NCBI RefSeq assembly: GCF_001306415.1
Contig: NZ_LDJX01000001.1
Span: 310,001-374,000, forward strand
From: Croceitalea dokdonensis DOKDO 023
GTDB taxonomy: Bacteria > Bacteroidota > Bacteroidia > Flavobacteriales > Flavobacteriaceae
Length of the DNA: 64,000 nucleotides
Reading direction: 5' to 3'
Under the pieces are notes generated by a model, which was not told where the DNA came from, did no database searches, and was given only the letters and a program-made list of their open reading frames with translations. Positions 1 through 64,000 of the stretch are shown here, piece after piece. Position numbers and translations under genes: made by a program. How positions within the stretch are numbered: position 1 is the stretch's first letter; each line of letters begins with the position of its first letter.

Positions 1-1637
1 GGTACTTCGGCCAGCCTAACACTGGTTTCCAAAGTATAACCGCAGCCAGAAAGGGAATTGGTTATGGCTAGTTTATAGGTACCCGGTTCCAAAACGGACA
101 ACATGGGAGATGTTTCCCCGTCTAGTGGTGTGTCTTCAAGGAACCATTGAAAATCAAAATCATTGGCGTTTAACCCAGAATTTATGACTACGGGACCGGT
201 ATTGGAACCATCTTTGAATTGGCAGATGGTGTAACTTTCTACCATCCCACTCTTAATAATACTGGTTGGTTTTAATTGAAAACTTTTGATGAATACGCAG
301 GATTCAAAACCATTTATTCTCACGTAAACAGTGATTTCTTTATCAAAAATAAATATCGGAGGCAACTTGTTATCTTCATTTTCAGCATCAATTAAGGATT
401 CATGGTAGCTTATTGCAAAGGAATCTATATCCGTAATTTCATTTTGGGACAAAGCAGCCAAATCAATAACAGCTTCAGCATTTAAGTCCCTACAAACTTC
501 AATATCATTAAACCCTCGGTTCAACGGGGGTGAAATCAGGTTAAATTGTTGGGAACCAACGGCAAATGCACCAGTTTGTACATCGGTTAGTCTATAGTAA
601 ATGGTGTTTTCAGTTTGTGCAAATTGTATTTGGTTGTCCGTTAAGGGGTTTTCATTTTCAAGCACATTGTCCATGTCGGCAAAAAAAGTAACGGCCAAGT
701 TGGCATTGTCCTCCAAAATCAATGGTTCGGTTTCATCTAAATTAGCCACGATTGTGCCGTCTAAATCGGTATCACAAACATAAATGGTTTGGATTGGGGG
801 CAGGGATGGAATTTCATTTAAAACAAGCCTAAAACTGGTGGTGGCAAACTCCCCGGTATGTCTGTTTTCTAGACGGGCATAAATAGTTTGTGGATTGGAG
901 GTGTTACCAAACAGCAAGTCTAATGGATTTATGCCACTTTCTGCCTGTATTAAGGACAAATGATAGGTTACCGTAAAATCTTCGGGATTTTGGGTGTTTA
1001 AGATGGTATTCGTATTTCTTTGGAGATTAAAAAGTTCTGTGCCGTCACCGCTGATATCATCGTTAAGAACCAGATCTTCCGGATTTCCAATGTCTATGAT
1101 TGGAGGGGTACAAAATACCAATGCCCTCCAACCACTATAAGAAGTGTCGTCATTGGGTTCTGCAAAGGTGGAAGATGTTATAAAGGTAAGGGTTAAACAG
1201 CCTGTGGCATTTCCATAAGATGCCCTGAAAAATGCGGTACCGCTAAGCGCATTTGAGATGGAACCCAGTGTGCTGGCCGTTGTGTCCAGACCATCATAAA
1301 TTTGCAGCACATGCGAGGCCTGTAAATCGTAATTGGTAAAGTCTATATTGATTCGCTCATTTGGGTTCTCTGGACAAATGGTTATGATGGCATTATTTCC
1401 ATAGCGGTAGTTTTCAGAACTACCACCGCTATCATAAAAGTTCGCTTCACATGTAGTAACGGTCAGTTCAAATCCAGGACTATTGTTGTATCTAGGCATT
1501 ATAATATCCGTAGATTGACCATGTATTTTCAAAGAAATAAAGAGGAAAAAGAACAGGTTGGGCACAACAAGGTGAAAGGCTATGGTGTTCTTGGTACCCA
1601 TCACATTGTCAATCCTCATCTTTAGCTCTTTGTTCAT
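1..1637 (-). CDS. Secreted CUB-domain adhesin, 5' part only (gene runs off the window)
   Basis: The reading frame is open from an ATG at 1637 to the window edge, giving 545 residues of the N-terminal part. A hydrophobic signal segment (residues about 17-38, ending HGQS) is followed by a CUB-like domain (about 45-160) with the usual Tyr-Asp-Gly signature (IYDGLD) and four cysteines. After it come repeated 90-110-residue modules with xVC(R/D)DxN-type openings (IYVCDTDLDG, IEVCRDLNAE), as in the giant gliding-motility-associated surface proteins of Bacteroidetes, which usually end in a type IX secretion sorting domain. That C-terminus lies outside the window, so T9SS export is inferred. The gene stands alone; 75 bases separate its start from the next stop codon. 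Confidence 0.8.
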   Translation of the reverse strand, partial: MNKELKMRIDNVMGTKNTIAFHLVVPNLFFFLFISLKIHGQSTDIIMPRYNNSPGFELTVTTCEANFYDSGGSSENYRYGNNAIITICPENPNERINIDFTNYDLQASHVLQIYDGLDTTASTLGSISNALSGTAFFRASYGNATGCLTLTFITSSTFAEPNDDTSYSGWRALVFCTPPIIDIGNPEDLVLNDDISGDGTELFNLQRNTNTILNTQNPEDFTVTYHLSLIQAESGINPLDLLFGNTSNPQTIYARLENRHTGEFATTSFRLVLNEIPSLPPIQTIYVCDTDLDGTIVANLDETEPLILEDNANLAVTFFADMDNVLENENPLTDNQIQFAQTENTIYYRLTDVQTGAFAVGSQQFNLISPPLNRGFNDIEVCRDLNAEAVIDLAALSQNEITDIDSFAISYHESLIDAENEDNKLPPIFIFDKEITVYVRINGFESCVFIKSFQLKPTSIIKSGMVESYTICQFKDGSNTGPVVINSGLNANDFDFQWFLEDTPLDGETSPMLSVLEPGTYKLAITNSLSGCGYTLETSVRLAEV

Positions 1638-1712
1638 TTGGAATGGTACAAAATAAATAGTTTTTATTAAAATATTTTGGATTGATGTTTGCTTTTAGGG
1701 AAACTATTGTGG

Positions 1713-3989
1713 CTAGAGAGTTGCATTAGCCATAAATGTTTTTAAAAGGTTGTCTAGCGACGTTATAACATGGTCCACATTCCCCTTGGTAAAACAAAGC
1801 GGCGGTTTGGTTTTAATGACGCTGTCATCAGGGCCATCCGTGCTGATTAGGATATGTCGCTTTCGAAATTCATTTTTGATATACTGGGCAAGGTGGTTAT
1901 AGGTGTTTTTGGTATTGGGATGAACAATATCAATACCCAAGAAGAGCCCGGAACCCCTAACGTCCCCAATGACGGGATGTTTTTGTTGTAAGTGCCTTAG
2001 TTGCTCCAAGTAGTACGTTCCAACAGCTTGTGCGTTTTCTTGTAATCCTTCTTTTGCGATGACCTCCAAGACCGCTAAGCCAACCGCGCAAGAAACGGGG
2101 TTGCCCCCAAAAGAACTAAAAAACTCTACCCCCTTTTCAAAGGATTCGGCAACCGCATCTGTGCAGACAACAGCCCCAATGGGGTGACCATTGCCCATAG
2201 GTTTGCCTAAAATCAAAATATCGGGAACCACCCCATGGGTTTGAAAGCCCCAAAAATGGGTTCCCAAACGTCCAAAACCCGTTTGCACCTCATCCGCAAT
2301 GCATAAACCTCCCTTAGACCGAATAATGGGGTATACTTCCTTTAGATACCCCTCCGCAAGTGGTACCTGTCCGCCACAGCCTACGATAGACTCTGCAATA
2401 AAGGCCGCTATATTACTCTGGTTGCGCAATGCTTCCTGCAGGGCTAAGGCATATTTCTTTCCTGCTTTTTTGTCTTGAAAATCACCTCGATAGGTATCGG
2501 GGAGCGGCACCTTAATGACATTGGAAGGCTGTCCGTTTCCTTTTGGATGGTTGAATTTATAGTCACTAACGGCTATGCTTTGTTCGGTGTTTCCGTGGTA
2601 ACCATGTTCCAATACCACCATCTTGTCTTTTTGGGTATGAGCTTTTGCCATCCGAACCGCCAAATCACTGGCAGCGCTGCCAGAATTTACAAAGAACACC
2701 TTATTGAGTGGTTTGGGGCACTTTTCCAGCAGTTTTTCTGCGTATTCGGCCAATTGGTCGTACAGGTATCGGGTATTGGTATTTAGTGTTTCCATTTGTT
2801 TTTGGGCCGCTTCTACCACTAGGGGGTGACAATGCCCTACGTGGGGAATGTTATTGTAGGCGTCCAGAAAGGTATTTCCCACTTTATCGTACATGTACTG
2901 AAAGGCCGCAGCGTGCATGGCTATCGGACGTTGATAACTCACGGAAAGGATGGGACTGATATGCCGGTTTCGGCGCTGTAAGTCTGATGTTACGTCTGCT
3001 AATTCCATACTTGGAATGCCAATAGCGGCTTTGAACCCAGCGGTGACCTTAATGGGATTTAAGGTTAACCAATGATTTAACATATCCCACGCATATTTCT
3101 CACTTACATAGGTATATGTATTTTTAGGTTGTTGGTGTTTTGCAAAGGCAGAATTGCAGATACTGGTACATAGGCGCGCTGCAATGAGATCATATAGCAA
3201 CGCTGCTTCGTGTTCCAATATTGGGCTAATGTCATGGTACCCCTTGAGCACTTCAATGGCCCAAGGTAACGGTTCTTTTTTATCATAGGCCATATAGGTC
3301 ATGGCTATGGCCACCTCGTTAATCAAGGGTGCATGGGTAAGGTCCCCAAAATCTATTAATCCAGAAACTTCCCCGTCCTTCGCCAAAACATTCCATTCGT
3401 TGGCATCATTATGAATGATTTGTTTCCTCAACTTTGGGATGTTTGGCCGGACATGCCTTTTAAAACGTTGAAAAAAGTAACTTAACTTACTGCGGTCATG
3501 AACATTTGGAACATACCGCAAATAGGCTTGGTTCAGTTCAAAATGTTGTAAATCCCAAGGCCAGGCCCTGGCTTGGAGGGCGTAACTTTTTAAAGGAGCA
3601 ATGGTGGTATTGAGTGCTGCCATAGCCCCACCCAATTTCCTTGCCGTTTCTTTACCATAGGTGGTATCGCCCAAAAAAGTTCCCTCAATAAAAGTGAGTA
3701 ATCTACAAATAAAGATTTCATGCTCAATGGTTATTTTTTTTACATAGGTACCATCCTTAAATGGTATGGGTTTGGGGATGCTAAGGGTTTTAATGGGTTC
3801 AAGGGCCAATAATACCTCATTCTCCGACAACAGGGTATCGTAGACTGATTCAGAAAAGGGATAGGTCTTAAAAACATACTTCTTGGCACCGTCAGTCACC
3901 TTATAATTCTTGTTGTCATAACCCTCCAACGGCTGCATTTGTGGATTATTGAACCCGAATTCCTTTGTCAAAATAGTTTTGAGTTCCAT
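1713..3989 (-). CDS. Aminoglycoside-phosphotransferase-like domain fused to class III aminotransferase
   Basis: A 758-aa fusion. Residues 1 to about 320 form an APH/choline-kinase-like domain with the catalytic loop HNDANEWN (Asp195, Asn200) and the metal-binding IDFGD (Asp213). Residues about 340-758 form a PLP fold-type I class III aminotransferase with SGSAAS cofactor loop, [10 protein letters not shown] (Asp566) and the PLP lysine in LGKPMGNG (Lys596). The same order occurs in a known family related to phospholyases such as ethanolamine-phosphate phospho-lyase, where a kinase domain may phosphorylate the substrate removed by the PLP domain; the true substrate here is unknown. It sits 3 bases downstream of the DUF1611 gene and is surely cotranscribed with it, which suggests amino acid or amino-alcohol catabolism. 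Confidence 0.85.
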
Positions 3990-3992
3990 GGA

Positions 3993-5033
3993 TTAATTGT
4001 TCAAAATTGCGTTTACCAGAGGCTCCGTACCAAACCTAACAACATCGGCGGTAGGCAGGCCCGTAACCGCTGCAATAGTGCTTATTTTTTCTTTTGCAGT
4101 TTCCTCATGGAGTCCTACCGTATTTAAAGCAATACCTATGGTCTTTGCGGGATGTTGGGTTCCGCATACGCCTGCAACCGCCTCATTCAATGCAATAAAC
4201 TCTGGCAAAGGGGGTATTTTAATATGGGAAACTGGCGCACGTAAATGGGTAAATGCTGCTTTATGGCATAAAATTAAATGTGTGGGCTGGGAACCGCGCA
4301 TTAAGGGCAAACTGGCCGTGCTGCCCGGATGGGCCAGAGAACCCTGTCCTTCAATGATAATGATATCCTTGTCTGCTTGTTCCAGTACGGCTTGTTCCAC
4401 AGCGCCAGCAGCCTGGTCTACCTTTATAGCATCCAAAGGAATGCCATTACCCATTAAAGTGATGCCAATTTGGCCTGTAGGAACAAAACCTACCTTGATT
4501 CCCTTGGTTTTTAATGCTGCGTATAGTTCAAGGCCTGCCGTCATTTTACCTGCCGCCATATCCGTTCCTACCATCAACAACCTTTTATTGGTGAGGGCAG
4601 CTGCCTTTGCAGATGCAATAGGGTAGGAGGGCGCTGGTTTACGAACGTCCCAAATCTGCTGATGTTTATGTTGGATAAGATGGCCAAAGCGCGCATTTAA
4701 ATCGTCGTGTAGGCCATTGATCAACGATAGTCCCTTTTGTAGGGCCAGGGAAATTGGCGCATCCCATGCTGACGGAAACCGACCGCCCGAAGGTGCTATG
4801 CCCAAGACTAAAATCTCGCCACCCATGGCTACCGCCTCTTCAACCGATGAGACCACTGGAATGGAATAGGGTAGCCCTACGGCGTCCTTTACGGACATAC
4901 CGGCATAATGGGAATCCACCACACACACAATGGGATGTTTGGAAAAGCGCATCAGACCATATCCCATTTTACCGGAATCGTTATCCAGAGCACCTTCCAT
5001 GTAAATGCAAAGTTTTTTATCGGTTGTAATCAT
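3993..5033 (-). CDS. DUF1611 family protein, candidate D-glutamate N-acetyltransferase (DgcN-like)
   Basis: A 346-aa soluble protein with the two-part DUF1611 layout: an N-terminal Rossmann-like half (ILVLGIAPSGGR near residue 75) and a C-terminal P-loop-like half with GTDMAAGKMT around residue 158 and IIIEGQGSL about residue 228. DUF1611 proteins were long unassigned; one clade, DgcN, acetylates D-glutamate, and its partner DgcA, a dipeptide-epimerase homologue, racemises the N-acetyl product. A dipeptide-epimerase homologue lies 272 bases upstream on the same strand, matching that pair. The DgcN assignment rests on this neighbourhood and family, not on identified active-site residues. A role with the epimerase in murein-peptide degradation is the alternative. 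Confidence 0.7.
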   Translation of the reverse strand: MITTDKKLCIYMEGALDNDSGKMGYGLMRFSKHPIVCVVDSHYAGMSVKDAVGLPYSIPVVSSVEEAVAMGGEILVLGIAPSGGRFPSAWDAPISLALQKGLSLINGLHDDLNARFGHLIQHKHQQIWDVRKPAPSYPIASAKAAALTNKRLLMVGTDMAAGKMTAGLELYAALKTKGIKVGFVPTGQIGITLMGNGIPLDAIKVDQAAGAVEQAVLEQADKDIIIIEGQGSLAHPGSTASLPLMRGSQPTHLILCHKAAFTHLRAPVSHIKIPPLPEFIALNEAVAGVCGTQHPAKTIGIALNTVGLHEETAKEKISTIAAVTGLPTADVVRFGTEPLVNAILNN

Positions 5034-5305
5034 GAGGTTCCCTTTTTTTAATAATGTAAAGCCATGGTCAAGAAACGTAAAAAAGAAGTATTCAATGGAT
5101 TTTGTTGCTTCATTTTGCTTAACAGTGGCTTTTTACAAATGGCAAAACATAACTATTTTATGAAGTCTTACGTTTTCCACTAACTGTTTCTGTACTTTCT
5201 ACACTGCCATCTTCAATCCTTTTTCCTTTTCTCATCTTTTTTTCCTTGTGCTTTCTCCCGTCCAGCTACTTTGTTTTCCAAAATCAGCACTATTTTCTTA
5301 CGTCT

Positions 5306-6343
5306 TTAATCCTTAAATCGTCCTCCGTGTCCGGGCACATCTAAAGGCATGGTAATTTCATTGATCAATGGGGCCCCTTCACAAGGATCGGGATTTAGAT
5401 TTAAATGGGAATCTAGGTCAATATGGTCCAAGGCTCCAGAAACGGCGGCGCCAGCAGCAATTGAGATGGATGATTCCCCCATACATCCTATCATGGTTTG
5501 CAACCCAAAGGCTTTTGCTGTGGCAATGATGCGCAAGGCACCTGTGATTCCCCCACATTTCATCAATTTCATGTTCACCCCGTCCACCGCATTTGCCCAC
5601 TTGGGGATGTCGGTCGCAAAACGACAAGATTCGTCCACAAAAATGGGTAAGGGCCTGTTTTTATATAACTGTGGGAGGTCGTATTCCTGTCCTTCTTTAA
5701 GGGGTTGCTCCACATAATCACAGTGGCGTTCAGAAAGCCATTGCATCATATGCTTGGCTTCATCTAGGGACCATCCCCCGTTGGCATCGATTCTAATGGC
5801 GATGGGCTGTTTTTTATGGTAGTTCAACACTTCTTGATACATGGCCTTGTCTGCTTCAATGCCCTCATTACTGCCCAGCTTTACCTTTAGGGTACGGATG
5901 TTCATGTCTTTCAAAATAAGCGGAAGACGCTCTTTGGCCTCCTCTGGAGACATAATGCCAAGGGTAATGGAGGTGGGGTGTGTTGGTTTGGCAAAACCCA
6001 AAAGATGGTATAGGGGCATTTGGGCCTTTTTTGCCTTTAGGTCCCATAAAGCCATATCCAAAGCGGCCATGGCACAGGGCGCAACCCCATGCGCCAGCGC
6101 CTTGTCGTAGGTGTTTTGAACGGAACTTAAGTCTTTATGGTTTGTAAGAAATAACGCTAGTTGTTGTTGTGCCTCGTCTGGTGTGGCAGCTCCTTCAGAT
6201 GTCCCGGGCGACACTTCCCCAATCCCAGCATGCTCACCATCGGTAACCTGCACAAATAAGTTGGTCTGGCCATCACGTACCCCTCGGCTGATTCTAAGGG
6301 GAAATAATTTTTTTAAATACACCTGCTTAAAGGAAACTTCCAT
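5306..6343 (-). CDS. Enolase-superfamily dipeptide epimerase or N-acetyl-D-glutamate racemase (DgcA-like)
   Basis: A 345-aa member of the muconate-lactonising subgroup of the enolase superfamily. The acid/base lysines are visible in TLKVKLG (Lys153, Lys155) and NMKLMKCGG (Lys259); the magnesium ligands are Asp186 (RIDANGG), Glu212 (VEQPL) and Asp237 (VDESC). Near the C-terminus HIDLDSH supplies the DxD motif (Asp309, Asp311) which in L-Ala-D/L-Glu epimerases holds the substrate amino group. This favours a true dipeptide epimerase acting on murein peptides; pairing with a DUF1611 gene favours the DgcA role instead. The 272-base gap to DUF1611 contains no convincing gene. Confidence 0.85.
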   Translation of the reverse strand: MEVSFKQVYLKKLFPLRISRGVRDGQTNLFVQVTDGEHAGIGEVSPGTSEGAATPDEAQQQLALFLTNHKDLSSVQNTYDKALAHGVAPCAMAALDMALWDLKAKKAQMPLYHLLGFAKPTHPTSITLGIMSPEEAKERLPLILKDMNIRTLKVKLGSNEGIEADKAMYQEVLNYHKKQPIAIRIDANGGWSLDEAKHMMQWLSERHCDYVEQPLKEGQEYDLPQLYKNRPLPIFVDESCRFATDIPKWANAVDGVNMKLMKCGGITGALRIIATAKAFGLQTMIGCMGESSISIAAGAAVSGALDHIDLDSHLNLNPDPCEGAPLINEITMPLDVPGHGGRFKD

Positions 6344-6424
6344 AAGTTTATTTGCTTACCCTAAAGTATTGGAAATTCATGGGGAATTCAAAAAATAAAT
6401 ACCATTCCGTTATTTTTACCAAAA

Positions 6425-7099
6425 ATGGTCAAGATGATGGTAAACATAGCACCAAGTTGGAAGGAGAAATTGGCGGGAGAATTTGAGAAGCCATACTTTA
6501 AAAACTTGACTGATTTTATCCGTCAGGAATACCGGAACCATCAGTGTTATCCTGGCGGGAAGGAAATTTTTGCCGCTTTTGACCACTGCCCATTTGAGAA
6601 AACCAGAGTCGTAATCATAGGCCAAGACCCCTATCATGGACCTAACCAAGCCAATGGATTGTGCTTTTCCGTGAAAGACGGGGTTCCGCACCCACCATCC
6701 TTAATCAATATTTTTAAGGAAATTGAATCGGATTTGGGTCTGCCTTATCCAAAAAGTGGAAACTTGGAACGTTGGGCAAAGCAAGGTGTATTGTTGCTCA
6801 ATGCCACGTTGACGGTGAGGGCCCACAGGCCAGGAAGCCATCAAAACCAAGGATGGGAGCAGTTTACCGATACCGTGATACAAACCCTCTCCCAAGAATC
6901 GGAGAAAGTCGTGTTTCTGCTATGGGGCGGATTTGCCAAAAAAAAGAAGAGACTTATAGACGAGTCAAAACATGTTATCCTAACATCGGGACATCCATCA
7001 CCCTTAAGTGCAAACCGGGGGTACTGGTTTGGAAATAAACATTTTAGCCAAACAAATAACATTCTCAGAAAGCGTAAAACCCCACAAATAGCGTGGTAA
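6425..7099 (+). CDS. ung: Uracil-DNA glycosylase, family 1
   Basis: A 224-aa enzyme that removes uracil from DNA to start base-excision repair. The water-activating loop GQDPYHG (Asp68) and the DNA-intercalation loop GHPSPLSANRG near the C-terminus are intact, and the length is normal for family 1 Ung. The first ATG at 6425 is used; the ATGs at 6434 and 6437 are equally possible and give a more typical N-terminus (MVNIAPSWKEKL). It is transcribed away from the dipeptide-epimerase gene. Confidence 0.96.
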   Translation: MVKMMVNIAPSWKEKLAGEFEKPYFKNLTDFIRQEYRNHQCYPGGKEIFAAFDHCPFEKTRVVIIGQDPYHGPNQANGLCFSVKDGVPHPPSLINIFKEIESDLGLPYPKSGNLERWAKQGVLLLNATLTVRAHRPGSHQNQGWEQFTDTVIQTLSQESEKVVFLLWGGFAKKKKRLIDESKHVILTSGHPSPLSANRGYWFGNKHFSQTNNILRKRKTPQIAW

Positions 7100-7135
7100 T
7101 CGCCGAAATAGATAATATATTAACAAGAAATATAC

Positions 7136-7143
7136 TACTTTTG
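7136..7143 (+). promoter_or_regulatory. Bacteroidetes -7 element before the response regulator
   Basis: TACTTTTG matches the Bacteroidetes sigma-A -7 consensus TAnnTTTG and lies 18 bases before the proposed GTG start. No clear TTTG is seen at the expected -33 spacing. Confidence 0.35.
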
Positions 7144-7161
7144 CAGCGGTAAAAATAATTA

Positions 7162-7572
7162 GTGGTAGGGGTGGGGTTATTAAAGTCAGTTTTATTGGTA
7201 GATGATGATGAAACAACCAACTTTTTAAATTCCTTGTTCCTGAACCAGGTGGACTCTTCTTTAGAGGTTAACCTTGTAAGTAACGGACAGGAGGCCCTTT
7301 CCTTTTTAAAACAACATGGCCCCGATATTTTGCCCTGTCTCATTATATTGGACACCAATATGCCGGTACTGGACGGTTGGGGTTTTTTGGATAGGTATCC
7401 AATGGACATTGACGCATCGGTTAGGAAAAAAATTAAAATCGTCATGATAACTGCCGTGGATACGGATGTGGTTGTGGCCAATGCCATGAAAAATCCCTAT
7501 GTTGACGATACGGCCCAAAAACCATTATCCGATATTACATTTAAGAAGCTGATAGATAAGCATTTCAGGTGA
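7162..7572 (+). CDS. Single-domain response regulator
   Basis: A 136-aa CheY-like receiver with no output domain. The acidic pocket (VDDDET), phospho-acceptor Asp64 in ILDTNMPVLDGW, and a conserved lysine in AQKPL are present. There is no ATG near the N-terminus; GTG codons at 7162 and 7171 are the only plausible starts, and a TAnnTTTG box lies just upstream. Stand-alone receivers of this type are common in Bacteroidetes and act in phosphorelay or protein-protein signalling; no cognate kinase is nearby. Confidence 0.85.
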   Translation: MVGVGLLKSVLLVDDDETTNFLNSLFLNQVDSSLEVNLVSNGQEALSFLKQHGPDILPCLIILDTNMPVLDGWGFLDRYPMDIDASVRKKIKIVMITAVDTDVVVANAMKNPYVDDTAQKPLSDITFKKLIDKHFR

Positions 7573-7607
7573 TTGAGCTAAAGAAGTGGTACCTGCCGGA
7601 AGCAGGG

Positions 7608-8453
7608 CTATGCGATTACATCACTGTGGGGTAGTATTTGTTTGATGAGCCCAAGGGAATACAGCCGTTGTTGCACTTGGTCCAATGCCTGTTCCGTTAA
7701 TTGCGCTTGGCCCCACTCCGTTATGGACAACCACTCTTTTACATCTGCCAGCCTTTGTCCATACCTATTGGCAATGGTGCGATCAATACTGGGTATTTTT
7801 TTAAATTCCGAGGTGTAGGTATGAATAACTTCCAAAATATGGTGCAATACATTTTGGTGATGTTTTAAAAACCTTTGGGTCGCAGCAATCACAAAACAAG
7901 GCCATGGGGTAGGGCAGTCTGCCAACCTTCTAAAGGTGCGGTTGTCCACCAAGGGTTTGGTGGTAAACCGTTCCCACATAAAATAATCGGCCTTCCCTTG
8001 GGTAAGTGCCGCGACCGCACCATCCAAGTGATGTACAACTTCAAATTTTAACTTCTCCGTATCCCATTGTTGATTTTGGGCGTTGACGTAGGCCATGAGG
8101 TGGCTGCCACTGCCAAAACGACTAATAGCGGCTTTAGTGTCCTTTAATTGCTCCAGCGATTGGTAGGGGCTATGGAAACCAACGTGAATGCCCCATAATA
8201 ATGGGGTTTTAATATATTCCTGTACAATTTTCGCTGCATTGCCATCATGAATACTTTTTACGATACCTTCAGTAAGTATGATGGCCAAATCCGTGTCCCC
8301 ATCCTTAAGCATTTGCGCCATACGTCCTGTACCTTCCGGTATATCCTTCCAAACCAAATCAATACCACGGTTGGCAAAAGCCCCCTCTTCAATGGCCATA
8401 TGCCATGGCAGGTTAAAATGTTCTGGTACGCCTATAATATTCACTTTTTTCAT
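7608..8453 (-). CDS. Substrate-binding-protein-like protein without signal peptide
   Basis: A 281-aa protein with the NMT1/SsuA-type periplasmic binding fold: the opening VNIIGVPEHFNLPWHMAIEEGAFANRG and the segment around LAIILTEGIV are typical of the family that includes nitrate, sulfonate and thiamine-precursor binding proteins. There is no export signal, so it probably stays in the cytoplasm, and no ABC permease or ATPase is adjacent. It is the last gene of a minus-strand set with the nucleoside phosphorylase (14-base gap) and DUF1835 protein. A cytoplasmic ligand-binding or enzymatic role is possible. Confidence 0.75.
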   Translation of the reverse strand: MKKVNIIGVPEHFNLPWHMAIEEGAFANRGIDLVWKDIPEGTGRMAQMLKDGDTDLAIILTEGIVKSIHDGNAAKIVQEYIKTPLLWGIHVGFHSPYQSLEQLKDTKAAISRFGSGSHLMAYVNAQNQQWDTEKLKFEVVHHLDGAVAALTQGKADYFMWERFTTKPLVDNRTFRRLADCPTPWPCFVIAATQRFLKHHQNVLHHILEVIHTYTSEFKKIPSIDRTIANRYGQRLADVKEWLSITEWGQAQLTEQALDQVQQRLYSLGLIKQILPHSDVIA

Positions 8454-8467
8454 GTAGATGGATAGGT

Positions 8468-9337
8468 TTAAGCCGTAATGGCATGTAAACAGTATTGAAT
8501 TAAGGAATTCATGGATGCCGCAGGATTTTTCGAAAACATCCCCGTAGTTCTATTGGCAAGAATGACGTTCATGGAGATGGCTTTATGCCCTAGGAGTGCG
8601 GACAGGCCGTAAATGGCCGCAGTTTCCATTTCCAAATTGGTCAAACGCATATGTTCAAACCTGAAACTGCCCAGTTTTTCATGAAAATCGGTTACCCCAT
8701 TTTGGAGCCGTAATGTTCTGCCCTGAGGTCCATAAAACCCAGCATTGGTAACGGTTACACCCAATCGTATACGATTTGAAACCAACTTTTCCTTCAAGGA
8801 ATCATCACACTTAAAGACGTAAGGGGCAATGTTTTTTTCTTGCCATCCTAAATGGGCCGTCAATGCCTCTTGAAAAGTAGTTTCTGGGGTTGCGGCAACA
8901 TCATAAAAATGCAGCAGGCCGTCCAGTCCAATCCCGTATTCGCTCATCAGAAATGAATCTATTGCAATATCTGTTTGTATCGCACCGGAGGTGCCAATAC
9001 GTACGAATTCCAATGCGGTTAAACTAGGTTTTACATTGCGGGTACCTAAATCTATATTGACAAGGGCATCGAGCTCATTAAGCACAATGTCAATATTATC
9101 CGTGCCAATTCCGGTGGAAACCACAGATATCCTTTTATGGTTATACCATCCGGTATGGGTTAAGAATTCCCTTTTTCCTTTTTTAAGTTCGATGCGGTCA
9201 AAATATGCGGAAACCTTAGCAACCCTATCGGGGTCTCCCACTAAAATAATGGTGGAGGCAATATCCTCTGGAAGTAAATTTAAATGGTAAATACTGCCAT
9301 CAGCATTTAAAATGAGCTCAGAAGCAGCCAGTGCCAT
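8468..9337 (-). CDS. Nucleoside phosphorylase (uridine phosphorylase-like, PNP/UDP family 1)
   Basis: A 289-aa trimer/hexamer-type phosphorylase that splits nucleosides with phosphate into base and ribose 1-phosphate. GDPDRV near residue 33 and the phosphate loop RIGTSGAIQ near residue 112 are characteristic, as is LEMETAAIYGLS near residue 240 (ribose binding). Which nucleoside is used cannot be decided from sequence. The gene starts one base after the DUF1835 gene ends, so they share a transcript. Confidence 0.88.
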   Translation of the reverse strand: MALAASELILNADGSIYHLNLLPEDIASTIILVGDPDRVAKVSAYFDRIELKKGKREFLTHTGWYNHKRISVVSTGIGTDNIDIVLNELDALVNIDLGTRNVKPSLTALEFVRIGTSGAIQTDIAIDSFLMSEYGIGLDGLLHFYDVAATPETTFQEALTAHLGWQEKNIAPYVFKCDDSLKEKLVSNRIRLGVTVTNAGFYGPQGRTLRLQNGVTDFHEKLGSFRFEHMRLTNLEMETAAIYGLSALLGHKAISMNVILANRTTGMFSKNPAASMNSLIQYCLHAITA

Positions 9338-9338
9338 A

Positions 9339-10271
9339 CTACAATTTTAAAATACGGTCTGTCTGGCTATTGTAAAGAAAATTATATTTTAAAGCTCCGC
9401 CCAAGTACGTTTCATTATTTCGTAACAAAGCGTAATAATTGGTGCGCTCCTCCAATACTTCTTTGCCTTTTTTGGAAATCCTAACCGGGTTTAAAGAGGA
9501 GAATAGCGGTTTTAATGAGGTGATTATCCTATCATACTGCGTATCACCATAACCATAGGCGTTTGGAGTGCTTAATATGGTGCTGATAAGTTCTCTTTTG
9601 TTTTTAGCTTGGGTTTCCATGCCAAGCTGAAGAATATCCGATTCTATTTGATCAAGCCCATTACTTATTTTAGGAAAGCGTTTTAGATGGGCCTCAATGG
9701 CAGCGGAAAGGTATTGAAAACGGGAATTATCCGTCTCCGTAAGGTTTTCCAAACGAATGGGATTATCGCTGCAATACAATTGCCATACATAGTCCGCATA
9801 TTCAATATCATCCTGGCTTAACACCTGCTTTTCGTCATACAAGTGCATTAATTGAGCTTCGGTAAGTTCATTGAGTGCGTAAAGATGGTCGGTATTATCC
9901 TCTTTACCGCTGCAGACCAGAGAAATCTCGGCATGGCGCCTGTGCGTTTTTAACCAGCTGATAACTGCAAGCATGTTGATTTGGCAGAATAGATCATATT
10001 CAAACCAAAGCACAATCTTATCGTGTTGTTTGTAATTACAGAGGGAGCGGTACTCCTTTAAGGTTTTTTCAATAAACCAAGATTTGGAAACCTTATAGTT
10101 TTTGTTCAAAAATTCAAAGCGGGTTTTCCAAAAAGATTCGCTGCCTACGGTGCTTATGGTTTTGCCCTCACACAGCATTTCACGCCAGGTGATAATGTCC
10201 CCTTGTATGGGCAATTGCTTTAGCCTTTCCGTAAAACTGTCCCCATTGGTAATATGAAGTAGTCCTTTCAT
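9339..10271 (-). CDS. DUF1835 domain-containing protein
   Basis: A 310-aa protein beginning with the DUF1835 signature (LHITNGDSF, then ITWREMLCEG around residue 28) and followed by a helical C-terminal half. The function of the family is unknown. It begins a minus-strand operon with the nucleoside phosphorylase and the binding-protein-like gene, separated from the upstream SUI1/oxygenase pair by about 140 AT-rich bases, which may hold its promoter. Confidence 0.8.
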   Translation of the reverse strand: MKGLLHITNGDSFTERLKQLPIQGDIITWREMLCEGKTISTVGSESFWKTRFEFLNKNYKVSKSWFIEKTLKEYRSLCNYKQHDKIVLWFEYDLFCQINMLAVISWLKTHRRHAEISLVCSGKEDNTDHLYALNELTEAQLMHLYDEKQVLSQDDIEYADYVWQLYCSDNPIRLENLTETDNSRFQYLSAAIEAHLKRFPKISNGLDQIESDILQLGMETQAKNKRELISTILSTPNAYGYGDTQYDRIITSLKPLFSSLNPVRISKKGKEVLEERTNYYALLRNNETYLGGALKYNFLYNSQTDRILKL

Positions 10272-10412
10272 TTTAGCGCTTGTTTAGTTAGGTTGGTAAG
10301 CTAAAGTAAGCTTTAAACAAAAAAAACAAAAATAAATTTTCCCAAAGCTGAAGGCCAAAACGAAGATTTTAACTTTTGGTCGATTAAAATTGACAAAAAC
10401 AATTGTTCAGAA

Positions 10413-10742
10413 TTAACCACCGACGCGCTTTACCGTAAACCCTTTTTCCTTTAAAAACGCCATGATTTTATGCCTATAGTCCCCCTGGATAATGATTTTT
10501 TCGTTTTTAAAACTTCCTCCTACGCTTAATAGGGACTTTAGTTCCTTGGCCAATTGTTTAAAATCTGCATCCGCCCCGGTGTAGCCTTCCAAGATAGTGA
10601 TGGGTTTTCCTTTTCGCTTTTCATATTTACAAAGAATTGGGGCATCCTGTACCCAAAACTTCGATTTGGTTTGGTCCTTTTTGGTGTCTTCCTTTTCCTC
10701 GTGATCAGGAAATAAATTTTTTAATTGGTCCCGTAAATCCAT
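10413..10742 (-). CDS. SUI1/YciH-family translation initiation factor
   Basis: A 109-aa protein whose C-terminal 75 residues form an eIF1/SUI1-type fold (ITILEGYTG, LAKELKSLLSVGGSFK, IIIQGDYRHKI). The bacterial family (YciH) monitors initiation complexes. The N-terminal 30 residues are charged and probably disordered. It begins 2 bases after the oxygenase gene, so the two are cotranscribed. Confidence 0.88.
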   Translation of the reverse strand: MDLRDQLKNLFPDHEEKEDTKKDQTKSKFWVQDAPILCKYEKRKGKPITILEGYTGADADFKQLAKELKSLLSVGGSFKNEKIIIQGDYRHKIMAFLKEKGFTVKRVGG

Positions 10743-10744
10743 AT

Positions 10745-11701
10745 TTAGCTTTTGATAAGTCCAAGTTCTATCAAACGTTGGTGCAGGAATTCCCCAGCGG
10801 TAATATCCTCATAAGCTTTGGTTTGCCCCTGCGCCACACAATGCGGCAAGCAGTTTAAAGGCATTTCACTGATGGGATGCATGAAAAAGGGGATCGAATA
10901 TCTAGAAGTGTTCCAAAGTTCCCTCGGTGGGTTCACCACTTGGTGAATGGTAGATTTTAGTCGGTTGTTGGTGAGGCGGGAAAGCATATCGCCCACATTG
11001 ATCATCAACTGGTCTGGTTTAGCTATGGCATCTACCCATTCCCCTTGGTGGTTCTTTACTTGTAGCCCCTTTCCATGTGCCCCCATTAACAAGGTAATCA
11101 GATTAATGTCGCCATGGGCAGCGGCCCGGACCGCATTTTTAGGTTCGGTGGTGATGGGCGGATAATGTATAGGCCGTAAAATGGAATTCCCGTTCTTTAT
11201 CCAAACATCAAAGTAGGTTTCTTCCAAATCTAAATGTAAGGCCAACGCCCGCAGCACGTACTGTGCAGTTTTTTCCAACATCTGGTAGGTTTCCTTGCCA
11301 ACGGCATTAAATCTGGGCAATTCTGTTACCGTAACGTTTTCTGGGTACTCTTCTTTGAGTGCCGGATTATCCGTGACGTATTGCCCAAAGTGCCAAAACT
11401 CCTTTAAATCCCCTTCTTTTCTGCCTTTGGCATGTTCTTTTCCAAAGGAGGTGTAGCCGCGTTGCCCTCCAAGGCCTTCAATTTCGTACTTGTTCTTTGT
11501 TTCCTGGGGAAGGTCAAAGAATTTTTTGATTTCCTCATAGAGCTGACTCACCAAAGTGTCCGATAGAAAATGACCGCTCAGGGCCACAAAGCCTATATTT
11601 TCAAAGGCATTTCCAATATCTTCAATGAATTTTGTTTTCTTACTTGGGTCGTTGCTCAAAAAGTCGGTAAGGTCAACACTGGGTATACTTGTCATGTCCA
11701 T
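10745..11701 (-). CDS. 2-oxoglutarate/Fe(II) oxygenase, isopenicillin-N-synthase family
   Basis: A 318-aa plant-type non-haem iron dioxygenase. An N-terminal DIOX_N region (IPSVDLTDFLSND) leads to the double-stranded beta helix carrying the iron ligands: HGD (HGDINLITLL), then the distal His in LKSTIHQVV, followed by the Arg of RYSIPFF that binds 2-oxoglutarate. The substrate is unknown. The gene is divergent from the E1 gene across 106 bases and heads a two-gene operon with the SUI1 gene. Confidence 0.88.
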   Translation of the reverse strand: MDMTSIPSVDLTDFLSNDPSKKTKFIEDIGNAFENIGFVALSGHFLSDTLVSQLYEEIKKFFDLPQETKNKYEIEGLGGQRGYTSFGKEHAKGRKEGDLKEFWHFGQYVTDNPALKEEYPENVTVTELPRFNAVGKETYQMLEKTAQYVLRALALHLDLEETYFDVWIKNGNSILRPIHYPPITTEPKNAVRAAAHGDINLITLLMGAHGKGLQVKNHQGEWVDAIAKPDQLMINVGDMLSRLTNNRLKSTIHQVVNPPRELWNTSRYSIPFFMHPISEMPLNCLPHCVAQGQTKAYEDITAGEFLHQRLIELGLIKS

Positions 11702-11758
11702 TTTATTTTGACTGTACCAAAGGTAAAGATTCTGTCCATATATTGAATTCCGATGCTA

Positions 11759-11788
11759 TTTGGCCACTAGGTTTTTTTAGTACTTTTA
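11759..11788 (+). promoter_or_regulatory. Probable promoter of the E1/polyketide operon
   Basis: TTTG at 11759-11762 and TACTTTTA at 11781-11788 are spaced 18 bases apart, close to the Bacteroidetes -33/-7 consensus TTTG-N19-TAnnTTTG (one mismatch at the last base). A transcript from here would begin about 13 bases before the ATG at 11808. Confidence 0.45.
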
Positions 11789-11807
11789 AACGCATCAACC
11801 AAAGGGT

Positions 11808-13784
11808 ATGCGCTTCCATAAAGGTGATTTGGAGAAAAAAGAATTGATCGAGCTCTATGAGCTGATGCTGAGACCACGTCTTATAGAAGAGAAGATGCTG
11901 GTGCTGCTGCGGCAGGGCAAAATATCCAAATGGTTCAGCGGGATGGGGCAGGAGGCTATTTCTGTTGGCGTTTCGGCCGCTTTGAAACCTGAGGAGTACA
12001 TCTTGCCCATGCACAGGAATTTAGGCGTATTTACCACAAGAAAAGTACCCTTGGACAAACTGTTTGCCCAATGGCAGGGAAAGGCAACTGGATTCACCAA
12101 AGGACGGGACAGGAGTTTTCATTTTGGTGCACAGGAGCATAAGATTATCGGCATGATATCGCATTTGGGACCACAATTAGGTGTGGCAGACGGTATTGCC
12201 CTGGCAGACAAATTAAAAAGAAACAAACGGGTAACCGCAGTATTCACGGGAGAAGGCGCCACCAGTGAAGGGGATTTTCACGAAGCATTAAACGTGGCAT
12301 CGGTATGGAACCTTCCCGTGATTTTTTGTATTGAAAACAATGGCTATGGGCTTTCCACGCCAACAAAGGAACAGTACCGCTGTGAGGATTTGGCCGATAG
12401 GGCCAGGGGATATGGCATGGAAAGCCGCATCTTGGACGGTAACAATATATTAGAGGTCTATACCAAGGTAAAAGAACTTTGCAAGGCCATTAGAAAAAGG
12501 CCTAGACCAGTGCTCTTAGAGTTCAAGACATTTAGGATGCGCGGGCATGAGGAGGCTAGCGGCACCAAATACGTGCCAGAGAAACTTTTACAGACTTGGG
12601 CTAAAAAAGACCCTATTGCTAACTATGGGTCATTTCTTTTGGATCAAGGATATTTGGATCAGCGAATGATTACCGACATCAAGGCCAAAATTGAAGCCGA
12701 GATTACGGAGAATTTAAATGCTGCTTTTGCTGAGCCTATGGTAGAAAGTACCGAAACTAAAGAATTAAATGATGTATTTCAAACTTATGATTACGAAGAC
12801 GTTAAACCTAAAGTTGAAACAAAAAATATCCGTTTGGTAGATGCCATTTCAGAAGGGCTTTACCAATCCATGGAACGGCATAATGAACTGGTGATCATGG
12901 GACAGGATATTGCGGAATATGGCGGGGTCTTTAAAATTACCGAAGGTTTTGTACAAGCCTTTGGAAAACGCAGGGTACGAAATACCCCTATTTGTGAGTC
13001 CGCCATCATCTCCGCGGCCATGGGACTTTCCATAAACGGAATGAAAGCTGTGGTAGAAATGCAGTTTGCAGATTTTGTAAGTTCTGGCTTTAATCCCATA
13101 GTCAACTATCTGGCCAAGATACATTATCGTTGGGGTGAAAAGGCAGACGTGGTCATACGTATGCCATGTGGTGGCGGGGTAGGTGCAGGACCGTTTCATT
13201 CCCAAACCAATGAGGCATGGTTCACTAAAACCCCCGGTTTAAAAGTGGTGTATCCTGCTTTTCCCCATGACGCCAAAGGACTTTTGGCCACAGCAATAAA
13301 TGACCCAAACCCCGTGCTCTTTTTTGAGCACAAAGCCTTGTACAGAAGTGTCTACGGGGATGTGCCGGAAGGCTATTACACGCTGCCATTTGGCCAAGCA
13401 GCACTGCTAAAACATGGTGAGGACGTAACCATCGTAAGCTATGGTGCGGGGGTGCACTGGGCTTTGGAGGTATTGGAAAAACATCCCAATATTCAAGCAG
13501 ACCTCTTGGATTTGCGGACATTGCAACCTCTGGATATGGATAAGATATACCAATCGGTCCGAAAAACGGGAAAACTCATTGTCCTCCAAGAGGATTCGCT
13601 ATTTGGGGGAATCGCCAATGATATTGCTGCCATGGTCATGGAACATTGTTTTGAGCATTTAGATGCGCCCGTTCGCCGGGTAGGCAGTTTGGATACCCCA
13701 ATACCCTTTGCTAAAAATTTGGAAAAGAACTATCTGCCCATAAAAAGATTCGAAACCCAATTATTGGAATTGATGAAATATTAG
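11808..13784 (+). CDS. Fused E1 alpha/beta subunits of a 2-oxoacid dehydrogenase (branched-chain type)
   Basis: A 658-aa fusion. Residues 1 to about 320 are the alpha subunit with the thiamine-diphosphate motif GEGATSEGD ... ENN (148-178); residues about 340-658 are the beta subunit (LVDAISEGL, IMGQDIAEYGG). The reaction decarboxylates a 2-oxoacid and passes the acyl group to an E2 lipoyl protein, which is not encoded here. This fused architecture is usual in Flavobacteriia and generally annotated as 2-oxoisovalerate dehydrogenase. It lies 36 bases before the FAD oxidoreductase; if cotranscribed with the polyketide operon it could supply branched acyl-CoA starters, an inference. Confidence 0.88.
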   Translation: MRFHKGDLEKKELIELYELMLRPRLIEEKMLVLLRQGKISKWFSGMGQEAISVGVSAALKPEEYILPMHRNLGVFTTRKVPLDKLFAQWQGKATGFTKGRDRSFHFGAQEHKIIGMISHLGPQLGVADGIALADKLKRNKRVTAVFTGEGATSEGDFHEALNVASVWNLPVIFCIENNGYGLSTPTKEQYRCEDLADRARGYGMESRILDGNNILEVYTKVKELCKAIRKRPRPVLLEFKTFRMRGHEEASGTKYVPEKLLQTWAKKDPIANYGSFLLDQGYLDQRMITDIKAKIEAEITENLNAAFAEPMVESTETKELNDVFQTYDYEDVKPKVETKNIRLVDAISEGLYQSMERHNELVIMGQDIAEYGGVFKITEGFVQAFGKRRVRNTPICESAIISAAMGLSINGMKAVVEMQFADFVSSGFNPIVNYLAKIHYRWGEKADVVIRMPCGGGVGAGPFHSQTNEAWFTKTPGLKVVYPAFPHDAKGLLATAINDPNPVLFFEHKALYRSVYGDVPEGYYTLPFGQAALLKHGEDVTIVSYGAGVHWALEVLEKHPNIQADLLDLRTLQPLDMDKIYQSVRKTGKLIVLQEDSLFGGIANDIAAMVMEHCFEHLDAPVRRVGSLDTPIPFAKNLEKNYLPIKRFETQLLELMKY

Positions 13785-13820
13785 TGCGTCACACTTATTT
13801 TCGATACCTTGGGAGCTGCT

Positions 13821-14951
13821 ATGAAAGTTGAATTCGATGTTTGTATTATCGGAGGGGGATTGGCGGGACTTTCCGCAAGTTTACACCTTAATAAACTAGG
13901 TTTTTCCGTTGTAGTGGTAGAAAAGAACAGCTATCCCAATCATAAGGTCTGCGGGGAATATGTAAGCAATGAGATTTTACCTTATCTCCAGTGGTTGGGC
14001 GTGGACTTGGATGAGCTGCCCATCGCCAAAATCCATAACCTAAAATTATCGACCAAAACGGGGAAATATTTGGAGACCAAGTTGCCCTTAGGAGGTTTTG
14101 GCATAAGCCGGTATGCGTTTGATCTAATGCTATATCAAAAAGCAAAAGAACAGGGTGTCCATTTTATAAGGGCTGTGGTAACCCGAGTGGATTTCAACCA
14201 AGATCAGTTTGGCATTCTAATGGGCCAAAAAGGCTCCATACAGGCAAAGCACACCATAGGGGCCTACGGAAAACGTTCCAATTTGGACAAGTGGCTAGGG
14301 CGTAGTTTCATTCAGCAAAAATCCCCTTGGTTAGGCGTTAAATGCCATTATCAATATCCCGGATTCCCAGAGGATTTGGTGGCTTTACATCATTTTGACG
14401 GGGGCTATGGTGGCTTATCAAAAACGGAAATGGGCACGGTTAATTTTTGTTACTTGGCCACATTCAAAAGTTTTAAAAAATATAGGTCCATTGCCGACTA
14501 TAATGCCCATGTAGTGGGGAAAAACCCGTTTTTGGGTGAATTTCTATCGGAGGCCAAGCCAGTGTTTGATGCCCCCTTGACCATCTCCCAGATATCTTTC
14601 CAGAAGAAAAATGCTGTTGAAAACCATATGTTAATGTGCGGTGACAGTGCTGGTCTCATACATCCATTGTGCGGTAATGGGATGGCCATGGCCATACATT
14701 CCGCAAAAATAGCATCAGAATGCATTTTGGAGCACCTGCAAACCCACGCAGCGGAAAGAAGGCGGTTGGAAGCAACCTACCAAGAACGTTGGCGGGATGC
14801 ATTTTCTGGACGACTGTGGATGGGCAGGAACCTACAACGGCTTTTAATGCACGGGGGCGCCTCGGATTTGTTGATTGGCAGTGTGGCCAAATCTGAAAAA
14901 ATACTACAAAGTATGATCCAAACCACCCATGGAAAACCTATCTTAGTGTAA
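13821..14951 (+). CDS. FAD-dependent oxidoreductase (geranylgeranyl-reductase-like) of the type III PKS operon
   Basis: A 376-aa flavoprotein with an N-terminal Rossmann dinucleotide fold (VCIIGGGLAGLSASLHL), the HKVCGEYVS segment typical of the geranylgeranyl reductase/aromatic hydroxylase group, and a second FAD motif MLMCGDSAGLIHP near residue 275. The ATG at 13821 is preferred over the upstream TTG at 13809. Together with the neighbouring methyltransferase and type III PKS it resembles operons making methylated, oxidised phenolic lipids (compare SrsA-SrsB-SrsC of Streptomyces griseus), so it may hydroxylate or oxidise the aromatic product. Its TAA overlaps the next ATG by one base. Confidence 0.85.
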   Translation: MKVEFDVCIIGGGLAGLSASLHLNKLGFSVVVVEKNSYPNHKVCGEYVSNEILPYLQWLGVDLDELPIAKIHNLKLSTKTGKYLETKLPLGGFGISRYAFDLMLYQKAKEQGVHFIRAVVTRVDFNQDQFGILMGQKGSIQAKHTIGAYGKRSNLDKWLGRSFIQQKSPWLGVKCHYQYPGFPEDLVALHHFDGGYGGLSKTEMGTVNFCYLATFKSFKKYRSIADYNAHVVGKNPFLGEFLSEAKPVFDAPLTISQISFQKKNAVENHMLMCGDSAGLIHPLCGNGMAMAIHSAKIASECILEHLQTHAAERRRLEATYQERWRDAFSGRLWMGRNLQRLLMHGGASDLLIGSVAKSEKILQSMIQTTHGKPILV

Positions 14952-15667
14952 TGGATTTTTCCCTGCGAAACACGGCACTGGAAATCATGGACCATCCCAA
15001 TGTGGAGGCCCAGGTTTACGAAAGGGCATACCAGGACATCAATCGTTGCAATAAGCTACTTGGAGGTTACGGTATCACCCTAAATGCCTTGCGAAACGTA
15101 TTCCAGAACAACCCCCAGAAATCGTATACGATTTTGGACATGGGCTCGGGAGATGGCGAAATGCTTAGAAAAATTGCAGAGGAATTTAAAAATGAGGACT
15201 TTACCCTTGCCTTAACGGGGGTGGATTTGCGTGATGAAGTAATTGAGTTGGCCAGACAGAAATCGGGGCACTATTCCAATATTTCCTTCATCAAACAGGA
15301 TATTTTAGCCTTGGAAAAAGGTTTTAGTTGTGATGTGGTCCTTTGTACCTTGACGATGCACCACTTTACCGATGAGGAAATCAATACCTTTGCCAAAAAA
15401 TTTATTGAAATCTCCAACCTGGCCGTGATTGTGAACGATTTGGAACGCAGCCCATGGGCCTATTGGTTGTTTAACCTTTTTAGTTTCGTGTTTATCCAAA
15501 CAAAAGTAGCAAGGTTGGACGGGTTGACTTCCATCACCAAAGGCTTTAAAAAAAATGATTTAGAACGCTATGCCCAAGCATTGCCGCATGCCAAACACAC
15601 CATTTCCTGGGAATGGGCCTTTAGGTATCTATGGCTGATGCAGCGGGAACGACAAAAACAGCTATGA
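14951..15667 (+). CDS. Class I SAM-dependent methyltransferase of the type III PKS operon
   Basis: A 238-aa methyltransferase with motif I ILDMGSGDGEML (about residues 57-68), an acidic residue after strand 2 (TGVDL) and motif IV-like CTLTMHHF. The family includes enzymes that methylate phenols and quinones. It begins in a TAATG overlap with the FAD oxidoreductase and ends in an ATGA overlap with the polyketide synthase, so all three are translationally coupled. Probable role: O- or C-methylation of the type III PKS product. Confidence 0.85.
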   Translation: MDFSLRNTALEIMDHPNVEAQVYERAYQDINRCNKLLGGYGITLNALRNVFQNNPQKSYTILDMGSGDGEMLRKIAEEFKNEDFTLALTGVDLRDEVIELARQKSGHYSNISFIKQDILALEKGFSCDVVLCTLTMHHFTDEEINTFAKKFIEISNLAVIVNDLERSPWAYWLFNLFSFVFIQTKVARLDGLTSITKGFKKNDLERYAQALPHAKHTISWEWAFRYLWLMQRERQKQL

Positions 15668-16719
15668 CAACAGTCAGAATTTCACAGGTAGCGAAAGCGC
15701 TGCCCAAATACAGTAGGGAAACTGCGGACATCATTCCTTTGGTCAAGTCGTGGTTGGGTGGCCAAGAAGAGCGCTTTCAGCGCAAGGTGGTAAAGATTTT
15801 TGAGGGTGCTGGCGTGGACAAACGGTACAGTATCATGGAACCTATGGAGGTATTTACAGCTACCTCCTTTGAGGATAAGAACAATATTTACGTCCGTGAG
15901 GTCAAACAACTAGGGCAAGATGTTCTTTCCAAAGCCCTTAAAGGCGCAGATTGGAAGGCAGATTCCTTGGATTTTATCATTACCGTTAGCTGCACGGGCA
16001 TCATGATTCCCTCCTTGGATGCCTACCTGATAAACGCCTTGGGATTGCGACAAGATGTGGTTAGGCTTCCCGTGACCGAAATGGGATGTGCCGCCGGGGT
16101 GTCCGGACTTATCTATGCAGCCAATTTTTTAAAAAGCAACCCAAATAAACGTGCCGCGATCATTGCGGTAGAGAGTCCTACTGCCACCTTTCAGCTAGAT
16201 GATTATTCCATGGCAAACATGGTAAGCGCGGCCATTTTTGGCGATGGGGCCTCTTGTGTGCTCTTAAGTTCTGAGGAAGTTGCCCATGGCCCACAAATCT
16301 TGGGTGGGGAAATGTACCATTTTAAGGACGCTACCCACATGATGGGGTTTGACCTTACCAATATGGGGTTAAAAATGATTTTGGACCCTAGTGTTCCAGA
16401 GGTAATCGCAACGCATTTCCCTAGCATCGTACATCCCTTTCTTGAAAAATACGGTTCCAATATTGAAAAAGTAGACCATTTGGTATTTCATCCCGGAGGC
16501 CGAAAAATTGTGCAGACCGTGGAGGAGCTTTTTGGTGCATTGGGAAAGAATATTGATGAAACGCGTAACGTCCTCAAAGCATATGGCAATATGAGCAGTT
16601 GCACCGTGCTCTATGTGCTGGAAAGATTTATGAACAAAGGATTGCAGCAAGGGGAACAAGGGCTTGTGTTAAGTTTTGGCCCTGGATTTTCCGCGCAACG
16701 GGTGCTTATTGAATGGTAA
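15664..16719 (+). CDS. Type III polyketide synthase (chalcone synthase-like)
   Basis: A 351-aa homodimeric ketosynthase that extends a CoA- or ACP-bound starter with malonyl units and cyclises the product. The triad is complete: Cys142 in EMGCAAGVSGL, His276 in VFHPGGRK and Asn309 in AYGNMSSC. The ATG at 15664, which overlaps the methyltransferase stop as ATGA, is preferred to the in-frame ATG at 15631, which would overlap the upstream gene by 37 bases. Because the operon also has its own fatty-acid-synthase parts and ACP, a long-chain acyl starter giving an alkylresorcinol or alkylpyrone is likely; a phloroglucinol synthase is the alternative. Confidence 0.93.
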   Translation: MTTVRISQVAKALPKYSRETADIIPLVKSWLGGQEERFQRKVVKIFEGAGVDKRYSIMEPMEVFTATSFEDKNNIYVREVKQLGQDVLSKALKGADWKADSLDFIITVSCTGIMIPSLDAYLINALGLRQDVVRLPVTEMGCAAGVSGLIYAANFLKSNPNKRAAIIAVESPTATFQLDDYSMANMVSAAIFGDGASCVLLSSEEVAHGPQILGGEMYHFKDATHMMGFDLTNMGLKMILDPSVPEVIATHFPSIVHPFLEKYGSNIEKVDHLVFHPGGRKIVQTVEELFGALGKNIDETRNVLKAYGNMSSCTVLYVLERFMNKGLQQGEQGLVLSFGPGFSAQRVLIEW

Positions 16720-17513
16720 TGGAAGGTAGTAAAGAAAATAAGTGGGCAGTAATTCTCGGTGGTAGTAGCGGGCTCGGGCTTGCAACGGCTAAAAAGCTAA
16801 GTGCCCATGGATATCGATTAATGGTCATTCATAGGGATAGAAGGTCTGATTTGGAGCAAATTGAATCTAATTTTAGAAGTATTGCTTTAAATGGAAATAC
16901 TTTGGTCTCCTTTAATATGGATGCGACTAATCCATCAAAAACCGAAGCCCTTTTACCTAAGATGATAGCCTCTTTAAATGGTGGAAAAATTCACGCGCTG
17001 GTGCACAGTATCGCCAAAGGAAATTTAAAGCCGATGCTGGCGGGAAACGAGGCCGATGCGGTTTTAAAACCAGATGATTTTGCAATCACCATAAATGCCA
17101 TGGCAACTTCCCTGTACCACTGGGTGCAATTGTTGCACCAAAACAAACTGTTCGCGGCCGATACCAGAATTATTGCGTATACCAGTGAGGGCAACCAAAA
17201 AGCATGGCCCAATTATGGGGCCGTTTCTGCCGCTAAGGCTGCATTGGAGGCCATTATGAGGAATATTGCTCTAGAGTTCGCCTCGGTGGGCATAACGGCC
17301 AATTGCATACAGGCTGGGGTTACGGAAACCAAATCCTTTGCCATGATTCCAGGACATCAGCAACTAAAGTCCGCTGCGCTACAACGCAATCCCAACCAAC
17401 GTTTAACCGAGCCCCAAGATGTGGCCAATGCAACCTATTTACTCACCAGGCCCGAAGCCAAATGGATTACAGGCACGGTGATCAAAGTGGATGGAGGGGA
17501 AAGTTTACGCTAA
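16719..17513 (+). CDS. FabI-like enoyl-ACP reductase (short-chain dehydrogenase family)
   Basis: A 264-aa SDR protein with the glycine-rich nucleotide loop GGSSGLGLATA near the N-terminus. The active site has the FabI spacing, Tyr-x6-Lys (PNYGAVSAAKAAL), not the Tyr-x3-Lys of ordinary ketoreductases, and LVHSIAKG matches the FabI VHSIGF region. The C-terminus (VTETKSFAMIPG, ITGTVIKVDGG) fits both groups. It therefore probably reduces the enoyl intermediate made by the adjacent dehydratase. The ATG at 16719 overlaps the PKS stop codon as TAATG; ATG at 16713 is the alternative. Confidence 0.78.
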   Translation: MEGSKENKWAVILGGSSGLGLATAKKLSAHGYRLMVIHRDRRSDLEQIESNFRSIALNGNTLVSFNMDATNPSKTEALLPKMIASLNGGKIHALVHSIAKGNLKPMLAGNEADAVLKPDDFAITINAMATSLYHWVQLLHQNKLFAADTRIIAYTSEGNQKAWPNYGAVSAAKAALEAIMRNIALEFASVGITANCIQAGVTETKSFAMIPGHQQLKSAALQRNPNQRLTEPQDVANATYLLTRPEAKWITGTVIKVDGGESLR

Positions 17514-17956
17514 TGGATGTACAACGGATTTTAAGCAAATTGCCTTACCAAGAGCCTTTTTTGTTCGTGGATGGGATTTCACGGGTATCGGACGACGATG
17601 TGGAAGGGCACTACACCTTTAAAAAAGAGTCCGCTTTTTACCAAGGACATTTTAAGGATTACCCCGTGACCCCAGGGGTTTTATTGACGGAGTGTTGCGC
17701 CCAAATTGGTTTGGTCTGTCTGGGAATTCACCTGTTATCGCAACACCTTACGGAAAAAATGGAAGTCGCTATGACCAGCAGCGAAATGGAATTTTTAAAG
17801 CCCGTGTTTCCTGGGGAAACGATAAAAGTCCAGGCAGAAAAACGCTATTTTAGGTTTCAAAAGCTCAAATGTACTGTGAAGATGTATGATGCTTCGGGGG
17901 ATATGGTCTGCCACGGCACCTTGGCTGGAATGATAAAAACAACAGGTCATGACTAG
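17513..17956 (+). CDS. FabZ-like 3-hydroxyacyl-ACP dehydratase
   Basis: A 147-aa hot-dog-fold protein. The active-site histidine lies in the typical YQGHFKDYPVTPGVLLTECC segment (about residues 43-62); LPYQEPFLFVDG at the N-terminus is also diagnostic. The ATG at 17513 overlaps the TAA of the reductase gene; a longer in-frame extension upstream is a shadow of that gene. It ends inside the start of the ketosynthase gene (8-base overlap), so synthesis of the chain-building enzymes is coupled. Confidence 0.9.
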   Translation: MDVQRILSKLPYQEPFLFVDGISRVSDDDVEGHYTFKKESAFYQGHFKDYPVTPGVLLTECCAQIGLVCLGIHLLSQHLTEKMEVAMTSSEMEFLKPVFPGETIKVQAEKRYFRFQKLKCTVKMYDASGDMVCHGTLAGMIKTTGHD

Positions 17957-19220
17957 GGTGGTCATCACAGGTTTAGGTGTTTGCTCCCCAAACGGGACCA
18001 ATTTGGAGTCTTTTGAACAGGCCTTAATTTCTGGTACAAGCGGTATCCGTTTTCAACCGCAACTACGCAAACTAAAATTTTCATGCCAAATAGCTGGTAA
18101 TCCACATATTGAAAATATTAACTTAAATACATACTTTACTAAAGTACAGCAACGTGGATTAAACTCCAGCGGCCTCGTGTACGGTATGATCGCAGGACAG
18201 GATGCTTGGCGGCATGCGGGCATGTTGCCTGCTTCTGCGGAGAAGCCCGATTGGGACAGTGGGGTGGTGTTTGGAACGGGCATTTTGGGTGTGGACAAAT
18301 TCAGGGAGGCCATCCATAGGATAGATGAAGGTGAAACTAGACGGTTAGGGAGCAGTTCGGTCATACAGACCATGGCAAGCGGCATCAGTGCATATCTGGG
18401 CGGAACCTTAGGGCTTGGCAATCAGGTCACCACCAATTCCTCTGCCTGTACCACTGGCACGGAATCCCTTATCATGGGTTTTGAACGTATTCGCTCTGGA
18501 AGGGCAAAACGAATGCTAGTGGGCAGCTGTAGTGATAGCGGACCCTATGTTTGGGGCGGTTTTGATGCCATGCGCATCCTGCCAAGCACCTATAATGAAA
18601 GACCTACCGAGGCAAGCAGGCCCATGAGTGCCAGTGCTGCCGGATTTGTGCCCGGAAGTGGGGCAGGGGCACTGGTTTTGGAATCCTTGGAAAGCGCATT
18701 GGAGCGTGGCGCCCCTATTTATGGAGAGGTAAAAGGGGGCGCCATCAATAGTGGCGGCCAACGTGGCGATGGCAGTATGACCGCTCCCAATAGCGAGGCC
18801 GTGCAACACTGTATCCGCATGGCTTTAAAGGATGCGGGGGTGTCCGGGACGGAATTGGATGCTATTAACGGGCATCTAACTGCCACAACCAAAGATAGTT
18901 TAGAGGTGTTGAATTGGACCAAAGCTTTAGGTATTGCTGGCAGTGATTTCCCGCTGATAAACTCCTTTAAAGGACATGTGGGGCATTGCCTTGCCGCAGC
19001 GGGCAGCATTGAATGTGTGGCTACCGTGATGCAACTTTACAGGCAAATGGTTTTTGGGAATGTGAACTGTGGGGACATACATCCAGAAATCCTGTCGCTT
19101 ATTGATGCCGAATGTATCCCCACAAAAAGTAGGGAAACCCCACTCCAAACCATCGCAAAGGCAAGTTTTGGTTTTGGAGATGTCAACGCCTGTGTTATTT
19201 TTAGCCAATATATTGCATAA
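17949..19220 (+). CDS. FabF-like beta-ketoacyl-ACP synthase
   Basis: A 423-aa condensing enzyme of the KAS II type. The nucleophile is Cys167 (SSACTTGTESL) and the two histidines are His309 (NGHLTATTKDS) and His346 (FKGHVGHCLAAAG), completing the Cys-His-His triad. The operon therefore carries a private elongation cycle (KS, dehydratase, enoyl reductase, ACP) beside the type III PKS; a dedicated 3-ketoacyl reductase is not obvious and may come from the housekeeping pathway. Confidence 0.92.
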   Translation: MTRVVITGLGVCSPNGTNLESFEQALISGTSGIRFQPQLRKLKFSCQIAGNPHIENINLNTYFTKVQQRGLNSSGLVYGMIAGQDAWRHAGMLPASAEKPDWDSGVVFGTGILGVDKFREAIHRIDEGETRRLGSSSVIQTMASGISAYLGGTLGLGNQVTTNSSACTTGTESLIMGFERIRSGRAKRMLVGSCSDSGPYVWGGFDAMRILPSTYNERPTEASRPMSASAAGFVPGSGAGALVLESLESALERGAPIYGEVKGGAINSGGQRGDGSMTAPNSEAVQHCIRMALKDAGVSGTELDAINGHLTATTKDSLEVLNWTKALGIAGSDFPLINSFKGHVGHCLAAAGSIECVATVMQLYRQMVFGNVNCGDIHPEILSLIDAECIPTKSRETPLQTIAKASFGFGDVNACVIFSQYIA

Positions 19221-19222
19221 CT

Positions 19223-19474
19223 ATGAAAGAAAATGAAAAATATAGCCAACTTAAAAATATTGTAGCGGCTTATTTACCGGAAGATATTAAAGTGGACAGC
19301 ATTACGGAAAACAGCGATTTTACGGGGGAACTCAATATTAATTCCGCCAATTTGGTGGACATTGTGCTTGATTTGGAGGATGCGTTTGACATTCGGTTGG
19401 AAAATGAGGACATGGACAGGATGAAAACCGTGGGTGATGCCCTCCGGATCATCAATGCCAAATTAGTGGAATAA
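19223..19474 (+). CDS. Acyl carrier protein of the polyketide/fatty acid operon
   Basis: An 83-aa acidic helical protein. The phosphopantetheine attachment serine is Ser41 in ELNINSANLVDIVLDLE; the usual Asp-Ser-Leu is changed to Asn-Ser-Ala, which still fits specialised carrier proteins. It follows the ketosynthase by 2 bases and would carry the growing chain for that enzyme, the dehydratase and the reductase. Confidence 0.88.
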   Translation: MKENEKYSQLKNIVAAYLPEDIKVDSITENSDFTGELNINSANLVDIVLDLEDAFDIRLENEDMDRMKTVGDALRIINAKLVE

Positions 19475-19478
19475 AGAA

Positions 19479-19709
19479 ATGGGGCCAAGAAAGAAGAAAT
19501 GGTTAATACAGGGTGGAGTAGGAGCTTCCCTTTTTGGGGCCGGCCTTTGTGGATGTATTGAAAGTGGTTTCCTAAAGCACCAACCTGATGTCTTGTGGTA
19601 CCAATGGGCCGGTTGGGGAACCCTATCCCTTGTGGTTACCCTCTTTGGGTTGGTCTTGTTGATCAAAGCAGGGCGGTTGGAACCGGATGAACATCATAAG
19701 GACACATGA
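19479..19709 (+). CDS. Small two-helix membrane protein
   Basis: A 76-aa protein with two hydrophobic segments (about residues 10-27 and 42-64) and a charged C-terminus. No family is recognised. It begins 4 bases after the ACP gene, so it belongs to the operon and may anchor or assist lipid-like product handling; this is inference. Confidence 0.6.
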   Translation: MGPRKKKWLIQGGVGASLFGAGLCGCIESGFLKHQPDVLWYQWAGWGTLSLVVTLFGLVLLIKAGRLEPDEHHKDT

Positions 19710-19793
19710 AGATAAGCGGTAAAGCGGGCAGGGCAAGGCTAGGAACAACAGCAAGGGATAGCGAATAGCAAAGACAAACGAGAGATTTAAAAC

Positions 19794-20210
19794 ATGATGC
19801 TCCATGATATAAAACAACAACTAGCCGTTGACAAAAAACTAATTGCGGTTTACTGCGTGCTGTATTTTGGCTGGGGATTGGCCATGAACTGGCTGGGGAT
19901 ACAGTTGCAATTGGCCAAGTTTACCTATTGGTGGCAGGTTTTTACCTGTTATATTCTTTACATGGTGCCTATTTCCCTCTTATTAAGGGGCTTGCGCTGG
20001 CATGCCCAATATGCTTACGGGCTTATTGCGATGGGACTTTTGGAACTTGCTGGTTACGCCCTAAAAACATCCTACGCCTATCCCAATAATGTATTGGACC
20101 AAATTTTACAGGAACGAAACTTTAGCTTGGCCATGGCCCTGTTCTTTGCCTTTTATTTTCCTTTGGGCAACTGGGCGGTAGGGAAAATTTACCACAAGCT
20201 CTTTTCCTAA
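19794..20210 (+). CDS. Four-helix integral membrane protein
   Basis: A 138-aa protein with four strongly hydrophobic stretches (about residues 15-33, 43-62, 70-88 and 105-128) and no recognised domain. It lies 84 bases after the previous small membrane gene on the same strand and may be the last gene of the polyketide operon. Confidence 0.6.
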   Translation: MMLHDIKQQLAVDKKLIAVYCVLYFGWGLAMNWLGIQLQLAKFTYWWQVFTCYILYMVPISLLLRGLRWHAQYAYGLIAMGLLELAGYALKTSYAYPNNVLDQILQERNFSLAMALFFAFYFPLGNWAVGKIYHKLFS

Positions 20211-20385
20211 ACGCTGACCGTTCATCGGTAAAATAGGTGGTTTGTAGACTGCCCAAAAAGACCAAAGTGGAATAATACCGACCAACCGTAGGTTTTTTAG
20301 GATGTTTGGTTGAATTTAGGTTCAACTTATGGTTGATGCACCAAGAGCCATTACCTTTAAAAAGAGAACACTATATTAAAATTCC

Positions 20386-20751
20386 ATGAAGCAGTTAAGC
20401 CTTATTGGGCTGTTTTTGTTTTGTGGCATGGGTTGTCTTTCATCGCAAGAAATCAAAGGGACCGTTAGCCATGAAAATCAAAAACAGTTTAGTGATAGGA
20501 CCCTTGGGCAGCATTTTGTTGAAGCACATATTCCCACCGCCGAGGAACGTATGGCGATGCGGAAATCCAAATACTTAAAACAGGAGGCCTTATTGATGAT
20601 GATTGATACCTCTACCGTGATAAGTCAAAAACGCAAAATGCGATTGCGACAGGATGTGGTGCACAAGCCCTATTCAGAGCGACTCACCAAATTTCTACAG
20701 CTGTATGAAAAGCCCAAAGAACCCCTCACTGTAGCTCAAAACGAAAAGTAA
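20386..20751 (+). CDS. Small exported protein of unknown function
   Basis: A 121-aa protein with an N-terminal signal peptide (LSLIGLFLFCGMGCLSSQ), possibly lipidated at Cys17. The mature part is charged, with EERMAMRKSKYLKQEALL, and has no recognised domain. The 3' end overlaps the convergent YceI gene by 26 bases. Confidence 0.6.
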   Translation: MKQLSLIGLFLFCGMGCLSSQEIKGTVSHENQKQFSDRTLGQHFVEAHIPTAEERMAMRKSKYLKQEALLMMIDTSTVISQKRKMRLRQDVVHKPYSERLTKFLQLYEKPKEPLTVAQNEK

Positions 20752-21250
20752 TCTCCACCAAATTGTCCTCCCGCTGTTTTTTGATGGAAATGCCATAGTC
20801 GGAGCTGTAAAGACTTGCTTTACCGGTCCAAACGAAACCGGAACTTGTAAAGGTAATGGTCAACGGTGCCGTTTTACCTTTGAGGCTTAGTTGCCCGTTC
20901 ACTACAACCGTATTTCCTTGTGCGGTCACATTGGTGCTTTCAAAAGAAATACGCGGATGCTCATCTTCATTAAAGTATTTGCCACGCTTTAAATGCCAAT
21001 CCCTAAAACTATTATCGGTATCCAGGGTGGCCACGGCAACGGAACCTTTTATGGTGGACGCTTCAATCTGATTTAGGTTGATGCTCGAATTGGAGACGAA
21101 ACCCCCAATGGTACCCGCAACGTCTTTACTGACAAACCTAAAATTGATTTCGGCATTTTTTATTTTTGTTTGCTGTGCGATGGCCGTGCAGCCCAAAAGC
21201 AAAAACCAAATGCATACCACCTTAGCGGTGAAGTGTAGGAGTCTATCCAT
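20726..21250 (-). CDS. YceI-family periplasmic lipid-binding-like protein
   Basis: A 174-aa exported protein with a signal peptide ending at about AIAQ. The YceI beta-barrel pattern is clear: INFRFVSKDVAGTIGGF, the HPRISFEST strand, and LSLKGKTAPLTITF. Homologues bind polyisoprenoid or amide lipids. The ATG at 21250 gives a normal signal peptide; the in-frame start at 21274 only adds eight residues. Confidence 0.88.
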   Translation of the reverse strand: MDRLLHFTAKVVCIWFLLLGCTAIAQQTKIKNAEINFRFVSKDVAGTIGGFVSNSSINLNQIEASTIKGSVAVATLDTDNSFRDWHLKRGKYFNEDEHPRISFESTNVTAQGNTVVVNGQLSLKGKTAPLTITFTSSGFVWTGKASLYSSDYGISIKKQREDNLVEITFRFELQ

Positions 21251-21368
21251 GGTTAAAGATACCTTAAAAATCAATAATCACCTTAGTGCCTTTGGCCAAA
21301 TCTGGACCACCCGAATTTCGCGAGTCCGTCTTATTGCAACACCCAAGGCCAGAATAAAAGCATGTTGA

Positions 21369-21671
21369 CTAATGCGACTTCATTTTCCCTTTTTTGGTGC
21401 TTAATTGCGACTCCAACTCCTTGAAGGTATGGTTAAAGGCCGATGTAAAGTCCTTATCGTCCGTTTCTGCAAAGATATCAGGTCCAGGTACACTAAGCCT
21501 TACATTGCATGACTTTCCGGAAGTGGGGGAATGGGTCTTAGTGGTCTTTAAAAACACCTTGGCATCTATGATAAAGTCATATTTCCCTTCTAATTTGTTC
21601 AGTTTTTGGCTGATATGCGCCTCAAGCGCTTCACTGGCGGTTACGCCATCATATTCAAATACAATTTGCAT
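21369..21671 (-). CDS. hpf: Ribosome hibernation-promoting factor (HPF/RaiA short form)
   Basis: A 100-aa protein with the HPF/RaiA fold: EALEAHISQKLNKLEGKYDFIIDAKVFLK and a C-terminal DFTSAFNHTFKELESQLSTKKGK helix. It binds the 30S subunit to silence ribosomes in stationary phase. The long-form dimerisation extension is absent. Confidence 0.88.
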   Translation of the reverse strand: MQIVFEYDGVTASEALEAHISQKLNKLEGKYDFIIDAKVFLKTTKTHSPTSGKSCNVRLSVPGPDIFAETDDKDFTSAFNHTFKELESQLSTKKGKMKSH

Positions 21672-22025
21672 GGACTATTCTTATTTTAATGGATGTTATG
21701 TGTTATTATCATTACCTGTATGTACCCATTTTGCATTTTGATGAAAATTCGTCAATTCGAGTGATTTTTTGATACGAAGTATCGGAAAATAGTATAGAGA
21801 ATCAGAATTTTAGCAATGAAACCTTGTTCTCGATACTTTGTCTTCCAGAAAAAACTGGAACTGACGGTTTTAAATCTAAAAAGTATTCAAAATGTACAAC
21901 GGGTTGTTTGTTTTTATTTCAATAGGAAAGGTACGAATTGTTAAATTCATACCAACTGATAAATGTCAGTTAAATGAAGCGGTTATTTTTGTAATTTCAA
22001 GGAGGAACAGCGGTAAATAAATAGC
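21672..22025. other. Non-coding interval between hpf and the 101-aa gene
   Basis: No credible gene on either strand. It contains the divergent starts of hpf and the next gene. TATTTTTG at 21984-21991 (+ strand) matches the TAnnTTTG -7 element, and GGAGG lies at 22001-22005, too far (about 20 bases) from the GTG start to be a normal ribosome binding site. Confidence 0.5.
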
Positions 22026-22331
22026 GTGGACACCCAAGAACGAACATATCAGCTAGAAGAGTTAAGACTGCGTTTGGAACGCAGTTACCAAGGGGTAATG
22101 CGTCTTGGCAAGCGAATTTGTTCCTATAGATATGAACCCAACAGCTATGAGGATTTTATAAAAATAAGAACACTGAGGAGCCAATTAAGGGAACTACAGC
22201 AGCAACAAGAAATGCTATTGGACCAATCTGGAGATATAAACTTGAAGAAGGTCAAAGAACTATTAGCACAACACCTAGTGTTAGAAAAGGAGGTAACGGA
22301 CTATATTTTAAACGAAAAGGGGTATAAGTAG
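22026..22331 (+). CDS. Small coiled-coil protein, unknown
   Basis: A 101-aa charged, helical protein (LEELRLRLERSYQGVMRLGK, LRSQLRELQQQQEMLL) read from a GTG codon. No family recognised. It is the last gene before the repeat block that opens the AT-rich island, and has the codon use of the core chromosome. Confidence 0.55.
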   Translation: MDTQERTYQLEELRLRLERSYQGVMRLGKRICSYRYEPNSYEDFIKIRTLRSQLRELQQQQEMLLDQSGDINLKKVKELLAQHLVLEKEVTDYILNEKGYK

Positions 22332-22918
22332 AAAGATACCATAGTACTTTTTATATTTTCTATTTTACATAATATAAATTATGATACAGATTGGTCTATA
22401 CGTATTTCAGGTTCAACATCTTAACTGTAAGTCATAATTCTATTATGTAAAATATCCCTTGCATTTGTAGCTTTTATGAGAATTACGAACTGGGTCATCA
22501 GCCTTTTTAATTTACGCTACGAGAAAATTTTCCACACAGAATAAAATATATTCTAATCTTCGAAATTCTGCAACCCAGTCAACAAGCCTTTCGTCTGTAC
22601 TCATAATTTGTCATTATGTCAAATTGCCGCTCGGCCAACAGCTTATTGCTTTCATAAAATCAAAATGCGAAATGGCATTTTATTTTATACGCAATTCCCA
22701 GCCGCTTGGCCAGCGCCAAAAAAAGCAAAACTTTTAGATTTTTTTGAAATACACAAACTACAAGAAACTATATGCCCGTAAATTTTTCACAAACTTCTAT
22801 TCAGCTTGCCGCAACAGCTTAAAATTTCTCTGCGAGCAAATTTCTAAGCACTTGCTAACCTCTCCTCTTGTTTGAAGCTTTTCTTTAGGTACTTCTAACA
22901 TTATGTTAAATACGGCAT

Positions 22919-22949
22919 AAATTCTGAAGATTAAGAATCTTTAGAATTT
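22919..22949. repeat. Block A hairpin 1
   Basis: 14-base arms (22919-22932 and 22936-22949; 13 of 14 paired) around an AAG loop, followed at once by the reverse-orientation core GAGCGAGCTG. Confidence 0.7.
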
Positions 22950-23021
22950 TGAGCGAGCTGTAGCGTTGGCATTTACTAGCACGGTGTTGTTTGAAGTCTC
23001 TTTTTTTTTTAGTGATACGGC

Positions 23022-23033
23022 AAAGTATACTTT
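23022..23033. repeat. Block A hairpin 2 (palindrome)
   Basis: AAAGTATACTTT is a perfect palindrome placed directly before GAGCGAGATGATGCAGCTG, the reverse-orientation core. Confidence 0.6.
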
Positions 23034-23144
23034 GAGCGAGATGATGCAGCTGCGAAATCATCGTAGGAGATTCACGAACTCCTTTTAAAACAAATAAAAA
23101 TGGTGTGAGCTAAACAAAAAAATGCCAACGCCCCAACCCGCCAC

Positions 23145-23177
23145 CAAAAGTAATCAGCCACTGGCTAATTTCTTTTG
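23145..23177. repeat. Block A hairpin 3
   Basis: CAAAAGTAATCAGCC, loop ACT, GGCTAATTTCTTTTG; followed by TCACGT. Same frame as hairpins at 35317 and 42899, but with different arm bases that still pair. Confidence 0.75.
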
Positions 23178-23318
23178 TCACGTAGATAATTTTGGAACAG
23201 TGCCGAGCGTATAGAAAATATACCCAAAGTACATTTTTAGCGAAGGAGCCAGCTGGCGCGTTAGCCTTGGTCTGTTAGAAACTTTATTGCAAGCTAGGCA
23301 GCCGCATCAACTCGCCGA

Positions 23319-23350
23319 AAAATAAATGCTCCTTGGGTCGCATCTATTTT
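23319..23350. repeat. Block A hairpin 4
   Basis: AAAATAAATGC pairs with GCATCTATTTT around a 10-base loop. It follows the forward core GGCAGCCGCATCAACTCGCC at 23297. Confidence 0.65.
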
Positions 23351-23498
23351 CTCGCGCCTAAAATTCTTAACGTTCCTCTCCCCTATTGTTTTGCCAAAAT
23401 TCTCTTTTTTCAATTTTCAACTCAATAATTTGGTCTTTAATATCCGGACCATTTGAAATAATTTAAAAATTGAGATTCAATCATCAATAATATTCCCG

Positions 23499-24215
23499 TC
23501 ATTTAGATAGTTGTCTTAGTAAAGTTCTGCAATCTGACTTATATATTTCTTTGAAGACTTCATTATAAGGATTTTTCATTTTCTCCCCCTTATCAATTAA
23601 TTCTAGTGCCTTCTTTAAACTAAATATTGCTTCTATCCTATGCCCAGTTTTTATATAGAATTTGCCCAAATAGAAATAAGCTTCAGCAAACTGATTATTA
23701 ATATCAATACATTTCAACAAATCATCGATGACAGATTCATTTTTTAAATTCAAACCTATAATTGCTCTATATAAATAATAAGTCGCCAGTTCGGAATTTT
23801 GTTGAATTGCAATATTGATTTTTGACGAAGCAAGTTGCGACTTTCCTATCGAATAATATGAAATAGCCAATAGACAATTAATATTTTGACCCCAAGCGAA
23901 CATTTTTTTTGGAGAAATGTTTTGTAATTCTTCCAAATCTCTAATACAACCTAAATAGTCCTTAAATTTCATTAATCTTAACCAACCTCTATAACCTAAG
24001 TGCATTTTAGGATTGAGCTCAACGGCTTTATTTAGTAACGCAAACCCTTTGGAGTAATCTCCTCGTTTATTATATGGCACCGACTTTTCAAAATAGGAAT
24101 AAGAAAAGGTATTATCAGATTGAATAGATAAATCAAAACAATATTGAGACTCCTGAGAACCTTGACGTAAAGATCTCCCTAATTTATAAAATTTAAGAGC
24201 ATCTTTTCTATTCAT
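23499..24215 (-). CDS. Tetratricopeptide-repeat protein
   Basis: A 238-aa protein made of TPR-like helical hairpins (for example AEAYFYLGKFYIKTGHRIEA around residue 182). No signal peptide and no catalytic domain. It is closely similar to the upstream TPR gene (both contain YFEKSV...NKRG and HLGYRGWL), so they are tandem paralogues; the two reading frames overlap by 8 bases. AT-rich codon use marks it as part of the island. Confidence 0.75.
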   Translation of the reverse strand: MNRKDALKFYKLGRSLRQGSQESQYCFDLSIQSDNTFSYSYFEKSVPYNKRGDYSKGFALLNKAVELNPKMHLGYRGWLRLMKFKDYLGCIRDLEELQNISPKKMFAWGQNINCLLAISYYSIGKSQLASSKINIAIQQNSELATYYLYRAIIGLNLKNESVIDDLLKCIDINNQFAEAYFYLGKFYIKTGHRIEAIFSLKKALELIDKGEKMKNPYNEVFKEIYKSDCRTLLRQLSK

Positions 24216-25020
24216 CTAGTGAACTAATTTCCTTTAGGATATCTGCCAGATAAAGTTCATTAGGAATCTCGTTATAAAAATCCTTTATCTTCCTTCCTTT
24301 TTCAAATAGTTGCTTTGATTTTCTAAAAGAAATTAATGAACTGTCAAATTGCTTAAGGTTCTTGAGCACTATACCTTTTTGGTAAAAAGCCTCGGCAGAA
24401 CTATTGGAAGTGTGATTCAAACAAACATTTAAATTATCTAGTGCATACTCATTGTCACCGAGTTCTTTTAGGGCAATTCCTTTATGTAAAAACAGTTTTG
24501 GGTCAATCCATGAGGAATCTGATTCTGTTATAATATTTTTATTAAACTCAATAATAGCTTCTTTGTATTGTCCTAGACCATTATACGAAAGACCCTTTAA
24601 GTAATAAATATTCTCCCCCCACGGGGCATCAATAACATTTGGGGTCAAAGCATCTAACCTTTTAAAGTCTAATAGAGCTCCTCTAAAATCTTTTAATTTA
24701 TAAAGCTTAAGCCATCCTCGATAGCCCAAATGAGCTTCTGGATTAATTTCAACAGCCTTGTTTAGTAAATAAAAACCTTCTGCATATTCTCCTCGCTTAT
24801 TGAATGCAACAGACTTTTCAAAATATGCATCTGAATATGCGGGGTATTGAAAAATGAGAGTTTTAAAGAGTTGTTGGGAAAGAAATAACCCCTGTTTTTT
24901 TTCGGCGAATGAAAAACGCAGCTCTTTAGAGGTAAAAAAAAATAAATACACAAAAATCACAATTGCTAAAACAATAGTGGAAGTCATTACTATTTTGACA
25001 ACTAAAAAAATTTTTTTCAT
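24208..25020 (-). CDS. Membrane-anchored tetratricopeptide-repeat protein
   Basis: A 270-aa protein with one N-terminal membrane helix (about residues 7-30) followed by TPR-like repeats (YFEKSVAFNKRGEYAEGF, GLSYNGLGQYKEAIIEFNK, EAFYQKGIVLKNLKQ). It is paralogous to the next gene and lies 1 base after the TonB-like gene, in the four-gene unit led by the aldo/keto reductase. Likely a scaffold on the periplasmic or cytoplasmic face; its link to the peptide pathway is only positional. Confidence 0.75.
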   Translation of the reverse strand: MKKIFLVVKIVMTSTIVLAIVIFVYLFFFTSKELRFSFAEKKQGLFLSQQLFKTLIFQYPAYSDAYFEKSVAFNKRGEYAEGFYLLNKAVEINPEAHLGYRGWLKLYKLKDFRGALLDFKRLDALTPNVIDAPWGENIYYLKGLSYNGLGQYKEAIIEFNKNIITESDSSWIDPKLFLHKGIALKELGDNEYALDNLNVCLNHTSNSSAEAFYQKGIVLKNLKQFDSSLISFRKSKQLFEKGRKIKDFYNEIPNELYLADILKEISSLDE

Positions 25021-25021
25021 T

Positions 25022-25531
25022 TTAAAAAATATCGGTTATATGGCCATTTTCAATCTTAAAGTTAATTTGATAGTAACTATCGACAGGTGTACCGTCATTT
25101 AAAACTCCTGGCATCCATTTTTTTAACCCTCTTACTACTTTCTCTAACATTTTAATATCCGATAATGGAAATTCATTTTTTTGTAAATCGGCGTTCACAG
25201 ATTTAAATCTAAATCTATCTGTTTTGCCCTTGCAGTTTACTAGGAATCGAAATGTCAAATACCCTCCTTTTCCTTCAAATGAAAGATTAATATCCTTTAT
25301 GTTGTTAAAAATTTCTTCTCGCATAGCTTTGCGCTCTCCGATGTAACTTGTGCCTACCGAATAATATTGAAAAACCCTATTTTCGTCACATACTTCAAAA
25401 GTAGGGTCATCGATTTGTGAATCAAAATTAATATCTCCGACATTGTTTTTCATTTGATGATTTACCCATAAAATTAAAACTATCAATATAACAAATATTC
25501 CTATAAAAATTATGTTTGAGGTTTTCTTCAC
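25022..25531 (-). CDS. Membrane-anchored protein with TonB C-terminal-like domain
   Basis: A 169-aa protein with a single N-terminal membrane helix (IIFIGIFVILIVLILWV) and a C-terminal TonB-like region whose hallmark is WMPGVLNDGTPVDSYYQINF (compare W-xPG-x-nGxpV). The proline-rich spacer of true TonB is missing, so energy transduction is uncertain. It overlaps the end of the aldo/keto reductase gene by 4 bases. Confidence 0.65.
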   Translation of the reverse strand: MKKTSNIIFIGIFVILIVLILWVNHQMKNNVGDINFDSQIDDPTFEVCDENRVFQYYSVGTSYIGERKAMREEIFNNIKDINLSFEGKGGYLTFRFLVNCKGKTDRFRFKSVNADLQKNEFPLSDIKMLEKVVRGLKKWMPGVLNDGTPVDSYYQINFKIENGHITDIF

Positions 25532-26754
25532 AATAGAGGAGATAAATTATCGATATAAATTTTCTTTCGCATTCCCACTAGCACATGATTAATGCCTTGA
25601 TTTAAATAATTCTCGCAGGAAATTAATGAAATATTCCTTTTATCATTTTGATCAATTTCTCCCTTTAGCTTTAATGAATCCATCAAACCTTTACTTCTTT
25701 CAGAAATTGATTTTTTAGAATATAGCTGCCAATAATTTAATAACTCACTCATTATTTTTTGAACGTCATTACTATTAAATTGAAGTTGATTAACGAATGG
25801 TCTTAGATAAGTGTTAAAAGCCTTATTCACAGCTTCTGGGTTTGCTATGCCTTTTCTATTTTCAACAAAAAATTTTATTGGAGCAAAATCTTTAGCTTTG
25901 GAACTCTCGCCATATTTAAGAAGTTGTTCGTCTATTCTACTAAGAAAATCATCAAATAAAACTTCTTCTTTCCTAAAGTCAATTTTTGAATATTCATCCA
26001 TATAATCTGCTAAACGTAAAACCTTCCCTTGATAAGTTGTATTTAAAGGTCTATTGCTAAATGTTATTAGATTATTTTTTTTGCAAAAATCAATTAAAGA
26101 AGTACCCATATCTTTTTTTCTTGAGGCACTAGTTTCAACTAAATTGTAAGGGAATTGTAGTAATCTGAAATTTGGCAAATAATTACTTTTGTTTACTATT
26201 TTTTCTATATCAATATTACCTTTAGGTATTTCATTTGAACTGATGCCGTAATAACCTATCAAACCATCATCAACCATTTTTTCTAAAAAGGAGCAGGCTT
26301 CCAATAAATGGTCATATATAAATTTCTGATTTTGATTTTCAACATCAAAATAATGTTCGGGATTATGAATAAGAAAGCCATCAATATAGCTAGTATTTAA
26401 TCTTTTAAGTGAAGCTGTCAATTGAGCCCTCAAAAACTTTGGCTCAATACTGTATAGAAAATTGTCCCGGACTTTAATTGTCCATGGAGTATTTAGTATT
26501 TTTGAAAACTCAGTAATATCAGCCCCATTTATATAACCCGCTTTGGTAATAATGAATACATTTTGTCTAGTGTTACTATCTAAAACTTTTCCAATGAGCC
26601 TTTCAGAATCTCCAAATTGATAGTTAGATGCTGTATCAATTAAATTGACTCCCTTCTCAATGGCATAATTCAATGAACTAAAATGACTTGGGTCATTTTC
26701 TGACATTCTATAAGTTCCGATACCAAGTTTCGATAAATTTCTTACATCAATCAT
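25528..26754 (-). CDS. Aldo/keto reductase
   Basis: A 408-aa (beta/alpha)8 NADPH-dependent oxidoreductase, longer than the usual 300-330 aa because of a C-terminal extension. The catalytic tetrad is complete: Asp40 and Tyr45 (LIDTASNYQFGDSE), Lys71 (IITKAGY) and His130 (FLIHNPEHY). It diverges from precursor peptide 1 with only 56 bases between, so a shared regulatory region is likely. A role in modifying the peptide, or in making a precursor of a modification, is inferred from position. Confidence 0.9.
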   Translation of the reverse strand: MIDVRNLSKLGIGTYRMSENDPSHFSSLNYAIEKGVNLIDTASNYQFGDSERLIGKVLDSNTRQNVFIITKAGYINGADITEFSKILNTPWTIKVRDNFLYSIEPKFLRAQLTASLKRLNTSYIDGFLIHNPEHYFDVENQNQKFIYDHLLEACSFLEKMVDDGLIGYYGISSNEIPKGNIDIEKIVNKSNYLPNFRLLQFPYNLVETSASRKKDMGTSLIDFCKKNNLITFSNRPLNTTYQGKVLRLADYMDEYSKIDFRKEEVLFDDFLSRIDEQLLKYGESSKAKDFAPIKFFVENRKGIANPEAVNKAFNTYLRPFVNQLQFNSNDVQKIMSELLNYWQLYSKKSISERSKGLMDSLKLKGEIDQNDKRNISLISCENYLNQGINHVLVGMRKKIYIDNLSPLL

Positions 26755-26810
26755 ATAAGTTTTTATATATTGGTGTGGTAATTTAATATTAACTAATAAA
26801 TATACGAAAG

Positions 26811-26984
26811 ATGAAGAGATTAAATTTAGATGCTTTTAAAGCACAATTAAGCAAAAATCAGACAAATGAGCTAGAAGGTCTAACAGGTGGTATTATGGGC
26901 GCTTGTCACTGCTGTGTTGACGGTCATCACAGACCAGGTAATTGTGATGCGAATACAAGCGGTAAAGAAGCCGTTAGGTCGTAG
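26811..26984 (+). CDS. RiPP precursor peptide 1 with double-glycine leader (57 aa)
   Basis: Found by reading the DNA. The leader (residues 1-27) opens MKRLNLDAFK and ends LEGLTGG, the pattern of Bacteroidetes natural-product precursors cleaved by C39 peptidases. The 30-residue core begins IMGACHCCVDGHHRPGNC, with Cys32, Cys34, Cys35 and Cys45 and three histidines, and ends EAVRS. Precursor 2 at 31752 shares the leader pattern and the I-M/L-G-A-C-H-C core opening. A hairpin terminator follows directly, then the exporter gene, so the peptide is probably made in excess. Confidence 0.85.
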   Translation: MKRLNLDAFKAQLSKNQTNELEGLTGGIMGACHCCVDGHHRPGNCDANTSGKEAVRS

Positions 26985-27011
26985 GTATAGTTAAAACTTT
27001 AATTTTAAATA

Positions 27012-27038
27012 AAAGCATTATAATTAATGCTTTTTTTA
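27012..27038 (+). terminator. Hairpin terminator/attenuator after precursor 1
   Basis: AAAGCATTA (27012-27020) pairs with TAATGCTTT (27024-27032), followed by a run of T. It lies between precursor 1 and the exporter, allowing partial read-through. Confidence 0.6.
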
Positions 27039-27051
27039 ATGCCTTTACTGT

Positions 27052-29265
27052 TTGTTTAAAAAAATCGAAAAATTCCCTTTCTACAAACAATACGATCGTA
27101 CAGATTGCGGTCCAACTTGTTTAAGAATGATTGCTAAATATTACGGCAAAACTTACTCTGCTGAATATTTAAGAACTGTTTGCCATTTAACCCATGAAGG
27201 GGTTTCAGTAGCTGGAATAACAGAAGGGGCTGAGGTCATAGGTCTTAAAACCTTACCTGTTAATGTTACTTGGGAAGCTCTTGAAGAACAAGTTCCATTA
27301 CCATGTATTGCTCACTGGAGACAACGTCATTTTCTAATTGTTTATAAAGTAGGAAATGAAAAGGTTTACGTCGCTGATCCAGATTATGGTCTAATAACGT
27401 ATTCTAAAGAGGATTTTTTAGAAGGATGGCAAAATACAAAATACCTCAATAATTCTAATGAAGGGTTATTGGTTTTACTTGAACCTACCCCTAAATTTCA
27501 TGACGCTGAGCCTATAACCCAAAAGAACAAAGGGTTCAAAACTTTAGTCCCCTACCTAAGACCATATCGAAAATACATTGTTCAGCTTTTCATAGGATTA
27601 TTGGTGGGAAGTATAATCCAATTGATTTTGCCTTTTTTGACCCAATCCGTTGTAGATAAAGGCATCAATTATAGAGACCTTAATTTCATACACATTATAT
27701 TAATCGCTCAACTAACTCTTTTCTTATCTCAAGCTGGAGTCAGCATTATAAGAAGTTGGCTATTGTTAATCGTAGGGGCAAGAATAAATATTTCACTTGC
27801 TTCAGATTTTTTAATAAAAATGATGAAGCTGCCAATTCATTTTTTCGATTCGAAAATTACCGGCGATGTACTTCAAAGAATGCAAGATTCTAGTCGAATT
27901 GAGACATTTCTTACTTCATCACCTAACACACTTTTCTCAGTTTTCAATATGATAATATTTCTCGGAATATTATTATACTATAACTACATTATATTCTTAA
28001 TTTTTTTAGCGGGGGCTACGTTATATATCTTATGGATATTAGTTTTCATGAAAAAAAGAGAACAATTAGAATATAAACGATTTGACCAGGCATCCGGCAA
28101 CTCAAGTAGTTTGATTCAAATAGTTAATGGCATTCAGGAAATTAAAATAAATAATTCTGAAAAAAGAAGAAGATGGGATTGGGAAGAAATAAGAATTCGA
28201 TTATATAAAATTTCATTAGAAGGCCTAAAGCTTTCTCAATTACAGGGTATAGGTGCTAGTTCAATTAATGAGCTTAAAAATATATTCATTTCATATGTAG
28301 CAGCATTATCTGTGATTAATGGCGAAATGACGTTAGGAATGATGTTGGCCGTACAATATATCATTGGTCAACTAAATGCTCCGCTCGTAAGCTTAGTTAG
28401 TTTTTTCGCACAAGCACAAGACGCCAAAATAAGTCTTGAGAGAATGAATGAGGTTCACTTAGAAAAAAATGAAGATGAAGAGGATTTCTATCAAGAAGAA
28501 TTCAATGCCAAACAGAATATTATTTTTAAAGATGTTTCATTTCGATATGGAGGCCAAAAATCGCCATTGGTTTTAAAGAAAATAAATTTAACCATACCTC
28601 ATAATGGCGTTACAGCTATAGTTGGAGAAAGTGGAAGTGGTAAAACCACTCTGTTACGATTATTACTTAAGCTTTATAATCCAACTGAAGGTAAAATAAT
28701 GTTAGGTAATTCTAATTTGAATAATATTTCATCTTCAAAATGGCGAGATTTATGTGGAGTAGTAATGCAAGATGGATATATTTTTACTGATACTATAGCT
28801 CGAAACATAACAGAATCTACATCGGAAGGAATTATAGATAAGACCAAACTTATTAAGTCCGTTCAGATAGCGAATATTGAGGATATGATTGAAAGATTAC
28901 CAGCGGGTTACAATACAAGAATTGGGCCACCAGGATCCAGCGGGGCTAACTTAAGTGGGGGTCAACGGCAGCGAGTTTTAATAGCAAGAGCGGTATACAA
29001 ATCCCCAGAATTTCTGTTTTTCGATGAAGCCACCAGTGCCTTAGATTCGAATAATGAAAAAAAAATAATGGGTAATCTGGATGATTATATGAAAGAGAGA
29101 ACTGCAATAGTAATTGCACATAGGCTTAGTACTGTTAAAAATGCTGATCAAATTGTTGTAATAGATAATGGAGAAATTGTAGAGATTGGAAAACACAATG
29201 ATTTAATTGAGAAACAGGGCTTTTATTTTCGATTAGTAAAAAATCAGTTAGAACTCGGTAAGTAG
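27052..29265 (+). CDS. Peptidase-containing ABC transporter (C39 bacteriocin exporter)
   Basis: A 737-aa PCAT that removes double-glycine leaders and exports the core. Residues 1-130: C39 cysteine protease with Cys19 (TDCGPTC), His93 (RQRHFLIVY) and Asp109 (VADPDYG). Residues about 160-440: ABC membrane domain with several helices. Residues about 480-737: nucleotide-binding domain with Walker A GESGSGKTT, signature LSGGQRQR and Walker B FLFFDEATSALD. The start is a TTG; a stop codon lies five codons upstream, no ATG is available, and the N-terminus (FPFYKQYDRTDCG) is full length. It lies between the two precursor genes. Confidence 0.95.
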   Translation: MFKKIEKFPFYKQYDRTDCGPTCLRMIAKYYGKTYSAEYLRTVCHLTHEGVSVAGITEGAEVIGLKTLPVNVTWEALEEQVPLPCIAHWRQRHFLIVYKVGNEKVYVADPDYGLITYSKEDFLEGWQNTKYLNNSNEGLLVLLEPTPKFHDAEPITQKNKGFKTLVPYLRPYRKYIVQLFIGLLVGSIIQLILPFLTQSVVDKGINYRDLNFIHIILIAQLTLFLSQAGVSIIRSWLLLIVGARINISLASDFLIKMMKLPIHFFDSKITGDVLQRMQDSSRIETFLTSSPNTLFSVFNMIIFLGILLYYNYIIFLIFLAGATLYILWILVFMKKREQLEYKRFDQASGNSSSLIQIVNGIQEIKINNSEKRRRWDWEEIRIRLYKISLEGLKLSQLQGIGASSINELKNIFISYVAALSVINGEMTLGMMLAVQYIIGQLNAPLVSLVSFFAQAQDAKISLERMNEVHLEKNEDEEDFYQEEFNAKQNIIFKDVSFRYGGQKSPLVLKKINLTIPHNGVTAIVGESGSGKTTLLRLLLKLYNPTEGKIMLGNSNLNNISSSKWRDLCGVVMQDGYIFTDTIARNITESTSEGIIDKTKLIKSVQIANIEDMIERLPAGYNTRIGPPGSSGANLSGGQRQRVLIARAVYKSPEFLFFDEATSALDSNNEKKIMGNLDDYMKERTAIVIAHRLSTVKNADQIVVIDNGEIVEIGKHNDLIEKQGFYFRLVKNQLELGK

Positions 29266-30555
29266 ATGAAAAAAATAGATTTTTTAGATGAGCGAAGCGA
29301 TTTCGTAAAAGAAGTTTTGGAAAGTCCCCCAAATACGATAATAAGCTGGGGAAACACTTTTTTTTTAATTTTTATTTTACTAATTCTTTTGCTCAGTTGG
29401 TTTATCAAGTATCCAGATATTGTTATATCTGAAGTTGTTATTACAACAGACAACCCACCTATTTATTTAGCAACAAAGACGGAAGGCAAGATTGACTCTA
29501 TATTCAAATCCAACAAAGAGTATGCAAAAAAAAATGAATGGCTAGCTGTAATAGGAAGCAATGCAAATATTAAGCATATTAAAACGTTGGATAGTATTAT
29601 AAAAGAGATTAAGGCAATTAATTATGATTTAGAAGAAATGCATGATATTGATTTGCCTATTTTAGATGTAGGAGAAATGCAATCAAACTACAATAGCTTA
29701 GTAAAAGCGGTCTTGAAATTTAAGCACCATGAAAATGACGGAAATTTTAATACACAATCACAATTAAACGAGTTAAGGATTAGTCAATACAACAGTCTTA
29801 TTAATGGAGCTATAAGAGACAAACAAATATCAGAAAAAGAATTAGAGGTTGCTAAAACAGATTTGAATAGAAATAAAAGATTGCTTGATAAAGGTGTAAT
29901 TGCGCAATTAGAATATGAGTCCAAAGAACTAAGGTATTTACAAGCTATAAAAACAGTTGAAAGTAATACATCTAGGATAATTCAAATACGCGCTCAAAAA
30001 GCTTCTCTTTTGAGCCAAGGAAGCAATATGAAACATAGTGAAGGTGAAAGTCATTTAAATTCAGAACTTGATATTTTAGAAGCTATAAAACTAACTGAAT
30101 TATCTTACGCAGAATGGATTAAAAAACATGCACTAGTTAGCACAGTATCTGGAGAAGTTAACTTTTTAAATTATTTCACAAATAACCAGTATGTTGGACC
30201 TTCAGAGAAATTAATTTCAATTATTCCAAAATACAACGAGCAAGATTATTTTGGAATCGCCAAAATGCCAATTATAAACTCAGGTAAAGTTAAACTAGGG
30301 CAAACAGCTAACATTAAATTATTAGGATTCCCTGAAAATGAATATGGTATGTTATTAGGTGAAATAACTAATATTTCTGATGTACCCAATGAAGACTTTT
30401 ATTTAGTTAAAATAAATCTTAATAAAGGTCTAAATACAACATTTAATAAAGAACTAACATTTAAGCAAAATATAAAAGGTAATGCAGAAATCATTACAGA
30501 AGATTTACGTTTAATTGAACGTTTTGTATATACGTTAACAAAAGCCTTTAATTAA
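29266..30555 (+). CDS. HlyD-family membrane fusion protein (exporter partner)
   Basis: A 429-aa periplasmic adaptor. One membrane helix (about residues 30-48) follows a short cytoplasmic end; then a barrel/lipoyl region, a long coiled coil (about 85-275, e.g. SEKELEVAKTDLNRNKRLL), and a C-terminal beta-barrel (VKLGQTANIKLLGFPENEYG). Its ATG follows the exporter stop with no gap. It links the PCAT to an outer-membrane channel, which must be encoded elsewhere. Confidence 0.9.
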   Translation: MKKIDFLDERSDFVKEVLESPPNTIISWGNTFFLIFILLILLLSWFIKYPDIVISEVVITTDNPPIYLATKTEGKIDSIFKSNKEYAKKNEWLAVIGSNANIKHIKTLDSIIKEIKAINYDLEEMHDIDLPILDVGEMQSNYNSLVKAVLKFKHHENDGNFNTQSQLNELRISQYNSLINGAIRDKQISEKELEVAKTDLNRNKRLLDKGVIAQLEYESKELRYLQAIKTVESNTSRIIQIRAQKASLLSQGSNMKHSEGESHLNSELDILEAIKLTELSYAEWIKKHALVSTVSGEVNFLNYFTNNQYVGPSEKLISIIPKYNEQDYFGIAKMPIINSGKVKLGQTANIKLLGFPENEYGMLLGEITNISDVPNEDFYLVKINLNKGLNTTFNKELTFKQNIKGNAEIITEDLRLIERFVYTLTKAFN

Positions 30556-30558
30556 AAA

Positions 30559-31704
30559 ATGGATTTTTTTACTCAATACCACGACCACCACTTAAAACTT
30601 ATCGATACATTAAAAACGGTTTTGTATCAAAAAGATAATTCTATTTTTGATAAACTAGACTTTTATGATGATGTGATTTTTTCCGAACCTTTGCTATTTG
30701 CTTGTATAAACAATAAATACGAGGAATGGATTGATATCTTAATTTTTAGCCTCACTAAAAATAAGTCTGAAACTTATACTCAGAATATTAATAATAAACT
30801 CATTTATTTACCAACCATAGGGTATCTTAAGCTTAAGAGGGAATACTCAAAAATAATACAAATTATGTATGCTAATAATAGCATTCAATTAATGGGTGAT
30901 GATAATGAGCTTCTTGAATATGAATTACAGCCATTGATTAAAAATAAAGATGGTATTGAATTTTTACAATGTAATCACCCTCTTTTAGAACCTTTGTTTG
31001 TTAATGAACAAGGAAAAATTACAGAAGTTATAATAAATGAAAAACTATATCTTAAACATATTGAGCATTTTAATAATGCATTAGAAATTATCAGCCAAGT
31101 ATATCCTGAATATTATGACCTTGTTAAACTATATATTAAAAAAGTTGTTTTCTATCAAGGAGAAGCTAATTCATTTGCAACGATACAAGCACATGGTATT
31201 GCTTTCTTCAACGTTAAAGATGATTATAACGAAATTTTCTTTTTAGATAACATAGTGCATCAATGTGCTCATGTATTTTTTAATGCTTTAACATTAGATA
31301 AAAAAGACTTATTCACATTACCTTATAACTCAGACTTATCTTTATTTACAGATGAAGAAAATGATAAAGGGTTCGTGCTTTATGATCGTTTTCACGGTTT
31401 GTTTACACAAACGAATATTAACATTTGCCTTGAAAGATGTATCCAAAAAGAGATTTTTTGGAAAGATAAAAATTATGAATTATTAGGTCGCTTTACAAGT
31501 AATATGAATCGCTTTAAGTCTGCAATAATTAAGTTTGATAGGCCAAATAAATACAAAAAACAAGGTTTGATTTTTTTCAATTTTTTTAAATCTGTTTACA
31601 CGAAAATTTATAAAAGTAATTTTGAAGTGTTAAATTTATATGATGTATCTAATCAACCCTACGTGTTTGATTATAAAATTTTTAAAAAAACTAATTCGTT
31701 ATAA
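30559..31704 (+). CDS. HExxH-family-like putative peptide-modifying protein (HQxxH variant)
   Basis: A 381-aa soluble protein 3 bases after the HlyD gene. The central region resembles the RiPP-associated HExxH family: a His-x3-His pair in DNIVHQCAHVFFNAL (His234, His238) and, further on, a conserved-looking RFHGLFTQTNIN (His279). The first Glu of HExxH is Gln here. Recent work shows that some members are 2-oxoglutarate/iron hydroxylases using the two histidines as ligands and not proteases, so loss of Glu need not destroy function. Residues 1-150 have no recognised match. Assignment by motif only. Confidence 0.55.
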   Translation: MDFFTQYHDHHLKLIDTLKTVLYQKDNSIFDKLDFYDDVIFSEPLLFACINNKYEEWIDILIFSLTKNKSETYTQNINNKLIYLPTIGYLKLKREYSKIIQIMYANNSIQLMGDDNELLEYELQPLIKNKDGIEFLQCNHPLLEPLFVNEQGKITEVIINEKLYLKHIEHFNNALEIISQVYPEYYDLVKLYIKKVVFYQGEANSFATIQAHGIAFFNVKDDYNEIFFLDNIVHQCAHVFFNALTLDKKDLFTLPYNSDLSLFTDEENDKGFVLYDRFHGLFTQTNINICLERCIQKEIFWKDKNYELLGRFTSNMNRFKSAIIKFDRPNKYKKQGLIFFNFFKSVYTKIYKSNFEVLNLYDVSNQPYVFDYKIFKKTNSL

Positions 31705-31751
31705 AAAAATTCTTATTTTTAGGATAAATCATAATAATTAAAATTTTTACT

Positions 31752-31943
31752 ATGAGTAGATTAAATTTAGAAGCTTTCAAAGAAAAAGCAAACGTAAACC
31801 AAGAATTAGAATCATTAACGGGGGGTATTTTAGGAGCTTGTCATTGTACATGGACACCAACAGCTGCGACTCGTCCTGGTTTGGCTTCTTCTATTTCAGA
31901 TTACATTCATTATGCAATGTGCGATGAACATGATATGCAATAA
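31752..31943 (+). CDS. RiPP precursor peptide 2 with double-glycine leader (63 aa)
   Basis: The leader (residues 1-25, MSRLNLEAFK ... SLTGG) is homologous to that of precursor 1. The core opens ILGACHCTWTPTAATRPG, sharing I-x-G-A-C-H-C with precursor 1, then diverges completely (SSISDYIHYAMCDEHDMQ), with Cys30, Cys32 and Cys57. The shared motif marks the likely modification site. TATTTTTA at 31714-31721 may serve as its own -7 element. Confidence 0.85.
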   Translation: MSRLNLEAFKEKANVNQELESLTGGILGACHCTWTPTAATRPGLASSISDYIHYAMCDEHDMQ

Positions 31944-31962
31944 GACGTTTATATTAAGGATT

Positions 31963-31997
31963 AAAGGATGTTCCACTTTTGAAGCATCCTTTTTTTA
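31963..31997 (+). terminator. Hairpin terminator/attenuator after precursor 2
   Basis: AAAGGATG (31963-31970) pairs with CATCCTTT (31985-31992), followed by a run of T. It repeats the arrangement seen after precursor 1. Confidence 0.65.
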
Positions 31998-32018
31998 TGA
32001 TTTTTTACTAAAAAGTTA

Positions 32019-32813
32019 ATGAAGCAAAATATTTTCCCCAACAATATAATTCAGGCTCTTTTCTATACAGTATTATGCTTTTTAGTTATAACTGTATTAA
32101 TTTTGGTTCTTGGACAGTTTTTTTTGAATCAAAATTATGTAATACTATTCTCAGAATTGATTGGATTTCCAATTGTTTTGTTTTTTTCATGGTATTTTTT
32201 GGGTTACCAAGTTGGTGATGTCTTCGGAGAAACAAAGCTATTCCCGAGACTTGTTATACCAATTATATTATTGACAATAAGCATTTACTTGCTACAAGCA
32301 ATACCGACATATTTCCTGCTAGCAGGTCCCGAGAATTATTCTATTCAAATTTTAAGTTTTCACTATGACTGGTCTGTGCTAATTTCAATTTTTTTCACAG
32401 CTTCAATTTTTGAAGAACTTGTTTATAGAGATTTTTTATTTCGCAGACTTCTTTCAACCAAATCATTTTGGTTTTCGGCTATACTATCAAGTTTTCTTTT
32501 TTCGTTATCACATTTAAATTTTGATAATTTCATTAATTTATTCATTTTGGGAATATTCATTTCTTTTGTTTTTTACAAAACAAAAAGCCTTCTTTTATGT
32601 TTCATAATACACATAGTATATGGCCTTGGTCCATTATTTTTAAAATTTTACTATGATAAACAACAAATAGACAAAGTTTTGAGTATTTCTTTGATTTATG
32701 GTGAAAACTCCAATGTCGTGTTTTTTGTTTTATTATTGATTATGATTTTAGGGGTTATATTTGTTCATAACAGCTTGTATAAAACAAAAAATATAAGTCA
32801 TGAAAACAGGTGA
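32019..32813 (+). CDS. CPBP-family intramembrane protease
   Basis: A 264-aa membrane protein with about eight hydrophobic segments and the CPBP/CAAX-type motifs: EELVYR (EExxxR) after residue 129, and a later histidine segment LSHLNFDNF. Such proteins often accompany bacteriocin loci, where they give immunity or process the peptide. It overlaps the start of the CmoA-like gene by 14 bases, so they are cotranslated. Confidence 0.88.
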   Translation: MKQNIFPNNIIQALFYTVLCFLVITVLILVLGQFFLNQNYVILFSELIGFPIVLFFSWYFLGYQVGDVFGETKLFPRLVIPIILLTISIYLLQAIPTYFLLAGPENYSIQILSFHYDWSVLISIFFTASIFEELVYRDFLFRRLLSTKSFWFSAILSSFLFSLSHLNFDNFINLFILGIFISFVFYKTKSLLLCFIIHIVYGLGPLFLKFYYDKQQIDKVLSISLIYGENSNVVFFVLLLIMILGVIFVHNSLYKTKNISHENR

Positions 32814-33507
32814 TAAGATTTCAACACTAAATGCTAATTGGTCTTTTTCAGGAGATGTTCCAAAAAATTTTGATAACCATGTTTCAAAGTCAGTTCCTTT
32901 GTATGTTGAAGGGCATGACTTAATCTGTAGATTAAGTGATTTTTTTATTTCAGACAAATCTAAATGCTATGAGATAGGAAGTAGTACTGGTGAATTGACA
33001 AAAAAAATAGCTCTTCACAATAATCATAAAGAAATAAAAGTTACAGGTATTGAGCCAATACATGAGATGGTTGAGGTTGCAAGTCAAAAGTGTAAAGAAA
33101 ATTCTAATATTTCGTTTTTAACGGAGGATATTCTTAATGTAGAATTGGAAAAATCAGATTTAATCGTGTCTTATTATACAATACAGTTCATTAAACCAAG
33201 GGTTAGACAATTGGTTTTTAATAAAATCTATGAATCTCTCAATTGGGGTGGTGCATTTATTTTATTTGAAAAAGTAAGAGCATGTGATGCACGTTTCCAA
33301 GATATTATGACTGCTTTATACACTGATTATAAATTAGAACAAGGGTATAACGAAAAAGAAATTCTATCTAAAACTAGAAGTCTTAAAGGAGTACTAGAAC
33401 CTTTTTCAACACAAGGTAATTTAGACTTACTAAAAAGAGCAGGTTTTGTTGATATAACATCCGTTATGAAGTACGTGTCTTTTGAAGGTTTTTTAGCGAT
33501 TAAATAA
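32800..33507 (+). CDS. CmoA-like protein, putative carboxy-S-adenosylmethionine synthase
   Basis: A 235-aa class I methyltransferase fold that tracks E. coli CmoA along its length: FDNHVSKSVPLY near residue 24, glycine loop YEIGSSTGELTKKI (57-70), YYTIQFIKPRVRQLVFNKIY (125-144), LNWGGAFILFEK, then GYNEKEI and KTRSLKGV (182-198) and a final GFxAIK. CmoA turns SAM and prephenate into carboxy-SAM for tRNA carboxymethylation. An arginine (Arg193) lies one position from where CmoA has the arginine that holds the carboxylate, so the activity needs testing; an ordinary methyltransferase is the alternative. Its position in a RiPP operon is unusual. Confidence 0.72.
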   Translation: MKTGDKISTLNANWSFSGDVPKNFDNHVSKSVPLYVEGHDLICRLSDFFISDKSKCYEIGSSTGELTKKIALHNNHKEIKVTGIEPIHEMVEVASQKCKENSNISFLTEDILNVELEKSDLIVSYYTIQFIKPRVRQLVFNKIYESLNWGGAFILFEKVRACDARFQDIMTALYTDYKLEQGYNEKEILSKTRSLKGVLEPFSTQGNLDLLKRAGFVDITSVMKYVSFEGFLAIK

Positions 33508-33515
33508 AGTCAAAA

Positions 33516-34838
33516 ATGTTTACGAAAAAACCTATCATCCATAATGAGGTTCAAATTTTAATTGATGAGAGTGAATTAGAATCTTATTATGCAGAGTCAT
33601 ATTTCTTGTACAAAAGCCACTTAAAGTACTTAATTAGAAAACTTAATACTTTTAAATTAGGTCTCGCTCAAGGTAAGAGAGAAAAATATTTTCAACTTCT
33701 TACTGATTCTTATATTCGAAACATCCATAACGTTAATAATATTGTATCAGTTCTTGAACCTAAAGTTACCTTAGAAGCTTATGAAAATCTTCAAATAAAT
33801 ACTACTGACAATACGCAAACAACACTTAAAGATTTTATTTACCTGAGAAGAGATTGGTGTTTCAAAAGTGAACCTGAGCAACAATTAAAAACAACCATTG
33901 ATTCACTAAAAATAGAATTATCAAAGATAGAATTTGAAACAGGGAATGCCTTATTTATTGGATGCGGAGTTGGAAGAATAGCTTTTGAATTTACTGATAT
34001 TTATAGTAAAGTTTATGCCACTGACAAGTCTTTTTCAATGATTTGGCACCTTCAAAAACTCTTGAACGGTAAGACTATTGATTTTTATAGCCCGCACGAA
34101 AAAAACGTAAAAACATTACAAAATGTAGCACCCCGATATTCGGCTAAAATTCCAAAGGATAAGCTAAATAATATACTTGATAAGTTTGAAGTATTTGTTT
34201 CAGATGTACTTGATCTTCCTTTCAAGGATAATTCACTCAATTCTGTTTTTTCGATTTACTTTACAGATGTTATTGCATTAAAACTTTGGTTTAATCAAAT
34301 TAATCAAAAACTTAAAAACAAAGGCTTGTTTGTTCATTTTGGTCCGCTCGACTACTTTTTTTCTAACGAACAAGAAATGTATACCGCTGAAGAATTTAAA
34401 CAATTCTTTGAAAATAACGGGTACAAGACTTTAATAGATAAAACTATTGAAACTACTCATTTGGAAGATAGTAATTCAATATCCTACAAAGTATACAGAA
34501 ATTGGTTTTTTGTTGCTCAAAAGAATATTAGTTCAAACTCAACTACATTCGAGATTTTTGATGAGACTATTCTAAAGCTTAGAACTCCGGTTTCATACAA
34601 GAGAGAGGGAATTTTAGATGATGGTGAAAAGGAATTAGAGGCTACCTTAAATCTTCCCAATGGCACTTTTACCGGGGCTGATGCTGTTATTCAAATATTG
34701 AAGTTATTAGATGGAAAAACACCTTATATTGAAGTTCTATCTAAGCTACAAAGCAATGGATTTGATGTTAATGATACAAAGGGTATACATGATTTGCTTT
34801 TAGATCTTCTAAAACAAAATGTTTTAAAAATTTGCTAG
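33516..34838 (+). CDS. N2227/carnosine-methyltransferase-like enzyme with PqqD-like C-terminal domain
   Basis: A 440-aa protein. Residues about 104-335 resemble the carnosine N-methyltransferase (N2227) family: LKDFIYLRRDW (104-114), glycine loop LFIGCGVGRIAFEF (146-159), YATDKSFSMIWHLQ, and the diagnostic LFVHFGPLDYFF (271-282; compare NLGPLLYHF). That family methylates a histidine imidazole. Residues about 345-440 resemble PqqD/RiPP recognition elements (FTGADAVIQILKLLDGKTP, then a helical tail), which bind leaders. Lying 8 bases after the CmoA-like gene, it may transfer a methyl or carboxymethyl group to the Cys-His-Cys motif of the precursors. Last gene of the operon. Confidence 0.7.
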   Translation: MFTKKPIIHNEVQILIDESELESYYAESYFLYKSHLKYLIRKLNTFKLGLAQGKREKYFQLLTDSYIRNIHNVNNIVSVLEPKVTLEAYENLQINTTDNTQTTLKDFIYLRRDWCFKSEPEQQLKTTIDSLKIELSKIEFETGNALFIGCGVGRIAFEFTDIYSKVYATDKSFSMIWHLQKLLNGKTIDFYSPHEKNVKTLQNVAPRYSAKIPKDKLNNILDKFEVFVSDVLDLPFKDNSLNSVFSIYFTDVIALKLWFNQINQKLKNKGLFVHFGPLDYFFSNEQEMYTAEEFKQFFENNGYKTLIDKTIETTHLEDSNSISYKVYRNWFFVAQKNISSNSTTFEIFDETILKLRTPVSYKREGILDDGEKELEATLNLPNGTFTGADAVIQILKLLDGKTPYIEVLSKLQSNGFDVNDTKGIHDLLLDLLKQNVLKIC

Positions 34839-35316
34839 TATTAAAAGTCCAGTAGGATTAAAACTATCGTTTTAACAACATTCCACACACATTATACTCC
34901 CCTCCTATCGTCGGCTCGTATAATAAGTGTTCCATTACCTTTTTAGAAAATACTTTTTAGAAGAAAAATTCAAAGAAAATTTAGTACCAAATACTTTGCT
35001 TTACCAAAGCAAAGTGTCATAACGCAAGACATTATGATACAGTTTGGTCTGTTTTGTAAAACGACGGATGCTTGCATTTTACATAATTGCAGATATGACC
35101 TTCGCGTCAGCGAATCATATCGTCAGCCATTATGTAAAAGCCGTTTTACTGGAATGTCACTTAACGGCCGTAAGTCATAATTATTCACGATGCTTGCTTA
35201 TTTTTCTCAAAGGAGTTCGTCGACCCTTAGGACTATAACGTTAGAAATTATGTAAAAGCCAATTTGCGGACTAGCATCAGCATAAATTCAATTAGGCAGC
35301 CGCAACGTCTCGCCGC

Positions 35317-35349
35317 CAACTAAAATCATCCACTGGATAATTGTAGTTG
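35317..35349. repeat. Block B hairpin 1
   Basis: CAACTAAAATCATCC, loop ACT, GGATAATTGTAGTTG (13 of 15 paired), followed by TCACG. Directly follows the forward core. Compared with 23145, both arms changed yet still pair (GCC/GGC became TCC/GGA). Confidence 0.75.
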
Positions 35350-35464
35350 TCACGAATTTAAAAGCTAGCCTTTTAGATTCGTGTAAAATTCTCGTATTCG
35401 AGGAAATGTGTGCAAGATTTTTTTCTACACCTTCTCGTCAGCTTGCCGAAACAGCTAACGGCAG

Positions 35465-35497
35465 TATTTTGGAAGGTCTAGTAGTCCTTCCAAAATA
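35465..35497. repeat. Block B hairpin 2
   Basis: TATTTTGGAAGG pairs perfectly with CCTTCCAAAATA across a 9-base loop and is followed by the reverse core TGAGCGAGATGATGCG. Confidence 0.75.
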
Positions 35498-35917
35498 TGA
35501 GCGAGATGATGCGCGGACAAATCGAGATAACTTCTTAGCCCTTGCTAACCTCCCGTCTTGTTTGAAGTTTTTCTTTATTTACTTCTAACATTATGTCAAA
35601 TAGGATTTCAGCATCGCAACCGATAAGGTTTTTATTTATCTTTTTTTCTTGATAAAAAAAGAAACAAAAAAATCAAGGCTTACAGATAATTTTAGAAACA
35701 ATGTACGGCTCAGTCGCTATATTCTAGAAAGCATTCTGACTATTAAGACCGATTTGAACTCTTTGAAACATTGTACTGGTAAACAAGCGGTATTACCAGC
35801 CCTCTAGAATATGGCCGCTCCCTTCGCCTATTGTTTGGCTAAAATTCTCTTAGGCCGACTTGCCATCACATCATCTGGGTTGAAACTAAAGACTCTACTT
35901 TAAGCAATAATTAGTAA

Positions 35918-36421
35918 CTATTCATGACTTGGTTTACCGTATCCTAATTGGATATTCAAATCTCGAATCGTGGAGTATAAATCTACCATAGAACCCTTTT
36001 TAATAATCCAAGTAGTGATTAGTTCTAGAATTTTCTCGGCATCTTCAATATGCCCCATTCTACTGTCTGCACCTCGAATCCCTTTTTCATCGATTCTATG
36101 ACCTCTCGTCAAATAAGTGTTTTTTTCCTCGTAGATATAATCTCTCGCCTTTTTATAGTCTTTACCTTCTGGCAGATGCTTTAAAAGTAACTTGCTAATA
36201 CCTTTGTAGTAGATATCGTATTTTCTTTCTGGGTCGTCAATATCGCCTAAAGCAAATTGTTTTAATTCATCTTCTGTTTGTAAAACACCTTCAGTATCTA
36301 TTGTTAACTGCTCTCCTACTACTTCATCTGCTTTAGAAATAAGCATCATTCTTTCCAATTCATCCTTCTCCGAAAGCTTTTTGGATTCTTCCTTTTTGTT
36401 TTTTTTCTTCTTATCGCTCAT
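35918..36421 (-). CDS. Hypothetical protein linked to the HTH-ImmA regulator
   Basis: A 167-aa soluble protein with a lysine-rich N-terminus (residues 1-25) and a folded C-terminal part containing YYKGISKLLLKHLPEGKDY and TRGHRIDEKGIRGADSRMGH. No family is recognised. It lies 12 bases after the HTH-ImmA gene, so they are cotranscribed, which suggests it is the protein controlled or cleaved by that regulator. Confidence 0.65.
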   Translation of the reverse strand: MSDKKKKNKKEESKKLSEKDELERMMLISKADEVVGEQLTIDTEGVLQTEDELKQFALGDIDDPERKYDIYYKGISKLLLKHLPEGKDYKKARDYIYEEKNTYLTRGHRIDEKGIRGADSRMGHIEDAEKILELITTWIIKKGSMVDLYSTIRDLNIQLGYGKPSHE

Positions 36422-36433
36422 AAAGCTTTACTA

Positions 36434-37630
36434 TTAAATATTGAATATTTCTTTTTTTAACCTTTCTGTTGTTTCCTTAACGGATTCACTTTCCCAAATG
36501 CTCACGTTAAGATTATTAATAGCTAGACCGCTATCCGGGATATATTTATTGAATTTCACCCATTTATCACTATCGTACATATGAAAATTGTAGATTATGC
36601 TAGGATGAACTTGAGATTTATCTGCATATTCACGAACGAGAACTGACTCGTTAATAAAAGGTTTTATGTATTTAGATCTTTTTTTATTAAATAAATACTC
36701 GCGAGCAAAATCATTTGCTTTCTCTTCCTTTAACCATAAATCTGGCTCTCCTGTTAAATGATATTTTACCTGTTGAATTTCATCGAAGTCATACAAAACA
36801 TGATGTAATTCGTGCATTAACGAAAACCAAAGTGTTGGGTAACGTTTATGTAAATCATTTATGACAATACATGGTTTGCCATCCACGACAAAAGTCGCAC
36901 CACGAACAGATATGTTAGGTAAGGATTCTTGATAGATAACCGTAATGCCAATTGAAAACAACGCTTTTACTACAGTCAATAATCCTTTTTCTATATTTTT
37001 TGTATAGGGTCGGATTTTTGGAATTAAATCTATTAACTGTTCCCTATTGTATGGATTTGGATTTTCTATAAGTTTAAACTGAGAAAGTGCAGATTGCACC
37101 CAAAATTCTCTCATTAAATCACTAGAACTTCTTTTTGTCCTACTAAAAGCCGGAGTTACGGTTTCTTGTGCAAAATCATAAATGGAGTTTAGTCCAAAGA
37201 ACGTTACTATCCTTTTTTCTATAGCTTCATAATCTGTTTTGGAAGAAATGAATTTCTTTTTATGTAATTGAGGTAAATCAAAATTTTGAACAATAAAATT
37301 GTTCTTTTTAGCTTTTTCTATATCGCCGATTTGTTCACTTGGTAATTCTTGCAAATACACTTTGACAAAGCCATCAACAGGCAAATTTAAAAATTGTGCC
37401 AGTTTGATAATAGTGATAATGTCAACCCGTTTTGCTTCTTTATTTAGAATACTGTTCAAACTCTTCTTTTCGATACCAAGCATTGCTTCTGCCCTACTTT
37501 GTGTTATTCCAAGTTCTTCAATTCTTCTTTCAAATAGAACACTAAAAGGATCTTCACTAATATCATCTGTGATATGCAAAGGTTCGATTAACCTATTAAA
37601 AGCTTTAATGAAATCTGAATCTTCATTCAT
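36434..37630 (-). CDS. HTH (XRE) plus ImmA/IrrE metallopeptidase regulator
   Basis: A 398-aa protein. Residues about 33-90 form an XRE-type helix-turn-helix (ITQSRAEAMLGIEKKSLNSIL). Residues about 190-330 form an ImmA/IrrE peptidase with the zinc motif HELHH in SLMHELHHVLYDF. Such proteins act as stress- or phage-triggered proteases or antitoxin-like regulators. Two TTAGGTAA-type inverted repeats lie upstream of its start, so it probably regulates itself. Confidence 0.9.
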   Translation of the reverse strand: MNEDSDFIKAFNRLIEPLHITDDISEDPFSVLFERRIEELGITQSRAEAMLGIEKKSLNSILNKEAKRVDIITIIKLAQFLNLPVDGFVKVYLQELPSEQIGDIEKAKKNNFIVQNFDLPQLHKKKFISSKTDYEAIEKRIVTFFGLNSIYDFAQETVTPAFSRTKRSSSDLMREFWVQSALSQFKLIENPNPYNREQLIDLIPKIRPYTKNIEKGLLTVVKALFSIGITVIYQESLPNISVRGATFVVDGKPCIVINDLHKRYPTLWFSLMHELHHVLYDFDEIQQVKYHLTGEPDLWLKEEKANDFAREYLFNKKRSKYIKPFINESVLVREYADKSQVHPSIIYNFHMYDSDKWVKFNKYIPDSGLAINNLNVSIWESESVKETTERLKKEIFNI

Positions 37631-37633
37631 ATT

Positions 37634-37650
37634 TTAGGTAAAATTACTTA
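37634..37650. promoter_or_regulatory. Degenerate operator next to the HTH-ImmA start
   Basis: TTAGGTAAAATTACTTA repeats the half-site of the 28-bp palindrome at 37682, beginning 3 bases upstream of the start codon. Confidence 0.5.
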
Positions 37651-37681
37651 TTAAAAAATCCCTAATAATAAGCTAAAATAG

Positions 37682-37709
37682 AAAAGTTAGGTAAATTTAC
37701 CTAACTTTT
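37682..37709. promoter_or_regulatory. 28-bp perfect palindrome, probable operator of the HTH-ImmA operon
   Basis: AAAAGTTAGGTAAA followed by its exact reverse complement. It lies 51 bases upstream of the HTH-ImmA start; a partial copy overlaps the region just before the start codon. With no loop it is a better operator than terminator, though it might also end the convergent-side 756-aa gene transcript. Confidence 0.6.
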
Positions 37710-37738
37710 TAAAAAAAATAAATATAATATTTAGTGCG

Positions 37739-40009
37739 TTAGAGCAGTTTCCCCTTTAAATAATTAACAAAGTCATGACCTATACTTTTTTCAGGTAAAT
37801 TTTTTGAAGAATAATCTAAAAAGTCATTTAAGTCTATTCTTTTCAATCGTAATTTTTTCAATCCTAAAGCCATCATAAATTCAGGTAAAGCCTCCCCATG
37901 ATCTTGTTCAAATTTATCTACCAAGCTTTTCATAAAGACAGACATAGCGAGGCTCTGGTTTTCGTCCAAATCATAAGATAGCATTCTATAGTCAGCCGCT
38001 CTCAGAATACTTGCTTGAATAACACCATCATTAAATCTATTAAAAGTTTCTGAACTTATTAGGTTTCTTACGTAGGTACTTTGTTTCAAACTCCTCTCAG
38101 AATTCAAGGGCTCATTTCTTAATCGATTTATTACCGAAGTAATAGTAAAATAAACTTGAGATTGATATGCGATATCAGTTTTAACCTCAAAATTCCAATA
38201 AACAAAACCTTTTCTCAAACTTAATTTTTCTCCCGATAGAGTTGGTAAAAACACATTGTCACAAAGCCCCTTCTCTTCTCTAGCATTAAATAGAACATTC
38301 CTTCTATTTTCAAAAAACTTATAAAGAGCGGACTTTGAGTTCACTTTTCCAAGTAACTCCCGTATAAAACCCCACTCTTTTGACCAACTATTATCAACCT
38401 TAGCTTGCGGAATGAAAATTTCATCTACATTAATGACGGGATAAGTTCTCCCACCGTATTCACCTATACCTAAATTACTTTTAATGTTTTCAGAGAATTG
38501 TTTAGATATTGACCTTGCCAATCCAATGAAGTAAACAACCGTTAGTTTAGGGAAATCTCTAAGCAATCTATTTATAAAAAAATAATGCCTACCAGTAACA
38601 TATGTTGCTCCAACCACCACAATGGTACCTGTAACTGTTGTCGAGATTTTTGGATTATTTATATCAATTATCGTTGGTTCAATGACCCATGAATTTTCAT
38701 TTAGTATCTTTTCAGTTAATGCTTTTGAACCAGGATCCCTCAATGGCAATAAATACCTTGTGTTTATTGGGATGTGGGCATTAATAGTTTTCTCAAGTTT
38801 TTCATGATAATATTGGGGGTAGTTTTTGTTTTCAAAGTTGTCGAGTAATTGAGTAAAATCTATGTAAATCTCATAACTACTATCTTCTTCTTCTATGTCT
38901 CGAAAATGAACTTTAAAAATGTTAGACTTTTGGTCTAGAGCTCTATGATTCTCAATAAATTTACTCAAAAAACTTGGAGCATCACTCTTCTTGAAGGTAA
39001 CAACATTATACTTAGGTTCAATATTTAAGAATACATCAGACTGAATTACAACCGGTTGAGAATGATTAATGCATAATTTGCACTTTAAACTATTTTTGAA
39101 GGTTTTAAACGGATTGTAGCCTTGTTCAAATTCTGAGGATTTAGTCAAATTACAAAAAATGTTTGTCTTATGCTTTTTATAACTCTCATCGTTCCCAAGA
39201 AAAAAAAGAACTAAAATATTGCTACTATCTGCTATTTGTTTGTCATTGAGTCTATCTATAATATTACCTGATGTTGAAGAGGAAATAAGTACCAGCGAAT
39301 TTGGATTAAAACTTTGATTATAGTCTTCAAAAACTTTATAGCTTTCAAAACTTTTTACTCTGGTTTCGAATTTTCTTTCAAACCTATTTTGAATTTCAAA
39401 TACTGCGAATGGTAAAACATTTATTGAAGCTGTATCACAATATACAATTTCAACTGCGCTAAACTTTTCCAACAATTGAATTGCAATGAAAAAAATCTCA
39501 TTACTGTCCCTTAAAACATTGGCTGTTCGAATAAATTTTTCGCTATGTTTTCCCGATGGGAAAACGAAGTGATGATCTGGGTTAGACTCAATAAGTCCAC
39601 TTTTGCTGTCAAAAATGTGAAAATTTCCATTCTTAAAGAGTTTTGCTAAAAATAGAGTTCTATTTTTTAAATCTTTAAGCACCCCAAATTTTTTGTTGAG
39701 TTTACCATTTAGATCAAACTTATAAACGCTGTAGTTAGTTTCTGAATAGTTTTTGTCAAAACCCACAACCCGTCCAAAGCTAATTAAAACATCTTTTTCA
39801 AAAAGGTTGACGAGTGCTTCACTGGCATATTCTGGTAGGACAACAACAAACTTATCAGACAATACATTCTCTTGATTGTATGTTTCAAGGCCTTGTATAA
39901 GAGCACTTTTTTTTATAGATGATTCAGGTATGAATAAAACCGTTATTGTTTTAATTCCTCCTTTAAAACTACCCTTATCGCGATATGTAAAAATGAAATA
40001 ATCCTTCAT
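37739..40009 (-). CDS. Large protein of unknown function, partner of the GHKL ATPase
   Basis: A 756-aa soluble protein overlapping the GHKL gene by one base. I recognise no family with confidence. A central segment (about residues 460-500: TGTIVVVGATYVTGRHYFFINRLL) looks like the ribose-phosphate loop of phosphoribosyltransferases, but the usual acidic pair before it is absent. Residues about 305-315 contain CKLC. The C-terminal third is helical. The fixed pairing with an ATPase and the island setting suggest a stress or defence role; this is inference. Confidence 0.6.
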   Translation of the reverse strand: MKDYFIFTYRDKGSFKGGIKTITVLFIPESSIKKSALIQGLETYNQENVLSDKFVVVLPEYASEALVNLFEKDVLISFGRVVGFDKNYSETNYSVYKFDLNGKLNKKFGVLKDLKNRTLFLAKLFKNGNFHIFDSKSGLIESNPDHHFVFPSGKHSEKFIRTANVLRDSNEIFFIAIQLLEKFSAVEIVYCDTASINVLPFAVFEIQNRFERKFETRVKSFESYKVFEDYNQSFNPNSLVLISSSTSGNIIDRLNDKQIADSSNILVLFFLGNDESYKKHKTNIFCNLTKSSEFEQGYNPFKTFKNSLKCKLCINHSQPVVIQSDVFLNIEPKYNVVTFKKSDAPSFLSKFIENHRALDQKSNIFKVHFRDIEEEDSSYEIYIDFTQLLDNFENKNYPQYYHEKLEKTINAHIPINTRYLLPLRDPGSKALTEKILNENSWVIEPTIIDINNPKISTTVTGTIVVVGATYVTGRHYFFINRLLRDFPKLTVVYFIGLARSISKQFSENIKSNLGIGEYGGRTYPVINVDEIFIPQAKVDNSWSKEWGFIRELLGKVNSKSALYKFFENRRNVLFNAREEKGLCDNVFLPTLSGEKLSLRKGFVYWNFEVKTDIAYQSQVYFTITSVINRLRNEPLNSERSLKQSTYVRNLISSETFNRFNDGVIQASILRAADYRMLSYDLDENQSLAMSVFMKSLVDKFEQDHGEALPEFMMALGLKKLRLKRIDLNDFLDYSSKNLPEKSIGHDFVNYLKGKLL

Positions 40010-41277
40010 TATGGACTTCCTATTGGGTAATAAAAAGTATGTAGTGTTCCAGAAACTTGAGGATGTTCAATAAAATTATTGTCATTATTGAAATAGTCTT
40101 TCAATACTATCCTAGAAAAATCTTTTGTAGCTAAATAAGGGTCAGAAATAAAGTTTCTAAACAAATCCAACCGTCCAGTTCGGATTCTCAGAAAACCCTT
40201 TTTATCCAATAATTGCATCACCTTATCTAAACCTTCTCCCTTTATTTTAGCTAAATAAGCATTTGAAGATGTTTTATGTTTCAATAAGCACTCTTTTGTT
40301 AATGACAGTTCTTCATCCAAAGAGTAATTTGATAAATTTTCAGTATTCGAAACTCTACAAACAAGTCCGGGACCACTATCAAGAACGGAAATTTCCAACA
40401 TTATGAAATCACTTTTCTCAGTTAAGGGCAGGTTATTTTTAAAATATTCCTTAACTGATTCTGGTAGTTCAGTATCCTCCAAATAAGCAGATCGTTTTCT
40501 TCTAATAGTTCTTAGAGTAACATTTCTAACGTTCGGAAAATAGAAACCACCTTTTACTTTAGATCTTCCATGCTCATGAGTATTCTTAAAGAGTTCATAA
40601 ATTATTTCAGTAAGGCTTTCTAAAATAGGAGCTAATGTATTCCTACTATCTTGAACATTATGTGCTAACGAAAGCTTCTTAAATATTGGGTATAAATTAA
40701 ATTCTAGTTGATCTAAGTAGATTAATTTATAATTATTATCGTAAAAATATCTAGATAGTCCTCTTTTGGAAATGTCGTGATCAAAACTATACAGAGGGAG
40801 AGATCTTAAAGTTTTTACCTTTAAAAACTCAAGTCTTGAGAAGTAATTTTGACTAATACTGGTTAGTCTGTCCTTTAAGTTATATTCTGAATCATCTATG
40901 ATTTTTAGGTTCCATGCTAAAACAGTAAATGGATAGACATATTCAACTTCTATATATTTGGCAAGTTCTTCCTTGGTGGAAAAAGGAAGAATTAAGTGAG
41001 AGCATTTTTCTTTTCTTATAGCAGTCGCAAAAAATTGAATAAAGGAGGGAATGACTCCAAAAGAAGCATTTTTTATATTTTTAGGTAGTCGAATCTTAAT
41101 CTTAGTGTCACTTTCATCTACACGAGTGTTTAGTTCATTGATATAAGCTAATGAAATATTTCTTTTTATATTTAGTTCCAAACCTTTTAATAAAATTCTT
41201 ACGTAAATATATGATGTTAAAAATTTAATTTGGCATAAATCAGAGTTAGATTTTATTGTAATAATTCCATTCCACAC
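40009..41277 (-). CDS. GHKL-type (histidine-kinase-like) ATPase protein
   Basis: A 422-aa protein. The C-terminal half carries the Bergerat ATP site: N-box ELFKNTHEHG (228-237), G1 box VLDSGPGL (298-305) and G2-like KGEGLDKVM near residue 350. There is no phospho-acceptor His domain or membrane segment, so it is not a sensor kinase; MutL/Hsp90-like or defence GHKL proteins fit better. The N-terminal 200 residues are unassigned. The listed GTG start lies inside repeat block C; a start further in is possible because the first 40 residues have no ATG. Confidence 0.75.
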   Translation of the reverse strand: MWNGIITIKSNSDLCQIKFLTSYIYVRILLKGLELNIKRNISLAYINELNTRVDESDTKIKIRLPKNIKNASFGVIPSFIQFFATAIRKEKCSHLILPFSTKEELAKYIEVEYVYPFTVLAWNLKIIDDSEYNLKDRLTSISQNYFSRLEFLKVKTLRSLPLYSFDHDISKRGLSRYFYDNNYKLIYLDQLEFNLYPIFKKLSLAHNVQDSRNTLAPILESLTEIIYELFKNTHEHGRSKVKGGFYFPNVRNVTLRTIRRKRSAYLEDTELPESVKEYFKNNLPLTEKSDFIMLEISVLDSGPGLVCRVSNTENLSNYSLDEELSLTKECLLKHKTSSNAYLAKIKGEGLDKVMQLLDKKGFLRIRTGRLDLFRNFISDPYLATKDFSRIVLKDYFNNDNNFIEHPQVSGTLHTFYYPIGSP

Positions 41278-41430
41278 ACATTACACTCCCCTCCTATCGT
41301 CGGCTTGCATAATAAGTGTTCCATTACCTTTTAGAAGAAAGTTTTTAGAAAGAAAAAAAATCCAAGAAAATTAGTAGAAACTTTCGCTTTTAACCAAAGC
41401 TCAAGTTACATAACGCGGAACATTATAGAT
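41269..41430. repeat. Repeat block C: short copy of the 5' repeat module
   Basis: Matches blocks B and D: ATTCCACACACATTACACTC, CCTCCTATCGTCGG, ATAATAAGTGTTCCATTACC, then AACCAAAGCTCAAGTTACAT, AACGCGGAACATTATAG. It ends there: the hairpin modules of the other blocks are missing. The last 200 bases to 41630 are AT-rich and hold no gene. Confidence 0.72.
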
Positions 41431-41630
41431 CAAAAAGAACCATAATACGTCATTATTAAGTAGTGATAAGTTATTGAGAATTTTTTAAAGTTCATATTCT
41501 TGGGTCATCTAACTAACAGTAAAAATTTCTAGAAAAAACTGATAGTAAATGCTATTTTCTAGTAATTTTAAAGAGTAGTTTAATTCAACCAAATCACTAA
41601 TAATGGAATTAGAGCTAGCACCGCCTTATA

Positions 41631-42233
41631 CTAGTTGTCTAAATCAATTAACTCACTTGTAAACTCGGCATTGATAAATACGCCGTCGCGTATCCTGAAA
41701 ATTTCATCAGATTCAGTAGCCAACAAGTCCATACTAAATGTCCCAGATACTGTTTGATTATTTTCATCAATTTCAGTTATGCTAAAAGAATACAATTGAT
41801 TTTTATTGTACTTGGCTGTCAAAATGATTTCGTTCTCTGGTATCCTAACTAGGCTATCCTCATATTCTCCAGAAATATTTAAATCTTGGATGTCTGATTC
41901 TTCGGAGTCTATATTTAATCCGTCAACAACAAAATCTGAATCTGATGAAGAAAAACTAGTGCTGAACCCCCATCTTTCTAAATCATCATTTGAAAAAGCT
42001 CCTGAAACACCAAAGCCATAGACAATTTCATCTCCCGACCTAATTTCAAAAAAAGAAGCGAATGGTTTTCCGATCGTTGTTGTCCGCATTTCCCCATTTA
42101 AAGTGAAAGATAATACGCTCTCATTTTGTTCTTCATTTTGCATTTGTTCTTCGTTATTTTCAGAAGAGCAAGAAGCAAAGAAGAATAGTGCCGTGGTAAA
42201 AAGAGAAAGAAATTTGTTTTTTTTCATAAACAT
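41631..42233 (-). CDS. Island lipoprotein of unknown function
   Basis: A 200-aa acidic protein with a lipoprotein signal (LFTTALFFFASCSS, lipidated Cys about residue 22) and a Glu/Asn-rich linker (ENNEEQMQNEEQNE). The mature part looks like a beta-rich domain (FTLNGEMRTTTIGKPFASF) of the kind common in Bacteroidetes surface lipoproteins. It is the only gene between repeat blocks C and D. The in-frame ATG at 42227 is an equally good start. Confidence 0.7.
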   Translation of the reverse strand: MFMKKNKFLSLFTTALFFFASCSSENNEEQMQNEEQNESVLSFTLNGEMRTTTIGKPFASFFEIRSGDEIVYGFGVSGAFSNDDLERWGFSTSFSSSDSDFVVDGLNIDSEESDIQDLNISGEYEDSLVRIPENEIILTAKYNKNQLYSFSITEIDENNQTVSGTFSMDLLATESDEIFRIRDGVFINAEFTSELIDLDN

Positions 42234-42643
42234 TAGTCCATTAGGTTTGATTTAAAACTAAAATATTTACTAACATAAAGAAATATGCAAGAATGTTAAA
42301 ATGAAATTGTGTTTTTATTAAATAAATCTACTATCACCCATTCCACACACCTGCCTTCCGGCAGGCAGGCATTAAACTCCCCTCCTATCGTCGGTTCGCA
42401 TAATAAGTGTTTATTCATTCCTTGTCGATTGTTGTTTAAAAGTATTCATGAACCTCGTGCCTCGGTTTCATTACCTTTTCAGAAGAAGCTTTTTAGAAGA
42501 AAAATTTAAAGAAAGTGTAGTGGCGTATACGCCAGCGCGCCCACCCGCTCAAAAAAGAAAAGGTCTCCCAGACCTTTTCTTTTTATGCCGTAACCAAAGC
42601 TCAAGTTACATAACGCAGAACATTATAGTACACGTGACGAACT

Positions 42644-42664
42644 GGAAAGTCTAGTAGACTTTTC
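42644..42664. repeat. Block D hairpin 1
   Basis: GGAAAGTCT, loop AGT, AGACTTTTC; preceded by ACGTGACG and followed by the reverse core GGCGGCGAGACTTGTGCGGC. Confidence 0.65.
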
Positions 42665-42804
42665 GGTTTGGCGGCGAGACTTGTGCGGCTGCCTTATCTT
42701 GCAGTTATCCAAATTAAATACGTGTAAGCTATAATTATTCACGATGCTTGCTTATTTTTTCAAAGGAGTTCATCGGCGCTTCGCGGGTCTATGATGTACG
42801 GAAT

Positions 42805-42833
42805 ATTTTAAAAGATTGAGAATCTTTTAAAAT
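42805..42833. repeat. Block D hairpin 2
   Basis: ATTTTAAAAGATT pairs perfectly over 13 bases with AATCTTTTAAAAT around a GAG loop, followed by the reverse core AGCGAGCTGATGCGGCTGG. Confidence 0.75.
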
Positions 42834-42898
42834 TTAGCGAGCTGATGCGGCTGGTAAATCGCTTTGTTCTTTAAAAAGCCGGCGCTTCATCTCGCCGT

Positions 42899-42931
42899 TA
42901 AAATAAATCAGCCACGGGCTAATCTATTTTA
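42899..42931. repeat. Block D hairpin 3
   Basis: TAAAATAAATCAGCC, loop ACG, GGCTAATCTATTTTA, followed by CCACGTG. Same frame as 23145 and 35317, with outer arm bases changed in step. Confidence 0.75.
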
Positions 42932-43232
42932 CCACGTGTCTGTATCTATAATTAGTCGTTATGCCTGTGCTGAGCGCAGTCGAAGTATAAAATAGGCGCA
43001 CAACCAATCGCTCGATTGTTTTTTAAAAATAAACGCTTTACGGCGTTCATTACTAAACACCTGCGACGCTTCGGAGGCCATCGCTTGGCCAGCCCCAAAA
43101 TCTGCCCGCCAGCAGTCAGAAAAGTTCAGATTTTAGTTTTTGGTTGACACCTGGAAACAACGGGCGAAGTATTCCACGTTCGCCGGGTTAAAGTGACCAT
43201 AGCTTGCCGTTAATACCATTGTAATGTATACA

Positions 43233-44138
43233 TTAACTAACAAAGCGTTTTCTGTAGCTGCTTGGGCTTATTCCCTTAAAACGCTTAAACAGGCGATTGA
43301 AATAAGAACGATTGGAAAATCCACAGGCCATAAAAACCTCGGTAAGGTTACAAGAATCGTTCGATAAAAGTTTGGTCGCAAAATTGATGCGCTCCTCGTT
43401 GATAAAGTCAATGGGTGAAACACCCATTTCCTGTTTAAAAACTTTATGAAAATGACTTTCACTCATACACGCTTTTTCGCTCAATGCTTTAATGGTCAAT
43501 ACATCCCGTAGGTTATCACGAATATACTGTATGATATAGGCCAAGCGCTTTCCTCCAGAGAGGTCCACGGTTTGGGTTTGGTAGGTTTTCCTAACGTTGG
43601 CCTGAAGAATTCTAATAATTAGCTCTTGAACCATGTTCGAGACAAAAAAATCCTTGGAAGGGTGGTTTTCGGTGTACAGATAGACCAAGCGTTGTAAAAT
43701 TTGATAGATGCTGTAATCATTGGTAAAGTGAAAGTTGTAATCCAGAAGGTTCCACTCTTGCCCATCGGTCCGGGTCATGGTCTCGTTCATAAGTTGGATG
43801 ACATGTTTTAGGCGGTCTTCACCTATTTCCAGTGCCAAGCAGCGCGTAGGGTTGTCTTCCCGTGCCTCGGGAAAATCAATACCCATAAGTTCATTGGCGG
43901 GCAGTATCAAGGATTCTCCCGGCAAAAACTCAAAGGCAGCTTTGTCTCGCAAATGCATCACTTTTTTCCCTTGGAACATGCTGGCCAGTACTGGTGCTCC
44001 AAACTGTAACTGCACCCGATCTGCACGTAAATGGGTCTCAAAAATATGCATGGCCGAGTCTTCTAGCTCATAGGAGGTTTGGTTCTCCACCATGTCCACC
44101 AACTTCCTGGATTGATGAAATGATTTAGGCAACTTCAT
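43233..44138 (-). CDS. AraC-family transcriptional regulator
   Basis: A 301-aa regulator: N-terminal effector region (residues 1-190) of the type found beside aldehyde dehydrogenase genes, and a C-terminal double helix-turn-helix (about 205-301; LTIKALSEKACMSESHFHKV and LTEVFMACGFSNRSYFNRLF). It is divergent from the aldehyde dehydrogenase gene over 198 AT-rich bases and probably controls it in response to an aldehyde or alcohol. Confidence 0.9.
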   Translation of the reverse strand: MKLPKSFHQSRKLVDMVENQTSYELEDSAMHIFETHLRADRVQLQFGAPVLASMFQGKKVMHLRDKAAFEFLPGESLILPANELMGIDFPEAREDNPTRCLALEIGEDRLKHVIQLMNETMTRTDGQEWNLLDYNFHFTNDYSIYQILQRLVYLYTENHPSKDFFVSNMVQELIIRILQANVRKTYQTQTVDLSGGKRLAYIIQYIRDNLRDVLTIKALSEKACMSESHFHKVFKQEMGVSPIDFINEERINFATKLLSNDSCNLTEVFMACGFSNRSYFNRLFKRFKGISPSSYRKRFVS

Positions 44139-44336
44139 AAATAATGTTTAATGAATTTTTAAAAAATTAAAACGAATTATATCATTAATTGATAAAAGAT
44201 ACAATTATTTTATAAAAATCATATTTTTTGATAGAATTGTTCATAGGATTGATAGCATTGTTCATGATAGATAGGCTCTTGTCTTAGTAATTTGGCAATC
44301 AGTAAATTATAAAAATAACCGATAAATAAGTACAGT

Positions 44337-45860
44337 ATGAGCAATGCAACTACCACCAAAAAAAAGGCCTTGGTAAAGCCACAATTCAAAAACCAATATG
44401 ACAACTACATTGGGGGTAAATGGACGGCGCCGATACAAGGGCAATATTTTGACAATATTTCTCCAGTGGATGGTAACGCTTTTACCAAAGTGGCACGTTC
44501 TACCGCCCAAGATATAGAATTGGCCATTGACGCTGCTTGGGCGGCCGCACCAACCTGGAACAATAGTTCTGCTGCAGAACGGAGTAACCTCTTATTAAAG
44601 ATTGCAGATGTAATGGAGCAAAACCTGGAGGTTTTGGCTCGGGCAGAAACCTGGGACAATGGAAAAGCCCTGCGCGAGACCATGGCTGCCGACCTACCCT
44701 TGGCGGTAGATCATTTTCGCTATTTCGCAGGGGTCATAAGAGCCGAGGAGGGTACTGTGAGTGAATTGGATTCCACTACGATTTCAATGAATGTTAAGGA
44801 ACCCTTAGGCGTGGTTGGGCAAATCATTCCTTGGAACTTTCCTTTGCTGATGGCCACTTGGAAGGTAGCCCCTGCCCTAGCGGCCGGCAACTGTGTGGTG
44901 TTAAAGCCTGCAGAGCAAACCCCGGTTGGCATTATGATTTTGATGGAATTGATTGATGGGATTTTGCCGGAAGGTGTTTTGAACGTAGTGAACGGTTTTG
45001 GCGTTGAAGCTGGTAAACCTTTGGCGTCCAGTCCAAAGATAAATAAGATTGCCTTTACAGGGGAAACAACAACGGGGCAATTGATCATGCAATATGCTTC
45101 AAAAAATATTATACCCGTTACCTTGGAGCTAGGTGGAAAAAGTCCCAATATTTTCTTTGAAAGTATTATGGATGCTGATGATGCCTTCTTTGACAAATGC
45201 CTGGAAGGCGCCGCCATGTTTGCCTTAAACCAGGGAGAAGTCTGTACTTGTCCTTCACGGATTTTGGTTCAAGAAAGTATATACGATAAATTCATTGCAC
45301 GGGTGATTGAACGCGTAGAGGCCATAAAATTAGGGCATCCTTTAGATCCCGCTACCATGATGGGGGCACAGGCCTCCAATGATCAATATGAAAAAATCCT
45401 GAATTATATAGACATTGGTAAGGATGAAGGTTGTAAGGTGCTAACTGGCGGCACAGCTGCGTACAATGAAGGCCTGGAGGGTGGTTATTACATCCAGCCC
45501 ACCTTATTGGAAGGCAACAATAAGATGCGTGTTTTTCAGGAAGAAATTTTTGGTCCAGTGGCCTGTGTGACCACTTTTAAAGATGAGGCCGAAGCCTTGG
45601 AAATCGCCAACGATACCTTGTACGGTCTTGGAGCTGGGGTCTGGACCCGAGACACCCACCAAGCCTATCAAATATCGAGACAGGTACAAGCGGGTAGGGT
45701 TTGGGTAAATTGTTATCACCTCTACCCTGCACACGCTCCATTTGGTGGCTATAAAAAATCTGGTATAGGTCGTGAGACCCATAAGATGATGTTGGACCAT
45801 TATCGCCAGACCAAGAACATGCTAATATCCCACGATAAAAATGCTTTAGGTTTTTTCTAA
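44337..45860 (+). CDS. Aldehyde dehydrogenase (NAD-dependent, acetaldehyde-type)
   Basis: A 507-aa enzyme oxidising an aldehyde to the acid. The catalytic Glu is in [11 protein letters not shown] and the catalytic Cys in [11 protein letters not shown]; the latter sequence (EVCTCPSR) is typical of the group of acetaldehyde/ExaC-like dehydrogenases. It is followed with no gap by DUF779, its common companion, and faces an AraC regulator. Probable role: ethanol or aldehyde use or detoxification. Confidence 0.95.
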
Positions 45861-45861
45861 G

Positions 45862-46221
45862 GTGGTAGAGCGTATACGTATTACCAATGGTGCAAAGCGG
45901 GTCATCGATTCCCTTAGGGAACAGCATGGCCCGCTCATGTTCCATCAAAGCGGGGGATGCTGTGATGGGTCGTCACCCATGTGTCTGCCAAAAGGGGAGC
46001 TGATGCTGAATTACACGGATGTGTACCTGGGTACAGTTCATGACTGTGGGTTTTATATGTCAGCCGATCAGTTTCAATATTGGAAACATACCCAGTTGAC
46101 CGTTGATATAGTAAAAGGCAGAGGATCAAATTTTTCCCTTGAAATTCCCCTTGGCCTTAGATTTATTATTAAATCAAGGATATTTACCAAAGAAGAATTA
46201 AAACAATTACACAGGGACTAA
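45862..46221 (+). CDS. DUF779 protein
   Basis: A 119-aa protein with the family's cysteine-bearing sequence MFHQSGGCCDGSSPMC (about 25-40) and DVYLGTVHDCGFYMS. DUF779 genes regularly follow acetaldehyde-type aldehyde dehydrogenases; the function is not known, though the cysteines could bind metal. There is no ATG near the start; the GTG immediately after the dehydrogenase stop is used. Confidence 0.88.
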   Translation: MVERIRITNGAKRVIDSLREQHGPLMFHQSGGCCDGSSPMCLPKGELMLNYTDVYLGTVHDCGFYMSADQFQYWKHTQLTVDIVKGRGSNFSLEIPLGLRFIIKSRIFTKEELKQLHRD

Positions 46222-46393
46222 AGACTTCTAGGAAATCAACCAAAAAATTAATCCAGTTCATCCAGGGCTACGTGGTTACCTCCGTTTTGGTGAGGTTATT
46301 TATTCCATGCGCCTTTTTACCGTGAATAACAGGTTCAACATTGTGGTTGGGATAGGCATTGCGCCTTAAGATCGAGGATAAAAATGCTCCCAA

Positions 46394-46993
46394 CTAGTAA
46401 TACAATCTAAAATCGAGCAATTTGCATAGGGCATAGTGTCGTTGGTGCAATTCCTCCACCACCTCAAACATATTATCGTCTTCTTTGTACAGGTTAAAAA
46501 AAGCGCTATCCAAGTTAGCGCTGTTTAGTCCGTTTTTTTTGTTCCCGTAGCCCGAAATAGCTTTGGCATTGGTGATATCTAAAAAAAACTGGGCTTCATC
46601 TTCCGCCAAATCCAACACTTTGGCATTTGAAAAGTGAATTATCTTTCCTTTTAACCTACCTTCAAAAATTTCCGCAATTTCCTGTAAGCTGTAGTAATAA
46701 TCGTTAAGGCAAATGCTGTTGGGTTCCCCTGTCATGACCATGTAGATGATTTCATAATCCTTAAAATTATGGTCATCCAATACCAAGGCGTTTAAGCTAT
46801 CTTCCAAACCTTCTATAGTATCGCAAGTCTTGTAAATGCTGGTCACCCCATAAGTAAGTGCCAAATGCTCCAAGTTTTTTTGGGCCTGGGTTACATGATC
46901 GGTCTGTATATCGGTAACCCCTTCCAGACAGTAGATGAAATACTCCTCATCTTCGCCTTGTGCGGGAACCAATGATGGTTTTTTCTCTAACAA
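46394..46993 (-). CDS. DUF6642-type protein
   Basis: A 199-aa soluble protein (YFIYCLEGVTDIQTDHV, AISGYGNKKNGLNSANLDSA) that I recognise as DUF6642-like, a family of unknown function; the middle part resembles CHAT/caspase-like or Rossmann folds only weakly. It stands alone between convergent and tandem neighbours. Confidence 0.6.
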   Translation of the reverse strand: MLEKKPSLVPAQGEDEEYFIYCLEGVTDIQTDHVTQAQKNLEHLALTYGVTSIYKTCDTIEGLEDSLNALVLDDHNFKDYEIIYMVMTGEPNSICLNDYYYSLQEIAEIFEGRLKGKIIHFSNAKVLDLAEDEAQFFLDITNAKAISGYGNKKNGLNSANLDSAFFNLYKEDDNMFEVVEELHQRHYALCKLLDFRLYY

Positions 46994-47174
46994 GCTTTAT
47001 ATTTTTTTCTATGCTCTTGCAAAATTAAGATAAGCAATGGTGCTTTTTATAAAATGTTGTCCATTATAATGACATTAATGTAGGTGCTATGTGTTGTAGC
47101 TGACTGACGGGAAAACTTCCGAAGGTACCGTCACTATACAATAGCCTTTACCCAGCATAACCATAGGCCATAAA

Positions 47175-47198
47175 AAAACCGCTGCGGGGGCAGCGGTT
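47175..47198 (-). terminator. Terminator of the fasciclin gene
   Basis: AACCGCTGC (47177-47185) pairs with GCAGCGGTT (47190-47198); read on the minus strand the hairpin is followed by seven T. Confidence 0.85.
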
Positions 47199-47236
47199 CT
47201 CACATTAGTTTGAGTTAGTATAAGTAATGTGATGTG

Positions 47237-47824
47237 CTATTCTGGCATTACAACGGTATCAATAGCATGGATAACACCATTGGAAGCGGCAACATCGGCC
47301 ATGATTACGGTAGACGTACCACCTTTGGCATCGGTCAACATCACCTTACCATCGTTAAGGCTTAAATCTATGGTGCCCCCTTGTACCGTGGATACTGTAA
47401 ATGTGCCATTGTTGGCATTAATGGCCTCTATCACGGCAGCGGCTTCGTACTTTCCTGCCACTACATGATAGGTTAGGATACCGGTTAGGGCATCCTTACT
47501 GGCGGGTTCCAAAAGTGAGGCTACGGTGCCCTCTGGTAATTTGGCAAAGGCATCGTTAGTAGGTGCAAATACGGTAAACGGTCCGTCCCCACTAAGAGTT
47601 TCGGCCAAGCCTGCTGTGGTCACAGCGGTAACCAAGGTGCTAAAGTTTTCGTTGCCTACAGCTACGCCCACAATGTTTGGGGTGGTCTGCTCTTCCACAA
47701 CTTCGGTTACTGCCTCCGCAGTTTCCTCCATGACCTCTTCCGCTTTTTCTTTCTTCTTCTCGCCACAGGCAGTAAACAATACCGCCGTTAACGCTAATAC
47801 ACTTAATGTTTTGATCGTTTTCAT
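47237..47824 (-). CDS. Fasciclin-domain lipoprotein
   Basis: A 195-aa lipoprotein (signal TLSVLALTAVLFTACGEKK) with an acidic, Ala/Val/Glu-rich linker and one FAS1 domain (FSTLVTAVTTAGLAETLSGD, TVFAPTNDAFAKLPEG, YHVVAGKY, NGVIHAIDTVVMP). FAS1 domains mediate adhesion at surfaces. The ATG at 47824 is chosen because the upstream extension to 47863 would spoil the signal peptide. Confidence 0.93.
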   Translation of the reverse strand: MKTIKTLSVLALTAVLFTACGEKKKEKAEEVMEETAEAVTEVVEEQTTPNIVGVAVGNENFSTLVTAVTTAGLAETLSGDGPFTVFAPTNDAFAKLPEGTVASLLEPASKDALTGILTYHVVAGKYEAAAVIEAINANNGTFTVSTVQGGTIDLSLNDGKVMLTDAKGGTSTVIMADVAASNGVIHAIDTVVMPE

Positions 47825-47932
47825 AGTTATCTTACTTGTTTTGTTTGGATGAAGATACGACAAAACATTTTTTGTTTAATTAAATTAACAAAAGCTTAAA
47901 CAATATAAAACGTAAAGTGTAGCATCAACGGC

Positions 47933-48673
47933 TTATTCTTTTACAAATACCATACAATGCTGCCAGGGAAGGTTGCTCATATTTTCTTGGAGCTTAAAGC
48001 CTACGGCCTGCATTTCCTTTACCGCTTGGGCCTCCGTCATTTTATGCACTGCTTTAATGGGTACGGATGCGTCCTCGCCCCGATATTCAATGAGGTAGAC
48101 CTTACCGTTTTTCCGCAATGCGCTTTTAATGGAGTTCATCATTTCATACGGGTGGTCAAATTCGTGGTACACATCTACCAAAAGAACCTTATCTACCGAA
48201 TTTTCTTTTAGATGGATGCTTTTGGCACTTCCTTTTACGGTGCTGATATTGAAAGTTGCGTTGCTTTTCTTTTTGCGTTCTATTTCGGCCAACATTTGAG
48301 GCTGGATGTCCACGGCATAGATATGCCCCTCTCCTACCATTTTGGCCATGGGGAATACATGATAACCAGAACCCGCCCCAATATCGGCAATGGTGTCGCC
48401 GGGTTGAATGTCCATATTCTTAAAAAGGGTGCTGGTTTCCTCCTCTTTTTCCCGTTCTGGTCGTTCTAACCAAGACATTCCTTGATAACCCATGACGTGG
48501 GCAATCTGTCTGCCCATATACCATTTGCCAATTCCATTGGGGTCGCCTGTTTTATAGGCATACCTTTCGTTTTTATCTTGGGAGGCTGCCTGCCCTTGGC
48601 ACTGATGCAGCGTCATGCCCAAAACCACAAACAGTATAGTGGACAATGGGGCTAGTTTTAGATGTGCTGTCAT
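47933..48673 (-). CDS. Exported class I SAM-methyltransferase-like protein
   Basis: A 246-aa protein with an apparent export signal (LSTILFVVLGMTLHQCQGQ; lipobox-like Cys about 25) before a methyltransferase fold: IADIGAGSGYHVFPMAK, YAVDIQPQM, VLLVDVYHEFDHP. Its family, with the leading PNGIGKWYMGRQIAHVMGYQG segment, is widespread in Bacteroidetes and Planctomycetes and of unknown substrate. How SAM would be supplied outside the cytoplasm is unclear. It is cotranscribed with the CocE-like hydrolase (18-base gap). Confidence 0.8.
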   Translation of the reverse strand: MTAHLKLAPLSTILFVVLGMTLHQCQGQAASQDKNERYAYKTGDPNGIGKWYMGRQIAHVMGYQGMSWLERPEREKEEETSTLFKNMDIQPGDTIADIGAGSGYHVFPMAKMVGEGHIYAVDIQPQMLAEIERKKKSNATFNISTVKGSAKSIHLKENSVDKVLLVDVYHEFDHPYEMMNSIKSALRKNGKVYLIEYRGEDASVPIKAVHKMTEAQAVKEMQAVGFKLQENMSNLPWQHCMVFVKE

Positions 48674-48691
48674 GCGGTAGTATTTGAAGTA

Positions 48692-50578
48692 CTATTTCTG
48701 GATGGGAATTTGAATCTGTGATGGATATTGTTTAGTGTGATAAATGGTATTGTTGGCAATGACCCCTTTGGACTCGTCATAATTTTTTCCGCCGGTATTG
48801 AGGTTGCGTGCAAAGCGTGGAAAATTACTGCTCGATATTTCTATCCGTATCCTATGGCCCTTCTTAAAATAGTTGCTGGTGGCCATAGGGGTTAGGTCTA
48901 TTTTGTAAACCTTTCCTGGTTCCATAAAGACCTCCTTGTCATACCCCTCCCGGAAACGGGCCCGTTGGATGGTTTCATCCAAGTTGTAAGCCCTTCCATC
49001 AGGATATACATCAATCAATTTAATGGTGAAATCCGTATCCTTGGCGTCTGAGGAAACATAGAGGGTAGCCGCGATAAATCCAGTAACCTCCGTCCCTTCC
49101 TCTAAGGGTTCCGTGGTGTACACCAAAATATCCTCCCGTTCTTCCATAAGCTGTTGGTCAAAAGCACCACCTTCTACGGCATTTCCGGTACAACACACAT
49201 TTCCACCGTAGGAGGTTACTGGGTTCATGGGGTCATACACAAAATGATCCGGGGTATCCCCTTTAGGTTTTTTGGTGCTCAACACTCCATCCCCATATAA
49301 GGTATTGGCCTTTCCGCCACTGTTTAGGTAGTAGGTGGTCATCTTCACCCCTTTTGGCGGCCATTGTTCCGCAGCCTGCCAAACATTCTTGCCCATGGTG
49401 AAATATTGCACCCTTGGGGTATTTTTTTTAAAGTTGTTTTCCTTTCCCTTTAACCATAAGTCCCACCAAGCATAAATCTGTTCGTCGTAGTTTAAACGGG
49501 CATCCCCCACGCTCCGTTCTCCCACAATGGTATTCTCCGTTGCACGGGTATAGCGGCAATGTAAGGTTGGTGCAATGACCAAATATTGATTGTCCCGAAT
49601 CATGGCATCTTTGGAATGTTGCCGCACATGATTAAAAAGGGCCAAATTTGGGGTGATGCTTACATCATACCAAGAGGCAAACCAGAAACTTGGGGTGCCA
49701 ATTTCCATATCATCATGATAGAGTCCGCCTTTGAACCAATCTGGGTGATTTGGCGTACGCCGTACCATTTTGTCAAAAATCTCTTTCTTACCCTGAATGT
49801 TCTTAAGAATATCTTGAATGGGAAGGTGCTGCAATGCCTTGGCCATGTCCACGGGAGGGTTCTCCGGTGCCAAATCGTAATAACGGGAGATACGTATCAA
49901 ATCCTCTTGTGTGGCCCCTGCTGGAATTCGAGGTTTAAACTTATCGTGCTCCACACCGTACAACCAGGAAAAAAAGAGCAACTGTTCCACCCCTCCACGG
50001 TACCAATTTCCTTGTTCCATAATTTGGCCAACCCGGCCAACACCTGCTCCAAAAGCTTGGGGAACCATGGCGGCATGGGCAGGATGGTCCAATGCAGAAA
50101 CGGCCATTTGCCATTCCGCCGTACTGGAACATCCAAAGGTTCCTATTTTACCATTGGACCAAGTTTGGTCCTTCATCCAACTAAAGGCATCATAACCATC
50201 CGTTAGGGGAACGCCCAGAATATCCCACTCCCCCTCTGAAAAATAACGCCCCCGTTCATTTTGTACCACATAGGCATAACCCCGCTTTACCGCTTCATAA
50301 GCACGTTCTTTGGTACGGGTGCGTTCCTTACCGTCTCCCCATGAATTAAAATTGTAAGGTGTACGGGAAAAAATGATGGGTACTTTTTCCGTGGTCTTTG
50401 GCCGGTAAATATCCGTAGCTAGACGGATACCGTCCCGCATGGGCATCATCACCTTCTCCTCTATAAAGGCAATTTGTTCTAATTTTTTGGTAATGGACTC
50501 TTGTTCTTGGGCCACACCAAGCGACGTTATCCAAATCAACACCAAGAAAACATGGAATTTAAGGGTTTTCATCATCAT
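48692..50578 (-). CDS. CocE/NonD-family alpha/beta hydrolase (X-Pro dipeptidyl-peptidase-like)
   Basis: A 628-aa exported hydrolase. A signal peptide ([14 protein letters not shown]) precedes an S15-type alpha/beta hydrolase with the nucleophile segment [11 protein letters not shown] (about residue 150) and a C-terminal jelly-roll domain ([23 protein letters not shown]). Members cleave esters or acyl-amides. Only 4 bases separate it from the upstream propeller gene, so the two act in one transcript. Confidence 0.9.
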
Positions 50579-50582
50579 TAAT

Positions 50583-53500
50583 TTAAGGTTGTACAGTATT
50601 TTCCTTTAGGACTTTAAGTTGTTCTTGCAGTTCCCGCAAACGCAGCTGGGCGTCCTTGCCTGGCAATTGGTCCTTACTGCCAACGGCATATTGCAAATAG
50701 GCAATTTGGGACAAGAGCATTTGTTGTGGATAGGCTCCATCGGCATTTTGTAACCGCTCCAAAATCACTTCTTTTTTGGCCAAGCTTATCGTATCCCCGC
50801 TACGCTTAAGGGTTTTTATCTCCCCTTCCAAGGCAGCCTCCAATTTTCTGGCCTCCGAAAGGAGCTCATGAACCTGACGTTGCATTTGCTGTTGTACCTT
50901 TAAATCTTCTAAGCTAAGCCCTTGTGCCTTTACCTTGGGATCCATAAGGATGTCAAATTCCTGTTGTAAAATCGTATCCCCAACGGTTAACCTAGCGGTA
51001 TAGGTTCCTGGTAAGGCCATGGGGCCACCTTGGTAGCGTCTTTTGGGCTCTTTGTGCCAAGCTCCCCGTGTGCGCAGGTCCCAGGCAAAACGGTGAAATC
51101 CTTGGGTTGCGTCCAAGGTTTTGTTTACTAAGCGAAAAGTGGTACTCAAATCCATATTTTCTACTTCCTCTATTGGAGTTTTTGCGATGTCACGTTCAGA
51201 TACAATACGACTGATAATGGTACCCTTGGCATCCAGAATATCTAATTGAACTGCGGATTCCATGGTTTCTGGCAAGTAATAATCAATATATACAGCCGTT
51301 CTGGGAAAATCAGGAAAGCTTGGGGTGCTTATTTTGGGATACTGATAGCGATAGGTATCGTCCGGTTTAAATAACACGGGCGCTTTATCCAATGTGGTGA
51401 TTTCTTTTTGCCGCAGGCTGGTGATGTTGTCCAGAATCCAAAAACCGCGCCCCATGGTACTCAAAACCAAATCTCCCCTGACCAGTTTGATGTCGGTAAT
51501 TGGGGTAACGGGCAGGTTCTGCTGAAAGGGCTGCCAAGTGGCCCCATCATCAAAAGAGACATACATCCCAAATTCCGTCCCCGCATATAACAGTCCTTTT
51601 TTTACTGGATCCTCCCGCAATACCCGTGCGGTGTGGTCCTTGGCAATACCGTTATCGTTCTTGCTCAACAAGGTCCAGCTTTTTCCAAAATCGTTGGTTT
51701 TGTACAAATAAGGAGAATCATCACCCAATAGATGCCTATCCACGGCGATATAAGCCGTAGCAGCATTAAAATGGGAGGGGGCAATACTTTCTACCCTGCC
51801 ACCCTTGGGTAATTTTTTTGGGGTCACCTTGTTCCAAGTCTTGCCGCCATCCCGAGTTAGAGAGACCACCCCGTCATTAGATCCGGTCCAAATCACACCT
51901 TCCTGTATGGGCGATTCACGTATGGAATAGAGCGTGCTGTAGTACTCCTCCCCGGTGATGTCCCGTGTGATCGGGCTACCGGAAATGACTTGTTTATCAG
52001 CTTCAAAAGCGGTCAAATCTGGAGAAATGGTCTCCCACTCATAGCCATCAGAATCGGTTTTGTGCAAGTATTGTGAGCCATGATAGACCACATCCGGATT
52101 ATGAGGTGAAACATGTATGGGTGCAACACGCTGAAACCGATACCTTAAATCCTTGGGATTGTGCCCATATATATTGGATGCGCCAACGTAATAGGCCTTT
52201 TCTGTGCCCGTTAGCTTATTGAAGACGCTAAAACGACCTTTACAGTTCGCATAGACGATATTAGGATTGCCCGGTTTTGGCACGGCGGGTCCAGTTTCGC
52301 AACCGCCAGTATTTAATATCCAGGCCTTACTTGGGTTTTGAACCGCGCTAGGCGGAAAACTTGGAACCGCAATGGTGCTGCTATTGTCCTGTTGGCCAGC
52401 ATAGAGCCAATACGGATACTGGTCATCCACCTCTACTTGGTACAGCTCTGCCGTTGGCTGGTTAAACTGGGTAGACCAGGTTTTTCCGCTGTTGTGGGAA
52501 ACATTGGCACCGCCGTCATTGGCCTGAATGAGCAGATTTGGATTATTTGGGTTTATCCAAATATCATGGTTGTCCCCGTGTGGTACGGCCAGGGGTTTCC
52601 AGGTATGGCCACCATCCATGGATTTTAACAAGGGGTTGGCATTGGAATACACAATATCTGGATTGGTGGGGTCTACTTCTACGTTGGTATAGTAAAATGG
52701 GCGGTTTACCAAACGGACATCATCAGAAATATGTTGGAAGGATTTCCCTTGGTCCGTGGATTTATATAATCCTTGTTCCCCCTTGGGCGCTTCAATGATG
52801 GCATAAAGGATACTGGAATCTGCTGGGGAGACCGCCAAATCTATTTTCCCAATGGTTCCCTTGGGAAGCCCCATCGTTAATTTTACCCAGTCCTTGCCCC
52901 CGTTTACGGTCTTATAAATTCCACCTTCATCCGCATCTCCCCCAGAAATGATGGTCCATGGCTTTCGCTGTGCTTTCCAAGCTGCCGCGTAAGCCACATT
53001 GGGATTTCCGGGCAGCAGTTCAATATCCGCAAACCCAACGCTATCTGAGATGTGCAACACTTTTTGCCAGCTTTGCCCACCATTGGTAGTTTTGTACACG
53101 CCACGCTCCTCATTGGCCCTAAACGCATTGCCGATGGCCGCCACCCAAACGATATTGGAATTGGTTGGGTCTATTTCCACCGCACCAATCTGTCCCGCTT
53201 CCCGTAGACCGATAGCTTCCCAAGTTTTGGCACCATCAATAGACCTGTACATGCCTTTTCCACTGATGACATTGCTTCTTAGTCCATCCGAGCCTGTGCC
53301 CACATAAACAATGTTGGGGTCGTTTTGAGCCACCTCAATGGCTCCGATGGATGGAGTTTCAAAATACCCATCAGAAACATTGTTCCATGTAGTGCCGTAG
53401 TCTTCCGATTTCCAGACACCACCCCCGGAAGCACCTAAATAAAATGTTCCCGGTTGAGATGCGATTCCCGTTACCGTAGTCACACGCCCGCCACGTACCG

Positions 53501-53606
53501 GACCTACGGTACGGTATTGCAGGGCAGAGAAATCCTGCGCACCCAACCCCATTAGGGAGCCCAAAAAAAGAAATGCGGAAATCCATTTTAAATTCATGTT
53601 CTTCAT
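50583..53606 (-). CDS. Exported VPS10/sortilin-like beta-propeller protein
   Basis: A protein of about 1007 aa with signal peptide ([17 protein letters not shown]) and many BNR/Asp-box repeats, e.g. [47 protein letters not shown], typical of the VPS10/glycosyl-hydrolase-like propeller family in Bacteroidetes. The C-terminal 200 residues hold a beta domain and a coiled coil. The start at 53606 (MKNMNLKW) is chosen over 53675, because it places the signal at the N-terminus. Confidence 0.87.
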
Positions 53607-53679
53607 TGTTATTTGATACATTGTATGATTCACCGGGCCACCTAATAACCCAAAGTTTCTGTTTCCTTTGACCATTGCC

Positions 53680-54225
53680 TTATAGTTTTAATTTACCGTC
53701 GTACACTACGCTACGGCCTTTAGCGTTTGTAATCACCAACTGCCCACCCTGTTCTAAGCTATTTTGGACTTTAAATTGAAAGGTTTCCCCCTTCACCTTG
53801 GTCTCAAAAAGTACCTGATGTGAATGGTCGCCATCTTTTAAAAAGCGGTAATTGGTAGGCTTACCTATATCATGGATGGTGACCCTTTTGCTATTTTCCG
53901 CGACCCAATCTATTTGGTCCATAAAAACTTGGTCACTACCCACCTTTAAAATGCCATAGCTGTTGTTCGAAGAAGTCACGTAGGGTGCTTTAATGCGACG
54001 GATATAAAAAGCAAAACTGGTATCCGCCATGGCCTTTTCCTGCAGCTTGAACCTTTGGAGCTTACGCTCTAGTTTCTGCTGTTCCCTGTTTTTTTTGTGC
54101 TGTGCCGTTGCATTACCACTGGCAAACACCAAGAAGGAAAGGGTTAATAGGAGAAAACCGTTGGCGGTGTTAAAAAAACCATGTACCATGGAAAGGGATA
54201 TTATCAGTTGCTTTAAAGGTAGCAA
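53680..54225 (-). CDS. Exported protein of unknown function
   Basis: A protein of up to 181 aa with a hydrophobic signal (FLLLTLSFLVFASGNATAQ), a basic helical stretch (HKKNREQQKLERKLQRFK) and a small beta domain. ATG at 54186 would give a more standard signal position. It resembles small Bacteroidetes exported proteins in which a lysine-rich linker precedes a lipocalin-like domain, but no family is assigned. Confidence 0.6.
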   Translation of the reverse strand: MLPLKQLIISLSMVHGFFNTANGFLLLTLSFLVFASGNATAQHKKNREQQKLERKLQRFKLQEKAMADTSFAFYIRRIKAPYVTSSNNSYGILKVGSDQVFMDQIDWVAENSKRVTIHDIGKPTNYRFLKDGDHSHQVLFETKVKGETFQFKVQNSLEQGGQLVITNAKGRSVVYDGKLKL

Positions 54226-54933
54226 AATTGAACCTTATGGTAGCGGTTGAAAAAGCATTCCGTTTTAGTTAGGTTTTGCCAGTACAACAAGGGTCTCGTA
54301 GGGAGTTTGGTACACGGCTATGGCAAGTAGGGAAGGCAAGAAAACTTTTCGTTTTCTACGGAACACCAAGCTAAAACTTGTTGTTTAGTTTTATTTTTCT
54401 GGTCCAAAACTAAATTTATAAGATTTAGGGATTTTATAAATAGATACAGTGCTTTACGTTTGGCCCTAAAGTCCGCATTGCGTTTAGGTTGTGTAAGCAA
54501 ATGGTGTGACACACTCGAATAAACACGTGGGGATGCTTAATCTATTTTCCGAATTAGTAATTTCCTTGTGCAAACTTGCCAAAAAACCGAACGAATAATT
54601 CTTTCCCTTGAATCATAATCCATATTACCAAAATATGATTGAAATTATTAGTCTTTTCTTACTATCGAAAGATGGTAAGTAATTACTCAAACAGAAGAGA
54701 ATATATTAATATTACTGCAGCCATTATTATACCTATTATTAGTCTATGCTCGATATAAATAGCATCAGGGGCTATAATTTTTTTCTTTCTTATCCAGTAA
54801 TATATGAAACCTGTCATTAAAAAATTGACCATAACCAGATATCAAAACTATCCATCTTTTATTTGAACTTTATGGTCGGTCAGGGGCTTGTGCAACGGTT
54901 ACTTTTGTTGACAAAAGTATTTTTGCGTACAGT
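54226..54933. other. AT-rich intergenic region with one possible small gene
   Basis: No gene above 60 residues is credible. A 49-codon reading frame for a possible membrane peptide lies at 54683-54832 (- strand). The remaining sequence shows no tRNA, repeat or IS end that I recognise. Confidence 0.5.
54683..54832 (-). CDS. Possible small two-helix membrane peptide (49 aa)
   Basis: ATG to TAA frame reading MVNFLMTGFIYYWIRKKK, a polar turn (APDAIYIEHR), then LIIGIIMAAVILIYSLLF. The pattern of two hydrophobic helices split by charged residues is coherent, but length is short and no homologue is known to me. The frame is closed by a stop four codons upstream. Confidence 0.3.
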   Translation of the reverse strand: MVNFLMTGFIYYWIRKKKIIAPDAIYIEHRLIIGIIMAAVILIYSLLFE

Positions 54934-55221
54934 TTAGCGTATATTTTTCAAATCCTGTTTTCCGATAATCGCCATTATGTCTACCGTATCATAATTGATT
55001 TTGTAGTAAGTACTGTCCGAACCGCAAACACATCTGCGATACCCTTTCTTAATATATTCAACAGATTCAAATGAATAAGGTCTTTTGGCTATAATGTCAA
55101 AATATTCAAAAAACGTTTCGAAATATATGTCCGCTTGTTGCGCTCCAAATTTTTTGATTCCGTAACGATGAATTCGTATCAGGTCATCTTTTGCGTCATT
55201 ACTTAATCTATACTTAGCCAT
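54934..55221 (-). CDS. ParE/RelE-type toxin
   Basis: A 95-aa type II toxin (SNDAKDDLIRIHRYGIKKFG, RPYSFESVEYIKKGYRRCVC, IMAIIGKQD). ParE toxins inhibit gyrase. It overlaps the antitoxin gene by 8 bases, the usual coupled arrangement. Confidence 0.9.
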   Translation of the reverse strand: MAKYRLSNDAKDDLIRIHRYGIKKFGAQQADIYFETFFEYFDIIAKRPYSFESVEYIKKGYRRCVCGSDSTYYKINYDTVDIMAIIGKQDLKNIR

Positions 55222-55453
55222 TAAGTATAGACTTGGATTGTGCTAAGATTTGTTCCTTGCTATCATTGGTAAATCCGCTATTTTGTGATTTTTCCAATTT
55301 AGCTCTAATCCAGTCAATTTCGATTTGTTGATTTCTAGCTTGACGAATTAAGTCATTAACAAGTTCGCTTTTACTTGAGTACTCTTGATTATCAACTTGC
55401 GTTTTTAACCATTCATCATTTGGTTGCGTGAAAGATATACTCTGTCTAGCCAT
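55214..55453 (-). CDS. ParD-type ribbon-helix-helix antitoxin
   Basis: A 79-aa antitoxin: N-terminal ribbon-helix-helix (QSISFTQPNDEWLKTQVDN, SSKSELVNDLIRQAR) for DNA binding and dimerisation, C-terminal disordered tail that wraps the toxin. First gene of the pair, which probably represses itself. Confidence 0.9.
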   Translation of the reverse strand: MARQSISFTQPNDEWLKTQVDNQEYSSKSELVNDLIRQARNQQIEIDWIRAKLEKSQNSGFTNDSKEQILAQSKSILNG

Positions 55454-55825
55454 GAAAAATATAATTTGATGCGAATTTACACCAAAAACGAACCAAATTC
55501 AAATTTTCGTTATATTGTTGCCAACCTAAAAATAAACAAACCTTGGGATTAACCCTGAACCTGTATGCATGATAGGCGTTGGGGGAACACTTTATTTTTC
55601 AATAAAGTCAAGGAGAAACTAGGTCTGTCCTTAACATGGTCATTTATGAACCTGTTGGGTATGTAAATCAATTTTGTGAATTAGGGTCTGTTTTACTTCT
55701 GTAAGCAGCAAAATTTATTCCAGCAGCAGTTAATAGTGCCTCTGAACTAGCTTACTTTTCCACTTTAAACAAAAAGTCAGCACATGGGGAGGTGCCAAAA
55801 GTATTTGTACCCCTGTTTTCTTAGC
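55454..55825. other. Intergenic region upstream of parDE
   Basis: No credible gene. It holds the parDE promoter region near 55460-55520, and TATTGTTGCCAACC at 55512, otherwise no recognised repeat. Confidence 0.4.
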
Positions 55826-56692
55826 CTATTTTCTAGACTTTCGTTCTGTTTTCTTTTCGGCGCTTTGGAGTTTGTCATTTTTCCAGACACCACTGGCGAG
55901 CAGGGTTCCATCTTTGCCAAAAAATTCGCCTTCCCCATTGCGCTTGTCATCCTTCCAATAGCCTACATATTTTTCGCCATTGGGCCAATAATAGGTCCCC
56001 AGCCCATTTCTGCGGTCCTTACTATAGGCACCCACATAATATTCCCCATCTACCCAATAAAACGTGCCCTGGCCGTGTCGTTGGTTGTCTTGCCATTGGC
56101 CTTCATACCGGCTGCCCGTATCTAATAGTGCAATGCCGCTGCCATTGGCCTTTCCATCCGTTACTTGGCCCACATAGTGCATAGTATTCCCTTTCTTGCT
56201 TTTAAAGGTTAAGTACTCCCCGTACGCTTTTTGTCCCAACTGTTTGCGCAAACGCGATAATTGCACCTTTACCTTTTCATGGGCAAAGCTTAAACTGTCA
56301 TAAGCACGTATTTCCTTGGCTATATTTGGAGGGTTCTCAGGGATACTATCCCTTAGGCCAGTGGTGTTAGAGATGCCTTGCATGGCCTTGGAACTGCGCT
56401 TTAATTTTTGGACCAAGGCCATTTTTAGCTGGATATTCCTAAACAACGTGCCATCGCCCAAGCTTTCCTGATTTTCATAGGCCGTTAAGGCATGATCGTA
56501 CTCCCCGGCCAATAGTAGGGAGTCGGTTTCAGAAATGGTTTGGTATCCTTTTAACCGTGCCTCCAAGGCTTGTTGCTCCTGCTCTAGGGATGCGAGGGAT
56601 TTAGAGCTGCTCCAAGCGGCATAAAAACCAATCGCGGCCACTACCAAGGCAATCGTAAACAAGGTATAGGGAATTAAAATGCTCTTTTTCAT
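55826..56692 (-). CDS. Membrane-anchored MORN-repeat protein
   Basis: A 288-aa protein with an N-terminal membrane helix (about 8-28), a coiled coil (SLASLEQEQQALEARLKG), and a C-terminal run of MORN repeats (YEGQWQDNQRHGQGTFYW, YVGAYSKDRRNGLGTYYW, YVGYWKDDKRNGEGEF). MORN repeats bind lipid or act as spacers. It follows the DUF2490 gene by 33 bases. Confidence 0.85.
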   Translation of the reverse strand: MKKSILIPYTLFTIALVVAAIGFYAAWSSSKSLASLEQEQQALEARLKGYQTISETDSLLLAGEYDHALTAYENQESLGDGTLFRNIQLKMALVQKLKRSSKAMQGISNTTGLRDSIPENPPNIAKEIRAYDSLSFAHEKVKVQLSRLRKQLGQKAYGEYLTFKSKKGNTMHYVGQVTDGKANGSGIALLDTGSRYEGQWQDNQRHGQGTFYWVDGEYYVGAYSKDRRNGLGTYYWPNGEKYVGYWKDDKRNGEGEFFGKDGTLLASGVWKNDKLQSAEKKTERKSRK

Positions 56693-56725
56693 ACTAGTGT
56701 TCCGCTTTTTAACTTACGTATAGGC

Positions 56726-57568
56726 TTAGTCCGTTAGATGTATCTCTGGCAATTTATTTCGAACTTTTCGGAAATCGGGGGAAAAATACAAATGAAACCT
56801 CATGGTCCATCCTTGTTTAAAAAGCGCTCCGTCTGCCAAATCTTGCCCCTGGGAATACATGACCCCAGCAGCTACCGTTAATCTTGGGGTTAGAATGTAC
56901 CCCAAGGTGGTGGTTAACCGCAAATCTTCCATAGGGCTATCCACCACGGCCTTACCGCTTTGCATGATCAATTCGGCTTCGGGCGACACGTACAGCGTGT
57001 TGGGCGCAAATTGGGTATTGTTCAAGGGTATCTTCATGCGGAACATATACCGCCAACGATTTCTATAGATGTATTCGCTTTCCTCTGCAAAACCCTGGGT
57101 CCACCTATGTTCAATCCGTATCCGATGATAGATCATAAGCGTGGACAAAGGCTGGGCAAATTGGTATTGATGCCAAATTCGCCATTCCGGTACCACTTTT
57201 CTATCATTTTCCTGCTCACTGGTATCAAAATTTACCCGTAATACCCCTCCTAAGCTCACATTGAATTTTTTGGAATAAATATATCCAATAGCATGGCGGT
57301 TATACACTTGTGCAATCTGTCCCATGAAAGGGGTGTTTTCTGTTTCTTGGAAACGAAAATGGGTCTGAGCATCCCAAAATAGACGTTTGGAAATTCTAAT
57401 GTTCCCATAGGTATTGTACCAAACCCTTGTGGTTGGGTCCTTATAAATGGATTCTGTGGGTCTAGGGTTTAGGTCGCCAATGTCTTGTGCCGATGCAAAA
57501 TAGGTAGCGGTAAGGCCTAAAAACAGCGATATTAAAAGCGGTGTGTTCCAATACGGTCTAGTTCCCAT
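56726..57568 (-). CDS. DUF2490 outer-membrane-like protein
   Basis: A 280-aa exported protein with a signal peptide (LISLFLGLTATYFASAQ) and alternating aromatic beta strands (YGNIRISKRLFWDAQTHFRF, IRIEHRWTQGF), as in DUF2490 barrels. The function is unknown. It overlaps the end of the upstream gene by 11 bases. Confidence 0.85.
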   Translation of the reverse strand: MGTRPYWNTPLLISLFLGLTATYFASAQDIGDLNPRPTESIYKDPTTRVWYNTYGNIRISKRLFWDAQTHFRFQETENTPFMGQIAQVYNRHAIGYIYSKKFNVSLGGVLRVNFDTSEQENDRKVVPEWRIWHQYQFAQPLSTLMIYHRIRIEHRWTQGFAEESEYIYRNRWRYMFRMKIPLNNTQFAPNTLYVSPEAELIMQSGKAVVDSPMEDLRLTTTLGYILTPRLTVAAGVMYSQGQDLADGALFKQGWTMRFHLYFSPDFRKVRNKLPEIHLTD

Positions 57569-59483
57569 TACCTGCCGTATTTTGGGTTTGTAAAACCGCC
57601 ATTACCTCTTGGGCCAATGTGGCCTTTTTAAGCTTGCGTTCCAATTTCTTGGTATTTTGATCACTGAGCGCCAAAATGGTGTTCTGGATTTCCCCAAGGT
57701 CACTTAACCATGATTGCGCTTTCTCACAGCCAAACTGCTCCCCGAGTTGATTTAAAAAATAAGGTTCCAGGATTTTTTTGTAGGATGTGGTTATTCGTTT
57801 TTTGATTTCCTCATCCATTAAAGTGGCCGTAAACGGATTCCAAACACGATCGGTATATTTTTGTTGGATGGTTGCCCAAATTTCTGGGAGGTTCCCAATT
57901 TCCATTGTAATGTTCTGTAACTGTCCAAAACACACCTTCAATTCCTTTGCACGGGTCAACCGTTCTGGTAATGCAGTAATATCAGCATAGTTTTTTAATT
58001 GACCGTCCGTAAAATGGCCCACCTGCTCCAAGGCTTGTACGTATTCTGGCGCCAGCTCAGTGGACATGCTATCTATGGCTTGCTTTATAGTATTTTGTTT
58101 TTCCAATAACGCTTGCTCCAATACCCCGAGCTCCTGCTGTTGCTGTTCCCTTAAAAGTTGTTTGGATAATCTTTCATTGGTGTCCTCCAAGGCCAAACGA
58201 ACCAATTTGGACAATTGGGCAAGTGCAGCAAATTCGTTACTGGGTGTGGTATCTGGCATGGTGTCCGGCGGCAAACCAGCAATTTCTGGAATGCCCTCTG
58301 GCCAACTGTTCGTTATGGCTTTTTCCCGAGCTAAAAATGCAATAATCCCTTGTTTTTCATAGCCTAACAGGCGTTCTACCGGACGAACATATTTTTCATG
58401 CAACCGCTCTACAAGTCTAAAGGCACTTCCTGCCTCTTGGTCAGACAATTTTAAAATGTTCAGTTGGGTGCTATTTAAAAGCTCGGTGCAAATGGCTTGC
58501 GAAACCGTAAAGTCCTCCTTGATGCGCTCAAGATGTGCGATCTCAAGGCTGTCCAAGGGAAAATGGGGTACCCTTACCTTGAATTCAGGTTGAAACCTTG
58601 CCTTTCCCAAAGAACTAAGGATGCCATCAATTTTTTTGTAATAGGCGATATTTTCTCCCAATAAACTGCTAATGTTGCCAGTCTGTAAAGCTTCTGTGCT
58701 TCTTTGGTCCACCGATGCCCATACCAACTGTAGAAACTGCTTATTTAAATTGATTACGGTGGTCTTGTCCAAGGCCTGTTGATCAAAGACGGCCACCCGC
58801 TTATTTTCAGTAGCCGAAGCGAAATTGATATAGCTTAGGACGCCTTCGTTGAAAACCCAGTTTTCAGTTGCCCCTAGACTGGTGTTGCTGTACAACGACC
58901 ATTCATCATGGGCCAGACCGTCCCTTAAAAATCGCCCTACCAAGGATATACTGTCGTTTTCTATTTTAAAGCTCTTTTGTGGTACCCCGCGTTCAAAGGA
59001 AATGGTGCTCTTAAAGGCTGTATTCGCCACCAGAGAACCATCAATTTGGTTTACCTCATAACTCCAATTCCCATCTGGCCTTCCCCTAAACAAGCTGCCA
59101 TTGGCCTCTTCTTGTTTGCCATTTACGCTTACCCGATACTGATAATCCACCACTCTTGAGGTGTTTGCAGATTGGTATTCCCCAAATTGAAATTGCCACT
59201 TTCCCGTGGGATAGCCATCTTGAAAGCTGCCGGTGATAGTAAAGGTGTTGTCCTTTTTTTGAAGAAGGGAGTCTATATTGGATTTTTGAAAACGGAACGC
59301 ACCTTGTAAAACGGTATCTGACTGGATTACCTGATACCCAAATTCCGCTTCCCCAGAGTAGTCATTAATGGACAACGGCCCGTTATAGTATTCCAATTCC
59401 TGTGCTAGGCCAGAAATTGCCGTGGATACCATTAAAAATAGACTAAGAAAAAGCCGTTTAAGGCGCAACAAAATATAAGACAC
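57558..59483 (-). CDS. Exported MORN-like/coiled-coil protein of unknown function
   Basis: A 641-aa protein. A signal peptide (LFLSLFLMVSTAISGLAQ) is followed by MORN/YwqK-like repeats (GSFQDGYPTGKWQFQFGE, GRPDGNWSYEV) to about residue 230 and then a long helical region with coiled coils. It leads a three-gene operon with the DUF2490 and membrane MORN genes, whose products probably work together at the envelope. Confidence 0.75.
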   Translation of the reverse strand: MSYILLRLKRLFLSLFLMVSTAISGLAQELEYYNGPLSINDYSGEAEFGYQVIQSDTVLQGAFRFQKSNIDSLLQKKDNTFTITGSFQDGYPTGKWQFQFGEYQSANTSRVVDYQYRVSVNGKQEEANGSLFRGRPDGNWSYEVNQIDGSLVANTAFKSTISFERGVPQKSFKIENDSISLVGRFLRDGLAHDEWSLYSNTSLGATENWVFNEGVLSYINFASATENKRVAVFDQQALDKTTVINLNKQFLQLVWASVDQRSTEALQTGNISSLLGENIAYYKKIDGILSSLGKARFQPEFKVRVPHFPLDSLEIAHLERIKEDFTVSQAICTELLNSTQLNILKLSDQEAGSAFRLVERLHEKYVRPVERLLGYEKQGIIAFLAREKAITNSWPEGIPEIAGLPPDTMPDTTPSNEFAALAQLSKLVRLALEDTNERLSKQLLREQQQQELGVLEQALLEKQNTIKQAIDSMSTELAPEYVQALEQVGHFTDGQLKNYADITALPERLTRAKELKVCFGQLQNITMEIGNLPEIWATIQQKYTDRVWNPFTATLMDEEIKKRITTSYKKILEPYFLNQLGEQFGCEKAQSWLSDLGEIQNTILALSDQNTKKLERKLKKATLAQEVMAVLQTQNTAGNGN

Positions 59484-59554
59484 GCGTCAATAGTGAGTTA
59501 GTTCACTACTAATACGTAGGAATCCGTTCTTTAGACGTTACGGACGTGAAAAAA

Positions 59555-61912
59555 CTAAAAGTCCACCACAATCCCAATACTTGGTATAAGCTGTCCCCCA
59601 CCGTTTTCTAGGGCCACCAAGCTTTGGGGTTGTACGATCATCCCCATGGCGTCTCGGTTTAGGCCAAATTCAGGCGGGCTTGGAATATCTTGCGACAACA
59701 CGTTTTGTACCTCAAAAAAGAGGTCGAAGGCAAACTTGTTGAAATTCCACTTTTTATCCAACCGTACGTCCAACTGGCTAAATATGGCCAGTTTTTCCTC
59801 CCCAAGCCGCGAATAATCCAAGATTACTTCTGGATAGTTGGCCAGGGTGGCCGTTTGATCCGTTGGCACAAAAGGGGTGCTTCCCGCAAAGCGGTACCTG
59901 GCACTAAATTCCCAGTTGCGCTTAAACTTATAGCCCCCAACGAATGAAATGAGATGACGGCTATCCCAAACGCTGGGCAGAAAGGTTTCCCGATCAAAGC
60001 CGGTAAACTCACTATAAAACCAGGTGTAGGAAAAAATGCCATAGAAATTATTGTAAAACTTTTGCTGAAATTGTAATTCCGCACCATAGGCCCTTCCCCT
60101 ACCCACGGTTTCAATAGGTTCGCTTCCCAATACTTCAAACCCACCGCCTTTATTGGCCAAGGACACCCCATCACGGACGGAAACCGGATAATCCTCATAT
60201 CGTTTGTAAAAGCCTTCAAAAGAAAGGTTACTTGAAGGGGAAAGGTAGTGTTGTAATCCTAGCACCAAATGGTCACTTTGGGTATAATCCACATTCTGGT
60301 TCACCAATTCATTGTTGGCATCCCGGAAGCCCAAAATGGTGTAAGGGGGCAGTTTAAAATACCTGCCTACGGAACCATTTAGGCGCCAATCCTTTGCAAA
60401 TTCGTAGGATGCGGAAAGTCTTGGGGAAAAGGTGCTTAGCAAAGTCTCATTCTGGGTAAAGCTATCGTCATCCATTCTAAAACCAAGGGATATATCTAAT
60501 TTTTCATTTAGGAACGACCGGGTGGCATTGGCAAAGATGCCGTATTTGATAAAATCGATGGCGGTATCGAAACTAAGGTTGTTCCGCACATCGGTGGTGG
60601 CGTTGGTATATGCTGAATGTTGCAGGTTAAAACCTGAGGTGAGCTTCCAATCTCCAGAAAATTGGGTCAGTTCGTACCGTAATTTTGTTTCTGATTCCCT
60701 GGCGTCATTACTAAAAATTACGCCAGTTTCATTAACGGGGTCCGAGAAGCGCGTAAACTCATTGTTCAAGGTGTTGTTGCTCAACGTAGTGAGCATAAAT
60801 CCTTTCCCATTCTTAAAGCGGTTACGCCAGCTTACCCCCATGGTATTGGTTCGTTGCTCAATAAACGGGGCCTGGTCCAAAGTTGCCTGTTGTTCCTCAT
60901 CAAACTCCTCTGGTGGGGCCACGGAAAAATCGTCTATAGATCCTACCCCCAAAAAAGTAATGGTATTGAACGCATCGATTTCATGGTTGATTTTATACTG
61001 ATAATCCCAATAGTCAGGCCTTATGGGCAAGCCAATAGCTTCAAAAAGAAATTGTAAGTAACTACGGCGAACGGATGCCAAAAAGGTGGTTTTGGAGACT
61101 TCCCCTTCTTTTTTAAAGAGCGGTCCTTCCAATGTTAATGCGGCCTCGCTGGCACTTACCCTAAAATTACCGGCAAAATTACGGTCATTGCCATTGCGTT
61201 GCTTAAATTGCAGCACTCCGGAGAGGGGATTGTCATACCTTGCATTAAATGCTGATGTAGATAGGGTAACATTTTCAATAAACGAAACATTGATGAGTCC
61301 AACGGGTCCGCCTGCGCTACCTTGGGTAGCAAAATGGTTGATGTTTGGAATTTCCATGCCATCCAGATAGTAAACGGTTTCATTGGGGGCACCGCCCCGT
61401 ATGATAAGATCGTTTCTAAAGCCCCCAATGGAGGGAGAAACACCAGGCAGGGTCTGTGCTACTTGTACCACATCATTATTACTACCGGGATAGGTGGCAA
61501 TCTCCACTGCGGAAAGGGTTTGTGTCGAAAGTGGCGTTTCCCTTGGCCTTGTGATGCGGTTGGCGTTGGAAACCGTGACCTCATTTAATTGTTGGGCCGT
61601 TTCTTTTAAAACAAAATTATACGAAGGGGTGCCCTTGGAACGTACGATTACGTTGTACCTTGTCTGTGATTCATAGCCCAAATAACTAACCACGATGTTG
61701 TAAGACCCGGGCGAAACGTTGGTGATTTCATAGGCGCCATCAAAATCGGTTTGGGCACCCAATTCCGTACCTTCCAGAAAAACGGATGCCCCAATGATGG
61801 GTTCCCCTAGTTCATCCGTAACGGTTCCCAGAAGCGAGGTGCTCACTTGGCCATGGGCGCCGAAAAGTAATGTGAAACAAATAGCAAGGCAGATGAACCG
61901 GGAAAATCTCAT
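59555..61912 (-). CDS. TonB-dependent outer-membrane receptor with carboxypeptidase-like N-domain
   Basis: A 785-aa receptor. A signal peptide (FICLAICFTLLFGAHGQ) precedes a CarboxypepD_reg-like domain (TSLLGTVTDELGEPIIGASV, DFDGAYEITNVSPGSYNIVV), plug (ATYPGSNNDVVQVAQTLPGV, LIIRGGAPNETVYYLDGMEI) and a 22-strand barrel ending in IGIVVDF. The substrate is unknown; no SusD partner is adjacent. ATG at 61912 places the signal properly; 61945 is the alternative. Confidence 0.93.
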   Translation of the reverse strand: MRFSRFICLAICFTLLFGAHGQVSTSLLGTVTDELGEPIIGASVFLEGTELGAQTDFDGAYEITNVSPGSYNIVVSYLGYESQTRYNVIVRSKGTPSYNFVLKETAQQLNEVTVSNANRITRPRETPLSTQTLSAVEIATYPGSNNDVVQVAQTLPGVSPSIGGFRNDLIIRGGAPNETVYYLDGMEIPNINHFATQGSAGGPVGLINVSFIENVTLSTSAFNARYDNPLSGVLQFKQRNGNDRNFAGNFRVSASEAALTLEGPLFKKEGEVSKTTFLASVRRSYLQFLFEAIGLPIRPDYWDYQYKINHEIDAFNTITFLGVGSIDDFSVAPPEEFDEEQQATLDQAPFIEQRTNTMGVSWRNRFKNGKGFMLTTLSNNTLNNEFTRFSDPVNETGVIFSNDARESETKLRYELTQFSGDWKLTSGFNLQHSAYTNATTDVRNNLSFDTAIDFIKYGIFANATRSFLNEKLDISLGFRMDDDSFTQNETLLSTFSPRLSASYEFAKDWRLNGSVGRYFKLPPYTILGFRDANNELVNQNVDYTQSDHLVLGLQHYLSPSSNLSFEGFYKRYEDYPVSVRDGVSLANKGGGFEVLGSEPIETVGRGRAYGAELQFQQKFYNNFYGIFSYTWFYSEFTGFDRETFLPSVWDSRHLISFVGGYKFKRNWEFSARYRFAGSTPFVPTDQTATLANYPEVILDYSRLGEEKLAIFSQLDVRLDKKWNFNKFAFDLFFEVQNVLSQDIPSPPEFGLNRDAMGMIVQPQSLVALENGGGQLIPSIGIVVDF

Positions 61913-62113
61913 ATTGTTTAAATATTTTTTAAAATAATTAAACAAAGTAAAACTATTAGCCCTTTGTGCGCTATAAAAAAGATGTTAAAAGACGCATGCT
62001 GTTTCTAAAGATAATAGGCGGCTATATTATCTAAGTTTATTACCGCAGAAAAAGCATCGATGCAACCAGGATGAACCTTTGTAGGAATATGGTGTTTATC
62101 CGAAGTTTACAAA

Positions 62114-62572
62114 TTATTGGACCAGGGTAACCTTTACGGCATTCATTCCCTTCATCCCTCTTTCCAACTCAAACGTTACCTTATCGTTTTCGGCTATCTC
62201 ATCAATTAGACCGCTAACATGGCAGAAATACTTTTCATTGTTTTCCGCATCGATAATAAATCCAAAACCTTTGGAACTATCATAAAAAGAAACCTTTCCG
62301 GTACGCACGGGATCAAACTCCTCTTCGTCTCCTTCCTCTTTTTTAGGAATGCCCAAGACGATGTCCTCGGCCTCAATCTCTACTTTCATCGACGGATCTG
62401 GCGGGGTATCCACTAAATTTCCGTTAAAATCAACATACGCCATTGGAATTCCACCAGAACCTTCGCGAGCCTCCGCCTTTCTTGCATCTTTCTTTTTTTG
62501 TTTTTCCTCACGCTTTTTAATGCGTTTTTTCTCTCTCTCGCTTTTACTGTAGGTCTGTTGTGATCTTCCCAT
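62114..62572 (-). CDS. Cold-shock-domain protein with basic N-terminal extension
   Basis: A 152-aa protein. Residues 1-40 are strongly basic (SKSEREKKRIKKREEKQKKK); residues about 88-152 form a cold-shock domain (GKVSFYDSSKGFGFIIDAEN, YFCHVSGL) that binds RNA or single-stranded DNA. Extended cold-shock proteins of this type are typical of Bacteroidetes. Confidence 0.92.
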   Translation of the reverse strand: MGRSQQTYSKSEREKKRIKKREEKQKKKDARKAEAREGSGGIPMAYVDFNGNLVDTPPDPSMKVEIEAEDIVLGIPKKEEGDEEEFDPVRTGKVSFYDSSKGFGFIIDAENNEKYFCHVSGLIDEIAENDKVTFELERGMKGMNAVKVTLVQ

Positions 62573-62722
62573 ATACTAATTTAGTGTTCGCTTTATGTTA
62601 ATCCGATAACGTACTGTAACCAATTGAACTTGGCAGCACCTCATTGTCGAAGAGTTACAAAGGTACAATCTTAATGCAGATAAGCAAAGATTATATGGCC
62701 TTGCACGCCTATCGGTACTATT

Positions 62723-63916
62723 TTAACGTTTGGCAACCATTTGCGGCGGTGTGTAGGTAACCCGATAAATTGCATCGGCAAAATCATCCGAAATGAGCAT
62801 GGAACCATCTTCCAAAAAAAGGAGGTCCACCGGCCTGCCCCATCGCTCCTGGCTCTCGTCATCCAACCAGCCTTCCAAAAAGGTTTCGTAGGCAACGGCC
62901 TTATCCTCCTTTAGGGTAACCATGGATATTTTATAGCCTACTTTTTTGGAACGGTTCCAAGAACCATGCTCAGCAATAAAAGCGTGGTTTTGGTACGTTT
63001 CAGGAAACATGGTACCCTCATAAAACTTTATTCCTAGTGGTGCAACGTGTGCACCTAAATTTTGAACGGGTGCCACAAAATCGGTACAGGGTTTTTGATT
63101 TCCAAATTCTGGGTCCGAGATATTGCCCCCATGACAAAAAGGATACCCAAAATGCTGTCCTAGCTCCGTCACTCGGTTTAACTCACACGGTGGAATATCA
63201 TCTCCCATCATATCCCTGCCGTTATCCGTAAACCAAAGTTCCTTAGTTTTAGGATGCCATGTAAAACCAACGGAATTCCTGACCCCATGGGCCACGATTT
63301 CCCTATTGCTCCCGTCCGGATCCATACGTGTAATACTGGCGTAGCGCTTATCCGTTACCGTGGAATCGCAAATATTGCAAGGAGCGCCCACAGGCACGTA
63401 CAACTTGTCATCCGGTCCAAAAGCGATATACTTCCAACCATGATGGAATTCCGTAGGATAATCATCATAAACCACCACAGGCTTTGGTGGCATGTCTAGA
63501 TGCTGCTCTATACTATCGTAACGTAGCAATCTGCCCACTTCGGCAACATAGAGCGAACCATTCCTAAAGGCCACCCCGTTGGGGACCTCCAATGTAGTGT
63601 CCAAAACAATGACATGATCTGCACGCTTATCCTTGTCACGGTCTTGAATGGCATACACCTTGTTTTCATTTCTGGTGCCCACAAATAAAGTTCCGTCCGT
63701 TCCCATGGCCATGGAACGCGCTCCTTCAATACTATCTGCATACACCGCTATATGAAATCCTTCTGGAAGCTTAAGGCGGTCTACAGGCAAATTGGAAATG
63801 GGTTCATCATATGTTATGACCGTTTCCAATGTATTTTTCTCCTTTTCCTTGCAGGACCAAAAGAATCCCAAAGCAAGGATAATTGGCAATGTAATCCATG
63901 TGGTTTTATTTTTCAT
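62723..63916 (-). CDS. PQQ-type sugar dehydrogenase-like lipoprotein (sorbosone dehydrogenase family)
   Basis: A 397-aa lipoprotein (lipobox FFWSC) with a six-bladed propeller (LKLPEGFHIAVYADSIEGAR, MAMGTDGTLFVGTRNENKVY, FTWHPKTKELWFTDNGRDMMG). Members include PQQ-dependent glucose/sorbosone dehydrogenases, though many Bacteroidetes homologues have unproven activity. Cysteines in CNICDST and CHGG could bind metal. The promoter must lie in the 84 bases left in the window. Confidence 0.85.
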   Translation of the reverse strand: MKNKTTWITLPIILALGFFWSCKEKEKNTLETVITYDEPISNLPVDRLKLPEGFHIAVYADSIEGARSMAMGTDGTLFVGTRNENKVYAIQDRDKDKRADHVIVLDTTLEVPNGVAFRNGSLYVAEVGRLLRYDSIEQHLDMPPKPVVVYDDYPTEFHHGWKYIAFGPDDKLYVPVGAPCNICDSTVTDKRYASITRMDPDGSNREIVAHGVRNSVGFTWHPKTKELWFTDNGRDMMGDDIPPCELNRVTELGQHFGYPFCHGGNISDPEFGNQKPCTDFVAPVQNLGAHVAPLGIKFYEGTMFPETYQNHAFIAEHGSWNRSKKVGYKISMVTLKEDKAVAYETFLEGWLDDESQERWGRPVDLLFLEDGSMLISDDFADAIYRVTYTPPQMVAKR

Positions 63917-64000
63917 ATTGCTTGTATATCTTCTAACTCCTTAGCTAAAACTGATTGGTGGCTACAAAAATACAGCGAATGCTACTCCTTTGAAAATATA

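What the first reader, a model, noticed from the sequence alone, without database searches (positions are those of the whole stretch)
25528..34838. Candidate new RiPP pathway with unusual tailoring enzymes
Two GG-leader precursors, C39 exporter, HlyD, HExxH-like protein, CPBP protease, CmoA-like enzyme, N2227-type methyltransferase with PqqD-like tail, and a divergent aldo/keto reductase form one compact unit. None of LanB/C/M, YcaO, ATP-grasp or radical SAM enzymes is present. To my knowledge this enzyme set has not been described for a peptide product.
Basis: partly seen in the sequence, partly recalled or inferred. Interest (0 to 1): 0.92.

Follow-up and report, generated by a model that had tools for sequence, protein, structure and literature searches.

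The report
Peptide cluster with conserved Cys-His mark
This Bacteroidota gene cluster most likely makes small secreted peptides that all begin with a chemically modified Cys-His pair, built by an unusual enzyme set that may include a peptide version of the rare carboxymethyl-transfer chemistry so far seen on nucleic acids and nucleotides.

Summary
The window has two double-glycine-leader precursors, a C39 exporter, HlyD, a HExxH-like protein, CPBP, a CmoA-like protein, an N2227/carnosine-type methyltransferase with an RRE-like tail, and an aldo/keto reductase. I found eight homologous loci in Bacteroidota; all eight keep AKR, C39, HlyD, HExxH, CmoA-like, N2227 and at least one precursor. All 22 precursors examined read GG-x4-Cys-His, then unrelated tails. 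The HExxH protein folds like the alpha-ketoglutarate oxygenase ChlB-HExxH and SjiH. Three related intact clusters have HExxH and GG-x4-CH but no AKR, CmoA-like or N2227 gene nearby, so the oxygenase tracks with Cys-His, and the other three form an all-or-none module. The CmoA-like protein is the only close CmoA relative in its genome, where no CmoB passes its cut-off. It lacks Arg199 of E. coli CmoA but has lysine at position 203, where the proven phage carboxy-SAM synthase SpCmoA has arginine. Best reading: oxidation and (carboxy)methylation of the invariant Cys-His, probably at His. No chemistry was measured. I found no such RiPP in the papers searched.

The parts
26811..26984 (+). precursor peptide A (57 aa), leader ...LEGLTGG, core IMGACHCCVDGHHRPGNCDANTSGKEAVRS
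   Evidence: ORF; aligned with 15 other precursors, Cys and His invariant
31752..31943 (+). precursor peptide B (63 aa), leader ...LESLTGG, core ILGACHCTWTPTAATRPGLASSISDYIHYAMCDEHDMQ
   Evidence: ORF
25528..26754 (-). aldo/keto reductase, 408 aa, with an extension after the matched domain (residues 9-267); D40, Y45, K71, H130 conserved in 8 of 8 loci
   Evidence: PF00248 E 3.2e-33; conservation, three of the eight sequences being cut by the end of the stretch; present in all 8 loci
27052..29265 (+). C39 peptidase / ABC exporter (737 aa)
   Evidence: PF03412, PF00664, PF00005
29266..30555 (+). HlyD-type adaptor (429 aa)
   Evidence: TIGR01843 E 2.7e-21, below its cut-off
30559..31704 (+). HExxH-like protein (381 aa), probable alpha-ketoglutarate/Fe oxygenase; H234, H238, H279
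   Evidence: AlphaFold2 pLDDT 87; Foldseek 22ob SjiH E 3.5e-7, 8s5f ChlB-HExxH E 6e-6; three His in 11 of 11 homologues
32019..32813 (+). CPBP (Rce1-like) membrane protein, possible immunity or accessory protease; not in every locus
   Evidence: PF02517 E 4.5e-18
32800..33507 (+). CmoA-like protein (235 aa), candidate carboxy-SAM synthase
   Evidence: TIGR00740 E 9.9e-44, below cut-off; PDB 4gek E 4.8e-26; residue test
33516..34526 (+). N2227/carnosine N-methyltransferase-type domain, candidate His (carboxy)methyltransferase
   Evidence: PF07942, TIGR04345; PDB 5yf0 by profile E 4.8e-6
34527..34838 (+). C-terminal PqqD-like/RRE-like domain of the same protein; present in 3 of 8 loci (window, L007, L008)
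   Evidence: model pLDDT 69; Foldseek 5sxy PqqD E 0.01, 5v1v TbiB1, 8t19 PbtF, 4bs9 TruD; also non-RRE hits GdmN (rank 1) and 8hkr
25022..25531 (-). small conserved protein of unknown function (169 aa), homologues in sister loci
   Evidence: no confident family
24208..25020 (-). TPR protein, homologues in sister loci
23499..24215 (-). second TPR protein, homologues in sister loci

Best explanation
The locus makes ribosomal peptides whose mature form starts x-x-x-x-Cys-His right after the C39 cleavage site (GG), with a freely varying tail. (1) The leader is bound by the RRE-like tail of the N2227 protein (inferred). (2) The HExxH protein, an alpha-ketoglutarate/Fe oxygenase of the ChlB-HExxH/SjiH fold, oxidises the Cys-His pair, most likely the beta-carbon of His (target inferred from the invariant motif and from the published His/Asp activity of the ChlB enzyme). 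(3) The CmoA-like protein and N2227 work as a pair: the first makes carboxy-SAM from SAM and prephenate, the second transfers the carboxymethyl group to the imidazole of the same His (or plain methyl if the first does not make carboxy-SAM). (4) The AKR adjusts the oxidation state. (5) C39-ABC/HlyD cut after GG and export the peptide. Shown: the genes, their co-conservation, the invariant GG-x4-CH, the predicted folds. Inferred: every chemical step.
For: Eight loci keep AKR, C39, HlyD, HExxH, CmoA-like, N2227 and precursor. GG-x4-CH in 22 of 22 precursors examined (2 in the window; 20 of 20 others); among the 16 from the eight loci, mean pairwise identity is 1.0 at CH and 0.09 after it. A precursor with a related leader in another genome (L071, E 0.009) has no CH after GG, so CH is not simply part of this leader type. 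HExxH fold: the five chains with E<=0.001 are SjiH and ChlB-HExxH; metal-type His kept in 11 of 11 while the peptidase-type Glu is Gln in 7 of 11, against a protease. Clusters L052, L053, L057 have HExxH and GG-x4-CH without AKR, CmoA-like or N2227 in the 20 kb read, so HExxH tracks with CH and the other three are all-or-none (8 with, 3 intact without). CmoA-like and N2227 are adjacent in 8 of 8; own genome has no CmoB over cut-off and only one other, weak match to the CmoA profile. The CmoA of phage S-B43 (SpCmoA; identical to L043), measured as a carboxy-SAM synthase (PMC12783734 passages), has Glu at 199 and Arg at 203, like this family's Thr and Lys; 30 of 31 CmoA-type proteins have a basic residue at exactly one of the two places. 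N2227 matches carnosine N-methyltransferase and, below cut-off, the 4-mercaptohistidine N1-methyltransferase domain of OvoA, both imidazole methylating.
Against: No activity or mass data. CmoA-like scores below the TIGR00740 cut-off, lacks Arg199 in register and Asn132 (Tyr), and Asp62 and Asn90 are changed too. One of 31 CmoA-type proteins (Pseudomonas phage BHU-17) breaks the 199/203 rule, which I drew up from the same set. The HExxH family has no sequence-level match to known alpha-ketoglutarate HExxH models, and Foldseek rmsd is large (6-11 A). CH is kept also where the CmoA-like/N2227 pair is absent, so CH alone does not show that this pair acts on it. G297 has an intact GG-x4-CH precursor (L082) with no cluster in the 20 kb read and no HExxH hit reported for it; I take it as a remnant, but it is CH without HExxH. 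The eight loci are related (CmoA-like 67-82% identical), so counts are not independent. The RRE-like tail is missing in 5 of 8 loci, and its best structural hit is GdmN, not an RRE. I did not identify a carboxylate-binding residue in N2227.
Confidence: 0.5

Rival explanations
1. Same pathway, but the CmoA-like protein is an ordinary SAM methyltransferase (or inactive partner) and N2227 places a simple methyl on the imidazole of the invariant His, in the manner of carnosine N-methyltransferase or OvoA.
For: N2227 family precedents are plain methyl transfers (families); Arg199 and Asn132 of E. coli CmoA are replaced; TIGR00740 score below cut-off.
Against: The pair is adjacent in 8 of 8 loci; Lys203 matches the class of the proven phage carboxy-SAM synthase; carboxy-SAM synthases with a dedicated nearby transferase are the reported pattern in phages and microcin C (PMC12783734 and PMC9239234 passages).
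Confidence: 0.27
2. The target is the invariant Cys, not His: S-carboxymethylation or S-methylation, or a Cys-His thioether made by the oxygenase.
For: Cys is as invariant as His.
Against: N2227 relatives act on imidazole nitrogen; the ChlB HExxH enzyme is reported to hydroxylate His and Asp (PMC12636437 passages).
Confidence: 0.17
3. An ordinary double-glycine bacteriocin locus in which the extra enzymes act on something else (a lipid, sugar or small molecule) and the peptides leave unmodified.
For: C39/HlyD alone suffice for bacteriocin export (established knowledge); CPBP could be immunity.
Against: Strict GG-x4-CH with unrelated tails, RRE-like tail, oxygenase fold known from RiPP pathways.
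Confidence: 0.06

Closest known systems
Alpha-ketoglutarate-HExxH RiPP oxygenases (ChlB-HExxH; BpmH, PflC, PosC, PesO by the papers' passages) and SjiH
   Same: Fold of ChlB-HExxH and SjiH, RiPP context, His-based metal motif
   Different: No profile match; Glu of the motif is Gln in 7 of 11; partners here are AKR, CmoA-like and N2227. SjiH is known to me only by its PDB title
Microcin C-type RiPPs with MccS (carboxy-SAM synthase) and the MccB carboxymethyltransferase domain
   Same: A carboxy-SAM synthase with a dedicated transferase inside a RiPP locus (PMC9239234 passages)
   Different: There the carboxymethyl goes to a cytidine; here no MccB-like family is among the matches, and the transferase is of the N2227 type
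CmoA/CmoX of Synechococcus phage S-B43 (5-carboxymethylcytosine in DNA)
   Same: CmoA with the basic residue at 203 and a C5 DNA methylase two genes on
   Different: Transferase is a DNA cytosine enzyme, target is DNA
Carnosine N-methyltransferase (CARNMT1) and OvoA C-terminal domain
   Same: Family PF07942 (over cut-off) / TIGR04345 (below cut-off), imidazole methylation
   Different: Carnosine, zinc-finger proteins or mercaptohistidine as substrates; no RRE-like tail known to me
Class I lanthipeptides of Bacteroidota
   Same: C39/HlyD export, GG leader
   Different: No LanB/LanC among the genes scanned in the window; both are in the related locus L057

Membership tests
RiPP biosynthetic locus | short precursor genes with a leader, in or beside the enzyme operon, in homologous loci too | tested here: met
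   8 of 8 loci have at least one
RiPP biosynthetic locus | enzyme-dependent modification of the core | not testable with these tools
   needs expression and MS
CmoA (carboxy-SAM synthase) | score over the TIGR00740 cut-off | tested here: not met
   149.8 against 193.3 bits
CmoA (carboxy-SAM synthase) | Arg199 that salt-bridges the carboxylate (E. coli) | tested here: not met
   Thr in 8 of 8, Arg one residue later; the proven synthase SpCmoA fails it too
CmoA (carboxy-SAM synthase) | a basic residue at 199 or 203 (rule proposed here) | tested here: met
   Lys203 in 8 of 8; rule holds in 30 of 31 CmoA-type proteins
CmoA (carboxy-SAM synthase) | SAM + prephenate to carboxy-SAM | not testable with these tools
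   in vitro assay needed
alpha-ketoglutarate-HExxH oxygenases | fold of 8s5f | tested here: met
   8s5f_A E 6.0e-6, prob 1.00, TM 0.52/0.57, rmsd 9.6
alpha-ketoglutarate-HExxH oxygenases | sequence profile match | tested here: not met
   no relevant NCBIfam match in 8 members at E<=10; only PDB profile hit, 3ggy E 0.058, unrelated
alpha-ketoglutarate-HExxH oxygenases | literal HExxH | tested here: not met
   HQCAH in the window; HE in 4 of 11, HQ in 7 of 11
alpha-ketoglutarate-HExxH oxygenases | dependence on iron and alpha-ketoglutarate | not testable with these tools
   assay needed
N2227/CARME methyltransferases | PF07942 over its gathering score | tested here: met
   55.5 against 27 bits
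N2227/CARME methyltransferases | acts on imidazole nitrogen | not testable with these tools
   assay needed
PqqD-like RRE | winged-helix RRE fold | tested here: inconclusive
   PqqD, TbiB1, PbtF, TruD hits with prob 0.93-1.00 but E 0.01-0.14; rank 1 is GdmN (E 0.008) and rank 4 a methyltransferase, 8hkr; model pLDDT 69
Class I lanthipeptide | LanB and LanC in the locus | tested here: not met
   no such match listed for the 10 proteins

The most novel reading that the evidence does not exclude
A RiPP class in which carboxy-SAM, made by a phage-type CmoA inside the cluster, is used by a carnosine-methyltransferase relative to put a carboxymethyl group on a histidine (or cysteine) side chain of the peptide that a HExxH oxygenase has also oxidised: carboxymethylation of a peptide residue, with a Cys-His-carboxylate head that could bind metal, and variable tails that aim it.
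Probability: 0.35. Interest if true: 0.87.

Novelty: new variant of a known kind. Interest (0 to 1): 0.72.

Why it matters
If right, carboxy-SAM chemistry reaches from nucleic acids and nucleotides to peptide side chains, the carnosine/ovothiol methyltransferase fold gains a peptide-tailoring branch, and RiPP miners gain a marker (GG-x4-CH beside a HExxH-fold protein) that finds clusters with different tailoring sets (AKR/CmoA-like/N2227, halogenase-type, ThiF, LanB/C). The 199/203 rule for CmoA gives a sequence test for carboxy-SAM synthases outside tRNA modification. All of this can be tested with small peptides and E. coli expression.

Tried and rejected
Mobile origin: no relatives of the N2227 protein in the plasmid collection and none of N2227 or CmoA-like among the pattern matches in viral contigs. 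Housekeeping tRNA role for CmoA-like: rejected for this genome, no CmoB over cut-off; the two sub-cut-off TIGR00452 matches (E 2.4e-8 over 102 profile positions at window 48092-48400, and E 1.7e-4 on another contig) are of the kind that all 14 control genomes give, only one of them over the cut-off. Arg199 as a simple yes/no test: first read as evidence against carboxy-SAM, then dropped as a discriminator because SpCmoA also lacks it. HExxH as a protease: disfavoured by loss of Glu in 7 of 11 and by the fold. PqqD by sequence: no PqqD hit for the tail. Leader-based search for precursors without CH (20 hits in 16 of 395 genomes): of the 11 hits at E<=1.1e-9, 10 are intact precursors or the precursor of the decayed cluster L058, all with GG-x4-CH, and one (L080, in G297) has a stop inside the match and was not read as a precursor. 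Of the 9 at E 0.006-0.05 I looked into four (L069, L071, L075, L077): L071 is a GG-leader precursor of another kind without CH; L075 has a chance-looking GGDLGNCH in a small ORF; five were not opened. The model itself contains CH, so this is a weak control. In one search precursors were picked by BLAST to the window's proteins or by small motifs (LTGG, GGI, GACH and the like), so a precursor with neither would have been missed; small ORFs with any GG were listed.

Literature: searches, seen as listings. I read the abstract and passages of PMC3663124 and passages of PMC12783734, PMC12636437, PMC13060819, PMC12275196, PMC9239234 and PMC11285071; no paper was read whole. 'CmoA' and 'RiPP' as whole words co-occur in one unrelated paper, a search that misses synonyms such as MccS; methylhistidine/carboxymethylhistidine/carboxy-SAM with RiPP phrases (at least three of five terms) gave one unrelated review; the RiPP methyltransferase review PMC11285071 holds no 'histidine', 'imidazole' or 'carnosine' in its main text. 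Most subscription papers are not held, so absence from print is not proven.


Full report
Observation. Two precursors, 57 and 63 aa, end their leaders in LTGG and continue IMGACHCC... and ILGACHCT....

Homologous loci. A search of 395 genomes of the order found N2227 relatives in 3 of 395, own included; a scan of the named genome collection gave 6 relatives among 31 candidate stretches: Cellulophaga omnivescoria (L007), an uncultured Tenacibaculum (L008), Chryseobacterium ISL-6 (L009), Moheibacter lacus (L010), Chryseobacterium MYb7 (L011, whose genes match those of G103/L006) and Chryseobacterium RU37D (L012). With the window and G206 (L004/L005) these make eight loci. All eight have AKR, C39-ABC, HlyD, HExxH, CmoA-like, N2227 (the last two adjacent) and one to four precursors; the AKR is cut by the end of the stretch in L007, L009 and L010. 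The CmoA-like protein is more conserved than N2227 (67-82% identity to the window against 47-63%). The loci differ in accessory genes: CPBP (window, L007, L008), a tryptophan-halogenase-type fusion (L007), a flippase-like protein (L009; a similarly placed 485-aa ORF in L011 was not scanned), DUF6734 in L012, with a gene alike by eye in G206.

The motif. In 22 of 22 precursors examined the core reads GG-x4-Cys-His (window 2; the other 20). Among the 16 from the eight loci the mean pairwise identity is 0.53 in the leader, 0.85 in the four residues between GG and Cys, 1.0 at Cys-His and 0.09 after it. A precursor with a weakly similar leader in another genome (L071, E 0.009) has no CH at this place.

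What tracks with Cys-His. Profile searches with the HExxH family (5 of 395 genomes of the order; 4 of 395 of the phylum, one of these a fragment) led to three further intact clusters with C39, HlyD and HExxH: L052 (GGDFSECH), L053 (GGIMEACH, with a ThiF-family gene) and L057 (GGLMADCH, with LanB and LanC on the other strand), and one decayed cluster, L058 (GGTENACH, remnants of HExxH and HlyD). None of these four has a match to the window's AKR, CmoA-like or N2227 within the 20 kb read (BLAST E<=1e-3). Two more precursors stand alone without a cluster in 20 kb (L082 in G297, L083 in G206); G297 is not among the genomes with a HExxH hit, so its CH stands without HExxH, perhaps as a remnant. So HExxH and Cys-His go together in 11 of 11 intact clusters, while AKR, CmoA-like and N2227 are all present (8) or all absent (3). 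The loci are related, so this is a pattern, not a probability.

The HExxH protein. Pfam, NCBIfam and a PDB profile search do not recognise it. Its AlphaFold2 model is good (pLDDT 87, pTM 0.88); in the PDB five chains reach E<=0.001: SjiH (22ob; known to me only by its title) and four chains of the alpha-ketoglutarate oxygenase ChlB-HExxH (8s5f). rmsd is large (6-11 A), so this is fold-level kinship. H234, H238 and a third His 43-47 residues after the first (45 in the window, H279) are kept in 11 of 11; the second motif position is Gln in 7 and Glu in 4 (whose printed distances are one too high). A zincin-type peptidase needs that Glu (established knowledge), so hydrolysis is unlikely. The ChlB enzyme is reported to hydroxylate His and Asp, others of its family Gln, Phe and Pro (PMC12636437 and PMC13060819 passages).

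The transferase pair. N2227 matches carnosine N-methyltransferase (PF07942; PDB 5yf0) and, below cut-off, the OvoA methyltransferase domain, both imidazole enzymes. The CmoA-like protein is a CmoA relative (4gek E 4.8e-26) but under the curated cut-off. Its genome has no CmoB over cut-off, and the only other match to the CmoA profile is weak (E 4.6e-4). Against E. coli CmoA, 8 of 8 keep Tyr39, Gly64, Ser66, Ile118, Phe137 and Glu164; Asp117 is kept in 7; Asp62 is Glu, Asp89 is Glu or Asp, Asn90 varies, Asn132 is Tyr; and Thr-Arg stands where E. coli has Arg199-Ser200. Arg199 holds the carboxylate in E. coli (PMC3663124 passages). By itself that would argue against carboxy-SAM. But the single CmoA of Synechococcus phage S-B43 found, next to an asparagine-synthase-type gene as described for SpCmoA, is identical to L043 and has Glu199 and Arg203; SpCmoA was measured as a carboxy-SAM synthase with a kcat ten times that of the E. 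coli enzyme (PMC12783734 passages). I therefore compared 31 CmoA-type proteins: the 8 here, all 16 others, 6 phage proteins (of the 83 phage records) and E. coli. 15 have Arg/Lys at 199, all with Glu203; 15 have Arg/Lys at 203 and none at 199, including the 8 here (Lys); one, from Pseudomonas phage BHU-17, has neither. The result is the same in three MAFFT modes. All 8 proteins whose neighbour is a CmoB over cut-off are of the 199 type. Residues 199 and 203 are one helix turn apart if this stretch is helical, so either could reach the carboxylate (inference). Three phage CmoAs with a DNA cytosine methylase next to or two genes from them (L043, L059; L060 by annotation) are of the 203 type and share with the window the pattern K-x-x-x-[LI]-[KR]; the Erwinia phage form (L044), beside a DUF1611 gene, is of the 199 type.

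The tail of N2227 (window, L007, L008 only) has a modest model (pLDDT 69). Its hits include PqqD (rank 2), TbiB1, PbtF, TruD and other RRE domains at E 0.01-0.14 or weaker, but also GdmN (rank 1, E 0.008, and several lower ranks) and the methyltransferase 8hkr, and nothing reaches E 0.001. I take it as an RRE, not proven. In the five loci without it, leader recognition must lie elsewhere.

Mechanism. Leader binding, oxidation of Cys-His by the HExxH oxygenase, carboxymethylation (or methylation) of the imidazole by N2227 with the donor from the CmoA-like protein, redox adjustment by the AKR (D40, Y45, K71, H130 in 8 of 8; that these are the catalytic tetrad is recalled), C39 cleavage after GG and export. 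The modified head with a variable tail suggests a bacteriocin-like or metal-binding peptide; this is speculation. All steps are inferred; I give 0.5 to the whole and 0.35 to the carboxymethyl-residue reading.

Known or new. The nearest precedents are the microcin C systems with MccS and a carboxymethyltransferase domain acting on a cytidine (PMC9239234 passages) and the phage CmoA/CmoX pair acting on DNA (PMC12783734 passages). I found no report of this gene set, of N2227 enzymes in RiPP loci, or of peptide-residue carboxymethylation in the searches named in Tried and rejected, which cover only the open-licence library.

Noticed in passing
L037:9770-11241, L038:9175-10603, L039:9768-11235, L041:5551-7016: In four Bacteroidota genomes a CmoA-type gene with Arg199 but without Asn132 lies directly beside a membrane PEMT/ICMT-type methyltransferase: a second candidate for carboxy-SAM use outside tRNA. 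CmoB was not looked for elsewhere in these genomes.
   Followed up: partly
L035:5378-11420: A CmoA-like gene (48% identical to the window's) directly before a small methyltransferase gene, with a B12-binding radical SAM gene about 3 kb away on the other strand.
   Followed up: partly
L036:3852-9618: A CmoA-like gene of the 203 type beside two membrane proteins (one PEMT E 2.8e-8, one weak, E 0.011) and two ABC-transporter genes; a close CmoA lies in a faecal phage contig (L045).
   Followed up: partly
L007:7093-9243: 716-aa protein with a tryptophan-halogenase domain after an N-terminal part of about 220 aa, inside the Cellulophaga copy of the cluster: possible halogenation of the peptide.
   Followed up: partly
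L057:4394-14558: Related HExxH cluster with a GG-x4-CH precursor plus LanB and LanC: possible lanthipeptide/HExxH hybrid.
   Followed up: partly
window 13809-19220: Neighbouring genes for a FAD oxidoreductase, methyltransferase, chalcone-synthase-type (type III) polyketide synthase, SDR, FabA-like protein and ketoacyl synthase.
   Followed up: no
L058:8838-10824: Decayed copy of a HExxH cluster: precursor with GG-x4-CH kept, HExxH and HlyD reduced to fragments, no C39 exporter matched.
   Followed up: partly
L071:1393-1629: GG-leader precursor of another kind, rich in Cys and Gly after GG and without CH; its enzymes were not looked for.
   Followed up: no
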